This document shows, piece after piece, positions 1 through 45,219 of a DNA stretch of 45,219 nucleotides. A program made the translations under genes and the position numbers. The notes below the pieces were generated by a model. The model ran no database searches. It was not told where the DNA came from and worked only from the letters and a program-made list of their open reading frames with translations. The stretch is from Thermodesulfobacteriota bacterium. GTDB taxonomy: Bacteria > Desulfobacterota_D > UBA1144 > Nemesobacterales > CSP1-2. Where the stretch lies: NCBI GenBank assembly GCA_036397855.1, contig DASWID010000112.1, positions 1 to 45,219 on the forward strand, written 5' to 3'. The first letter of the stretch is position 1. Each line of letters begins with the position of its first letter.

Positions 1-51
1 CATTTCCTCAAGAGATAGACAAGAGATCGCCACAAGAGAGTCTATACTGAG

Positions 52-118
52 CACTTCGATTATACTCAGTACAGGCCCTTCGACGGTGCTCAGGACAGGC
101 TGCTCGAAGTACGATGAC
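52..118. repeat. REP-like tandem of CTTCGA...CTCAGGACAGGC units
   Basis: Two head-to-tail units of the type CTTCGAnnnnnCTCAGgACAGGC occur at 52-76 and 77-100, followed by an inverted CTCGAAG segment. The same core recurs near 2479-2575, 3985-4010, 4241-4427, 14977-15005 and, inverted, 15087-15109. No reading frame is supported across 1-198. Intergenic placement and multiple copies in both orientations point to a dispersed REP-type repeat; the function is unknown. Confidence 0.6.
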
Positions 119-198
119 AAAAAAGAGGAGATTGCTTCGAGAGAACCTGTCCTTACCATGTCGATTAACTTGGTCCAGTCGAGAAACTCAGGGACTCA

Positions 199-408
199 GG
201 GGTCAAATCTTTTGTTGACTAGTTTTAAGAAATAACAATATTCTCTCTTGATCAGGAAATTAGGTAGTAAATCACTTGAGGGATTTCAAGTGTATTTGAT
301 CGAAATATTTATAGAAAATGTCCAATTTAGATACAATATCAAAAGACCAATTCCCTTTTCTTAAAACATTTATCAGTGGATACTACAAACAACAAAAGGT
401 TTGACCCC
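199..408. mobile_element. MITE-like element with 19-bp terminal inverted repeats
   Basis: GGGGTCAAATCTTTTGTTG at 199-217 is the inverted complement, with one mismatch, of 390-408. Inside each end a TTTTAAGAAA block also recurs in inverted orientation. The 210-bp interior has no plausible gene. Short length, terminal inverted repeats and lack of coding capacity fit a miniature non-autonomous element or a RAYT/REP-type BIME. The family assignment is inference. A related end lies at 898-918. Confidence 0.5.
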
Positions 409-653
409 TCTATTTTTTCTGTCTGAATCGTCAAGATATATATTCTTTTTCTCATTTCCTCTGCTGGTAATAGGATAGAGTGCACCTGGATATTGAACTA
501 TTAGGGGGTCTTGCCATACAGAGAGTTTATAGTTATGAGAAAATTATGTGAAATGTCAACGGGTCGACACCATATTTTTTGCTCTTTCTATTTATTCCGG
601 GCGAACTGAAGAAGGGGCTGAGGAAAAAGATTAAATTAGGGGGTGAAAGTTAA
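409..653. other. Intergenic region upstream of zinc-ribbon gene
   Basis: AT-rich DNA with no supported gene. The only assignable signal is an AGGGGG ribosome binding site at about 638-643, ahead of the GTG at 654. No convincing promoter could be fixed by eye. Confidence 0.4.
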
Positions 654-800
654 GTGAAAAAATCCTTTTATTGCGTAATGTGTAATTTGGTATACGAGGA
701 CGACCGCCCTACTGAGGATGAGTTAGTCTGCGATGAGTGCGGCGGTGAGCTAGCTGAACTACCCATAGACACCGATTTCGATGAAGGAGGAGAGGGTTAA
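654..800 (+). CDS. Small zinc-ribbon protein (48 aa)
   Basis: GTG-initiated frame of 48 residues with a TAGGGGGTGA Shine-Dalgarno region about 10 bases upstream. It contains CVMC at residues 7-10 and CDEC at 26-29, the four-cysteine spacing of a rubredoxin- or zinc-ribbon-type knuckle. The C-terminal tail is very acidic (DTDFDEGGEGG-like composition). It is too short to assign to a named family; zinc binding is inferred from the paired CXXC motifs. No partner gene is adjacent, and both flanks are repeat-rich. Confidence 0.6.
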   Translation: MKKSFYCVMCNLVYEDDRPTEDELVCDECGGELAELPIDTDFDEGGEG

Positions 801-892
801 AATTTCAGAATCTTTGAAGCAAAAGCAGAGAGTTTGATAAGACGACCTGATGAACTTCGATTCATTCTGCGCATCTAAACGCTAAATAAAAA

Positions 893-1033
893 ACTCAGGG
901 GTCAAATTTTCAATTGACGATTGTTTTTTATTAATATCTTCCTTCCAGCAATTTTTGGATTGTTTGTTTTAGTTTTCATATCATGAACATCCTTTTTCTT
1001 GTACTCTTTCTTTATTTCATCGTCAACTAGGAA
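893..1033. repeat. Eroded transposon-end repeat, copy A
   Basis: Begins ACTCAGGGGTCAAAT at 893, matching the outer end of the 199-408 element. On the minus strand its interior reads as a short lysine-rich tail that ends just before the GGGGTCAAA end. The AACAATCCAAAAA region resembles the neighbouring copy at 1034-1180. It looks like the 3' remnant of a transposase gene plus the element end. A Y1/RAYT-type origin is inference. Confidence 0.4.
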
Positions 1034-1180
1034 TCTCTGGGGTCAGGCGTGAATAAATGAGTTATTTTTGTTTTTGCTCTTCTTGCCCGGTGTTTTTTTG
1101 GATTGTTTTTCCTATTTCCCGCCCTATTAACTTCATCCCTCCTTTCTTTCCTCTTTTTGTTTGAGTACGGCTATGGGTTC
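1034..1180. repeat. Eroded transposon-end repeat, copy B
   Basis: CTCTGGGGTCAGGCGTGAAT (from 1035) followed by AAATGAGTTATT is shared with 3819-3845, where it reads CTCTGGGATCATGAATAAATGAGTTATT. The T-rich segment that follows also aligns loosely with the copies at 893 and 3817. GGGGTCAGG ends are typical of DNA flanking REP-associated tyrosine transposases (general knowledge), but no transposase frame survives here. Confidence 0.45.
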
Positions 1181-1203
1181 GCCCTGAACCTTATAGCATG
1201 CTG

Positions 1204-1578
1204 TTATGAGCTTGGTTCGAGTGGAAGACGTCTCCTACGAATCCTACTCTTTTCAATGACAATGATTGAACTGGCCAACTCCTCTGTTGAAATTTTTTCA
1301 AGAGCTCGACTTATAAGTTCTACCACTTCTTGCTCAGTGTAATTTCCACCTCGGAAGAGTATTAAACCTGGCCTTTCCGCCTTTGCCAGAGCCAAAAGTC
1401 GAGGATAGTCCAAATCAGCTGTGACTACAACACGTCCCTCATTTCTAGCACGTTCTAGGATAGTTATATCTGAAGCCCGATCTAGTCCCAATTCTAGAGC
1501 ATGAACGGCATCATGGCCCTGTCTCGTTAACCAGACAGCCAATTGTGGTGAAAGAGGCATATCTACTACAAACTTCAT
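1204..1578 (-). CDS. DUF5615 PIN-like toxin
   Basis: 124-residue protein opening MKFVVDMPLSPQLAVWL, with a GHDAVHALELGLDRASD segment and VVTADLDYPRLLAL. These are the hallmarks of the DUF5615 (Mut7-C-like, PIN-fold) family, predicted RNases of toxin-antitoxin pairs. Acidic residues in the first strand (Asp6) and in TADLD match the PIN-type metal site. The start overlaps the stop of the upstream DUF433 gene by the 4-base ATGA at 1575-1578, so the two are translationally coupled. Toxicity is inferred from family and pairing. Confidence 0.8.
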   Translation of the reverse strand: MKFVVDMPLSPQLAVWLTRQGHDAVHALELGLDRASDITILERARNEGRVVVTADLDYPRLLALAKAERPGLILFRGGNYTEQEVVELISRALEKISTEELASSIIVIEKSRIRRRRLPLEPSS

Positions 1579-1799
1579 CTCGCAAATTCCACTGTTTCAT
1601 CTTCTGCAAGAAAGGCTGCGTAGAGCAAGGCTTGGTCTATATCCTCGGCCTCTAAATAGGGATATGCCTTTAAAATAGTTTCTTTTGTCTCTCCTGAAGC
1701 CAAAAGCCCAAGCAGGCGCGAAACAGGGAAGCGAAGTCCCCTTATGCACGGCTTACCGGTGCAAATATTTGGATTGACTGTAATGCGCTCAAGTTTCAT
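1575..1799 (-). CDS. DUF433 family antitoxin
   Basis: 74-residue DUF433 protein. Typical blocks are ITVNPNICTGKPCIRGLRFPV near the N-terminus, then LLASGETKETILKAYPYLEAEDIDQALLYAA. DUF433 proteins are HTH-like antitoxins usually encoded directly before a DUF5615 toxin, as here. The start codon overlaps, again by ATGA, the end of the broken toxin frame upstream (1796-1799), placing it as the third member of a tightly packed minus-strand run. Confidence 0.8.
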   Translation of the reverse strand: MKLERITVNPNICTGKPCIRGLRFPVSRLLGLLASGETKETILKAYPYLEAEDIDQALLYAAFLAEDETVEFAR

Positions 1800-1948
1800 C
1801 TTTTTATTATTATTTCCTCTTTTATAATTTGCAATACTTCTTGGAGATTTTTCGAAGCCTCTTCAAAAGATTTATCAGCTAGTTGCCGAATTTGTTTTGG
1901 TAGCTTTTCATAATAGCTTCAAAACGTTGGCCCGGCTAAGTGCCTCAT
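1796..1948 (-). pseudogene. Truncated RelE/ParE-like toxin with in-frame TGA
   Basis: ATG at 1948 overlaps the stop of the upstream antitoxin by ATGA. The frame reads MRHLAGPTF, then TGA, then SYYEKLPKQIRQLADKSFEEASK and onward, and stops inside the ATGA of the next gene. Small toxins of the RelE/ParE/HigB type commonly begin with a T-x-R/T-F-W-x-x-Y-x-x-L-P pattern, so the TGA sits where a Trp (TGG) is expected. After about 30 residues the family resemblance fades and the gene ends early. Most likely a nonsense-mutated, C-terminally truncated toxin. The family match is from memory of the motif. Confidence 0.55.
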
Positions 1949-2142
1949 AACTCTTTACACTTTCCGGCACGGCAGTCAGAAATCGCTTTCTCAGCTAACC
2001 TAACTAATTTCCCGGCCTTTACACCCCCCTCAAATTGTTTATCCCATACTTCATTATCAAACTTGTAAAACCACTCTCTCAAAACTGATAGGTGATCTTC
2101 AGATAGTTTTTCAATTGCTTTCTCAATTTCCTTTACAGTCAT
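1945..2142 (-). CDS. Small antitoxin-like protein (65 aa)
   Basis: 65 residues with the pattern EKAIEKLSEDHLSVLREWFYKFD then WDKQFEGGVKAGKL and AEKAISDCRAGKCKEL. This matches a widespread family of short acidic-helical proteins encoded just upstream of RelE/ParE-like toxins and presumed to be their antitoxins. It is the first gene of the four-gene minus-strand run 2142-1204. Its cognate toxin appears broken, so it may be an orphan. Confidence 0.6.
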   Translation of the reverse strand: MTVKEIEKAIEKLSEDHLSVLREWFYKFDNEVWDKQFEGGVKAGKLVRLAEKAISDCRAGKCKEL

Positions 2143-2478
2143 TGTCCCTTTCCATCTTTTGTCACTTGATTATTAATTATACGCCATTTCTTCAGAAGTG
2201 ATAATTATTATTATTCAGAGAAATGGTGTCTGGCATCGTGACAAAATGAGACTCAAAGGAAACGTAACTCTTCAATGATGATACGCTTGAGAATCCTAAT
2301 CCCTGAGGGTATAAAAAGGGGATTGCCACAGGGCTTCGCCCTTCGCAATGACGTGATGGCGGATTGCGGCTATGGAGACTGGGTCACACATGGCACTGTG
2401 ATCATCATATTGCAGAATTAGAAATTTCGGGACTGGGAAAGGTCTGTGAGGTTCCCCATATATTATTAGACTTGGCCA
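2143..2478. other. Intergenic region with repeat fragments
   Basis: No supported gene. A GATTGCCACAGGGCTTCGC segment at about 2321-2339, followed by CCTTCGCAATGACG, resembles a common dispersed intergenic repeat. Related GAGATTGCTTCG pieces occur at about 129, 2663 and 4170. The DNA upstream of 2142 should hold the promoter of the toxin-antitoxin run, but no clear boxes were identified. Confidence 0.35.
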
Positions 2479-2574
2479 TCCTTAGACTTAGGACAGGTCC
2501 CTTGACCCTTCGACCCTTCGATAGTTCGACCTTTCGACTAAGCTCAAGGCTCACTACTCAGTGTGAACGGGTTA
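2479..2574. repeat. REP-like repeat cluster
   Basis: Several degenerate CTTCGAc / CTTAGGACAGG / CGACTAAGCTCAAGGC units follow one another and end in CTCAGTGTGAACGGGTTA. That last string recurs at about 4351-4365 and 15151-15169. The cluster abuts the longer direct repeat at 2575-2675. Confidence 0.55.
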
Positions 2575-2675
2575 TACGGGTTATAAAGAAGAGAATGGGG
2601 AATGTAAACCTTTTTATTCGTGGATCCCCAATAACTGCATTTGAGAATGACACGTGGTAATTGAGATTGCTTCGA
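2575..2675. repeat. Dispersed direct repeat, copy 1
   Basis: From ACGGGTTATAAAGAAGAGAA through TTTTTATTCGTGGAT to AATAACTGCATTTGAGAA and AATTGAGATTGCTTC, this segment matches 4051-4181 in the same order and orientation. The second copy carries an extra ~30-bp block. It is non-coding and intergenic. Confidence 0.6.
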
Positions 2676-2834
2676 TACGTAGTTTCTCAAATGACCTCTA
2701 TGCGGATTCCCGATAACGCCTGTGTCCAAATGTTTCTGTCGGGGAGTCCAAATGACAACGCTTAAGATCTGTTCGACCCAGCAAATGACTAACTCTTGGT
2801 TGGCTCGAATAAAAGAAAAAAGTAAAGAATCAAA

Positions 2835-2963
2835 GTGAAAGGATATTTAATCCATCTATCATTTCAAACTGAAAAGGCAAAAGAATTTGAAAAGTTTAAA
2901 TTGGCCGAAACATTTGACACCAGTCTTACGTACCTTTATATTAAAGTTAAGGTTAACATTTAG
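2835..2963 (+). CDS. Possible small or vestigial ORF (42 aa)
   Basis: A GTG-initiated frame of 42 residues reads VKGYLIHLSFQTEKAKEFEKF, then KLAETFDTSLTYLYIKVKV. Its composition looks protein-like, but there is no strong ribosome binding site and no recognised family. It lies directly upstream of the Phd-type antitoxin and could be a gene fragment or a chance frame. Confidence 0.25.
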   Translation: MKGYLIHLSFQTEKAKEFEKFKLAETFDTSLTYLYIKVKVNI

Positions 2964-3001
2964 CATTAATTTTATTTCTCTCGGGATAAGAGGAGCACAT
3001 A

Positions 3002-3304
3002 TTGGCAAAAGAGAAAAGAAAACCCATGACCCTCACCATGATAGGACTCAACCAGGCCAGAAAGGATTTATCCCGTCTGGTCAAGCGAGCGAAGAATTCG
3101 AATACTCGATTTTTAGTAAGCGAACGAGGCAAACCTCAGGCAGTGGTGATTGGCGTTGACGACTTTTTAAAGAATGTCCTCAAAAAGGAACGTGCGAGTG
3201 TCGTTGCCGAAATCCAACTTGAAGCAAAAGAGAAGGGGCTAGATACTATATCTGCAAAAGAGGTAGATCGAGAAATAAAGGCATACCGGAAATCTAAATC
3301 TTAA
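3002..3304 (+). CDS. Phd/YefM-type antitoxin
   Basis: 100-residue protein. TTG at 3002 is preferred because AGGAG lies at 2991-2995 with six-base spacing; an in-frame ATG at 3026 is the alternative. The segment MIGLNQARKDLSRLVKRAK, then FLVSERGKPQAVVIGVDDF, is the classic Phd/YefM fold (N-terminal DNA-binding and dimerisation domain). The charged C-terminal tail (EKGLDTISAKEVDREIKAYR) is the usual toxin-wrapping part. It precedes a PIN toxin gene by 12 bp, forming a type II module, but that toxin is frameshifted. Confidence 0.75.
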   Translation: MAKEKRKPMTLTMIGLNQARKDLSRLVKRAKNSNTRFLVSERGKPQAVVIGVDDFLKNVLKKERASVVAEIQLEAKEKGLDTISAKEVDREIKAYRKSKS

Positions 3305-3316
3305 GTCCTACTCTCT

Positions 3317-3729
3317 GTGATTAAAGCGGTATACGATACTAATGTTATTGTTTCGGGACTTCTCAATTCAGAAGGCATCCCTGCGTTTCTTTTAGATATC
3401 GCTACTCAAAGAGAGATTACACTTTTTATATCCCCAGAAATCCTTCAGGAATATGAGGGGGTCCTTTTACGGCCAAAATTTGATTTTCAAAAGGAGTAGT
3501 AAAAAGATTTCTGCGACTGATTAAAGCAAAGAGTAAAATTGTGAAACCTAAGTCTTTAGAATTTACCCTGAAAGACCCTGCCGATAATAAGTTCCTTGAA
3601 TGCGCGCTTGCTGGAAAGGTTGATTGCCTTGTAACAGGAAATACTCGTCATTTCCCTTCCCCAACATATAAAGGAATTAAAGTAATCTCTCCAAGAAAAT
3701 TTTGGGCGATATATAAGGAGAGCTTGTAG
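3317..3729 (+). pseudogene. PIN-domain toxin interrupted by a frameshift
   Basis: Frame 1 (GTG at 3317) encodes MIKAVYDTNVIVSGLLNSEG up to a TAG at 3497-3499. The rest of the PIN domain continues in another frame from about 3496 (VVKRFLRLIKAKSK, then LKDPADNKFLECALAGKVDCLVTGN) to the TAG at 3727-3729. Restoring one G after GAG (3494-3496) would rejoin them as KEVVKRF. All expected acidic residues survive (Asp7, Glu45, Asp of DPADN, Asp of VDCLVTGN), so the lesion looks recent or is a sequencing error. Family: COG1569-like putative toxin PIN protein. Confidence 0.75.
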
Positions 3730-3748
3730 TAATCATTAAAAAAGAATC

Positions 3749-3766
3749 TACGGCTTTTCTGCCGTA
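3749..3766 (-). terminator. Hairpin, possible terminator
   Basis: TACGGC-TTTTCT-GCCGTA forms a 6-bp stem. Read on the minus strand it is followed by GATTCTTTTTTAATG, a T-rich run, as in an intrinsic terminator. It could stop transcription arriving from the minus side or merely end the toxin locus. Confidence 0.35.
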
Positions 3767-3816
3767 CCCGCTTTAAGGATTATATATGAGAAACTTACAG
3801 TTCCTGTGATAAAAAA

Positions 3817-3945
3817 CCTCTGGGATCATGAATAAATGAGTTATTGTTCTTTTTATTGATCTTCCCGCGATTTTTTCAATTGCCTTCGGTACTCTTCTTA
3901 CCAAGAGCTTCCTCTTTATTTTCACTACCAATTAGAAGATAAGTG
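3817..3945. repeat. Eroded transposon-end repeat, copy C
   Basis: CCTCTGGGATCATGAATAAA then TGAGTTATTGTT matches the start of copy B at 1034. The TTGATCTTCCCGCGATTTTTT stretch corresponds to CTTCTTGCCCGGTGTTTTTT in copy B. On the minus strand the conserved part reads as a lysine-rich peptide ending near AATAACTCATTTATTCA, consistent with the last codons of a lost transposase. Confidence 0.45.
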
Positions 3946-3984
3946 GGGGACTGAAGTCCTCCGCTAAACGTCTATTTACGGCTG

Positions 3985-4050
3985 GCCCTTTGATTCAACT
4001 CAGGACAGGCTCAGGACTCAAGGCAGGCATTTCCACCCTTCGACGGGTGA
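3985..4050. repeat. REP-like repeat
   Basis: CCCTTTGATTCAACTCAGGA followed by CAGGC at 3985-4010, and a second partial unit ACCCTTCGACGGGTGAACGG at about 4035-4054, repeat the family seen at 52-118 and 2479-2574. Confidence 0.5.
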
Positions 4051-4181
4051 ACGGGTTATAAAGAAAAGAAAGGGAGAAGTAAAACCATTTTATTAGTGGA
4101 TTCCCGATAACAAATGACATATGAGGGGTGGATTCCCAATAACTGCATTTGAGAACGACACGTGTTAATTGAGATTGCTTC
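4051..4181. repeat. Dispersed direct repeat, copy 2
   Basis: ACGGGTTATAAAGAAAAGAA, then TTTTATTAGTGGATTCCC, then AATAACTGCATTTGAGAACG and AATTGAGATTGCTTC match copy 1 at 2575-2675. An internal GTGGATTCCC is duplicated (about 4096 and 4128), accounting for the extra length. Confidence 0.6.
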
Positions 4182-4237
4182 ACGCGGCTAGCAATGACAT
4201 TTGAGTCAAATCGGATCGTCACGCAGGAGTTTACACT

Positions 4238-4430
4238 GATCACTTCGACCTAGCCGGGACAGGTGCTTTGGCTAGGCTCACGACAGGTCCTCGGGCAAAG
4301 TAACTGATCCACACTTCGATCCTTCGATTACACTCAGGACAGGCTCAGGGCTCAGTGTGAACGGTTTATTATTGCCATCGTAGAACTGGGACAGACCCTT
4401 CGATGAAACCCAGGACAGGGTAAACGGCTG
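4238..4430. repeat. Cluster of REP-like units
   Basis: At least three units are visible: CACTTCGACCTAGCCGGGAC then AGG (4241-4263), CCTTCGATTACACTCAGGAC then AGGC (4321-4344), and CCCTTCGATGAAACCCAGGA then CAGG (4397-4419). CTCAGTGTGAACGG follows the second. No gene is supported between 3730 and 4489. Confidence 0.55.
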
Positions 4431-4489
4431 GGAGTATTGAGGGCTCGTGACAAGATTCGAATGACAGAGGGTAGCTGAGTGAAAAAGCG

Positions 4490-6544
4490 CTATATAATCT
4501 CGTTTTTCAGGATAATGAGCAGCCTCTCTAAATTTTTGATCTTCTCATCGGTATTTGATTTACCAAACCTGAGCTCCAAATATGCCTCTGTCAAGGCTTC
4601 AAAGGTATTGGACGTTGAGTTTGCATTTAAGCCTACGGCTTTAGCGAATTCTCTTGGCGTCAAATAATCGTGCTTTTTAAACCCTTTTTTGGTTAACATA
4701 GAGAGCGCTTTTTTATACATTGATGAGGCTCTTTTGTCAGTGTAGTATTCCCGAAACTTAGGCAGTCTTGTAAGTACGGGCTTTTTCACGAGTAACCAGG
4801 TAGTAAAACCCAACAATCCTAAGGCTATTAACCATCTCTTATCGACTAAGAGTTCACTAAAACCCTTATTTTGTAATTTTCTTTTTTGCCAGACCCATTT
4901 GTTTCTCAGTTGCTTGAAAAATTGATTTTGATCCTTTTGATCATAATCTATCACATATCTACTCCAACGGAATTTCAAGTAATCTATATACGAACTGAAG
5001 AAATAAAAGGCACCCGTTTCTGCATCTGAGTCCGCACTCTCTGGTGTTGGATCGAAACTAACCCAACCATATGTCGGGAAATAAACCTCCACCCAAGAGT
5101 GGGCATCGCTTTCTCTTATTAAAAAAAAGTCGCCGTGTGCATTCCATTGACCATCAATAAAACCATTGATAACTCTTGAAGGAATACCCAAAACCCTTAG
5201 CATAACTACCATGGATGTAGCAAAGTATTCACAATGTCCAGCCTTATTTTCGAAGAGGAAATCGTCTAACGGGAATTCGCTGGTTCCCCTTTCTAGGGTT
5301 CTAGTATATTTTAAGTTGTCTTGAAGATAATTTTTGATAGAAATCGTCCTATCATAAGCATTGGTTTTATCTATTGTCAACTCTTTTGCAAGATCTTGAA
5401 TATTTTTATTTAGAAATGGTAGTTGGAGATAATTATCCATTATCTCAGTCGGATATTCTCCTCGGTCGCTTCTCAGGTCATAGGCCTCTGGGACTTCCAA
5501 ATCTGAGTATGCTAAGTATTTGAGCTTATAGGATGTCTTATTCGGAAGAATGTAGGAGTCATTTATTTCAGCGATCATACTTCCTTCAAGGCCTTGAAAG
5601 CCAACAGGAACATTAGCTGAAAATAGAATATCCGTGTCTATTGGTTCAGTTAATATTTCCTGGGCTAATAATTCATTACCCGAATGCTTTACCCTTGTTT
5701 CTCCGTCAATGTTTTTTTTGATGGTCTGATAGTTGCGTTTGCTGGCTCGCCAATGGGTACCATCAAATCGATCAAGCGCTATACCTCTCCAATAAATAGG
5801 TCTTGGAATACTCTTGATCTCCCTGTTTAAAATCATTACCCTCATCACGGGTGAATTATCGAACTTAATTTGTCCAACCTGTCCTAGTTTTACTTCATCT
5901 GAGAACCCGGTCCTCAATGATTCGGGTGTGATAAAATCACTCATAAAAAAACCTGTTCTAATTCTTGGGACAGAAATAAAGATCATCGCAGTAAAAACTA
6001 AAACACAGATACTGATCAACGCAGTTGTACTTAAGAATTTTCCAGTAACAAGGTTAGGATCCGCCTTACTAGAAGTATCATGAGATTCTTTTGTGATATT
6101 AAGGATAACGATTGCTGAAAGCGATACTGCTACATACACTATGAATGCAACTCCATAGCCAAAATTTATAGCAACTACCGATCCGGCAAGAAATTGAAAG
6201 AAACTTAGAATGTAGATTTGAACAATATCTCTTATTGTCTTCCGTGCGAGCAGCTTAATGATCTGGGTATAGATTAAAAAAATTAAAATTGCATTAACGA
6301 CTTCCACCCCAAGAACAAAGAAGCTTAGTAAAACATAGACTATAAGCAATATAGCAAGGAATGTAGAGAGGGTTTCGTTTATATAGTACTGTCTACGAAT
6401 CTTTGAATTTATGAAACTAAAAGTTAACGCTACCACAAAAACAATGGCGGATAGATTGTCAACCACTCCCGTAATCCATATCGAAAAAAATCCCAATAGA
6501 GCGATCAGATGCGTGAACAGAGCCTGCGCCTGTGATAGGTTCAC
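4490..6544 (-). CDS. TgpA-like membrane transglutaminase (DUF3488 / transglut_core / DUF4129)
   Basis: 684-residue protein. The N-terminal ~195 residues hold about six hydrophobic segments (DUF3488/TgpA_N). A periplasmic part with the transglutaminase core at about 395-510 follows, then one membrane helix near 568-585 and a cytoplasmic DUF4129-like tail. The papain-like triad is intact: Cys438 (AGHCEYF), His482 (DAHSWVEV) and Asp498 (SFDPTPE). TgpA proteins are essential or envelope-related in some bacteria, and their substrate is poorly defined. The usual MoxR and DUF58 partners are not next to it. Its start overlaps the uvrB stop by ATGA (6541-6544), so the two are co-transcribed. Confidence 0.88.
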   Translation of the reverse strand: MNLSQAQALFTHLIALLGFFSIWITGVVDNLSAIVFVVALTFSFINSKIRRQYYINETLSTFLAILLIVYVLLSFFVLGVEVVNAILIFLIYTQIIKLLARKTIRDIVQIYILSFFQFLAGSVVAINFGYGVAFIVYVAVSLSAIVILNITKESHDTSSKADPNLVTGKFLSTTALISICVLVFTAMIFISVPRIRTGFFMSDFITPESLRTGFSDEVKLGQVGQIKFDNSPVMRVMILNREIKSIPRPIYWRGIALDRFDGTHWRASKRNYQTIKKNIDGETRVKHSGNELLAQEILTEPIDTDILFSANVPVGFQGLEGSMIAEINDSYILPNKTSYKLKYLAYSDLEVPEAYDLRSDRGEYPTEIMDNYLQLPFLNKNIQDLAKELTIDKTNAYDRTISIKNYLQDNLKYTRTLERGTSEFPLDDFLFENKAGHCEYFATSMVVMLRVLGIPSRVINGFIDGQWNAHGDFFLIRESDAHSWVEVYFPTYGWVSFDPTPESADSDAETGAFYFFSSYIDYLKFRWSRYVIDYDQKDQNQFFKQLRNKWVWQKRKLQNKGFSELLVDKRWLIALGLLGFTTWLLVKKPVLTRLPKFREYYTDKRASSMYKKALSMLTKKGFKKHDYLTPREFAKAVGLNANSTSNTFEALTEAYLELRFGKSNTDEKIKNLERLLIILKNEII

Positions 6545-8550
6545 TTTATCTCTCCGAGGTATTTAATTTCTAAATCACGGAGTCTTTTTATCTTGTCTCT
6601 GCTGCGGGCTGCATTCTCAAACTCAAGCTTATTTGCAGCCAGTTTCATTTCCTCCGTAAGTTTTTTGATAAGGCCCGGAATCTTTTCTGGAGTAACATCT
6701 GATATCTCACCCTCATCATCCTTAGGAACCGTGAAATAGTCTGCTTCATATATAGAAGCGAGTATATCACTTATCCTCTTCTCAATACTCTTTGGTGTGA
6801 TATGGTTCGATTTGTTAAATGCCAATTGAATTTCCCTTCTTCGGCTGGTTTCATAAATCGCCCTCGACATGGACGTGGTAATCCTATCTGCATACAATAT
6901 AACCCTTCCCCTTATATTTCTGGAAGCTCGACCGAAGATCTGTATCAGCGATGTTTCTGAACGCAGGTATCCTTCCTTGTCCGCATCTAACACGGCAACA
7001 AGGGACAGTTCAGGTATGTCAAGCCCTTCGCGCAGGAGATTGATGCCTATTAGAACATCGAAAACTCCGATCCTGAGGTCTCTTATAATCCTAATCCTCT
7101 CCAGTGTTTCGATGTCGGAATGTATATACCTCACCTTTATACCGATTCGTCTATAATATTCGGCTAAATCCTCTGCCATGCGTTTGGTAAGAGTCGTTAT
7201 AAGAACCCGATCGGACATGTCTACCGCCTTTTTTATTTCCTCTAGAAGATCGTCTACCTGGTTCTCTGCGGGTCGTATTTCTATCTCAGGATCAGCGAGT
7301 CCGGTGGGACGTATGATCTGTTCAACAACCTCCGCCTCGCATTTAGAAAGCTCGTATTGCCCGGGAGTAGCCGAGACAAAAATCACTTGATTGATCTTTT
7401 CCTCAAACTCAGAGAAGTTAAGTGGTCGGTTGTCGATAGCGGAGGGAAGCCTAAAGCCGTGTTCCACTAGAGTGAGCTTCCTGCTCCTATCACCCTCATA
7501 CATTCCCCTAAGCTGCGGGACTGTCTGATGACTTTCATCTATAATAAACAATGAATCCTTTGGAAAATAGTCCAATAGCGTCCAAGGGGGTTCTCCTGGT
7601 CTCCTGCCCGATAGGTGCCTTGAATAGTTTTCAATTCCCGGGCAGAAACCGATTGTAGAGAGGAGTTCGAGATCATATTTTGATTTTTCCTCTATCCTTT
7701 TCTTTTCCAAGGTCATGCCCCGAGATTCAAAGTAGCTTATTCTCTCTATTAGCTCTTCCTTTATGGTTTTAATCGCACGAATTAGTTTCTCTGCCGGTGC
7801 AACATAATGTGTATTTGGATATATGATAGCTTTTTTTATATTTCTTACCGTCCTCTTTTCTAATGGTTCAATCTCCTTGATCGATTCGACATAATTACCA
7901 AAGAATTCCACCCTTAATGCAATCGACTCTTCATGTGATGGAAAAAGCTCTACCGAATCGCCCTTGACCGCAAAACTACCCCTGTAAAATTCGTTGTTGC
8001 TCCTTTCATAACGGGCATCTGTAAGCTTCCTAAGGAATTCGTCCCTCCCGATATCCATTCCTTCCTCAATTATGGTAAGCATGCCGTAATAGTCCTCGGG
8101 GGAGCCTATACCATAAATACATGAAACGCTTGCCACTATAATTACGTCTCTTCTGTCGAAAAGCGATGAAGTTGCCGCGTGTCGTAGTCTATCAATATGT
8201 TCATTTATGGATGCATCCTTCGCTATATATGTATCGGTTTCCGGTATATAGGCTTCGGGTTGATAATAATCATAGTAGCTGACAAAGTAATGCACGGCAT
8301 TTTCCGGAAACAGCTCTTTGAGTTCTCCATACAATTGTGCGGCAAGTGTCTTATTATGCGCGATAATCAGTGTTGGCTTGTCCAGATTAGCGATTGCTTT
8401 TGCGATGGTAAAGGTTTTACCACTGCCGGTGACTCCGAGCAGTACTTGATGCTTAAGACCCCTAAGAACGCCTTTGGTAAGCTTATCTATGGCTGATGGC
8501 TGATCACCCTTAGGAGAAAAATCCGTCTTAATTTTAAAGAGGTTTGACAC
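6541..8550 (-). CDS. uvrB: Excinuclease ABC subunit B
   Basis: 669 residues, normal for UvrB, the helicase-like damage-verification subunit of nucleotide excision repair. The Walker A GVTGSGKT is at 39-46, the Tyr-rich beta-hairpin YYDYYQPEAYIP near 88-99, and the DEAD-like DESH motif is followed by QTVPQ. Motif VI reads FGRASRNIRGRVILYAD. The C-terminal UVR motif (KLTEEMKLAANKLEFENAA), which contacts UvrC, is present. It is the first gene of a two-gene unit with the transglutaminase gene. No LexA-type box was recognised in the 141-bp upstream gap. Confidence 0.97.
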   Translation of the reverse strand: MSNLFKIKTDFSPKGDQPSAIDKLTKGVLRGLKHQVLLGVTGSGKTFTIAKAIANLDKPTLIIAHNKTLAAQLYGELKELFPENAVHYFVSYYDYYQPEAYIPETDTYIAKDASINEHIDRLRHAATSSLFDRRDVIIVASVSCIYGIGSPEDYYGMLTIIEEGMDIGRDEFLRKLTDARYERSNNEFYRGSFAVKGDSVELFPSHEESIALRVEFFGNYVESIKEIEPLEKRTVRNIKKAIIYPNTHYVAPAEKLIRAIKTIKEELIERISYFESRGMTLEKKRIEEKSKYDLELLSTIGFCPGIENYSRHLSGRRPGEPPWTLLDYFPKDSLFIIDESHQTVPQLRGMYEGDRSRKLTLVEHGFRLPSAIDNRPLNFSEFEEKINQVIFVSATPGQYELSKCEAEVVEQIIRPTGLADPEIEIRPAENQVDDLLEEIKKAVDMSDRVLITTLTKRMAEDLAEYYRRIGIKVRYIHSDIETLERIRIIRDLRIGVFDVLIGINLLREGLDIPELSLVAVLDADKEGYLRSETSLIQIFGRASRNIRGRVILYADRITTSMSRAIYETSRRREIQLAFNKSNHITPKSIEKRISDILASIYEADYFTVPKDDEGEISDVTPEKIPGLIKKLTEEMKLAANKLEFENAARSRDKIKRLRDLEIKYLGEIK

Positions 8551-8691
8551 AATTACCCGACTAAAATTCTAATTGAATTGTGTAATAGTGTAAATAATAT
8601 CCATAACCTTGTGGTCAGTCGGTTAAGAATAGCTGATTGGTATACCTTTCAAGAATTATAATCAGTCGAATATTGCGAAGGTCAAAAGGGC

Positions 8692-9111
8692 CTATTTATG
8701 TTTCTTCTTAACTTCGGTGAACCTTATTTTTTGCAGGTTTTGCCTTTGTTCTGGTGTCAGTACTTCTCTTATCTTTAATAACATATCTAGCCTGAGTCTT
8801 TTTAACTTTGTCTTTAATTGCACCACCTCATCATTCAGTTCCAGAACCTCATCCCTACCTGAATTTGGGTCTTCAATCTTCGATCGGAACTCTGATTGTT
8901 TCTGTTTTAATTGTGAATACAAGTCTGCTATTGGGTCCTTATTACCGTTGAATATTTGTTCTATGAGGTCGACTTGATCCTTTGTTAGATTAAGTTCCTT
9001 GACAACTTCGGGATCTTTCCACCACTTGGCGCTCTTATAGCCACCATGACTGTAGGAGTTTGGTGAGTAAAACAAGATTAAAGTTAAAATAATGAAGCAG
9101 GTCTTTTTCAA
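8692..9111 (-). CDS. Spy/CpxP-like periplasmic protein
   Basis: 139 residues with an N-terminal signal peptide (MKKTCFIILTLILFYSPNSYS). The mature helical protein carries two LTxxQ-type motifs: LTKDQVDLIEQI near the start and LTPEQRQNLQKIR near the end. This is the signature of the Spy/CpxP/CnrX family of periplasmic chaperones and metal sensors. It is the last gene of an ECF sigma / anti-sigma / Spy trio, 3 bp after the anti-sigma gene, so it may act as the envelope or metal sensing component or be the main regulon output. The C-terminus is lysine and histidine rich (KKKHK). Confidence 0.72.
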   Translation of the reverse strand: MKKTCFIILTLILFYSPNSYSHGGYKSAKWWKDPEVVKELNLTKDQVDLIEQIFNGNKDPIADLYSQLKQKQSEFRSKIEDPNSGRDEVLELNDEVVQLKTKLKRLRLDMLLKIREVLTPEQRQNLQKIRFTEVKKKHK

Positions 9112-9114
9112 TTC

Positions 9115-9606
9115 CTATCCTCCCGTGTTATTATCGTTGTCAAACTTCCAAAGCCCATAGATCTCCAACACGTCCGCACTGTCGAAAGATATTGTTCTGT
9201 CAACTTCAAATAGTAGCTTTTCGTCTTCTCTATCCTTCTCCGTATACTTAACTACGCTATTTTCTGCTCTCATATATACAATTGCAACAACAGAGATAAT
9301 GAGGAACAGAGACAAGACAGATATGTATGACCAATTCCGCACCCGGTAGTCGAAGAGTTTAAACAACCATGGTTTAGGGCCTTCTTCCCGATGATTCAAT
9401 CCTTCCCAAAACTTTATTATATAATCCTCTTTTGGTTCAATCCCTTCCCATTTATCCAGTAACTTCCATTCTAGATTTGCGAATCTCAGAAATTCGTTGC
9501 ATTCGCTGCACACGTCCAAATGAACCTTCAACTCGTCCATTTGTGACTTGTCCCGGTCATCAATAGTGTAATCGAGTATTAAGTCCTTGAAATTCTCACA
9601 ATTCAT
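9115..9606 (-). CDS. Anti-sigma factor, zf-HC2 type
   Basis: 163 residues. The N-terminal cytoplasmic domain has the zinc-binding anti-sigma motif His29-x3-Cys33-x2-Cys36 (HLDVCSEC). A single membrane helix lies at about 92-110 (SYISVLSLFLIISVVAIVYM) with a periplasmic tail of about 50 residues. It is predicted to sequester the ECF sigma factor encoded immediately upstream. The two genes overlap by 11 bp (9596-9606), implying coupled translation and stoichiometric production. Confidence 0.82.
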   Translation of the reverse strand: MNCENFKDLILDYTIDDRDKSQMDELKVHLDVCSECNEFLRFANLEWKLLDKWEGIEPKEDYIIKFWEGLNHREEGPKPWLFKLFDYRVRNWSYISVLSLFLIISVVAIVYMRAENSVVKYTEKDREDEKLLFEVDRTISFDSADVLEIYGLWKFDNDNNTGG

Positions 9607-10180
9607 TTTCTCCCCTCTCTTCCAAAATTGGTTTTAATTTATCGATCAGTTTCATTCTTCCTCTATGAATATAGGTTTTAACCGCACCCACGGTGCATCC
9701 TATTACATCGGCTACTTCATCATAGGACAATCCTTCATATTTGCAAAGAATAATCGAAGTCCTCTCTTTCTCAGGTATTGCATTTAGTGCTTGAAAAATG
9801 CTATCCCTAATGTCCCTTCTGTTGATCAAATCATAACCACTCGGTGAATTAGAATCTCTTACATCCCCCTTATTCTCCTGAAATTCATCTAAACTCACTT
9901 TATTCATTCTGCCTTTTACTTTTATTTCAGTCAGGCAAACATTCGTAGCAATCTTGTAGAGCCATGTGGAAAATTTAGCCTGCGGTCTGTATTCCTTTAC
10001 CGATCGGTAAACCCTTAAAAAGACTTCTTGAGCTAAGTCCTCTGAATCATTTCTATCATTGGTAAACCGGTATATATAATTCATAATAGACTTGTAGTGT
10101 CTTTTCATTAATTCTGTGAAGGCACTGTCATCCCCTGATTTGACTCTCCTCATGAGCTCGATATCAGTTTCCATCTGCAT
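9596..10180 (-). CDS. ECF (RpoE-like) RNA polymerase sigma factor
   Basis: 194 residues. Sigma region 2 spans about 20-90 (HYKSIMNYIYRFTNDRNDSEDLAQEVFLRVY core and FSTWLYKIATNVC), and region 4 about 130-180 (PEKERTSIILCKYEGLSYDEVADVIGCTVGAVKTYIHRGR). Both are intact. It leads the trio with the zf-HC2 anti-sigma factor and the Spy-like protein. ECF operons are often autoregulated, but I could not fix a matching promoter pair upstream. There is an ATG three codons downstream (METDIEL) that could also serve as start; neither has a strong ribosome binding site. Confidence 0.9.
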   Translation of the reverse strand: MQMETDIELMRRVKSGDDSAFTELMKRHYKSIMNYIYRFTNDRNDSEDLAQEVFLRVYRSVKEYRPQAKFSTWLYKIATNVCLTEIKVKGRMNKVSLDEFQENKGDVRDSNSPSGYDLINRRDIRDSIFQALNAIPEKERTSIILCKYEGLSYDEVADVIGCTVGAVKTYIHRGRMKLIDKLKPILEERGENEL

Positions 10181-10500
10181 GCAGATTAGATTTTATATTT
10201 TAGTAACTAAAAATCAAAGAAAATGTTACGGATTTATTAACTATGTCAATTGATTAGGTATAATAAGCACGGAAATAAAGATTTGCTAGATACTTACAAA
10301 CATTCTTAGATTTCCTCAACCACTAGTCAATTAATTATATTGTGATTAAGCAACTGATAATTATTGTTGGTGCGATAAGTATGGTAAGAATACATAATTT
10401 GATAATGACAGAACCATCGTTTAGCGTCGATCAGAATTAATTTTCATTAAATTAATAGAGTGTCAAGTAAACACGCAACACATGCTCAACTGGAATACAG
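10181..10500. promoter_or_regulatory. Divergent intergenic region (ECF sigma / MFS)
   Basis: 320 bp of AT-rich DNA between divergently transcribed genes, so it must hold promoters for both. TATAAT at 10259-10264 on the plus strand is a perfect -10 hexamer, but no good -35 lies 16-18 bp upstream. A TTGACA on the minus strand (about 10244-10249) has only a weak -10. No gene is supported here. Confidence 0.3.
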
Positions 10501-12123
10501 ATGAAAAAAAGGCCCTTTGGTAATGACTCGGCTAATTTTGGGCGATTTGATGCACCTGAAAACGTATCCACTCCAGATCGGGGTGAAACTGAGTTAAAGC
10601 CCCCCATGATCTCCAAATCTAGAAGAATCTTTGTCACCATGGGGCTAATGATAGGAATGTTTCTAAGTGCGCTCGAAGCTACAGCTGTTAGCACCGCAAT
10701 GCCTACCGTTGTCTCCAGTCTAGGGGGCCTGAACATTTACAGTTGGGTCTTTTCCGCCTATGTTCTTACATCGACTATTTCGCTGCCCTTTTGGGGAAGA
10801 CTGTCGGACCTTTACGGAAGGAAAAGGTTCTACATTATCGGCATTGCGATATTTCTCATAGGATCGGCACTTTCAGGACAATCAAAGTCCATGAATGCTC
10901 TGATTTTATTTCGTGCACTTCAGGGATTCGGTGGCGGAGCCCTTTTGACCTTGGGAATGATAATCGTCGGCGAAATGTTTTCACTGACGGAAAGGGCAAG
11001 GGTACAGGGTCTTTTCGGTGGTGTTTGGGGCCTTTCTAGCATAGTCGGACCAATTCTAGGAGGCGTTATTACAGATCAGTTTTCATGGCGATGGGTTTTT
11101 TACCTTAATATTCCCTTCGGAATCATAGCGGTATTAGTGATATGGTTTGCACTCAAAGAAAACACATTTACTGGCAAGAAAGTATTTCTTGATATTAAGG
11201 GAGCAACAGTATTGACGGCACTGGTCTCACTTTTTCTGATTGGCCTGACACAGATCGGCAAGGAGGACAGCTTACATTCTCTGGTTGTAACTCTAATGCT
11301 GGTATCATGTATCCCTTTACTGTGGCTATTTATCAAAACACAGAAGCTTGCGAAAGATCCAATCCTCCCACTCGAATTGTTTTCAAACCCATTTTTTAAG
11401 ACCTCCGTTATCACCGGTTTTCTCGTGGGAATGGCAATGTTCGGGTCAATATCATTTATACCTTTATTTATTCAAGGGGTGATTGGAACTAATGCTACGC
11501 AAGCGGGAACCATTCTTACACCATTGTTACTCAGTTGGGTCTTTTTCTCAAGCATTTCCGGGAAATTAATGCTTCGATTTGGTTATAGACAGATCATTTT
11601 AATTGGCACTGCCCTATTATCTATTGGATTTTTTCTTCTCAGCTACATGAGTAAAGATACATCGCATAGTGGTACTATCGTAATATTGCTTATCCTTGGG
11701 ACCGGAATGGGTATGATCTTCGTCCCTTTACTCCTAGCTGTTCAAAATTCTGTTCCAAGATCGAGACTCGGAATTGCTACCTCCACGACTCAATTTTTCC
11801 GATCTATGGGTGCCACTATCGGAGTAAGCGTAATGGGAATGGTTCTGAGTACCACGATGCTATACGGAACCGGTTCACTTTCAAAGTCACTTGAGGCCTC
11901 GGAATTGCATTATCTAAAGAATCCGGATTTGATCGTAGACCCTGAAGCAAGGACTTATTTATCCCCTGAAATCCATGATGCATTAACCCATTTGTTAGCT
12001 AGCTCACTGAGAAATGTATTTTTAACCGGATTATTCATAGCAGTCGTTGCCTTCGTCTCTGCATTTCTTATGCCTAAGGGAAGGTTCATAGACATGAGGG
12101 AAGAAGAAAAAAAAATTGTTTAG
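10501..12123 (+). CDS. MFS efflux transporter, DHA2 (EmrB/QacA) family
   Basis: 540 residues with about 14 hydrophobic segments, typical of the 14-TM DHA2 drug:proton antiporters. Motif A is GRLSDLYGRKR in the first cytoplasmic loop. The first helix ends LEATAVSTAMPTVVSSLGG, equivalent to the LDxTIVNVALP motif. Motif C-like GPILGGVI follows helix 5. The N-terminus is longer than usual by about 35 hydrophilic residues; the in-frame ATG before ISKSRRIF could be the true start. The ribosome binding site at 10501 is weak. It is transcribed away from the sigma operon, and no regulator of the TetR/MarR type is adjacent. Substrate unknown. Confidence 0.88.
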   Translation: MKKRPFGNDSANFGRFDAPENVSTPDRGETELKPPMISKSRRIFVTMGLMIGMFLSALEATAVSTAMPTVVSSLGGLNIYSWVFSAYVLTSTISLPFWGRLSDLYGRKRFYIIGIAIFLIGSALSGQSKSMNALILFRALQGFGGGALLTLGMIIVGEMFSLTERARVQGLFGGVWGLSSIVGPILGGVITDQFSWRWVFYLNIPFGIIAVLVIWFALKENTFTGKKVFLDIKGATVLTALVSLFLIGLTQIGKEDSLHSLVVTLMLVSCIPLLWLFIKTQKLAKDPILPLELFSNPFFKTSVITGFLVGMAMFGSISFIPLFIQGVIGTNATQAGTILTPLLLSWVFFSSISGKLMLRFGYRQIILIGTALLSIGFFLLSYMSKDTSHSGTIVILLILGTGMGMIFVPLLLAVQNSVPRSRLGIATSTTQFFRSMGATIGVSVMGMVLSTTMLYGTGSLSKSLEASELHYLKNPDLIVDPEARTYLSPEIHDALTHLLASSLRNVFLTGLFIAVVAFVSAFLMPKGRFIDMREEEKKIV

Positions 12124-12214
12124 CTAAAAAACCTTAATAATCGCTCGGACCGTCAATCTTCTAAAAACAGAAATCCTATTCTAAATTTACCTTTATGATT
12201 GGAAGTGATCGAAA

Positions 12215-12463
12215 ATGAAAAAGATAATTGCCAGTCTGCTACTTCTTATATCATGTGCGAGAGGCAATCATACTGATACCAAGAGTGAAAAAGTATTTCG
12301 TCCAAGGGATTGCTTGAACATGCCTGTTAGCATTCAAAGCTTTCAGTATTTGGACCCGTCCTTGAAGAATCGTAAGATCAGTCGTGCTACACTGGCTAGG
12401 CGTGCAACATTGATGGGTAAAGGGGCTCCATCAGATGTTCCCTGTGAAAAACAATCCCGATAG
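12215..12463 (+). CDS. Small predicted lipoprotein (82 aa)
   Basis: 82 residues with a lysine-start signal sequence and a lipobox-like LLLISC ending at Cys14, so probably a lipidated periplasmic protein. The mature part has two further cysteines (RDCLNMP and VPCEK), which could form a disulfide. No family recognised. It stands 91 bp after the MFS gene and 99 bp before cobA-hemD. Confidence 0.55.
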   Translation: MKKIIASLLLLISCARGNHTDTKSEKVFRPRDCLNMPVSIQSFQYLDPSLKNRKISRATLARRATLMGKGAPSDVPCEKQSR

Positions 12464-12562
12464 GGGAATAAACATCAACCGACAATCATTCAATTCAAGA
12501 AGCCTCTTGGCCTAACTGGCCTTGACAATCAACAATTCCTTCGGATTTCTTTTACTTTATCG

Positions 12563-14098
12563 ATGACGAAAAAGGGAATCGTATACCTCATTGGTGCTGG
12601 TCCGGGAGATCCAGGGCTATTTACGTTAAAAGGAAAGAAATTCCTGGCACGATCGGAGGTTATAGTATACGACTACCTCGTAAACCCAGAGCTACTCGAA
12701 TTTGCTAGAGAAGGAGCGGAAATTATATATGTTGGAAAAAAAAGAGGCCATAAGGAGATTCCACAAAAGGAAATTAATAGGCTAATCACGAAGAAAGCGC
12801 TGGAGGGGAAAACCGTTGCAAGGCTTAAAGGTGGAGACCCGTTCATATTTGGAAGGGGGGGCGAGGAAGCGGTTGAACTGGCAAAACACGGTATTCCGTT
12901 TGATGTAATTCCGGGTGTATCATCTCCCACAGGGGTGACAGCATATGCCGGGATACCGCTTACACATAGGGATTATTCGTCATCGTTTGCGGTCGTTACA
13001 GGTCATGAAGACCCTAAGAAACTAAAAACATCACACCCGTGGGAAGCCCTGGCTAAAATAGGTACACTCGTATTCCTAATGGGAGTTGAAAAACTGGAAC
13101 AGAATATGAAAAAGCTAATCGAGATGGGGAAGTCACCGAAGACCCCAGCGGCCATTATCACTTGGGGCACTCTCCCAAATCAATCAACGCTAACAGGAAC
13201 TATAGGGACTATAGTTAGCTTATCAAAAGAAAAAAAAATATCTTCCCCGTCAATCATAGCGGTCGGAGATGTCGTCAATTTAAGAAAGAATATAAATTGG
13301 TTCGAATCAAAGCCCCTCTTTGGTAAAACAGTTCTGGTGACTAGGGCCAGACCCCAATCAAGAATATTTGCCGAATTCCTCGAAGAGGAAGGCGGACAGG
13401 TAATTGAGTTTCCCACTATCGATGTGGTACCTATCAGGACTTGGAACAGGATCGATAAGGCGGTTGAAAAATTAGGCCATTACAACTGGCTGATCTTTAC
13501 AAGTGTAAACGGGGTAAACTTCTTTTTTCAAAGGTTTAGGAGAAAGAAGAGGGATGTAAGGGAGCTTAAGGGTATAAGAATCGCGGCCATCGGAGAACAA
13601 ACAGAAAATGAGATTAACAAGATGGGGATTAAGGTGGATTTGATTCCTGAAGAATTCAGGGCTGAAGGTTTGATAAAGCTTTTTGAGAGAATCGATATTA
13701 AGGGAAGTCGGATTCTTATCCCCAGGGCAAAGATAGCAAGAAGAATTCTTCCAATGAAACTCAGAAAAATGGGTGCTCGTGTCGATGTATTGCCAGTCTA
13801 TGAGACCAAGATGCCGGGGAAATTGAAAATAGATAAGGTTAGAAAGTTGCTCTTGAACGGTGACATAGATGTTATAACATTTACGAGTTCATCGACTGTT
13901 AAGAACTTCTTTTCTATGATTGGAAGGGATAAAAAAATAATCTCGAGATCAACAATTGCATGTATTGGACCGATAACAGCCGAGACGATAAGAGGTTTTG
14001 GAATCGAGCCTGAAATTATTTCAGGAACATACACGGTTCAAGGCCTTACACGAGAAATTGCATCTTATTTCACAGGCGAACAACAAAGTAAGAATTAA
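12563..14098 (+). CDS. CobA-HemD fusion: uroporphyrinogen-III C-methyltransferase / uroporphyrinogen-III synthase
   Basis: 511 residues in two domains. Residues 5-245 are a SUMT (CobA) methyltransferase, with the SAM-binding GAGPGDPGLFTLKG, VYDYLVNPELL, RLKGGDPFIFGRGGEEA, and PGVSSPTGVTAYAGIPLTHR. Residues about 253-505 are HemD (VLVTRARPQSRIFAEFLEEEGG and FTSSSTVKNFF). HemD closes the uroporphyrinogen III ring, and CobA methylates it to precorrin-2, the branch toward siroheme, cobalamin or the alternative heme route. Such fusions are common in anaerobes. It is relevant to the large heme demand of the cytochromes in this window. Confidence 0.93.
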   Translation: MTKKGIVYLIGAGPGDPGLFTLKGKKFLARSEVIVYDYLVNPELLEFAREGAEIIYVGKKRGHKEIPQKEINRLITKKALEGKTVARLKGGDPFIFGRGGEEAVELAKHGIPFDVIPGVSSPTGVTAYAGIPLTHRDYSSSFAVVTGHEDPKKLKTSHPWEALAKIGTLVFLMGVEKLEQNMKKLIEMGKSPKTPAAIITWGTLPNQSTLTGTIGTIVSLSKEKKISSPSIIAVGDVVNLRKNINWFESKPLFGKTVLVTRARPQSRIFAEFLEEEGGQVIEFPTIDVVPIRTWNRIDKAVEKLGHYNWLIFTSVNGVNFFFQRFRRKKRDVRELKGIRIAAIGEQTENEINKMGIKVDLIPEEFRAEGLIKLFERIDIKGSRILIPRAKIARRILPMKLRKMGARVDVLPVYETKMPGKLKIDKVRKLLLNGDIDVITFTSSSTVKNFFSMIGRDKKIISRSTIACIGPITAETIRGFGIEPEIISGTYTVQGLTREIASYFTGEQQSKN

Positions 14099-14099
14099 A

Positions 14100-14822
14100 G
14101 TGGCAAGATTTCCAATCAGTAATAAGAATATATCCAATCAAGAGGCAATCATTACAGGGTCTGATTACAGGCATATTGTTAAGGTCTTAAGATTAAAACC
14201 TGGACAGGAATTAGTACTCTTTGATGAAAGCTCCTTCGAACATATCGGCAAAATAATCGAGATTAATAAGAAAGAGATAAAGGTAAGTATAGTCAACTCG
14301 ACTAAGATTATGTCCAAATCAGATGTCAACTTAACCCTCCTACACGGAATACCAAAAGGAAACAAGATGGACTTTATCGTTGAGAAGGCAACGGAGCTAG
14401 GAGTAGATTCGATAGTACCAGTGGTAACAGAACGGTCCCAAGTAAGAGAGACTAATAAGGCTTTGAGATGGAACAGAATTGCAATAGAATCTTCAAAGCA
14501 ATGCGGGAGGGTGACAACTCCTAAAATTCATGATCCGATCAGGTTTAAAGATGCCGAAATCTACAGTCGTAATGGCGGCTTAAGACTCATATTTTATGAG
14601 CGTTGTAAAACTAAGTTAAGCGATTATATTAAGAGTGTATCAAAACCTACTGCAAACATTATTATATTTATAGGTCCGGAAGGAGGATTTTCTGAATTTG
14701 AGATAAAATTAGCCATGGAGTGGGGATTTTCACCTATTGGTCTTGGCCCCAGGACGCTCAGGACGGAAACGGCCGGCATTGTCGCGGTCGTCTTAATTCA
14801 ACATGTTCTGGGGGATATTTAG
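14100..14822 (+). CDS. rsmE: 16S rRNA m3U1498 methyltransferase
   Basis: I choose GTG at 14100, one base after the cobA-hemD stop, giving 240 residues opening VARFPISNK, like the usual RsmE MxRFF start. An upstream in-frame start at 13998 would overlap the previous gene by 101 bp and add a non-conserved tail. The SPOUT-fold motifs are clear: LLHGIPKGNKMDFIVEKATELG, FIGPEGGFSEFE, and LGPRTLRTETAGI, which forms the SAM-binding knot. RsmE methylates N3 of U1498 in 16S rRNA. It is the last gene of the plus-strand unit. Confidence 0.92.
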   Translation: MARFPISNKNISNQEAIITGSDYRHIVKVLRLKPGQELVLFDESSFEHIGKIIEINKKEIKVSIVNSTKIMSKSDVNLTLLHGIPKGNKMDFIVEKATELGVDSIVPVVTERSQVRETNKALRWNRIAIESSKQCGRVTTPKIHDPIRFKDAEIYSRNGGLRLIFYERCKTKLSDYIKSVSKPTANIIIFIGPEGGFSEFEIKLAMEWGFSPIGLGPRTLRTETAGIVAVVLIQHVLGDI

Positions 14823-14832
14823 CTAGCAAATT

Positions 14833-14849
14833 CCCTGAGGCTTTCAGGG
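14833..14849 (+). terminator. Weak hairpin after rsmE
   Basis: CCCTGA-GGCTT-TCAGGG forms a 6-bp stem 10 bases after the rsmE stop. No T-run follows, so an intrinsic terminator is only a possibility. Confidence 0.3.
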
Positions 14850-15367
14850 TCTCCATGCTTGTTCCGACCTAGACATTGAGGACTCGGGATAGTGATACCC
14901 TGCATTTTGCCACGGGGTCATTCATCGACTATCTATCATCTATTTCTTGCTTTCTTTGTCTTGATACAAAGAAACAATCCTTCGAACGGACAGGCGCAGT
15001 ATGAACGGAGATTTTTGACCTTTAAATCTATGTGGCTATTTGAGCATTATTACTGAATGTCATTAAATTAGGATTCCCAATCCGGACATCCTGAGCCTGG
15101 TCGAAGGATGATTTTAGATCACGAAGTGGAGTAATTGCACACTTCGATGAACTCAGTGTGAACGGGTTAGGGAGATTTTAACGCCTTCGTTTCTGATTTT
15201 CTTAACGCAATTTTTGGAAGGCCAATGACAAAATCAGTTTCGGCTCCGTCATTCCGAAATTTATGAAGCAAATTGAAGCAATCTCCCATTTTTTCGCATG
15301 TTTTAGTGTGTATTTATTTTGGGATTCCCGCACAGCTCGCTCGCCGGAATATCTGATTCGATAAGAT
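14850..15367. repeat. Convergent intergenic region with REP-like units
   Basis: No supported gene between rsmE and the minus-strand cytochrome gene. REP-family units lie at 14977-15005 (CCTTCGAACGGACAGGC then CAGTATGAACGG), 15087-15109 (inverted: CATCCTGAGCCTGGTCGAAG) and 15139-15165 (CACTTCGATGAACTCAGTGT then GAACGG). GGGATTCCCGCACAGCTCGC at 15321-15340 is another intergenic repeat-like string. Confidence 0.45.
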
Positions 15368-16858
15368 TTAACTCAGTTCAGTTATTCGCCGAATTAGTTT
15401 AATTAATCTCTCCTTTTTCTCTTTACGGGCTTTTCTATATATTTCTCCATCTAGCCCTCCTTCCTCAAATCTATCGTCGAGCTCTGCAATCTCCTGTATC
15501 AGTTTACCCTTTTCCCTTTCAATATCACTAAGGACTTCCTCGCTTTCCTGGCTATCAAACCCTTTTCCTTTGAAAACAAATGCGTATAACATCCCACCAC
15601 CAACAACCAGTAAGACTACACATAGTGCAGCCCACTTAACTACTGCTTCACGATCGAACGATTTATTAATAGCTACCACTATTTTAGAGCCAGGTTTTAG
15701 GTTTTTGCCAGTCCACTGAAGAAACTTTTCATTTTGAATATCTACAAGACCTCCGCCTGTAAGACCTTCCACAGTGACATTCTCATCCGAGTCAGATACA
15801 AGAAGAAGGAGACTATCGGTGGGATAATTCACCTTGTCTTCGATCACATTTTTTCCGGATTTAAATGGAAGTGTATATGTGTAAACTACCCTTCTAACGC
15901 CCGGCCAAACTGCAGAAGTATCCGAAAATCCCGATTCGGTTTGAACAACGCTTTCACTTGTAATACCGTGAATGAACTGAATATTGCTAGCGTCACTGGG
16001 TAGACGAAACCTTAAGGTCTCCCTTTTCCCGTTAACTACGTCAGAACCGACGTATATTTTCTTATCTCTGTTTTCAAACATCAATAATTCTGCGACCGAA
16101 ATCGAGTCCGTAGAGACCTGTAAAATCACATGAGCTTGCTTTATTATTACTTCACTCTCGCTTTCAGTAGGTTCATATACGGGTAACTCGAGAGTCTTGG
16201 TATCCTCATCCGGGTAAAAAACCAACTTATCTGTTACATATTCCGTGCCCCTATAATTGAGGGTAATCGAATAGCTACGGTTCCATGGTAAATCTCTAAA
16301 TTCAAAAGTTCCATTTTTGTCTGTCACAAGTTTCTTCTCATCAGTTACACGATCTCCTAGCATGGCACGCAGTGTAACTTCGATATCACCAGACACTTTG
16401 TCAGTGGTTTTGTTCGTGACACTTCCCTTAATATCACCACCATGATCCTTCGTAGATTGAATGGGCTTCTTAGAAAAAAGATAGTCTGCAATGATGTCTA
16501 TGTGAGCCTCCGGAACTTGTAGCGGAGGCATTGGAGGATAGCCTTCGTTTATGGGCATTTTACCCTTGGCCTGGTACACCTGTTGAGGATTCTGTATCCA
16601 GTGCTTTATTTCATCTATACTATATTTGCTGCTAATCCCTGCCAGGTCTGGGCCCACAAATCTACCCCTCCCAATCGTATGACAATTAACGCATCGATTT
16701 TGGATAAATAGATCCTTTCCATGATCGACTCTCTCGATATCGACCTGGGCAAAAACATCCACCCCTAAAAAGACCGTAGAAGAAAACAGCAAAAATGCTA
16801 TCGTCGAGATAACAGACAAATTATTTATTCCTCCCAAATTACGTATCCTAGCTGACAT
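15368..16858 (-). CDS. Membrane-anchored cytochrome c domain / carboxypeptidase-regulatory-like protein of the ccm cluster
   Basis: 496 residues. A signal-type hydrophobic stretch lies at about 15-35. A class I cytochrome c domain follows, with CVNCH at 56-60, GPDLAGI, and a candidate distal Met in GYPPMPPL. Then come a carboxypeptidase regulatory-like beta domain at about 143-230 (GTFEFRDLPWNRSYSI), an uncharacterised beta-rich stretch, a membrane helix at about 408-430, and a cytoplasmic coiled tail. The tail (LDDRFEEGGLDGEIYRKARK) resembles the CcmI-like helix of the neighbour encoded upstream. It overlaps that gene by 11 bp and closes the ccm operon where ccmH/ccmG would be expected. A role in apocytochrome handling or redox delivery is inference. 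Confidence 0.75.
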   Translation of the reverse strand: MSARIRNLGGINNLSVISTIAFLLFSSTVFLGVDVFAQVDIERVDHGKDLFIQNRCVNCHTIGRGRFVGPDLAGISSKYSIDEIKHWIQNPQQVYQAKGKMPINEGYPPMPPLQVPEAHIDIIADYLFSKKPIQSTKDHGGDIKGSVTNKTTDKVSGDIEVTLRAMLGDRVTDEKKLVTDKNGTFEFRDLPWNRSYSITLNYRGTEYVTDKLVFYPDEDTKTLELPVYEPTESESEVIIKQAHVILQVSTDSISVAELLMFENRDKKIYVGSDVVNGKRETLRFRLPSDASNIQFIHGITSESVVQTESGFSDTSAVWPGVRRVVYTYTLPFKSGKNVIEDKVNYPTDSLLLLVSDSDENVTVEGLTGGGLVDIQNEKFLQWTGKNLKPGSKIVVAINKSFDREAVVKWAALCVVLLVVGGGMLYAFVFKGKGFDSQESEEVLSDIEREKGKLIQEIAELDDRFEEGGLDGEIYRKARKEKKERLIKLIRRITELS

Positions 16859-17375
16859 CTTTTAGGCCGATACCGCACCTTGAACAAAACAGATCCCCTG
16901 CGCTGTATTCCTTTCCACAATTCAAACATGATAGATATCCATTTTTATCGATCTTCTGTTTTCGGGTTTTAAGAATTTCCTTTTCGATTTCATCTTGTTC
17001 GGGCGATTTCAAATTTCTTAGTGTTTTTATCTCTTTTTCTAATCCATCTTCTAACTCTGTAGAATGTACCCCTCTACTTATTACATCAATCTGTTTAAGT
17101 ACGGATACAGCTCTTGCCTTGTAGTCTTGTTTAAGTTCATCATAATCTTCTCTCGATAGTTTTCCCAGTCCATAATCAAATTCTATATCATTTAATGCGG
17201 TGTAAAGTAATTCCTTTTCAGAGTTAAGCCTTTTCAACTCGATTAAAGAAGGGTTTACAATTGGATTTGATTTCTGCTCAAAGGGGTTTTCAACGTCGGT
17301 GTTTTTTTTGAAGAAGGGTAACGTTATAAAGACTGCTGTAAGAATCACTATCGCCAATAAGATGATTATTTCCAA
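16848..17375 (-). CDS. CcmI-like membrane protein with C-terminal zinc ribbon
   Basis: 175 residues. One N-terminal membrane helix (about 3-22) precedes a coiled-coil segment KELLYTALNDIEFDYGLGKL then SREDYDELKQDYKARA. This pattern is typical of CcmI and similar short proteins next to cytochrome c maturation genes. A C-terminal zinc ribbon follows (CLNCG at about 149 and CSRCG at about 164). It is located 65 bp after ccmF on the same strand. The CcmI-like label rests on this helix motif and context; the zinc ribbon is not part of classical CcmI. Confidence 0.65.
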   Translation of the reverse strand: MEIIILLAIVILTAVFITLPFFKKNTDVENPFEQKSNPIVNPSLIELKRLNSEKELLYTALNDIEFDYGLGKLSREDYDELKQDYKARAVSVLKQIDVISRGVHSTELEDGLEKEIKTLRNLKSPEQDEIEKEILKTRKQKIDKNGYLSCLNCGKEYSAGDLFCSRCGIGLKDVS

Positions 17376-17440
17376 TTTGACACTCCTAGCTTTCTGGAAC
17401 TATTCAATAAAAGGATAAAAATAGCAAAGAGAGGAAATTT

Positions 17441-19441
17441 CTAAACTTCTGCCGTCCTGTCCTTTGATCCTATACTATATTCGACAAGCACTTCCTGTTC
17501 CTTTTTGCTCGGAGTCGGCCACATAATAACGATTGCCCCTAAGAGTAGAACCACTCCGCCAGCCCAGATCCACGACACCATTGGATTTATTAAAACCCTG
17601 AAACTAGCGCTACCATCTTGAAAATTTGAAAGTATTACATAGAGGTCATGTGTAAATGAAGAGAGAATTGCAACCTCAGTTTCTTGATTAATCTCACGAT
17701 TTCCGGAGTACTTATACAGATTTTTTTCAGGAGCCATTGCTCCGATCTTTCTTTCGCCATCAAATACCGAGAGGCTAGCGGCTGTCCCATGTTTCGCATC
17801 TGTCGTATACTGGTTGAGATCATCGAATCTCAGAGTAAAATCACCAACGCTCATAGATTCCCCTGTTTTCAGTGTTGCCTCTTTCTGCTTCACAAAAACA
17901 GATGAGCCAGTTATCCCAATCACTACCAAAACAACCCCAAGGTGGACTATGTAGCCACCATATCTCCTACGGTTTTTGGATATCAGTCTCCCGAAGGCGC
18001 GCAAATAATTTTCCCCTCTCCTAACTCGAACTCTTATCCCCCTGTAGTATTCGACAAACACGGTCGCAGTCACATACGCGCATAGACCGAAAGAAATAAG
18101 CGCATAAATGTGTCTCATTCCGAAAAGCAATAAGATTACAGATGTCAGAACTCCGATTGCCACTGGAAATGTGAAATTTCTTATTAAATTATCTTTTGAG
18201 GCTTTTCTCCAAGAAATTAACGGACCAACTCCCATCAAAAATATCAATACTAAGCCGATCGGAACATTCACTCTATTAAAATACGGCGGACCAACAAGAA
18301 TCTTGTCCCTTGTGACGAGTTCGGATATGATTGGGAAAATTGTTCCTAGGAATACGGTAAAAGCGGCACCCAGAAAAAGAAGGTTATTAAATATGAAAGC
18401 GCTCTCTCTTGATATAATAGAGTCGAAATGATTATCGCTTTTAAGATCATCTAATCTAAGAGTGAACATGGCAAATGAGAAAATAAGTATGAAACCTATA
18501 AAACCTAGAAAATAGGGACCAATGTCTGACTGGGCAAATGAATGAACCGAGGAAATTATCCCGCTTCTGGTAACAAAGGTCCCAAATATTGCCAGGAAAA
18601 AGGTAAGTATTATCAGCGACAAATTCCACTTTTTAAGCATTCCCCTTTTTTCTTGAATCATTACCGAGTGAACAAAGGCTGTACCGACAAGCCATGGCAT
18701 AAATGCGGCATTCTCCACGGGATCCCATGCCCAATAACCACCCCAACCGAGCTCCAAGTAAGCCCACCTTGCGCCCAACAACAGACCCAGGCCTAAGAAT
18801 GTCCATGCCAGCAGTGCCCATTTTCTAGATTGTCTTATCCACTCGTCATCCAACTTGCCGCTCAGAAGAGCACCCATCCCAAATGCAAAAGGTACCGTGA
18901 CTCCGACATAACCAAGGTATAAAGTGAGAGGATGAATGGCCATATAGGCATTCTGCAGAATGGGGTTTAGCCCCCTTCCCTCTTCGGCTACAAAGGGTAG
19001 TTTTTCAAAAGGACTCTCAACAAAGGCTATAAGAAAGATGAAGAAGGTCGAAACAGCAGCGAGTGTTGCGAGGACATATGGTGTGAATCTGCTTCGTCTC
19101 CTGTTCTGAATCACCACAAGGGATGAATATACTGAGAGTATCAGGCACCAAAGAAGCAGGGATCCAGCCTGGCCCGCCCACAACGCGGTTATCCTGTAAA
19201 TAGTAGAGAGATCACTACTGGCATTTAAGGCGACATATTTAAGGCTGAAATCTAGATTCAGGAGAGCATGTATCAGTGAGACGGCTCCTATGGTTAGAAG
19301 AAAACAGACCGCAAGCGACCCGTTCTCGGCACTTTTGATTAAATCGTCCCTTTTGGTTTTAGCTCCAATTACGGAGGCAACTATGACGTAGACAGAGAGT
19401 ATAAAAGCTAAAAAAATTGATATATTACCGGTTTCAACCAT
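17441..19441 (-). CDS. ccmF: Cytochrome c heme lyase CcmF
   Basis: 666 residues, a polytopic membrane protein of the heme-handling protein family. The tryptophan-rich WWD motif reads WGGYWAWDPVENAAFMPW. Conserved features nearby include NPILQNAYMAIHPLTLYLGY, with a likely heme-ligand His, and FVTRSGIISSVHSFA, with a second. CcmF receives heme from holo-CcmE and attaches it to CXXCH apocytochromes in the periplasm. The gene follows ccmE by one base. The length is in the normal range. Confidence 0.93.
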   Translation of the reverse strand: MVETGNISIFLAFILSVYVIVASVIGAKTKRDDLIKSAENGSLAVCFLLTIGAVSLIHALLNLDFSLKYVALNASSDLSTIYRITALWAGQAGSLLLWCLILSVYSSLVVIQNRRRSRFTPYVLATLAAVSTFFIFLIAFVESPFEKLPFVAEEGRGLNPILQNAYMAIHPLTLYLGYVGVTVPFAFGMGALLSGKLDDEWIRQSRKWALLAWTFLGLGLLLGARWAYLELGWGGYWAWDPVENAAFMPWLVGTAFVHSVMIQEKRGMLKKWNLSLIILTFFLAIFGTFVTRSGIISSVHSFAQSDIGPYFLGFIGFILIFSFAMFTLRLDDLKSDNHFDSIISRESAFIFNNLLFLGAAFTVFLGTIFPIISELVTRDKILVGPPYFNRVNVPIGLVLIFLMGVGPLISWRKASKDNLIRNFTFPVAIGVLTSVILLLFGMRHIYALISFGLCAYVTATVFVEYYRGIRVRVRRGENYLRAFGRLISKNRRRYGGYIVHLGVVLVVIGITGSSVFVKQKEATLKTGESMSVGDFTLRFDDLNQYTTDAKHGTAASLSVFDGERKIGAMAPEKNLYKYSGNREINQETEVAILSSFTHDLYVILSNFQDGSASFRVLINPMVSWIWAGGVVLLLGAIVIMWPTPSKKEQEVLVEYSIGSKDRTAEV

Positions 19442-19442
19442 T

Positions 19443-19856
19443 TTATATATTTTTAGACCCTTTTAAGGAATCTGTGGATTCATACTTGGTGGGACATTTG
19501 GCCAACAATAAACTAGCCACAAATACGTTATCCGGTGTATATAGACCTTCGACGACCGCTTCGACGCCATCTTTAAATATATCCGGCACTATTCCCTTAT
19601 ATTTTACATCCAGCGTTTCTTCGCCGTCCGCAATCTTAAACTCGAGGCTTCCATCAATCTCATTCCTTATAGATCCCGGAACAACTTTTCCCGAGACCCT
19701 TACTTTTTCCTTATACACTGAAGGTACCCTATCCTTCAATTCCTGAACGGTAAGATAGTAGATCATCGTATCACTGACACCACCGTAAACGAGGTACGCT
19801 ATAGCAACGGCGATTACAGTGATTGCTACAATGAATTTTGTCTTTCCTTTTAGCAT
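19443..19856 (-). CDS. ccmE: Heme chaperone CcmE, Cys-type (CXXXY) variant
   Basis: 137 residues from the ATG at 19856 (a TTG one codon upstream is possible). An N-terminal anchor at about 8-27 is followed by the OB-fold domain (VRVSGKVVPGSI, DVKYKGIVPDIFKDGVEAVVEG). In canonical CcmE the heme is bound covalently by His in an HxxxY motif. Here the motif is CPTKY, with Cys121 and Tyr125, the CxxxY form known from archaea and some Desulfovibrio-type bacteria. The AGGAAG site upstream is appropriate. The protein carries heme between CcmC and CcmF. Confidence 0.9.
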   Translation of the reverse strand: MLKGKTKFIVAITVIAVAIAYLVYGGVSDTMIYYLTVQELKDRVPSVYKEKVRVSGKVVPGSIRNEIDGSLEFKIADGEETLDVKYKGIVPDIFKDGVEAVVEGLYTPDNVFVASLLLAKCPTKYESTDSLKGSKNI

Positions 19857-19886
19857 CAATTATTCTTCCTCACTGCAATAAATAAG

Positions 19887-20030
19887 CTATTGACTTTCTT
19901 CATTTGAATTCAGAGAAGACTCTATAGACTCTAACTGATTTTTCAAGTTATGATTTTTTCTAATAAGATAATAGATATATATCAAAAGCACAATCCAAAA
20001 AATTATTTGCGACCAGAAAAGATAAGACAT
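19887..20030 (-). CDS. ccmD: CcmD-like small membrane protein (47 aa)
   Basis: 47 residues from the ATG at 20030, 3 bp after the ccmC stop. It has one membrane helix (FWSQIIFWIVLLIYIYYLI) followed by a charged cytoplasmic helix (RKNHNLKNQLESIESSL). This size, topology and position between ccmC and ccmE are diagnostic of CcmD, which helps release holo-CcmE from the CcmC complex. CcmD has little sequence conservation, so the call leans on context. Confidence 0.78.
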   Translation of the reverse strand: MSYLFWSQIIFWIVLLIYIYYLIRKNHNLKNQLESIESSLNSNEESQ

Positions 20031-20033
20031 CTG

Positions 20034-20693
20034 CTATTTTGCCTCCATTAATTTAAGCCTTAGGATATTATCTTTCATAATTTCTAGTTCTACCCTATTC
20101 TTAAGTATCAAGATAAACAAAAGGGTAAAAGCTACTAGCGTAACCATCAATGCGACCATCATCTCTGATGCAATACCGCCCCCACGGGATCCAAATACAA
20201 CCGGGGAGATTCCACGCATAACCCTCGCCGAAATGTAAACAAGGGGTAAGTCTAAAAACGCTATGATTCCAAAAACAGCGGCAAATTTTGCTTTCCTCAC
20301 ATCGTTCCCCGCGGATGAACGCAGTATCATGTAAACAACGTAGAGAATCCAAAGAATAAATGTAGTAGTGAGTTGCGGATCCCAAGTCCACCACGTGCCC
20401 CAGATGGGTTTGGCCCAAATACTACCCGATACTATCGTAAGTGTAATAAAAACCACCCCTATTTCGGCAGCAGAATAAGCCAGAATATCCCAGTTGCGAC
20501 TCTCTTTTCTCAGATACTGAATGCTTGCAACAAATACGATTACAAATGAAATCGTGGCGACCCAAACGGTTCCCATATGGAAATAAAAAATTTTTTGGAT
20601 CGGTCCCATAATCCTCTCAGTCGGCGCGTAAATAAATGAAGCATAGAGCGAACCAATCATTGATATAAAAGTCAGAGCTAAAAGAAGATTCAT
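20034..20693 (-). CDS. ccmC: Heme exporter / heme-handling protein CcmC
   Basis: About 219 residues with six membrane helices and the WWD heme motif WGTWWTWDPQLTTTFILW. Flanking conserved histidines include one in IFYFHMGTVWVA. CcmC attaches heme to CcmE. I prefer ATG at 20693 (MNLLLAL); a TTG at 20708 would add five residues. It is the first clearly recognisable gene of the ccm operon; ccmA and ccmB, which normally precede it, are not found here. Confidence 0.92.
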   Translation of the reverse strand: MNLLLALTFISMIGSLYASFIYAPTERIMGPIQKIFYFHMGTVWVATISFVIVFVASIQYLRKESRNWDILAYSAAEIGVVFITLTIVSGSIWAKPIWGTWWTWDPQLTTTFILWILYVVYMILRSSAGNDVRKAKFAAVFGIIAFLDLPLVYISARVMRGISPVVFGSRGGGIASEMMVALMVTLVAFTLLFILILKNRVELEIMKDNILRLKLMEAK

Positions 20694-20734
20694 GATTAAC
20701 CCGAGCAAAATCTATTTTATTTAAACTTTTCCTA

Positions 20735-21016
20735 CTACAAACTCAAAGACTCCAGAACAGGTTTCGCATCAATTATATCGGATGTCGTTAGAACCTGCAA
20801 AGCACAACCCGAATGCTCTATTGAACCCCCATCTAGCGTCCATGTACGCGATCTTACTAAGCCGATAATAGACGGCATAGTCAGAAGGAATAGCAAAATC
20901 CGATGCGGTGCGTCACACCGTTTCGTGCTTTCTTCAATAGCCGTAGCCGCCACAATGTATGAATGGATAACTAGGATAAAGATAAGACTTAGGGCACCAT
21001 TCCAACTCATTGTCAT
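20735..21016 (-). CDS. Uncertain 93-aa frame upstream of ccmC
   Basis: Open frame of 93 residues with a hydrophobic N-terminal part and a second hydrophobic patch RILLFLLTMPSIIGLVRSRT. It sits where ccmB would normally end, and that patch loosely recalls the LLPLLLxPLxxPVLIxAV segment of CcmB, but the rest does not fit and the resemblance is untested. It could be a decayed ccmB remnant, an unrelated small membrane protein, or a chance frame. No strong ribosome binding site. Confidence 0.25.
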   Translation of the reverse strand: MTMSWNGALSLIFILVIHSYIVAATAIEESTKRCDAPHRILLFLLTMPSIIGLVRSRTWTLDGGSIEHSGCALQVLTTSDIIDAKPVLESLSL

Positions 21017-21102
21017 TTCACTGCTAAGACCAATGCAAATTTCATACCAATATAATATGAATGTCGTCCCGGTATCTTAATTGGATACGAATCGGCTCCA
21101 AT

Positions 21103-21246
21103 CTATAAACCTAACTTATTCAACTGTTTCAAAGAGTCATACGTGATATAGATCTTTCTTTTTTCGTCGGAAAGGATTCTGAAATCTGCCACCCTAATTC
21201 CAATAATACCGAGGGTCTCAATGGTTTTATCCTCTCTAACAGCCAA
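21103..21246 (-). CDS. Possible 47-aa protein or gene fragment
   Basis: A minus-strand frame reads AVREDKTIETLGIIGIRVAD, then FRILSDEKRKIYITYDSLKQ. The composition is protein-like, but the only available start is a TTG at 21246 with the AAGGG directly against it, so translation from here is doubtful. It may be the 3' remnant of a larger gene lost upstream. No family recognised. The rest of 21017-21475 shows no further gene. Confidence 0.3.
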   Translation of the reverse strand: MAVREDKTIETLGIIGIRVADFRILSDEKRKIYITYDSLKQLNKLGL

Positions 21247-21475
21247 CCCTTAATCAGACGTTTATACGCAATTAAAATTAGCCATGGTCAATTTTCTTTT
21301 CGAAGTACCCTATTACTTTTAATAGCTTTGTCACCTCTTAATGTCAGTTTATTTGACATCCGACAGGTTGATAGCCATCGCGATATAGTAATATACCCAA
21401 AACATTAAAGAGAATTAGGCCTTCAATTGGCACCTAAATTGCAACTAAGTAAGGATTAGGGAGGTGATAAATAAG

Positions 21476-21796
21476 ATGGTACAAATTATGAAAGGTATTG
21501 CTGCTGTTATATTTATCGCATTATTGGCTCCTTATGCCGTAGGTGCAATGCTTATTGCTCTTTTGGGCATGATAGTCATTCTTGTTTACTTCGGGGTAGA
21601 AGCTATCTCAATATCGAAGCGACTAGTACTGAAAACCTTTTTCTGCCCTTTTAAAAGAAAAGTTGTTTCAGCGAAATTCGAGCCCAGTATCTTCACTTTT
21701 AGACAATACGATGATGTTACTCAGTGTTCGGCATTTGATAGCGGCAAAGTCCGATGCAAAAAGAAGTGCTTGGACCTTCCGCAACTCAGCGCGTAA
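21476..21796 (+). CDS. Small membrane protein with cysteine-rich tail
   Basis: 106 residues from the ATG at 21476, chosen because GGGAGGTGAT ends 7 bases upstream; the GTG at 21464 lies inside that site. Two hydrophobic segments (about 5-22 and 25-42) are followed by a cytoplasmic or periplasmic tail with FFCPFKRK, TQCSAF and RCKKKCLDL. The four cysteines and the basic residues suggest a metal-binding or Fe-S-like knuckle. Similar short proteins with CP-x-KRK and CSAF-x-C-x3-C tails occur in deltaproteobacterial genomes, as far as I recall. Function unknown. Confidence 0.6.
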   Translation: MVQIMKGIAAVIFIALLAPYAVGAMLIALLGMIVILVYFGVEAISISKRLVLKTFFCPFKRKVVSAKFEPSIFTFRQYDDVTQCSAFDSGKVRCKKKCLDLPQLSA

Positions 21797-22592
21797 ATGA
21801 AACCGAAAGCAGATTGAGCAGTATTGGGGTGGATTTCAAAATAGATTTTTATGATTAATTCGCGCCGCGGACGGTATAATGATATCTGAAGGCCACCGAT
21901 GGATCTAAGGTCTTACAATTGGGTGGTCTACATCCGATATATTTTTTTGATCACTCGCGCCAACAAGTGCCACTAATTTGAGCGAGGTAATTCCTTCTTC
22001 TAGTATATTACATTTACCTGCTTGGCTAATTTCATGATGATCAATCAGATGTTTTTAGTGTAGAATCGGGAACATTGAATTCCTTAAATCGAACATAATC
22101 TATCTACTGAGCCTTAATAATACAGTCCATTGCAATAACAATTTTTCTCACGAAGAGGAGGTTTGGATAACGTCTAAGACGAGATGAAAGAAGAAAAAAA
22201 GGAAATAATTTCACGACTTGTCGTGCTAAGAAGTGTTTATGTGACTGAAAGGTTGGAGTTGTAAAATGTCCTAAAATCTTACATCACCAAGAACGGGTTA
22301 CCGATAAGAAATAAGCCTATCATCTATAAACTTGTCAGAATTTTAACTGGAAAATCCATTTTAAACCGTTTTTAGTCCCAATGTCCCACCGATTTTATGA
22401 AGTTCACAGTCAATAGCTACAGGAAATTCCTATTCTGATAAACCCTCTTTTGCCAAATTTACTTGATATCTTATCTATACTCCAGTTTAAACTCTAACTT
22501 CACTACTGGAACGGTTAAGCCACCTCATTGGCCTTATTTTTGCACGTAGGTAATAAGAATTGAAAATTAATTGTTCAAGTCGCGCTCTATAA
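21797..22592. other. 796-bp region without a recognisable gene upstream of feoB
   Basis: No convincing gene. A 26-codon frame at 22183-22263 (MKEEKKEIISRLVVLRSVYV) has an AGGAGG further upstream at 22155-22160 and could be a relic. The DNA immediately before feoB (22540-22592) is AT-rich and should contain its promoter. I did not recognise a Fur or DtxR box with confidence, and feoB's own ATG lacks an obvious ribosome binding site. Confidence 0.35.
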
Positions 22593-24557
22593 ATGTTTAG
22601 CAAAGCCAAGTCTGAGAACCCAGCTCATCCAAAGAAGGCTGCTTTAATCGGAAATCCTAATGTCGGGAAAAGCTTAATTTTTGGTGCCCTTACCAAAAGA
22701 TACGTTACGGTTTCAAATTATCCCGGAACAACGGTCGAGATAACCTCGGGAGAGATGAAAATCGGCACAGAAACGATTTCTCTTATCGACACGCCCGGGG
22801 TTAATAGCCTGACGCCGACGTCGGAAGATGAAAGGGTAGTTAGAGATATTTTATTACAAGATGACATTAACTTCATAATTCAGGTTATAGATGCCAAAAA
22901 CCTGGAGAGGGGTCTTTATATAACGACCCAGATTGCAGAAATGGGACTCCCCTTACTCATCGTTCTAAACATGATGGATGAAGCCCAACAAAGAGGAATT
23001 GACATTAACATACCAAAGCTGTCTCAGAAACTTGGGATTCCCATCGTTCCGACCGTGGCTATCGAAAGAAAGGGAATAGAAGGAATTAAGAAAGAACTCG
23101 AAAACTCGAGTATCCCTCAACTGAGAGTTTCTTACTCTCAAGCTATAGAAGGAATGTTAGAAGAAATGAAAAAAATTCTATCAAATCCTCATTTCTCAAG
23201 ATTTATAGGTCTTTCTTTTGTGTCAGGCGACTGCAGCATGGGCGAAGACATTATTAGCAGAATTCCTAAGGAAAAGCTAAACTCCATTGCTAGACTTGAT
23301 CCATTCTCAAACCTCGGCTCAAGGGAATATCCTATAAGTTATTTCATCGGTCTAAAGAGGCTTGACCTTGCCAAAGAAATCGTTCAGAACGTATCCACTA
23401 CCTCTTTTAAATCAGACAACCGAGCCCTGGATGTCTTGGGACGGACGTCGACTCATCCTGTATTTGGAGTCCCTATATTAATTTTAATACTTTACCTCGC
23501 ATATCTCTTTGTGGGAAAACTGGGGGCAGGGACATTTGTTGACTTCTTGGAGGTGACCGTCTTTGAAGGTCATATAAACCCCTTTTTTAAAATGGTCATA
23601 CCCAAAATTATTCCCTTCAAGATATTGATCGATTTTCTCGTAGGTGATTTTGGAATAATTACTATGGCGCTGACATACTCACTTGCAATAATTTTCCCAG
23701 TAATCTGTACATTTTTCATCTTTTTTAGCATCCTCGAAGATTCCGGATACCTCCCAAGGCTGGCCATTATGGTTGACAGGGTGTTTAAGTTAATGGGGCT
23801 AAATGGAAAAGTTGTACTCCCGATGGTACTCGGGCTTGGATGTGACACCATGGCGACCCTTACTACAAGGATGCTCGAGACTAAAAAGGAAAGGCTAGTT
23901 GTTATATTTCTTCTCGCCTTAGGAATCCCGTGCTCGGCTCAACTGGCTGTGGTGTTTGCTATGGCTTCTACTCTACCTCAGTGGGGTATTTTCTTTTGGG
24001 GAGGAGAAATTTGTTTTGTTCTTTTTGCAGTTGGGTTTCTTGCTTCTTACTTTGTAAAAGGAGAAAGCCGAGACCTTATTATTGAGGTTCCGCCGATAAG
24101 GATTCCACAAATCGGTAACGTAATCATTAAGACTGTTGCAAGACTTGAATGGTATCTGAAAGAAGCAGTTCCCCTCTTTATCCTTGGAACGATAATACTC
24201 TTTGTCTTGGATAGGTTAAAGGTACTAGGATTTTTACAGAATCTGGCTTCACCTATCGTAGTAAAATTCCTTGACCTTCCTAAAGAAGCTACGAATGCAT
24301 TTTTAATCGGATTCCTGAGAAGAGACTATGGTGCAGCTGGACTTTTCGATCTTCAACAGAGTGGATATTTGAGCAGCCATCAGGTTTTAGTAAGTCTTGT
24401 TACGATTACGCTTTTCGTCCCCTGTGTTGCCAACTTTCTAATAATTATAAAAGAACAAGGGCTTAGAACCGCCCTTATTATAGTTGGGATAGTTCTTTTC
24501 ATAGCCATTATTGTAGGAGGTATGACGAATTGGATACTGTGGAGCCTCGGAATCTAA
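22593..24557 (+). CDS. feoB: Ferrous iron transporter FeoB
   Basis: 654 residues. The N-terminal G domain has G1 GNPNVGKS (about 22-29), the G2 region NYPGTT, G3 DTPG and G4 NMMD. A helical spacer follows, then the membrane part with two Gate regions (YLPRLAIMVDRVFKLMGLNGK and VPLFILGTIILF) and the GCDTMATLTTR and GIPCSAQLAVVFAM motifs with their conserved cysteines. FeoB imports Fe2+ across the inner membrane. The downstream zinc-ribbon gene overlaps it by 28 bp, and a dtxR gene follows, forming an iron operon. There is no separate feoA; a FeoA-like domain is in the DtxR protein. Confidence 0.96.
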   Translation: MFSKAKSENPAHPKKAALIGNPNVGKSLIFGALTKRYVTVSNYPGTTVEITSGEMKIGTETISLIDTPGVNSLTPTSEDERVVRDILLQDDINFIIQVIDAKNLERGLYITTQIAEMGLPLLIVLNMMDEAQQRGIDINIPKLSQKLGIPIVPTVAIERKGIEGIKKELENSSIPQLRVSYSQAIEGMLEEMKKILSNPHFSRFIGLSFVSGDCSMGEDIISRIPKEKLNSIARLDPFSNLGSREYPISYFIGLKRLDLAKEIVQNVSTTSFKSDNRALDVLGRTSTHPVFGVPILILILYLAYLFVGKLGAGTFVDFLEVTVFEGHINPFFKMVIPKIIPFKILIDFLVGDFGIITMALTYSLAIIFPVICTFFIFFSILEDSGYLPRLAIMVDRVFKLMGLNGKVVLPMVLGLGCDTMATLTTRMLETKKERLVVIFLLALGIPCSAQLAVVFAMASTLPQWGIFFWGGEICFVLFAVGFLASYFVKGESRDLIIEVPPIRIPQIGNVIIKTVARLEWYLKEAVPLFILGTIILFVLDRLKVLGFLQNLASPIVVKFLDLPKEATNAFLIGFLRRDYGAAGLFDLQQSGYLSSHQVLVSLVTITLFVPCVANFLIIIKEQGLRTALIIVGIVLFIAIIVGGMTNWILWSLGI

Positions 24558-24742
24558 TCGCCTGCCCCTTGTGTGGAGAGGGATTTCATAGGGAGGAGGG
24601 AAGGGAAAGGTGTATAAGCTGCCCAATAAGTATAGGAGACTGCCTGTTGATCTGCTGCCCGAGATGCGGATATTCCTTCCCCCAGGAGTCAAAACTTATC
24701 CTGTGGCTAAAAAAATTCTTTAAACAAGAGGGAAGAGCATGA
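24530..24742 (+). CDS. Cysteine-rich zinc-ribbon protein of the feo operon (70 aa)
   Basis: TTG start at 24530 with AGGAGG at 24515-24520, inside the end of feoB. The 70 residues include CPLCG (about 12-16), CISCP (about 29-33) and CCPRCG (about 43-48), enough for one or two zinc or Fe-S knuckles. The tail SKLILWLKKFFKQ is amphipathic. The stop overlaps the dtxR start by ATGA (24739-24742). Position suggests the role of a FeoC/FeoD-like accessory protein for FeoB, but there is no sequence match I can name; this is inference from context. Confidence 0.7.
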   Translation: MDTVEPRNLIACPLCGEGFHREEGRERCISCPISIGDCLLICCPRCGYSFPQESKLILWLKKFFKQEGRA

Positions 24743-25395
24743 AATACGTTGAAGAAAGCGATGAACTGCTTGAGCTTATCTGGAAGCTCAGGGAGGAGGG
24801 CATCCAAGACAAAGAGACAATCTACAAGAGGTCTTGGAACAAAGACGTGAAAGAGGCTATGAGATGTGCCCAAGAAAGTGATCTTATAAGTACTAGTGAA
24901 GGTAAAATAAACCTTACCACTATCGGCGAAGCGATGGCAAAAATGATAGTCAGGCGCCACCGTCTCGCCGAGAAGCTTCTTAAAGAGATACTCCAAGTAG
25001 ATTCCAATGAAATGGACTCTACGGCCTGTGAGCTTGAACATATTCTTGGTCCCGAGGTTACGGAATCCATTTGTGCTTTCCTTGGACATCCCAGGTTTTG
25101 TCCACATGAAAAACCGATTCCTCTAGGAGAATGCTGCGGAATCTTTAAAGAAGAAACCGACAAATTTGTTATTCCACTTGCTAAAGCAATCCCCGGAGAT
25201 AGGGTAAAGATAATCTTTTTAGTCCCCAGGCACCATAGAAGATTGCATCAGCTTACCAACCTGGGAATCATTCCCGGAGCAGAAATAGTTCTCCACCAAA
25301 AAAAACCTGCATATGTATTAAGAGCGGGAGAGACAGATATTGCCATAGATGATGAAATTGCCAGACACATATATGTAAGGAAGGTTCTGAAATAA
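24739..25395 (+). CDS. DtxR/MntR-family metal-dependent repressor with C-terminal FeoA domain
   Basis: 218 residues in three parts. The N-terminal winged helix is divergent (DKETIYKRSWNKDVKEAMRCAQESDLI). The metal-binding dimerisation domain has IVRRHRLAEKLLKEIL, CELEHIL and GHPRFCPHEKPIP. A FeoA/SH3-like C-terminal domain (AIPGDRVKIIFLV, LHQLTNLGIIPGAEI) completes it. DtxR proteins repress iron uptake genes when Fe2+ is bound, so it probably controls feoB upstream of it. Three extra cysteines (ECCGIF and FCPH) near the metal site are notable. The HTH is less canonical than usual, so target specificity cannot be guessed. Confidence 0.88.
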   Translation: MKYVEESDELLELIWKLREEGIQDKETIYKRSWNKDVKEAMRCAQESDLISTSEGKINLTTIGEAMAKMIVRRHRLAEKLLKEILQVDSNEMDSTACELEHILGPEVTESICAFLGHPRFCPHEKPIPLGECCGIFKEETDKFVIPLAKAIPGDRVKIIFLVPRHHRRLHQLTNLGIIPGAEIVLHQKKPAYVLRAGETDIAIDDEIARHIYVRKVLK

Positions 25396-25422
25396 AACAT
25401 TGATTACTATCTTGTCGGTTTT

Positions 25423-25434
25423 TCAGACGTCTGA
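25423..25434. promoter_or_regulatory. 12-bp perfect palindrome after dtxR
   Basis: TCAGACGTCTGA is a perfect dyad 28 bp after the dtxR stop, within GTCGGTTTTTCAGACGTCTG then ACATTGTTTTCCC. It could be part of a terminator for the feo operon or an operator; there is no independent support for either. Confidence 0.25.
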
Positions 25435-25564
25435 CATTGTTTTCCCACTCATAAGGCATTGTGTTATATAGAAAATATGCTTATTTCTTCTTGGCACGGC
25501 TATTGCTAAGATACTATCCCTAAGTTGTGTATGAACAACAAAAATCAAAAAGGGGGTCCTAAAA

Positions 25565-26047
25565 GTGAAAAGGAAATATTACTGGATTATTGGAATAATT
25601 TTGGGTGTGATTGTCATAATTCTAGCAGCATCCTATACCAGGATAATAACTGGGAGTACTAAAACACTTGGGGAAAACAAAATTAATTTTTATGATCCTC
25701 ATTTGCAAGCAAAGGAATTCATAACTTATAACTCCATGGCTTTAACCCCGGCACAGGAAAAGATAAAGAATGAGGCTCTATCAACTATTCCTGCCCCATG
25801 TTGTAGTGATTATTCTATATCAACTTGTTGCTGTCCATGCAATCTCGCTAAGAGTGTTTGGGGACTATCAAACTTCTTAATAGCAGAACTTAATTATAGC
25901 AATGAGGAAGTGAAAAGTGCCGTATTGGAATGGATTCACCTTACTAACAAAGATGGATACGCTGGTAATGCATGCCATAGGGGAAGGTGTAACTTACCGT
26001 TTAAAGAAGATGGTTGTGGTGGCATGGACGAAAGAAGATTTTTCTAA
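25565..26047 (+). CDS. Membrane-anchored cysteine-rich protein (160 aa)
   Basis: GTG start at 25565 with AGGGGG at 25551-25556. A single N-terminal membrane helix (about 5-25, IIGIILGVIVIILAASY) anchors a periplasmic domain with a dense cysteine cluster: PAPCCSDYS, STCCCPCNLAKSVWGLSNF, then CHRGRCNLPF and DGCGGMDERRF. There are about ten cysteines in 80 residues. The CCPCN-x-WGL pattern and the DGCGGM ending recur in uncharacterised periplasmic proteins of related bacteria, as I recall, but no function is established. It lies between the feo operon and the cytochrome operon, so metal binding or trafficking is a plausible but unproven role. Confidence 0.65.
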   Translation: MKRKYYWIIGIILGVIVIILAASYTRIITGSTKTLGENKINFYDPHLQAKEFITYNSMALTPAQEKIKNEALSTIPAPCCSDYSISTCCCPCNLAKSVWGLSNFLIAELNYSNEEVKSAVLEWIHLTNKDGYAGNACHRGRCNLPFKEDGCGGMDERRFF

Positions 26048-26228
26048 TCGACAAAGGGGCTGTAGTATACCGCATAACAGTGCACGAAATTGAAATGTTA
26101 CAAAGGTGATTAAGGGTAAGAAGATAATAAGATAAAGGATAACAGGAACATAAATATGGAACAGATCAAATTATGGAAGGTCTTACCGATAGAGCAGCTC
26201 TTTTTGAAAGCTTGAGAAGGGGTTAGGA

Positions 26229-26978
26229 ATGCCCCAACAGATAAAATATCTTCTCGCCCTTTCTATTGTCTTGATTTTCATTTTCCTAATTGTCCGCCAT
26301 TTTCTTATGCCCGCAAGTTTTGGGAAATACGGTCATTATCGTGCCGATTCATTACAATCCGCGGTCTCCAGGGAAATTAAGTATGCCGGGGAAACTGCAT
26401 GCACCGAATGCCATGATGATATTTACATTTTAAAAGACAAATCATATCATAGGGGGGTTGCCTGTGAAGTATGCCATGGGCCTGCCTATGCCCATACCCA
26501 GGACCCGTATGAGTACAAACCCCCGGCACCAAGAAAACGCGCCTATTGTCCATTGTGTCATGGATACAATCCGACAAGACCCACAGGATTCCCACAGATT
26601 GACCCTGTAAGGCATAATCCCGGTAAGCCTTGTATTTTCTGCCATAACCCCCATGATCCGGTTCCTCCTGTTACGCCCGCGGAATGCGATCCATGCCACA
26701 CGCAAATTGCTCGAACTAAAATTGTATCACCCCACGCACTCCTAGCCTGTACTCGATGCCACGAAGCGAAGGAAGAGCATAAATTAAATCCAAGGATGGC
26801 CTTGCCGGATAAACCGAGGAATAGAGAATTCTGTGGAGAGTGCCACGCACAGGAAGCAGAAAGTTCCCCTGAAATTCCGCGTGTCGACATTAAAACTCAT
26901 GGCAATGGTTTTTTGTGCTGGGAGTGTCACTATCCCCATTATCCTGAAGCGCGCACAAAGGAGGATGAGAAGCAATGA
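26229..26978 (+). CDS. Membrane-anchored octaheme cytochrome c
   Basis: 249 residues. An N-terminal membrane helix at about 6-24 is followed by a periplasmic domain with eight CXXCH motifs (CTECH, CEVCH, CPLCH, CIFCH, CDPCH, CTRCH, CGECH, CWECH). Numerous extra histidines offer bis-His ligation. It is the first gene of an operon with an Fe-S protein and an NrfD-type membrane subunit, and overlaps the next gene by ATGA (26975-26978). In such modules (Nrf, Cbc, Qrc, alternative complex III) the multiheme protein accepts electrons from the quinone-linked Fe-S/NrfD pair. The preferred direction here cannot be read from sequence. Confidence 0.85.
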   Translation: MPQQIKYLLALSIVLIFIFLIVRHFLMPASFGKYGHYRADSLQSAVSREIKYAGETACTECHDDIYILKDKSYHRGVACEVCHGPAYAHTQDPYEYKPPAPRKRAYCPLCHGYNPTRPTGFPQIDPVRHNPGKPCIFCHNPHDPVPPVTPAECDPCHTQIARTKIVSPHALLACTRCHEAKEEHKLNPRMALPDKPRNREFCGECHAQEAESSPEIPRVDIKTHGNGFLCWECHYPHYPEARTKEDEKQ

Positions 26979-27787
26979 ATGCTAAAGAGCTTCTTGACAA
27001 CGTAACAAATAGGAGGAACTTTCTTAAGAGCCTCCTCATAATCCCCTCCGGATTTTTTCTTGGCGGTCTTTTTTCTAAAATATTCCCCTTCTTGAAAAAG
27101 GCATCTCGCGAAAACACTTCAACATTGGAAAGTATTTATGGGAAATACAATCCCAAGGAGCACTACTATGCGATGGGTATTGACATCGATAAGTGCATAG
27201 GGTGTGGACGATGTGTAGAGGCGTGCAAGATTGAAAATAATGTTCCTCAGGAACCCTATTTCTTCAGAACCTGGGTGGAAAGATATACTATTACAGTCGA
27301 TGGGGAAACGAGTGTGGACAGTCCTGAAGGTGGGATGCACGGTTTTCCCGAACCCATTAGCGAAAAGGAAATCCTACGCACGTTTTTTGTTCCAAAGTTA
27401 TGTAATCAATGTAATAATCCACCCTGTGTGCAGGTCTGTCCTGTTGGAGCCACATACCAGTCAATAGACGGAGTTGTCCTTGTTGATAAAGACTACTGTA
27501 TCGGATGTCGTTACTGCATTCAGGCCTGTCCTTATGGAGCGAGATATCTCAATCCCGAGACAAAGACGGCGGACAAATGCACATTTTGTTATCACAGAAT
27601 CGTAAAGGGATTGCAGCCTGCGTGCGTAGAGGTATGTCCCACTGGAGCAAGAACTTTTGGAGAAGTAAAACCACGCAACAATCCCCTTGCGCGTTTTGTC
27701 CGATTCAACAATATTGGTGTCTTAAAGCCCTATCTTAATACAGAACCCAAGGTCTACTATGCTAATCTAGACAAGGAGGTTACTTAG
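26975..27787 (+). CDS. NrfC-like periplasmic 4x[4Fe-4S] ferredoxin subunit
   Basis: 270 residues. The N-terminal NRRNFLKSLLIIPSGFFLG resembles a Tat signal (RRxFLK), implying export with clusters already inserted. Four cysteine clusters follow the DMSO reductase B / NrfC pattern: CIGCGRCVEACK, CNQCNNPPCVQVCPVGA, CIGCRYCIQACPYGA, and CTFCYHRIVKGLQPACVEVCPTGA. The third Cys group in the fourth cluster has the usual long spacing. It is predicted to pass electrons between the NrfD-type subunit and the octaheme cytochrome. Confidence 0.9.
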   Translation: MNAKELLDNVTNRRNFLKSLLIIPSGFFLGGLFSKIFPFLKKASRENTSTLESIYGKYNPKEHYYAMGIDIDKCIGCGRCVEACKIENNVPQEPYFFRTWVERYTITVDGETSVDSPEGGMHGFPEPISEKEILRTFFVPKLCNQCNNPPCVQVCPVGATYQSIDGVVLVDKDYCIGCRYCIQACPYGARYLNPETKTADKCTFCYHRIVKGLQPACVEVCPTGARTFGEVKPRNNPLARFVRFNNIGVLKPYLNTEPKVYYANLDKEVT

Positions 27788-28990
27788 TTGGATCCCTTAC
27801 TTGAGCGACTTGCCATTAGCCTTAAAGAAATTACAGGCTTCATCTATCCCAACGAGATTGAACTCCATTGGAGTATCCTGATTGTGGTTTATCCCTATCT
27901 TACTGGTCTTGTAGCAGGTGCTTTTATTCTGGCTTCCCTGGAAAGGGTTTTTAATGTTAAAGAAGTGGAGCCTACTTACCGACTTTCCCTTCTCACTGCC
28001 CTTGCTTTCCTCATTGTCGCCCCTCTTCCCCTTGTGGCTCATCTGGGACATCCTGAACGAGCCTATGAAATTTTTCTCACACCCAATTTCAGGTCTGCCA
28101 TGGCTATGTTTGGTTTTGTCTACGGCTGGTATCTCTTGGTTGTCCTTCTCGTGGAATTGTGGTTTGAGTACAGAAAGGATATCGTTGTCTGGTCTATGAA
28201 AGAAAAGGGGTTGAAAAGATTTATTTATCTCATCTTAACCCTTGGGGCTTCAGACCTCTCAGAAAGATCTCTTCAGTTTGACAGAAAGGCGGCAAAATTT
28301 ATAACCATCATCGGTATTCCATCCGCTTTCCTCCTTCATGGTTATGTGGGTTTTATCTTCGGCTCTGTGAAGGCGAATCCCTGGTGGAGCAGTGTGCTTA
28401 TGCCCGTAGTTTTTTTGTTTTCCGCTATAGTATCGGGGATCGCGCTTGTGATGTTACTCTATATGGTTATTACTCTCTTTCGCCGGAAAAATGTAGAAAT
28501 GACCTGTATGGATAAGCTTGCTTCCTTTTTGCTCTATGCAATGATACTGGATTTCTCACTCGAAAACCTTGACTTCATTCACCGCATTTACGAATCAGAA
28601 GAATCCATAAAAATACTGTACCAGCTTTTAATCAGTAAGCTATTCATCAGTATGGTCGTGATTCAGATGCTGCTAGGAACTATAATTCCAATGGTTTTAT
28701 TGGCATGGACAAAGTTGACACGCCTTCCTGATGAGTTAAGGCGTCTTATCTACTTTGGAAGTGCGATTCTTACCCTGATAGGAATTTTTAGTATAAGATG
28801 GAATGTGGTTATCGGGGGGCAATTATTTTCCAAGAGTTTAAGAGGACTTACAACCTACAAAATGGAATTGCTCGGAATTGAAGGGCTCTTGGTGGCGTTA
28901 TTCTTTCTGGCGCTCCCATTTATTATTCTGTACATCCTCGTTGCTCTGTTGCCGCCATGGAAGGAAGCAGAGGTTAAACTTGAAACGTAG
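27788..28990 (+). CDS. NrfD/PsrC-family quinone-interacting membrane subunit
   Basis: 400 residues, TTG start with AAGGAGG 6-8 bases upstream (about 27774-27780). About 9-10 hydrophobic helices; the first (YPYLTGLVAGAFILASLERVF) and the following LPLVAHLGHPERAYEIFLTP carry the NrfD/PsrC-family pattern. NrfD subunits lack cofactors and bind quinone near the periplasmic side. With the Fe-S gene directly upstream this makes a complete quinol:acceptor module (octaheme-FeS-NrfD). Confidence 0.88.
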   Translation: MDPLLERLAISLKEITGFIYPNEIELHWSILIVVYPYLTGLVAGAFILASLERVFNVKEVEPTYRLSLLTALAFLIVAPLPLVAHLGHPERAYEIFLTPNFRSAMAMFGFVYGWYLLVVLLVELWFEYRKDIVVWSMKEKGLKRFIYLILTLGASDLSERSLQFDRKAAKFITIIGIPSAFLLHGYVGFIFGSVKANPWWSSVLMPVVFLFSAIVSGIALVMLLYMVITLFRRKNVEMTCMDKLASFLLYAMILDFSLENLDFIHRIYESEESIKILYQLLISKLFISMVVIQMLLGTIIPMVLLAWTKLTRLPDELRRLIYFGSAILTLIGIFSIRWNVVIGGQLFSKSLRGLTTYKMELLGIEGLLVALFFLALPFIILYILVALLPPWKEAEVKLET

Positions 28991-29059
28991 ATGTTTTTAA
29001 GTTAGGGGTTATAGGAAGCTAGAAATATATCTGAAAAATGTGACTTAAAAATTCGTTTG

Positions 29060-29074
29060 ATTTCGTAACGAAAT
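29060..29074. promoter_or_regulatory. 15-bp palindrome upstream of the 11-heme cytochrome gene
   Basis: ATTTCGTAACGAAAT is a perfect dyad (7-1-7) in the 174-bp gap before 29165, so it could be an operator for the downstream genes. The binding protein is unknown, and the same sequence was not noticed at the other cytochrome promoters. Confidence 0.3.
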
Positions 29075-29164
29075 GAAAGGATTCAGGCCAAAAAACATGT
29101 ATAACCTTCCCACAGATCTTGGTTTGATGGTCAAAGATACCGGTGGCACCAAGCTATTGGCTGT

Positions 29165-31204
29165 ATGTTAAAGAAAAGGCAACATGTGATACAAGTTATG
29201 CGATCAAATGAGTCATTGTTTTTTTTAACTCTTTTCTTTTTAATTTTTTGTCCCTTCACAGTTACTTCCCATTCTGATGAGTTTAAGAGTGAAGACTGTC
29301 TGATGTGCCACGAAACGATGGAACCATTGGTTGATAAAGGACTCTTAGATGCCTCAATTCATAGTGGCTTTGAGTGCACAGATTGTCATCAGGATGTAAC
29401 AGAAATACCCCACGAAGAAGTCCCGGGGAAGGTTGATTGCTCTTCATGTCACCCACAGATCGCAAAAGAGTATTCCGAAAGTATACATGGTGAAGCAATA
29501 GCGAGGGGTGATAATGATGCCCCAAAATGTACGAGTTGTCACGGCTCCCACGGCATCCTCCCAAAAGAAGACCCAGCATCACCTATAAACCCATTGAACG
29601 TTCCTGAGACCTGTTCGAAGTGCCATACAAGCGAAAAGATTACAAAGGAACACCCTCTTCCGTCACCGGAATTTATTGAGAGTTACACTGAAAGCGTTCA
29701 CGGCCGTGGCGTCTTTGTCAGCGGTTTAATTGTCTCGGCGGTTTGTTCTGACTGCCATGGTGCACATAATATAAGGCCCAAAAGTGACAAAAACTCCAGT
29801 GTCTATAGAGGGAATATACCGCTTACTTGCAAGAAGTGTCATCTTGGAATTTATGATAATTTTGAGAGAAGCTTACATGGAAAGCTCTGGAAAGATGGAG
29901 AAGAAAGAGGACCTGTTTGCACGACCTGTCACACGTCCCACGAAATCAAGGAGCCTCGTTCAACTGGATTCCGCCTGCAAATTTCTGAGGAATGTAGTGG
30001 ATGCCATGGGGCTAGAGCCCTTACTTATCAGGACACATTTCACGGGCAGGCAACCTCTCTAGGGTTTGTCGAGGTCGCAAAGTGCTCGGACTGCCACACG
30101 GCCCATCTCATTCTCCCTGCGAATGACCCTTTTTCCTCTATCGCATCTGGGAATCTTACCAAAACCTGTGGGAGATGTCACACTGAAATAAGTGAAAAGT
30201 TTGTCAGCTACGACCCACATGCTGATCCCGGCGATAAGGATAGGTCCCCTTTTCTTTATTACATATATACCTTGATGAATTGGCTTCTCATTTCAGTTTT
30301 TGGCCTTTTCGGATTACATATGGTTCTTTGGCTTCAGCGCTCAGCTGTAGCGGTGGCCAGGGGAGAGGTTCCTACCCGCTGGAGCAGCGGCAAATATGTC
30401 CTCCGGTTCCCCCTTCCCCACAGGATTACCCATGTTACTCTTGTCATAAGCTTCCTGGGACTTGCTGCGACAGGACTACCGCTTATGTACAATTACACGG
30501 ACTGGGGAAGAATCCTCGAAGGAATACTCGGTGGAGTAGAAGTTACAAGGTACTTCCACAGAGTGTTTGCAATCATAACACTGGGTTACGTTAGCTTTCA
30601 TCTCGGTTATATGTTAGACAAGATATTTTTAAAGGGCAACTTAAGCCTTCTCTATGGTCCTAATTCCATTATTCCTAGAAGGGAAGACCTAGTTGATCTC
30701 TATCGGAACGTGCGGTGGTTCTTATACCTAGGTCCTCGTCCGAGACTGGACAGATGGACCTATTGGGAGAAGTTCGATTATTTTGCGGTCTTCTGGGGAA
30801 TACCAGTAATAGGCGTCTCTGGACTTATGCTCTGGCTGCCAGAGATCTTTACAAAATTTCTTCCTGGTTATTTTCTAAATGTGGCAATGGTGATCCACGG
30901 AGAGGAGGCCCTTCTTGCTGTTGGATTCATATTCACATTCCATTTCTTCCATACCCATCTGCGTCCGGAGAGCTTTCCATTAGACACTACCATCTTCACT
31001 GGCAAAATACCTCTGGAAAGATTTATTGAGGAAAGGCCCGTAGAATACGATAGGCTGTTAAGAGAAGGAAAGCTCGACAATATAATTGTTGAACCACCAT
31101 CGCAACTTGCTAATACGCTTTCGAAATGGTTCGGGTTTGCTGCACTGGGTGTGGGATTGGCATTGATCGTTGCGATTTTTGCTACCTTTCTTTCTAATGT
31201 TTAA
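29165..31204 (+). CDS. Undecaheme cytochrome c fused to cytochrome b561-type membrane domain
   Basis: 679 residues. A signal or anchor lies at about 17-37. A periplasmic part with eleven CXXCH motifs follows: CLMCH, CTDCH, CSSCH, CTSCH, CSKCH, CSDCH, CKKCH, CTTCH, CSGCH, CSDCH, CGRCH. Most lie in repeats of the form S-(I/V/L)-H-G...C-x-x-C-H-x-x-H. From about residue 365 a four-helix cytochrome b domain follows (PHRITHVTLVISF, YFHRVFAIITLGYVSFHLGY, VIHGEEALLAVGF, FHFFHTHLRPE) with candidate b-heme histidines. The architecture resembles Geobacter CbcL (multiheme c plus b-type), a quinol oxidase feeding outward electron transfer. An in-frame ATG at 29198 could be the true start. Confidence 0.85.
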   Translation: MLKKRQHVIQVMRSNESLFFLTLFFLIFCPFTVTSHSDEFKSEDCLMCHETMEPLVDKGLLDASIHSGFECTDCHQDVTEIPHEEVPGKVDCSSCHPQIAKEYSESIHGEAIARGDNDAPKCTSCHGSHGILPKEDPASPINPLNVPETCSKCHTSEKITKEHPLPSPEFIESYTESVHGRGVFVSGLIVSAVCSDCHGAHNIRPKSDKNSSVYRGNIPLTCKKCHLGIYDNFERSLHGKLWKDGEERGPVCTTCHTSHEIKEPRSTGFRLQISEECSGCHGARALTYQDTFHGQATSLGFVEVAKCSDCHTAHLILPANDPFSSIASGNLTKTCGRCHTEISEKFVSYDPHADPGDKDRSPFLYYIYTLMNWLLISVFGLFGLHMVLWLQRSAVAVARGEVPTRWSSGKYVLRFPLPHRITHVTLVISFLGLAATGLPLMYNYTDWGRILEGILGGVEVTRYFHRVFAIITLGYVSFHLGYMLDKIFLKGNLSLLYGPNSIIPRREDLVDLYRNVRWFLYLGPRPRLDRWTYWEKFDYFAVFWGIPVIGVSGLMLWLPEIFTKFLPGYFLNVAMVIHGEEALLAVGFIFTFHFFHTHLRPESFPLDTTIFTGKIPLERFIEERPVEYDRLLREGKLDNIIVEPPSQLANTLSKWFGFAALGVGLALIVAIFATFLSNV

Positions 31205-31374
31205 AATGAACCAAACAGACGACGTGATCCACGAGTTATCTCTGTTGCTTTTACGCAAAATAGTGATTAACTACAAATACAAAGTACGATTTTTCAAAAT
31301 AAGTACGGACCGATAACGGAGGCAATGTTTGACGAAATTATCCAGAGATTTTAAATTCCCAGGGAGGTACTTGC

Positions 31375-32883
31375 ATGAGATTGCCTAGGATTGTCCACAA
31401 TTGGTTAAGCTACGCCGGTGCGGCTATATCGGCTTTGTCGCTAATTGTTTTTATCTTCTTATTTGCCCTTCACTCAATTGTTGATACCTCAGAAGTACCC
31501 TACGCCGGGCTGATCATCTTCGTATTAATACCGATGATTTTTGTTTTTGGTATGATCCTTATCCCGATTGGCATGCTCTTCGAGTGGCAACGTTTCAGAA
31601 ACACAGGTATAAGATCATTGCCGCGGTTCCCAATAATCGACCTGAATAACCCTCACCAAAGGAATGCGACATTAATCTTTTTTGTGGGTTCGATCCTACT
31701 GATAATTCTTGTCACCTTAAGCGGTTATAAAGCCTACCATGTTACTGATTCTGTGGCCTTCTGCGGCACACTTTGCCACAGTGTGATGCAACCGGAGTAC
31801 ACCGCTTATCAGAATTCGCCACATGCAAGGGTTCGCTGCGTTGACTGCCACGTAGGACCAGGGGCAGACTGGTTTGTAAAGTCTAAAATGTCAGGACTAT
31901 ACCAGGTTTATGCCGTTCTCTTAAACAAATACCCGAGGCCGATTCCAGTCCCAATCGAGAGCTTGCGCCCGGCACAGGAGACATGTGAGCAGTGCCACTG
32001 GCCTGAGCAGTTTTTTGGCGCTCAACAAAAAAGACTGCTTCATTTCTTGCCTGATGAGAATAATACTCGTTGGGATATTAATCTGCTAATCAGAACCGGA
32101 GGGGGCAGCCCGGAGACGGGACTGACCGAAGGAATCCATTGGCACATGAACATTGGCAATAAATTAGAGTACATTGCCACTGATGAGACGCGACAGGAGA
32201 TTCCCTGGGTAAGAACGACGAATTTGGAAACTGGACACGTGACCGAATATATGTCAACCGAAAATCCACTTTCAGATGGAGAAATCGGCAGTGCAAATAT
32301 TCGTAAGATGGACTGCATGGATTGCCACAACCGACCCACGCACATTTTCCGTTCTCCTAGTTATTCGATGAATCTCGCTTTAGGTACTGGCAAGATTGAT
32401 CCTAACCTACCCTTTATAAAACAAACCGGGGTCAAACTGCTGTCTGGAAATTATGACTCCACGGAATCGGCGTTGAAGGAAATTGAGAATGGGGTCAAAA
32501 AATTCTATCAAGACAACCATTCTGAGTTGACGAATCACAAAGAAGATTCGATTTCTGGCGCTATAGTGGAGATCCAGGACATTTATCAGAACAACTTTTT
32601 CCCTGATATAATGAAGGTGCGGTGGGACGTCTACCCGAATAACATCGGCCACCTGAATTTCCCCGGCTGCTATCGCTGCCATGATGGACTTCATAAGAGT
32701 GCTGATGGAAAGGTGATCACGAATAAGTGTACTGCCTGCCATACTATTATATCGCAGGGAACGCCAGAGAATATGGAGTATTCAATGGAACCGGATGGGC
32801 TTGCATTTCGGCATCCCGAGGATATCGGAGAGATGTGGAAGGAGATAAAGTGTAGCGACTGCCACACCGGCGGACTGCCATGA
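31375..32883 (+). CDS. NapC/NirT-like heptaheme cytochrome c with membrane anchors
   Basis: 502 residues. GGGAGG lies ahead of the ATG. Two to three N-terminal helices are followed by a NapC/NirT-type segment. The first heme motif is unusual, CGTLCH (CxxxCH), in AFCGTLCHSVMQPEYTAY, with the nearby Met and downstream His typical of this family. Six CXXCH sites follow (CVDCH, CEQCH, CMDCH, CYRCH, CTACH, CSDCH). Similar long NapC/NirT relatives in Geobacter-type genomes share the C-x3-CH first motif. It probably oxidises quinol and passes electrons to periplasmic cytochromes. It is the last plus-strand gene before the convergence point. Confidence 0.85.
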   Translation: MRLPRIVHNWLSYAGAAISALSLIVFIFLFALHSIVDTSEVPYAGLIIFVLIPMIFVFGMILIPIGMLFEWQRFRNTGIRSLPRFPIIDLNNPHQRNATLIFFVGSILLIILVTLSGYKAYHVTDSVAFCGTLCHSVMQPEYTAYQNSPHARVRCVDCHVGPGADWFVKSKMSGLYQVYAVLLNKYPRPIPVPIESLRPAQETCEQCHWPEQFFGAQQKRLLHFLPDENNTRWDINLLIRTGGGSPETGLTEGIHWHMNIGNKLEYIATDETRQEIPWVRTTNLETGHVTEYMSTENPLSDGEIGSANIRKMDCMDCHNRPTHIFRSPSYSMNLALGTGKIDPNLPFIKQTGVKLLSGNYDSTESALKEIENGVKKFYQDNHSELTNHKEDSISGAIVEIQDIYQNNFFPDIMKVRWDVYPNNIGHLNFPGCYRCHDGLHKSADGKVITNKCTACHTIISQGTPENMEYSMEPDGLAFRHPEDIGEMWKEIKCSDCHTGGLP

Positions 32884-32953
32884 ATCGACTCAGTTATTCG
32901 ATTTAGGGTCTCGAAAAAAACAACGGACTGAGGTTGTAAGGACTTGAATACTC

Positions 32954-33598
32954 TTAGGGCTTTACCTCTATTAATCCCTTTCGAATGGCAAATTTTATGA
33001 GTTCGGTTCGGCTGTGAATATTAAGCTTTTCCATTATGTGTGTTCTATGGCCCATCACAGTTTTAACACTCATGTAAAGCATATCAGCAATCTCATTGTT
33101 CTTATAGCCCTCTGCGACGAGCTTTAGCACCTGTTTTTCTCTATTAGTGAGGTTTTCGTAAAGGTCCTCCTCAATGTCTTTATCCCTTGTTTGCAGGTAC
33201 CCCTCTATCACGGCAGGAGCTACATCGGGATACAAAAATGAGCTGCCTCTATTCACTGCCTGGATGGCGGATATAAGCTCTGTACTCGTTGCTTTTTTAA
33301 GAACATAGCCAGAAGCACCCGCTTTTAAGAACCTGTATATGTACTCTTTATTATCATACTGGGTAAGGACGATTATTTTTGTCTGGGGACAGGCATTTCG
33401 TATCTCCAGCGTAGCTTCGAGCCCTCCCAGTCCAGGCATAGCTATGTCCATTAGCACCACATCTGGCTTGAGCTTTCGGGTCTTTTCTATAGCTTCCCCA
33501 CCATCGGTGGCATCGCCTACGACCTCAATGTCTCCGCAACTCTCAAGAAGTGCCTTTATGCCTTCACGTATAAGGGCGTGGTCATCGGCGATAAGCAC
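32954..33598 (-). CDS. NarL/FixJ-type response regulator
   Basis: 214 residues. The receiver domain has the phosphorylation Asp in PDVVLMDIAMPG and acidic residues in IADDH. The C-terminal LuxR-type HTH reads NLTNREKQVLKLVAEGYKNN then EIADMLYMSVKTVMGHR. It is the partner of the histidine kinase encoded directly upstream. The GTG at 33598 gives a protein starting MLIADDH, slightly short. A GGGAGG at 33628-33623 is better spaced for an in-frame ATC at 33613, which would start MSNIKVLIADDH, the usual family N-terminus. Confidence 0.92.
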   Translation of the reverse strand: MLIADDHALIREGIKALLESCGDIEVVGDATDGGEAIEKTRKLKPDVVLMDIAMPGLGGLEATLEIRNACPQTKIIVLTQYDNKEYIYRFLKAGASGYVLKKATSTELISAIQAVNRGSSFLYPDVAPAVIEGYLQTRDKDIEEDLYENLTNREKQVLKLVAEGYKNNEIADMLYMSVKTVMGHRTHIMEKLNIHSRTELIKFAIRKGLIEVKP

Positions 33599-33614
33599 CT
33601 TTATATTACTGATT

Positions 33615-35471
33615 TTAACTCACCTCCCTCAATGGAACCGTAACTACAACCCTTGTCCCAGATCCGGGTTGTGACTGTACTTCAAGCTTTCCATCAAGAA
33701 GTAAGACCCTTTCCTTCATTCCGAGAAGTCCGAGCCCCCGGCTACCCGCCTTTGTACTTGATATACTCTCTAAATCAAATCCATTGCCATCATCTTCTAT
33801 CTCTAATGTAATGAGGCTATCTTCGAGTTCCAGATTAATAATAACATTTTCAGCTTGAGAGTGCTTGGCTATATTCGTTATAGCCTCTTGAGCAACTCTA
33901 AATAGCACAGTTTCGATCTGGGTTTGAAACCTTTTTTCAAACAGATTCCCCTCGTAGCGGAAATTAATGCCCAAGGGCTTGAGGCGTTCTTCTGCATACC
34001 ACTTTATAGCAGCAGAAAGCCCGAGGTCATCAAGAATAGCAGGACGGAGGTCAAAAATCATGCGGTGCGTGCTATCTATAGCACGAAGTGCAAGTTTCCT
34101 TGCATTATCTATTTTCACTTCAAGCAACTTAGGTGCACTCGCCTCTCTTATTGCTTCGAGGGAAATAAGCATTGCAGCAAGAGTTTGGCTCATTTCATCG
34201 TGTAACTCCCTTGCAATCCTCTTCCGTTCTTCTTCTTGGGCTGAGATTATCCTACGGAGGAGTTCTCCTCGCTTCTCCTCCTTCTTCCTGAGTTCCTCAT
34301 ACAGGGAAAAGGTTTCTTTTGTTCTCTCATCCACCCTTCTCTCAAGTTCTCCTGTCCACGCAGCGATTTCATCCAGGGAATTCTTGAGCTTAATCCTCAT
34401 TTCATCCAGGGTTTTCCCAAGTTGCCCGATTTCATCATCTCCGGATATAGAAATAGGCTCAAAGAGATTGCCAGAAGCAATTCTCCGGGCAGACATTGTT
34501 AAAGATTTAACTGGTGCAATAACGCTCTGAGCTACCCCTAGGGTTAAAATTAGAGCGACTACAAACAATACGGCGCCAAACGTAAAAAAGCGTCTTTTCA
34601 TGCTTTCCACGGGAGCAAGGGCTTCACTCTCAGCCTGTCTAATATCAATTCCCCAAGGGATGTCTGAGAGAGGAGCAAAAGCCATGATCTCTTTTTTTGG
34701 CTTACCCGTTATCCCCTCCTCGTGGCAACTGTGGCATGTGCCTACGCTGGACCGCCCTGTCTTGATAAGTCCTGAAAGGAATCCGCCATGGTCGCTTTCA
34801 GTTAAGATGTTTCCCGACTTGGTAGAGGCTAAAACAAACCCGTTTCCATCTATAATTTCGATATACCCTGTCTCCCCAATCTTTACTGGCCGGATAACCC
34901 TAGGCAATGCAGCTCCGGTAGGATCAACTTCCCCTCCTACGAGACCCAAAGTTCTTCCATTCTTAACTATAGGGATCAGAGCGAATACCGCCTTTTTTGC
35001 TTGAGGCCTTATCTCAAACAAATTAGAAACGATAGGCTTCCCTGTAAGAATAGACTCTCTAACAGGGGAAAAATCCCCGAAGTTTGCTTCGGCGAGAGCA
35101 GGACGAGGCGGTTCTATCCACAAGATATGCCCTTTGCTGTCAAGCAAAAACACATTGGCGAAAATGGACCGCAATAATGCATTATGAAGAGCGGCTTTTT
35201 CCGGTCCCAGGTCTTCGTCTGCCAGATTGACGCCCTTGGAGAAAGCAACGTCTTGAAGATACATAAGATTCTGCCTGATTAAATCCTCGAGATTGCTCGC
35301 AACCGTTTGGGCAAGCACGAGCCGCTCTCGAAGCATTTGGTTGACACTGTCACGCATATTGAGAAAATCTGAGACACCGAGTATTACTAGTATGGTCAGC
35401 ATACCAGAGGCACTGAGTAAGATTATTCTCCTTCGCAAGCTGGGTCTTTCAAAAAAGGATTTTAAGCCCAT
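33615..35471 (-). CDS. Sensor histidine kinase with c-type heme motif in its periplasmic domain
   Basis: 618 residues from the ATG at 35471 (one base after the upstream stop; a further in-frame ATG at 35513 would overlap that gene). The order is TM1 about 15-35, a large Cache-like periplasmic sensor with TCHSCHEE (CXXCH at 246-250), TM2 about 296-316, HAMP, coiled coil, HisKA_3 with phospho-accepting His424 (ARELHDEMSQT), and HATPase_c (AITNIAKHSQA, DDGNGFD, GLGLLGMKERV). The kinase core is NarX/UhpB-like and matches the LuxR-type regulator next to it. The CXXCH would covalently bind heme through the Ccm system, making this a probable redox or gas sensor. Confidence 0.92.
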   Translation of the reverse strand: MGLKSFFERPSLRRRIILLSASGMLTILVILGVSDFLNMRDSVNQMLRERLVLAQTVASNLEDLIRQNLMYLQDVAFSKGVNLADEDLGPEKAALHNALLRSIFANVFLLDSKGHILWIEPPRPALAEANFGDFSPVRESILTGKPIVSNLFEIRPQAKKAVFALIPIVKNGRTLGLVGGEVDPTGAALPRVIRPVKIGETGYIEIIDGNGFVLASTKSGNILTESDHGGFLSGLIKTGRSSVGTCHSCHEEGITGKPKKEIMAFAPLSDIPWGIDIRQAESEALAPVESMKRRFFTFGAVLFVVALILTLGVAQSVIAPVKSLTMSARRIASGNLFEPISISGDDEIGQLGKTLDEMRIKLKNSLDEIAAWTGELERRVDERTKETFSLYEELRKKEEKRGELLRRIISAQEEERKRIARELHDEMSQTLAAMLISLEAIREASAPKLLEVKIDNARKLALRAIDSTHRMIFDLRPAILDDLGLSAAIKWYAEERLKPLGINFRYEGNLFEKRFQTQIETVLFRVAQEAITNIAKHSQAENVIINLELEDSLITLEIEDDGNGFDLESISSTKAGSRGLGLLGMKERVLLLDGKLEVQSQPGSGTRVVVTVPLREVS

Positions 35472-35472
35472 C

Positions 35473-36033
35473 TCAATGGTGAATGCTCCTTGCGATTTTA
35501 AGTAAATCCTCAACGGACCCGTTAGATATTAAAACCATCTTTCTATCCCCTTCTTTCCAACTTAGCTGGATCCACTGGTTTCCATTTTCTCCCACACCGA
35601 TTTTTAGTGTGCCTTTCGCTCCACCGACCGAGATTTGAGTCTCTCCGGAATGCCTTTTAGGTTCCACAAAATCAAATCCCACACCTTTGCTTTCATCTTT
35701 ATTTGAAATAATTTGGTGAATTACTAAGCTAGGGCTACCATGTACTTGTGAAAGGAATACCAGTGTTATGATAAGGGAGGGCTTTCTTACCACCTTGATT
35801 TCTTTAGGCGGCCAGATGAGATAATCTGGGAAGTATGATGGAAGAAAAATTCTTAATCCAAGTGAATATTCAGCTTCTTCTACGCTACTGTAAAATTTCT
35901 GTTCGCTTTCCTGTATATATGCGGGGACTTTTTTCAAAACGTATAGTGATATCAATACCACACACATCAAGATAGTGATAGATAACACTATTTTCGACAT
36001 TTCTCTTAAAAAGTAAGTAGCTTTTCGAGTCAT
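35473..36033 (-). CDS. Membrane-anchored DUF4367-like protein
   Basis: 186 residues. One N-terminal membrane helix (about 14-33) is followed by an extracytoplasmic domain: FLPSYFPDYLIWPPKEIKVV near its start, GGAKGTLKIGVGENGNQWIQ LSW in the middle, and a final SVEDLLKIARSI helix. The last two match the WxxxG...L-x-K-I-A-x-S-I pattern of DUF4367 domains. DUF4367 proteins often accompany regulatory membrane proteins, but the function is unknown. Encoded one base before the sensor kinase and 48 bp after the M56-type peptidase, so it may modulate either. Confidence 0.65.
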   Translation of the reverse strand: MTRKATYFLREMSKIVLSITILMCVVLISLYVLKKVPAYIQESEQKFYSSVEEAEYSLGLRIFLPSYFPDYLIWPPKEIKVVRKPSLIITLVFLSQVHGSPSLVIHQIISNKDESKGVGFDFVEPKRHSGETQISVGGAKGTLKIGVGENGNQWIQLSWKEGDRKMVLISNGSVEDLLKIARSIHH

Positions 36034-36081
36034 AGCTTTAGGCCGTTTGCCTTATTTCAAATTGTGAGAGCATTTTAACGC

Positions 36082-37098
36082 TCATACGACAAAGAATAGG
36101 AGCAAAATTAGCGAAAGAGCTGTTATTCCGAGTCGGATATTTGGATACGGAGGATTATAGATATTCTTTGGACGTACCATCCTTGTTACTCTGTTCTCGA
36201 TTCGTACCCTGTGCGAATGACTCTCAAGATTATGAACTATTGATAAGATTCTACCTCTCAAGCCAGACTTTGATATTTGAGAAAACCTATCTGCCTTACC
36301 CATCCGAAAAATTTTTACTAAGCTTGAAGCGATAGCAAGCGGCTTCCCGGTAAACGTTGAAGCAAGATCATCGCAGAGCGTCTCTCGTTCATTTATGATT
36401 CTTCGAAACTCGATAAGGACAATCGGATTATAAAACATGACAAATCGTAAAAGAAACATTACCCAACCTGTGGCGTTATCCCTTCTCAAAATATGACCCA
36501 TCTCATGGGCAAGCACCCCTTGAAGCTCTTCAAGGTCGAGAGCTTCTATGAGAGAATAGGAGATGTTGATGGAACCTTTCGTTAGCCCTTTTGCATATAT
36601 TGTAGGCTCTTTCCCATTTAATAGAAAAATCCTTGGTACGGCCATGGGTAACCTTTGCTCCAAATCTCTTATGACTCCATCAAGTTTAGGGATTGTACCA
36701 CTCTTATAAAGGGTCTTATCCTCCTCGCCAGCATAGTGATGAAGTAGTGTCGGAATAGCTTCTTGTACAAGAAAAATGACAGTTACAACTCCCAATAGGG
36801 CAATAGCTAAATGCCAAACCAAAATGCCATCACCCAATCTTAAAAGTAGCCATTGGTTTATATCGAAGATAGCCATGTCTTCACGAAACTCCAAGCTTCC
36901 GCGATGAGGATAGATCAATTGATACAGGGGGAAAGATAAAACCGGAATCAGTATTACAAGACTACGAAACCTGATTTGTAGAAGCGGACGCTCTTCATGC
37001 CATATTTTTAATAATACTTCAATAACAAGGGCTATGATAAAAGAATGCAATACACACTGAAACACATATTGACTAAAACTAAATTCCAAAAGATCCAT
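36082..37098 (-). CDS. M56 (BlaR1-like) membrane zinc metallopeptidase
   Basis: 338 residues. Several hydrophobic segments lie in the N-terminal half, then the gluzincin zinc motif HEMGH at 198-202 (GVLAHEMGHILRRDN) and a downstream E-x-x-x-D (ERETLCDDLAS) that supplies the third ligand. This is the M56/M48 pattern as in BlaR1/MecR1, but no penicillin-binding sensor domain is present: after the peptidase only a short basic region and a final membrane helix follow. No BlaI-type repressor is adjacent. It is embedded in the cytochrome operon, so regulated proteolysis of a regulator or cytochrome assembly factor is a possible role. Confidence 0.8.
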   Translation of the reverse strand: MDLLEFSFSQYVFQCVLHSFIIALVIEVLLKIWHEERPLLQIRFRSLVILIPVLSFPLYQLIYPHRGSLEFREDMAIFDINQWLLLRLGDGILVWHLAIALLGVVTVIFLVQEAIPTLLHHYAGEEDKTLYKSGTIPKLDGVIRDLEQRLPMAVPRIFLLNGKEPTIYAKGLTKGSINISYSLIEALDLEELQGVLAHEMGHILRRDNATGWVMFLLRFVMFYNPIVLIEFRRIINERETLCDDLASTFTGKPLAIASSLVKIFRMGKADRFSQISKSGLRGRILSIVHNLESHSHRVRIENRVTRMVRPKNIYNPPYPNIRLGITALSLILLLFFVV

Positions 37099-37161
37099 TT
37101 CCCTGTTCTATCAATAGACCACCTATATACCATTTCTCCCAATGAATATCTACTGAATTTA

Positions 37162-37968
37162 TTATACATTATCCCCTTTTTTGCCCCCGGCAAGTTTTTT
37201 GTTCTCTTCATTCTTAGTCCAAGATTTAATAAGCTCTGCGTATTCTAAAGGGTGATCTTTTTCCATTCTCTCTCGTGAAATCTTTCCAGTGAAAATACTT
37301 GGGTCGAATGGAAATACATCGGGATTAAAATGTGCTCCATACATATGCCAGATAATTATGACGAGAAAGGCAAGCAGAGCTTCATAGCCGTGGACAGTTT
37401 CCGCCGCGGGTATGATTACCCCGGGTAAGAATTTTGTAAAAAAGATTGGAAAGTAGAGGACAAAGCCTGAAACGATCATAAAAATCCCACCGATTACAAG
37501 TCCCCAATATTCAAACTTTTGCCTAAAATCATAGCGACCGAATTTAGGGTGCTCCTCGGAAAGCCCCATGTAGTATTTGAGCATTCCTACGGCATCGTTG
37601 AAATCTTTGAATGTTGGAACTATTGAAGGTCTTACCTTTCTCAAAAGAACAAATAGAGTAATGCGACCCAAATGCCAAACAACCAGTGCAGCAAACAGAA
37701 TACCAAACATGCGGTGGATAAAACGAGTCATGTCAATACCCCCAAGCCTCGTTATAATCCATGCTGACCAGGAGGCTTCAAAAAATTCCTGAGGGAGCCC
37801 TGTAATTACGAGTATGATAAAAAAAATCATAACTAGAAGGTGCTCTATCCTTTGAAGGGGATTAAATCTTACAAACTTATCTGGAAGACGCGTTCCTCGC
37901 GGCATAACTTCATTTTTGGAATTTTTACCTTCTTCAAGATTTATCTCATCCCTCATTCTATTATCCAT
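37162..37968 (-). CDS. Cytochrome b561-type membrane subunit
   Basis: 268 residues with four membrane helices. Candidate b-heme histidines are in RIEHLLVMIFF, RFIHRMFGILFAALVVWHLG, VHGYEALLAF and IIWHMYGAHFNPD. FTKFLPG and PFDPSIFTGKISRERM are nearly shared with the C-terminal domain of the 679-residue fused protein at 29165-31204, so the two are paralogues. It is encoded 16 bp after the nonaheme cytochrome gene and is probably its quinone-reactive membrane partner. Confidence 0.85.
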   Translation of the reverse strand: MDNRMRDEINLEEGKNSKNEVMPRGTRLPDKFVRFNPLQRIEHLLVMIFFIILVITGLPQEFFEASWSAWIITRLGGIDMTRFIHRMFGILFAALVVWHLGRITLFVLLRKVRPSIVPTFKDFNDAVGMLKYYMGLSEEHPKFGRYDFRQKFEYWGLVIGGIFMIVSGFVLYFPIFFTKFLPGVIIPAAETVHGYEALLAFLVIIIWHMYGAHFNPDVFPFDPSIFTGKISRERMEKDHPLEYAELIKSWTKNEENKKLAGGKKGDNV

Positions 37969-37984
37969 TTGAACTTTTCCTCAG

Positions 37985-39055
37985 CTATCTATTTGTCGCC
38001 ACACGCCAGACATGAAGCAAGATATGGAGCACTAGCCCGCCGATCGTAAAAGAAATAAATATCTTATAAAAGAGCTTTATATAATACACGAGGGGAGCCT
38101 TGTCAGGGCTCGGTTCGTAGTGAGAAAGCCACGCCCCAGGAAAATTTGTAGTGGCATCCGAGTGGCATTTTTTACATGTGTGTACAAGATTCGCTTTTAG
38201 TACAGGAGAATCGGGGTCAGTTACTTTGGTAATATTGTGAACCCCGTGGCAATCAGTACAAACAGGCTTCCAGGAAGTAATATCCTCTTCTTGGCCCTTA
38301 TAAAATGTAACACTTACCCCATGAAAGTCCTTAAGATAGGTTTCTAGAACCTTAGTCGAGAGCCCATATTTCTGCATGAGTGTTTCATTTGCATGACACT
38401 TCCCGCATAGCTCAGGGGTTTTTAACAGAAAGGTACGGGTTCTCGGATCGTCTATATTATGCGCATTGTGGCAATCACTACACACGGGAACGTCCGGGTT
38501 GTTTTCTTCAATTAAAGCCCTCCCGTGAATGCTTGTGCTATAAATTTCGTAGACCCCAACATGGCACTTCTTACAGGTTTGGGAAATTCTCGCTTTCGGC
38601 TTATCTGGTCTTGTTACATAATGGGCTCCATGACAATCCACGCAGACAGGAGCCCTTGTATTTCCATTTGATAGGAGACTGTAATGAATGCTCTCTAAGG
38701 TTTTTGTGTAGTTGGCAAAATGACACCGTTTACAATTCTCATAGAGAGCCAAGCTGTAGGCGCGTCTGTTTTCGAGCTCTTTTTCGGGGTGTGGATAATC
38801 TGATATGTCGCTATGACAGTCGGTACAGGCCAGTTTGTCACCATGAATCGATGAGGCGAAATTATCTGAGTTCACGTAGAGGGACATTTCCTCATTGCTC
38901 GGCAATACAATACTGAGGCTTGGATCACTATGACACCCTAGACAAAACTCTACTTCCTCTGACAACTTGGCTTCGGGCTCAGCCAGAGCAAAAATGGGAA
39001 ATATCAAGACCAAATTAACATATATGACGATCTGCGTGAGCGTAGCTAAAGACAT
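37985..39055 (-). CDS. Nonaheme periplasmic cytochrome c with C-terminal anchor
   Basis: 356 residues. Signal sequence at 1-25. Nine CXXCH motifs follow (CLGCH, CTDCH, CKRCH, CVDCH, CKKCH, CSDCH, CGKCH, CTDCH, CKKCH) in the same S-I-H-G / C-x-x-C-H-x-x-H repeat style as the 11-heme fusion. A membrane helix near the end (YKIFISFTIGGLVLHILLHV) anchors it. With the following cytochrome b gene it forms a split counterpart of the fused protein. Nine c hemes plus a b-type partner resemble the CbcL composition of Geobacter, though split in two genes. Confidence 0.88.
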   Translation of the reverse strand: MSLATLTQIVIYVNLVLIFPIFALAEPEAKLSEEVEFCLGCHSDPSLSIVLPSNEEMSLYVNSDNFASSIHGDKLACTDCHSDISDYPHPEKELENRRAYSLALYENCKRCHFANYTKTLESIHYSLLSNGNTRAPVCVDCHGAHYVTRPDKPKARISQTCKKCHVGVYEIYSTSIHGRALIEENNPDVPVCSDCHNAHNIDDPRTRTFLLKTPELCGKCHANETLMQKYGLSTKVLETYLKDFHGVSVTFYKGQEEDITSWKPVCTDCHGVHNITKVTDPDSPVLKANLVHTCKKCHSDATTNFPGAWLSHYEPSPDKAPLVYYIKLFYKIFISFTIGGLVLHILLHVWRVATNR

Positions 39056-39094
39056 CGATGCATCTTTTGGACCCCTTTATCTTATGACCTCATA

Positions 39095-39556
39095 TTAACT
39101 TTTATTCGCCTCTTCGCGCTTCTTTGCGATTTCCTTTTCTAGTTCGCTGAGAAGGTCGGGAGCCCTGGGTTTTTTCTCTTCTTTTAGACCCTCCTGAAAC
39201 TGTTGCCTTTCGCCCCTTTCAGATCGTCTTCGCCACGTGAGGTAGGCCACCCCGGGTATCCAATGCAGAGTAGCTTCTCTCAGCAGGCTCTCCCCTAGCA
39301 ACCGCAATCCCAGTAGCGCTTTGCTAGCCATGAGACCCAAAACCATCGCAAACGAGATAAACGGCAAGAAGATCACGTACATTAGCCCCATAATTGGTCC
39401 CAACACAATCATGGCTATGGGCTGTATGTTGACGTACCGTTCGTCACTTGCGCCCGGTAAAGGGTCGCTTTCATTCTCTATAGTGACAAAATCCCTTCGC
39501 TTGAGACTGAGATAAATTCCCTTCTTTACGACTTCATTACCAAAGTACCTTTTCAT
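39095..39556 (-). CDS. Conserved-looking membrane protein of unknown function (153 aa)
   Basis: 153 residues. GGGGG lies 8-12 bases ahead of the ATG. The N-terminal ~45 residues are hydrophilic (KRYFGNEVVKKGIYLSLKRR, then PLPGASDERYVN), followed by two hydrophobic segments (IAMIVLGPIMGLMYVIFLPF, then ISFAMVLGLMASKALLG), WIPGVAYLTW, and a long charged coiled-coil tail. As I recall, similar proteins recur beside multiheme cytochrome genes in metal-reducing bacteria, but no function is known. It is encoded 39 bp before the nonaheme cytochrome. Confidence 0.6.
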   Translation of the reverse strand: MKRYFGNEVVKKGIYLSLKRRDFVTIENESDPLPGASDERYVNIQPIAMIVLGPIMGLMYVIFLPFISFAMVLGLMASKALLGLRLLGESLLREATLHWIPGVAYLTWRRRSERGERQQFQEGLKEEKKPRAPDLLSELEKEIAKKREEANKS

Positions 39557-39720
39557 GATTATTACCCCCTTTTTTTGATCTCACCTTTAATATAGTAAAA
39601 GGGGGCTAGTCCTTGCAATAGGGAAAACGCCCTAATTTTAGGTGAAAAAATACCCTGTTTTTCATATTCAAATGACCTATGCTATAACGAGAGCTAATGT
39701 TTATTTTGTCCAGACCTATT

Positions 39721-40056
39721 TTATTTAAGGCTCATCAGATAGGTCACAACGGCTTCGAGTTCCTCATCCGTACCCTTAAAAGGCGGCTGTTTTGTATCTG
39801 GAATGATGGATTTTGGGTCCTTTAGAAATCCCTTTATCCACTGAGCATCTTTCCTGCTACCTACACCTGAAAGGTCAGGGCCAATCTTCCCTCCAACACC
39901 ATCTATTTTGTGACACATGGGGCATTTCATCTCGTTGTATATCTTTTTTCCTGCCTCAACCTGAGCTCCCCCCTCCTGAGCAAAGCCACTAATCCCAAAG
40001 AATAAAACTGACACGATACCAATAGCCATATTTAAAAAGATGTTTCTATATATCAT
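39721..40056 (-). CDS. Monoheme class I cytochrome c
   Basis: 111 residues with a signal peptide (about 1-25, ending FAQEGGAQ). The cytochrome domain has CPMCH, IGPDLSGVG and the C-terminal helix ELEAVVTYLMSLK. In this family the distal axial ligand is the Met of a KMPPF-type loop; here the loop reads DTKQPPFKG, with Gln in that place. It is the first gene of the minus-strand cytochrome operon and could be the soluble shuttle between the cytochrome complexes and downstream acceptors. Confidence 0.88.
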   Translation of the reverse strand: MIYRNIFLNMAIGIVSVLFFGISGFAQEGGAQVEAGKKIYNEMKCPMCHKIDGVGGKIGPDLSGVGSRKDAQWIKGFLKDPKSIIPDTKQPPFKGTDEELEAVVTYLMSLK

Positions 40057-40437
40057 TTGGCTACCTCCTTAGTTTTATTTTGTCATTAAGTGCTTCGTTC
40101 TCCTCAACCCTACCTTCTAGCCTCTAGCCCTAGCTTAATCATCTAATTGCATACCAACCTTTTCATAGGCAAATATCATGCCGATCAGTCTTACCGGTCA
40201 CATACCAAGGAGTAATCATCCAGGTCTCGCGAATGCGTTGGATTTCCTGACATATGACACCTTCGTAAGCGATTCTTCGTGTTGCACTCCACATCATCAG
40301 AAGGCAATAGAGACCTATATTCTTTAGTGCACGACCGCTTTTTCTTAATCCCTATGAGAATGAAGGATCTTAGGAGCGCTCAACTAAAAGCTTGGTACGA
40401 ATTTTGCAAATGCGAATATACCAAGGAAGTTACACAT
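40057..40437. promoter_or_regulatory. Divergent intergenic region (cytochrome operon / korDABC)
   Basis: 381 bp between divergent operons, which must contain promoters for both. I see no gene, no clear -10/-35 pair and no strong repeat. An open frame begins at 40279, but the better korD start is the ATG at 40438. Confidence 0.35.
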
Positions 40438-40701
40438 ATGAACCAAATAGATCAAGTTTGGCAGGAAGAAGAACGTAAGAGCACTGTCTGGAGTGGAGTC
40501 AGCCAAAAAGCGCGGGGGAAAAATGTTACCATTACTTTAAATGAGGAATTTTGCAAGAGTTGTGAGATATGTGTCGAAATATGCCCAAATAGATGTCTGG
40601 AGATGAAGGGGGCTTACCCATCAGTAACGGATATAAACCTCTGCAGTAGATGTATGCTATGTGAGTTAGAGTGCCCTGATTTCGCAATAACTGTCGATTA
40701 A
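40438..40701 (+). CDS. korD: 2-oxoglutarate:ferredoxin oxidoreductase, delta (ferredoxin) subunit
   Basis: 87 residues from the ATG at 40438, chosen because AAGGAAG lies 8 bases upstream. Two [4Fe-4S] motifs are present: CKSCEICVEICPN and CSRCMLCELECPD. This is the small ferredoxin subunit that carries electrons from the TPP-containing subunit. Gene order D-A-B-C matches oor/kor operons of Campylobacterota and other bacteria. Confidence 0.88.
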   Translation: MNQIDQVWQEEERKSTVWSGVSQKARGKNVTITLNEEFCKSCEICVEICPNRCLEMKGAYPSVTDINLCSRCMLCELECPDFAITVD

Positions 40702-40727
40702 ATTTTGAAAACAGCGAAAAGGAAGAT

Positions 40728-41852
40728 ATGGAGAAGGTAAAGTTTATCCAAGGAAATGAAGCCTGTGCAGAAGGAGCCATCTTTGCGGGATGCAATTTCT
40801 TCGCAGGCTATCCCATAAGTCCATCAAGTGAGATTGCCGAATATATGGCTTATAACCTCCCTCGAAGAAAGGGTGTTTTCATCGAGATGGAAGATGAAAT
40901 CGCATCTATGGGGGCGGTAATCGGTGCTTCAATTGCTGGAGCGAAAGCCATGACGGCAACTAGCGGTCCTGGGTTTTCTCTGAAACAAGAGCAGATAGGG
41001 TTTGCCTGTATGGCGGAGGTTCCCTGTGTTATTGTCGATGTGATGCGTGGTGGACCAAGCACCGGTGCTCCTACGGGTCCTAGTCAGGGTGATGTGATGC
41101 AAGCCCGTTGGGGAACCCACGGAGACCATCCGGCAGTTGCAATTGCCCCCTCAACCATCGAGGAGTGCTTTTACGAGACCGTAAGGGCTTTTAATATTTC
41201 TGAAAGTTTCAGAAATCCAGTGGTCCTTCTACTCGATGAAGTTATCGGACATATGAGGGAAAAAATTAGAACACCTAAACTCAGTGAGATAATCATTAAA
41301 AACAGGAAAAAACCGACAGTTGCCCCGGAGAATTATCTTCCCTATAAACCCTCGCAAGACGGAGTTCCGTGCTTAGCCAACTTCGGCAACGGATATATGT
41401 TTCACATAACGGGACTCGATCACGACTGGAGTGGATTTCCTACGAATGACCCTAAAATAATTGAGGAGCTAATTAAAAGAATTACAAAAAAGATTGAGAT
41501 GGGAAAGGATGAAATCTCGCACTGGGAAGAGTATATGCTTGACGATGCGGAAACGGCTATTGTTGCCTATGGATCTGTTGCGAGATCAGCAAAACTCGCG
41601 GTCAATCTTGCAAGGGATTTTGGAAAGAAAGTTGGTCTCTTAAAACTTATCACGATTTGGCCATTTCCCACAGAGCAAATTAAGCGGCGACTTAAAGGCG
41701 TCAGGAAGATAGTCGTTCCGGAAATGAACCTCGGACAGGTAGTATTAGAGGTAGAAAGAGCAATTTGTGGAAAAGCAGATGTGATACCCATAAATCGGGT
41801 GAATACGGAGCTAATTTCACCGGATGAGATAGTAGAGGGCGTCATACATTAA
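40728..41852 (+). CDS. korA: 2-oxoglutarate:ferredoxin oxidoreductase, alpha subunit
   Basis: 374 residues. The start GNEACAEGAIFAGCNFFAGYPISPSSEIAEYM is the pyrimidine-binding domain of 2-oxoacid oxidoreductases. GPSTGAPTGPSQGDVMQARW is the conserved substrate loop, and the C-terminal domain has VAYGSVARSAK. The enzyme catalyses 2-oxoglutarate + CoA + oxidised ferredoxin to succinyl-CoA + CO2 + reduced ferredoxin, reversibly. Substrate specificity (2-oxoglutarate versus other 2-oxoacids) is inferred from the four-gene order and the citrate synthase neighbour. Confidence 0.9.
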   Translation: MEKVKFIQGNEACAEGAIFAGCNFFAGYPISPSSEIAEYMAYNLPRRKGVFIEMEDEIASMGAVIGASIAGAKAMTATSGPGFSLKQEQIGFACMAEVPCVIVDVMRGGPSTGAPTGPSQGDVMQARWGTHGDHPAVAIAPSTIEECFYETVRAFNISESFRNPVVLLLDEVIGHMREKIRTPKLSEIIIKNRKKPTVAPENYLPYKPSQDGVPCLANFGNGYMFHITGLDHDWSGFPTNDPKIIEELIKRITKKIEMGKDEISHWEEYMLDDAETAIVAYGSVARSAKLAVNLARDFGKKVGLLKLITIWPFPTEQIKRRLKGVRKIVVPEMNLGQVVLEVERAICGKADVIPINRVNTELISPDEIVEGVIH

Positions 41853-41866
41853 GAGGTATCGTAAAC

Positions 41867-42712
41867 ATGGCTTTTGACTACAACAGATACTTGAGAAAAG
41901 ATAAGATGCCACACATCTGGTGCCCTGGATGTGGGAACGGAATAGTGATGAAATCCTTAATAAGGGCGATCGATTCGTTAGGTTATAAAAAGGAAGACAC
42001 GGTGATTGTTTCGGGAATAGGCTGTTCCGGCAGGATTTCTGGTTACTTAGATTTTAATACACTCCACACAACCCATGGCAGGCCTTTGACATTCGCCACC
42101 GGCATTAAACTTGCCAACCCCGCACTTAATGTGATAGTGGTCTCAGGCGATGGAGACTGCGCAGCGATAGGGGGAAATCATTTTATACACGCCTGCCGTA
42201 GAAATATTGATATGAAATATATAATTTTTAACAATTATATATATGGAATGACAGGCGGACAGCACTCCCCAACAACTCCCTACGGTTCCTATTCAACCAC
42301 CACGCCATATGGCAATATAGACCCCCAGTTTGACCTCTCTAAGCTTGCGATTGGGGCCGGAGCTACATTTGTAGCACGGGAGACCACCTATAATATCTTT
42401 TCACTTGATAAGATCATAATAGAGGCATTCAAACACAAGGGGTTTTCAGTAGTTGAAGTGATGGTTGGATGCCCTGTTTATTATGGCAGAAAGAACACCT
42501 TTAAATCGGCCTTCTCGCTCTTAGACTGGCAGAGAAGACACGCAGTACGTGTAGATAGGGCCCAGAAAATGGGGGCCGAAGAGCTCGAAGGGAGATTCAT
42601 AACCGGTGTACTCCATAGAAGGGAAGCACCTGAATATACACAGCTTTATCATGCACTTACAGAGAGTTTTGAGAAATCGGTCGATAGAGTAAATATGGAA
42701 AGAGAGTATTGA
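41867..42712 (+). CDS. korB: 2-oxoglutarate:ferredoxin oxidoreductase, beta (TPP) subunit
   Basis: 281 residues. The PP-domain motifs are clear: WCPGCGNGIVMKSL near the N-terminus, GIGCSGRISGYLDFNTLHTT HGR, and the thiamine-diphosphate/Mg2+ motif GDGDCAAIGGNHFIHACRRN followed by NNYIYGMTGGQHSPTTP. It overlaps no neighbours but lies 14 bp after korA and 3 bp before korC. Confidence 0.92.
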   Translation: MAFDYNRYLRKDKMPHIWCPGCGNGIVMKSLIRAIDSLGYKKEDTVIVSGIGCSGRISGYLDFNTLHTTHGRPLTFATGIKLANPALNVIVVSGDGDCAAIGGNHFIHACRRNIDMKYIIFNNYIYGMTGGQHSPTTPYGSYSTTTPYGNIDPQFDLSKLAIGAGATFVARETTYNIFSLDKIIIEAFKHKGFSVVEVMVGCPVYYGRKNTFKSAFSLLDWQRRHAVRVDRAQKMGAEELEGRFITGVLHRREAPEYTQLYHALTESFEKSVDRVNMEREY

Positions 42713-42715
42713 ATA

Positions 42716-43333
42716 ATGTTAGATAGGTATGAGATAAGGCTCTGTGGCTCAGGTGGTCAGGGACTTATACTTGCCGGCATAATCTTAGCCGAGGCCGCCG
42801 CGCTTCACGATGGGAAGAACGCCATTCAGACTCAATCATACGGACCAGAGTCTAGAGGGGGATTTAGCAGTTCTGTAGTAATAATCAGTAATCAAGATAT
42901 AGATTATCCAAAAGCAACGAAGGTCGATGTTCTCCTAGCCCTAACTCAAAAAGCGGCTAATATGTACGCGGGAGATATTAAGGATGACGGGATCTTGATA
43001 ATAGATAATGAAACCGTACGAGATGTACCGATGGGAAAGTATAAGTTATTATATAGGCTCCCGATAATAGAGATCGCTAGAACCCGGTTGGGTAAAGTGA
43101 TTGTAGCTAATATTGTTGCGTTGGGAGTGATAGTAGGTTTAACGAAAGTGGTTTCGATAGAAGCTATAAAAAAAGCCCTTTTTTCAAAAATTCCCAAAGG
43201 AACCGAGAGATTAAACCTAAGTGCCCTTGAAGCAGGAGTCGAACTGGCAATAGAAGCTTATGATAAGGTCCAGCCCAATGCCGCGTACGTTGGCGATAAA
43301 GTACAAGGTTTGGGCAAGGGCTTCGATGTCTAA
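42716..43333 (+). CDS. korC: 2-oxoglutarate:ferredoxin oxidoreductase, gamma subunit
   Basis: 205 residues. The gamma-domain signature CGSGGQGLILAGIILAEAA is at the N-terminus, followed by QTQSYGPESRGGFSSSVVI, both typical of 2-oxoacid oxidoreductase gamma subunits. It completes the four-subunit enzyme encoded by korDABC. Confidence 0.92.
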   Translation: MLDRYEIRLCGSGGQGLILAGIILAEAAALHDGKNAIQTQSYGPESRGGFSSSVVIISNQDIDYPKATKVDVLLALTQKAANMYAGDIKDDGILIIDNETVRDVPMGKYKLLYRLPIIEIARTRLGKVIVANIVALGVIVGLTKVVSIEAIKKALFSKIPKGTERLNLSALEAGVELAIEAYDKVQPNAAYVGDKVQGLGKGFDV

Positions 43334-43405
43334 CCGATCAACTCTTTATTTGTAATATGGAGTCTATGCCAATCGTAACTATATATATTCAAGGGAGGAA
43401 GTACA

Positions 43406-44695
43406 ATGGCTAAAGATAGCTTATCCATAAATGATAATCGTACCGGCAATAGTTTCGAAATTCCGATCACTCAGGGGACGATTAGTGCTATGGACCTGAG
43501 ACAGATGAAGGTCTCTGAGGATGACTTTGGCCTCATGAGTTACGACCCTGCATCCGGCAATACAGCGAGTTGCAAGAGTACCATTACCTTTATTGACGGA
43601 GATAAAGGTATTCTACGCTACAGGGGATATCCAATTGAGCAACTGGCAGAAGGAAGCAACTATTTGGAAACCGCCTTCTTAATTCTGCATGGAGAACTGC
43701 CTTCCAAATCCCAATATGAAAAATGGGTATACGACATAACTCATCATACGATTATTCATGAAAATATTAAGAAATTTATGGAGGGATTCCGCCACGATGG
43801 TCATCCGATGGGAATGCTTCTAAGTACAGTCGGTGCCCTGTCAACCTTTTATCCAGAAGCTAAAAATATCTTTGATAAAAATGTACGTAAAAAGCAGATT
43901 CATCGCCTGATTGCAAAGATGCCAACACTTGCGGCATTTGCTTACCGACACGGCCGGGGCCTGCCTTACGCATACCCTGATAATGACCTGAGTTATACCG
44001 GCAATTTCTTGAATATGATGTTCAAGATGACAGAGTTAAAGTATAAGCCTGATCCCGTTATAGAAAGGGCCCTGGATATACTCTTTATACTCCATGCAGA
44101 CCACGAACAGAATTGTAGTGCCAATGCAGTTCGCGCGGTGGGTAGTTCCCAGGTAGATCCGTATTCTGCCATTGCGGCGGGTGTCGCGGCGCTTTATGGG
44201 CCCTTACATGGCGGGGCAAATGAAGCGGCGCTGCGAATGCTTAATGAAATTGGTTCCAAAGATAAAGTTCCTGAGTTTATTAAGAGGGTCAAAGCCGGTG
44301 AAGGTAGACTCATGGGGTTCGGGCATCGCATTTATAAGGCCTATGACCCGAGAGCAAAAATTATTAAGGATACTGCTGATAAAGTGTTTGAGGTCACAGG
44401 TATGAATCCCCTGCTTGAAATAGCACTAGAGGTAGAAAGGATTGCGCTTGAGGATGAATACTTTATTAAGCGCAGACTATATCCCAATGTGGACTTTTAT
44501 ACTGGTTTGATCTACCAGAGCCTAGGGTTCCCGGTCGACATATTTCCGGTGCTTTTTGCCATCCCTCGAACCTCAGGCTGGCTGGCACAATGGGAAGAAA
44601 TGCTAATAGATAAAGACACAAAAATAGCCCGACCAAGACAGGTCTACGTGGGAAAGGACAAACGTGATTATAAACCGATTGGAAAAAGGAGATAG
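43406..44695 (+). CDS. gltA: Citrate synthase
   Basis: 429 residues with GGGAGGAAG ahead of the ATG. Catalytic regions are intact: GPLHGGANEAALRM (His), MGFGHRIYKAYDPRA (His) and NVDFYTGLIYQSLG (Asp). Length and the N-terminal beta-domain (TFIDGDKGILRYRGYPIEQLAE) fit type II hexameric-type bacterial citrate synthases. It lies 72 bp after korC. The enzyme makes citrate in the oxidative TCA cycle and, in some anaerobes, can also run in reverse together with KorDABC (reversed oxidative TCA); sequence alone cannot tell which applies. Confidence 0.95.
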   Translation: MAKDSLSINDNRTGNSFEIPITQGTISAMDLRQMKVSEDDFGLMSYDPASGNTASCKSTITFIDGDKGILRYRGYPIEQLAEGSNYLETAFLILHGELPSKSQYEKWVYDITHHTIIHENIKKFMEGFRHDGHPMGMLLSTVGALSTFYPEAKNIFDKNVRKKQIHRLIAKMPTLAAFAYRHGRGLPYAYPDNDLSYTGNFLNMMFKMTELKYKPDPVIERALDILFILHADHEQNCSANAVRAVGSSQVDPYSAIAAGVAALYGPLHGGANEAALRMLNEIGSKDKVPEFIKRVKAGEGRLMGFGHRIYKAYDPRAKIIKDTADKVFEVTGMNPLLEIALEVERIALEDEYFIKRRLYPNVDFYTGLIYQSLGFPVDIFPVLFAIPRTSGWLAQWEEMLIDKDTKIARPRQVYVGKDKRDYKPIGKRR

Positions 44696-44700
44696 ATAGT

Positions 44701-45219
44701 ATGTCTGTTAAAGACGGAAAAAAGAAAGCGCCAGCACGCGATCAGTTCAAACCAACATTTAAGAGAATGATGAACCAGGTAGTGGCCGCGGGAAGCTGTT
44801 GTGGTTGTTCAATGTGTGTGGTTACGTGTCCATATGGCGTAATTAAATACGATCACAATTCTACGATGCCATATGTAGCAAAGCCAATGCTTGGATTTGA
44901 TTATTGCGCTATAAGTGAGAATATTGGTTGTGATGTGTGTTCAAACGCATGCACCGGATTGGGCCTTGAGCCCTTGAAGCCGCTAGAACCCGAAGAAATA
45001 GACATACGCCGTTTTGGAAGAAAGAGACGCGAAGATGAGTACTATGGGATTACTCGATTTATGTGTGCAACTAGGAGTACTAATCCAAACGTAGTTGCAA
45101 ATGCACAAGATGGTGGGGCAGTAAGGGAGATTCTGAGGTGTGCTTTTGAGGAAGGGATCATTGAAGGTGCCGCAGTAGCTGGTCCCTCCGATAATCTATG
45201 GCTTGAGCCTGTACCGACT
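44701..45219 (+). CDS. FrhB-family coenzyme F420 hydrogenase/dehydrogenase beta-subunit-like protein (5' part)
   Basis: The gene starts at ATG 44701 with AAGGAGA overlapping the end of gltA and runs off the window; 173 residues are visible. A cysteine cluster CCGCSMCVVTCPYG at about 33-46 (ferredoxin-type) and CDVCSNAC at about 79-86 are followed by ANAQDGGAVREILRCAFEEG, the start of the FrhB C-terminal flavin domain. Members transfer electrons between ferredoxin/Fe-S centres and flavin or F420. F420 use is not implied; many bacterial homologues work without it. Here it probably connects to KorDABC or another ferredoxin-linked enzyme. Confidence 0.82.
   Translation, partial: MSVKDGKKKAPARDQFKPTFKRMMNQVVAAGSCCGCSMCVVTCPYGVIKYDHNSTMPYVAKPMLGFDYCAISENIGCDVCSNACTGLGLEPLKPLEPEEIDIRRFGRKRREDEYYGITRFMCATRSTNPNVVANAQDGGAVREILRCAFEEGIIEGAAVAGPSDNLWLEPVPT

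Follow-up and report, generated by a model that had tools for sequence, protein, structure and literature searches.

A sensor histidine kinase with a putative heme c site in a double Cache domain, encoded beside a CbcBA-like cytochrome complex

The window, meaning the whole stretch of 45,219 nucleotides that was analysed, encodes a sensor histidine kinase (P0001) whose extracytoplasmic double Cache (dCache) domain contains the heme attachment motif CHSCH and whose gene lies in a cytochrome cassette. Its architecture, its motif and the conservation of that motif, its topology, its dCache fold and its gene linkage are established by sequence and structural models. The protein may be a periplasmic redox sensor kinase that bears heme c on the dCache CHSCH and controls a CbcAB-like complex, a proposal for which the chances of being right and of being wrong appear evenly balanced. 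Redox state is the most likely signal, with NO or CO less likely.

The kinase and its topology

Encoded on the minus strand, the gene starts with an ATG at 35471, ends at 33615 and specifies 618 amino acids. Pfam assigns dCache_1 to residues 43–275, HAMP to 313–363, HisKA_3 to 415–478 and HATPase_c to 521–615. The relevant features are as follows.

33615–35471, minus strand: sensor histidine kinase P0001, arranged as TM1, dCache with CHSCH, TM2, HAMP, HisKA_3 and HATPase_c
34647–35345, minus strand: dCache_1 domain, residues 43–275, from Pfam, AF2 and Foldseek
34722–34736, minus strand: CHSCH heme attachment motif, residues 246–250, positions counted from the ATG at 35471
34788–34790, minus strand: His228, candidate distal ligand
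17441–20708, minus strand: CcmF, CcmE and CcmC, System I cytochrome c maturation

An initial sequence-only reading had placed TCHSCHEE at residues 245–252, between two membrane helices. The position is exact, and hydropathy gives two helices that flank it, at residues ~14–36 and ~293–323. With RRR ahead of TM1 giving a basic N-terminus and HAMP located after TM2, residues ~37–292 should be extracytoplasmic; the motif is hence placed outside and not on the cytoplasmic side, the location that had been named as fatal to the idea. C246 and C249, both within the motif, are the sole cysteines of the protein, and only ~0.0013 CXXCH motifs would be expected by chance in 618 residues of the local composition. 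An exported CXXCH is normally hemylated by System I in a Ccm-bearing host, and the Ccm genes attributed to the organism are indeed found in the same window, with CcmC, CcmE and CcmF at 20708–17441.

The same reading described the protein as a NarX-like kinase, which is correct for the catalytic core (HisKA_3/HATPase_c) but not for the sensor. Like NarX and NarQ, the protein combines a HisKA_3 core with a NarL-family regulator, whereas on the sensor side it has a heme-motif dCache. It scores 93 bits against a cut-off of 578 in the NarX equivalog test, and a NarX-type nitrate sensor was rejected on account of the wrong sensor domain.

Fold and candidate heme site

An AF2 model of residues 28–298, built from 26 sequences, has a pLDDT of 90.9 and a pTM of 0.87, and its top Foldseek matches are PctA (E 5e-14) and other dCaches. 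The dCache_1 profile (PF02743) is matched by 21 of 21 members, P0001 itself falling just below the cut-off with 44.1 of 45 bits. In the model, CHSCH (model residues 219–223) lies at the end of a strand spanning 215–224, which is followed by strands 231–240 and 246–253 and then by TM2, so that the heme motif is predicted to sit in the β3–β4 hairpin of the membrane-proximal Cache module. Confidence is low at the motif itself (block mean 57) and the model contains no heme. His250 would be the proximal ligand and His228 perhaps the distal one. His228 is present in 19/19 CXXCH members and in 0/4 members with CXXCK; as proof of a distal ligand it is weakened by its occurrence in 19 of 28 relatives that have no motif.

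Distribution and conservation of the motif

Relatives were sought by searches with the domain only, since a contig scan with the whole protein returned mostly kinase halves, and the phylum labels given here are those of the genomes that served as search centres. Non-conservation of CXXCH among close orthologues, which had also been named as grounds for refutation, was not what was found. Another 18 sampled relatives, most of them with 28–45% identity, have the motif at the equivalent position; they come from Dadabacteria, Chloroflexota, Desulfobacterota and Acidobacteriota. With the window included, the alignment column is shared by 19/19 heme-type members, down to 28% identity. C246, C249, H250, H228 and a few structural residues are kept in all 19 sampled members, and His247 is replaced by Thr in both of those from Acidobacteriota. 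The kinase of the window's genome (G000) has an 80% identical orthologue in Ca. Dadabacteria CSP1-2, and the gene is sporadic, as the domain occurs in only 2 of the 58 searched genomes of the host phylum. Besides the two from Dadabacteria, CXXCH at that column was found in 6 of 400 genomes of Chloroflexota, some with several copies, in 3 of 395 of Desulfobacterota and in 2 of 297 of Acidobacteriota; the phylum of G059, with 399 genomes covered, yielded no CXXCH member.

Four more genomes, all from Desulfobacterota, encode sensors in which CHRCK replaces CXXCH: L192 (8972–9796, in G722), L193 (8945–9766, in G574), L194 (8861–9685, in G629) and L195 (9018–9839, in G701). Position 228 holds Gln or Arg instead of His in these, and an additional Cys, shared by all four, lies shortly before it. 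CXXCK is otherwise known as the motif of the active-site heme of NrfA. Linkage of the CXXCK subclade to NrfA was considered and dropped, because just two of the four genomes gave long NrfA matches.

Four Acidobacteriota members of the subclade have no motif. In L234 and L235 of Acidobacteriota the heme peptide is missing as a clean gap. In trees built with and without the motif columns the CXXCK members form one clade and the motif-less Acidobacteriota nest in a group containing heme-type members. This nesting suggests that the heme motif was lost in the motif-less Acidobacteriota; across the whole tree 5 to 6 motif changes are required. As the orthologues in this cassette include some without the motif, by loss, and some with CXXCK, the heme cannot be indispensable everywhere.

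The cytochrome cassette

The genes around the kinase are listed below.

32954–33598, minus strand: NarL/FixJ-type response regulator, 214 amino acids as listed from a GTG start
35473–36033, minus strand: weakly DUF4367-like protein, directly upstream of the kinase
36082–37098, minus strand: M56/M48-type membrane metallopeptidase, same cluster
37162–37968, minus strand: cytochrome b561/FdnI-like membrane subunit (CbcB-like), PF01292
37985–39055, minus strand: 9-heme cytochrome c with a C-terminal membrane helix (CbcA-like), PF09699
39095–39556, minus strand: 153-amino-acid protein without a Pfam match
39721–40056, minus strand: monoheme cytochrome c, first gene of the apparent minus-strand unit
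25565–32883, plus strand: converging cytochrome cluster of a Cys-rich protein, 8-heme c, FeS, NrfD, 11-heme c with cytochrome b, and NapC-like multiheme c

The cytochromes reported next to the kinase are thus present, and in the subclade of the window the association is fixed. Multiheme c, cytochrome b561, kinase and regulator follow one another in that order on one strand in 15/15 subclade members read, from four phyla (the window, G003, G197, G673, G696, G624, the four CXXCK genomes, G1012, G1114, G924, G967 and G1014; L237, also of the subclade, was left out). In the window the regulator begins 16 bp downstream of the kinase. Three of the motif-less Acidobacteriota sensors, L250, L251 and L255 (in G924, G967 and G1014), stand in cassettes of this same gene order. 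In Dadabacteria and the heme-type Acidobacteriota an M56 peptidase, in some with a DUF4367-like gene, lies between cytochrome b and kinase. The other group, mostly from Chloroflexota, has varying partners, with FeS and NrfD genes in some and no cytochrome nearby in others.

Homologues of the metallopeptidase and DUF4367-like proteins (35473–37098 in the window) recur near the cassette in Acidobacteriota and in the CXXCK genomes, and those of the 153-amino-acid protein (39095–39556) in Desulfobacterota and Acidobacteriota. The plus-strand cluster is headed by a small Cys-rich protein (25565–26047; PCCS...CCCPCN) without a Pfam match.

The PF01292 cytochrome b of the window adjoins the PF09699 multiheme c, the same pair as in Geobacter CbcB and CbcA (PMC7726332), where CbcBA is a low-potential menaquinol route (PMC12307469). 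The likeness to Geobacter CbcBA/Cbc5 (GSU0593, GSU0594), which has a PF01292 cytochrome b561 and a membrane-bound PF09699 multiheme protein, is drawn from this Pfam pair. Unlike the Geobacter system, the cassette of the window is completed by a dCache kinase and a NarL-type regulator, resembling, by analogy, a CbcBA quinol oxidoreductase with its own sensor.

Comparison with known heme sensors

No family of bacterial extracellular sensors is larger than that of the Cache domains. Signal proteins with c-type heme are already known as a class. For G. sulfurreducens the list of signal proteins that contain heme motifs runs to twelve. GSU0599, numbered close to cbc5, is a c-heme signal transducer like the window kinase but bears two motifs (PMC8396549). 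Covalent heme in Cache domains has been described only for the single Cache (PMC12889525); the literature searched, which misses most subscription papers, yielded no account of heme in a double one.

The known case, the recently described sCache_heme (DUF3365/Tll0287-like, PF11845; GSU0582, GSU0935, Tll0287), is likewise an extracytoplasmic Cache with one CXXCH that feeds a histidine kinase or chemoreceptor (PMC12889525). A conserved CXXCH is common to both families (19 members sampled in that of the window, with four others having CXXCK), but sCache_heme is a single Cache and its motif lies one hairpin later, on a helix flanked by the final two strands. In an AF2 model of a PF11845 domain (pLDDT 94.2) CXXCH occupies residues 151–155 on helix 149–158, between strand 136–146 and the last strand, 165–174. 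One strand therefore follows the motif there and two in the window kinase, and this difference in placement between the two models puts the heme sites in different hairpins. Alignment of PF11845 with the window's family by hhalign gives a probability of 3.8, no PF11845 match was obtained among the 21 members at E up to 5 and none was found in G000. Membership of PF11845 was thus rejected, there being no profile match and the motif lying between other strands.

The domain looks like a second heme c Cache, acquired independently of sCache_heme. A 'dCache_heme' in the full sense, with independent acquisition of heme in a different hairpin, a role as redox-potential sensor for a CbcAB-like complex in several phyla and a CXXCK variant that may hold a lysine-ligated heme, is tentative and slightly more apt to fail than to hold. 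A heme site elsewhere in a double Cache would show that the heme peptide was recruited more than once, and a sensor that accompanies a single electron-transfer complex across several phyla is a concrete candidate for periplasmic reading of redox potential. The cell may in this way read the redox state outside the membrane, which is relevant to bacteria with multiheme respiratory chains.

Proposed function and alternatives

The Ccm system would attach one covalent heme c to the CHSCH of the periplasmic dCache, and periplasmic cytochromes or the acceptor potential may set its redox state and so change its coordination. Such a change would shift the proximal module, which runs straight into TM2 and HAMP, and alter phosphorylation of the adjacent NarL-type regulator, which in turn would control the genes of the CbcAB-like quinol:cytochrome c oxidoreductase in the same cluster. 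Heme c sensor domains of Geobacter do respond to redox by switching spin state and axial ligand, their midpoints being -156 and -251 mV, and they also bind CO and NO (PMC8396549). The latter property is consistent with a gas sensor, in which NO (or CO or O2) binds the covalent heme, alters the kinase and adjusts electron flow in response to the effect of the gas on the respiratory chain. Tight NO binding, with a koff of ~6e-4 per s and no stable oxy complex, is known from a signalling sCache_heme protein (PMC12889525), and the host has genes of the heme-copper oxidase family. Gas sensing is nevertheless a distinctly weaker candidate, perhaps right in one case out of a few, as the heme site is not homologous to that of sCache_heme, the window's genome has no clear NrfA, and the constant partner is a quinol oxidoreductase rather than a gas-handling enzyme. 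It is this constant electron-transfer partner that favours redox over gas.

Several observations stand against the heme-redox model. In three cassettes of identical gene order the kinase has no CXXCH while the cytochromes are kept, so heme is not needed for the regulatory link to exist; in Chloroflexota, many members lack neighbouring cytochrome genes; His228 is common without the motif; AF2 confidence is low at the motif; and a footprinting comparison of the window with CSP1-2 for regulator sites gave no clear conserved palindrome. Cassettes without the heme peptide are consistent with a dCache that senses a small molecule in its distal module, the heme being structural or merely tuning the response. 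In PctA and similar dCaches the distal module binds amino acids, and PctA, PctB and PctC (dCache_1, PF02743), the best structural matches, have the same two-module fold, although these ligand binders have no heme motif. Such a role is improbable, the retention of the motif over long distances in most members being hard to explain without a function. Even more doubtful is a metal site or redox disulfide formed by the cysteines with no heme. It would suit the CXXCK subclade, where CHRC and one further invariant Cys are compatible with a thiol or metal site, but His250 is invariant in the 19 CXXCH members and System I normally hemylates an exported CXXCH in a host with Ccm.

A further histidine kinase of the same genome (L004, contig C171, ~6820–7740) has CANSSCH, a CX4CH motif, in its N-terminal extracytoplasmic part and is followed by an NtrC-type regulator.
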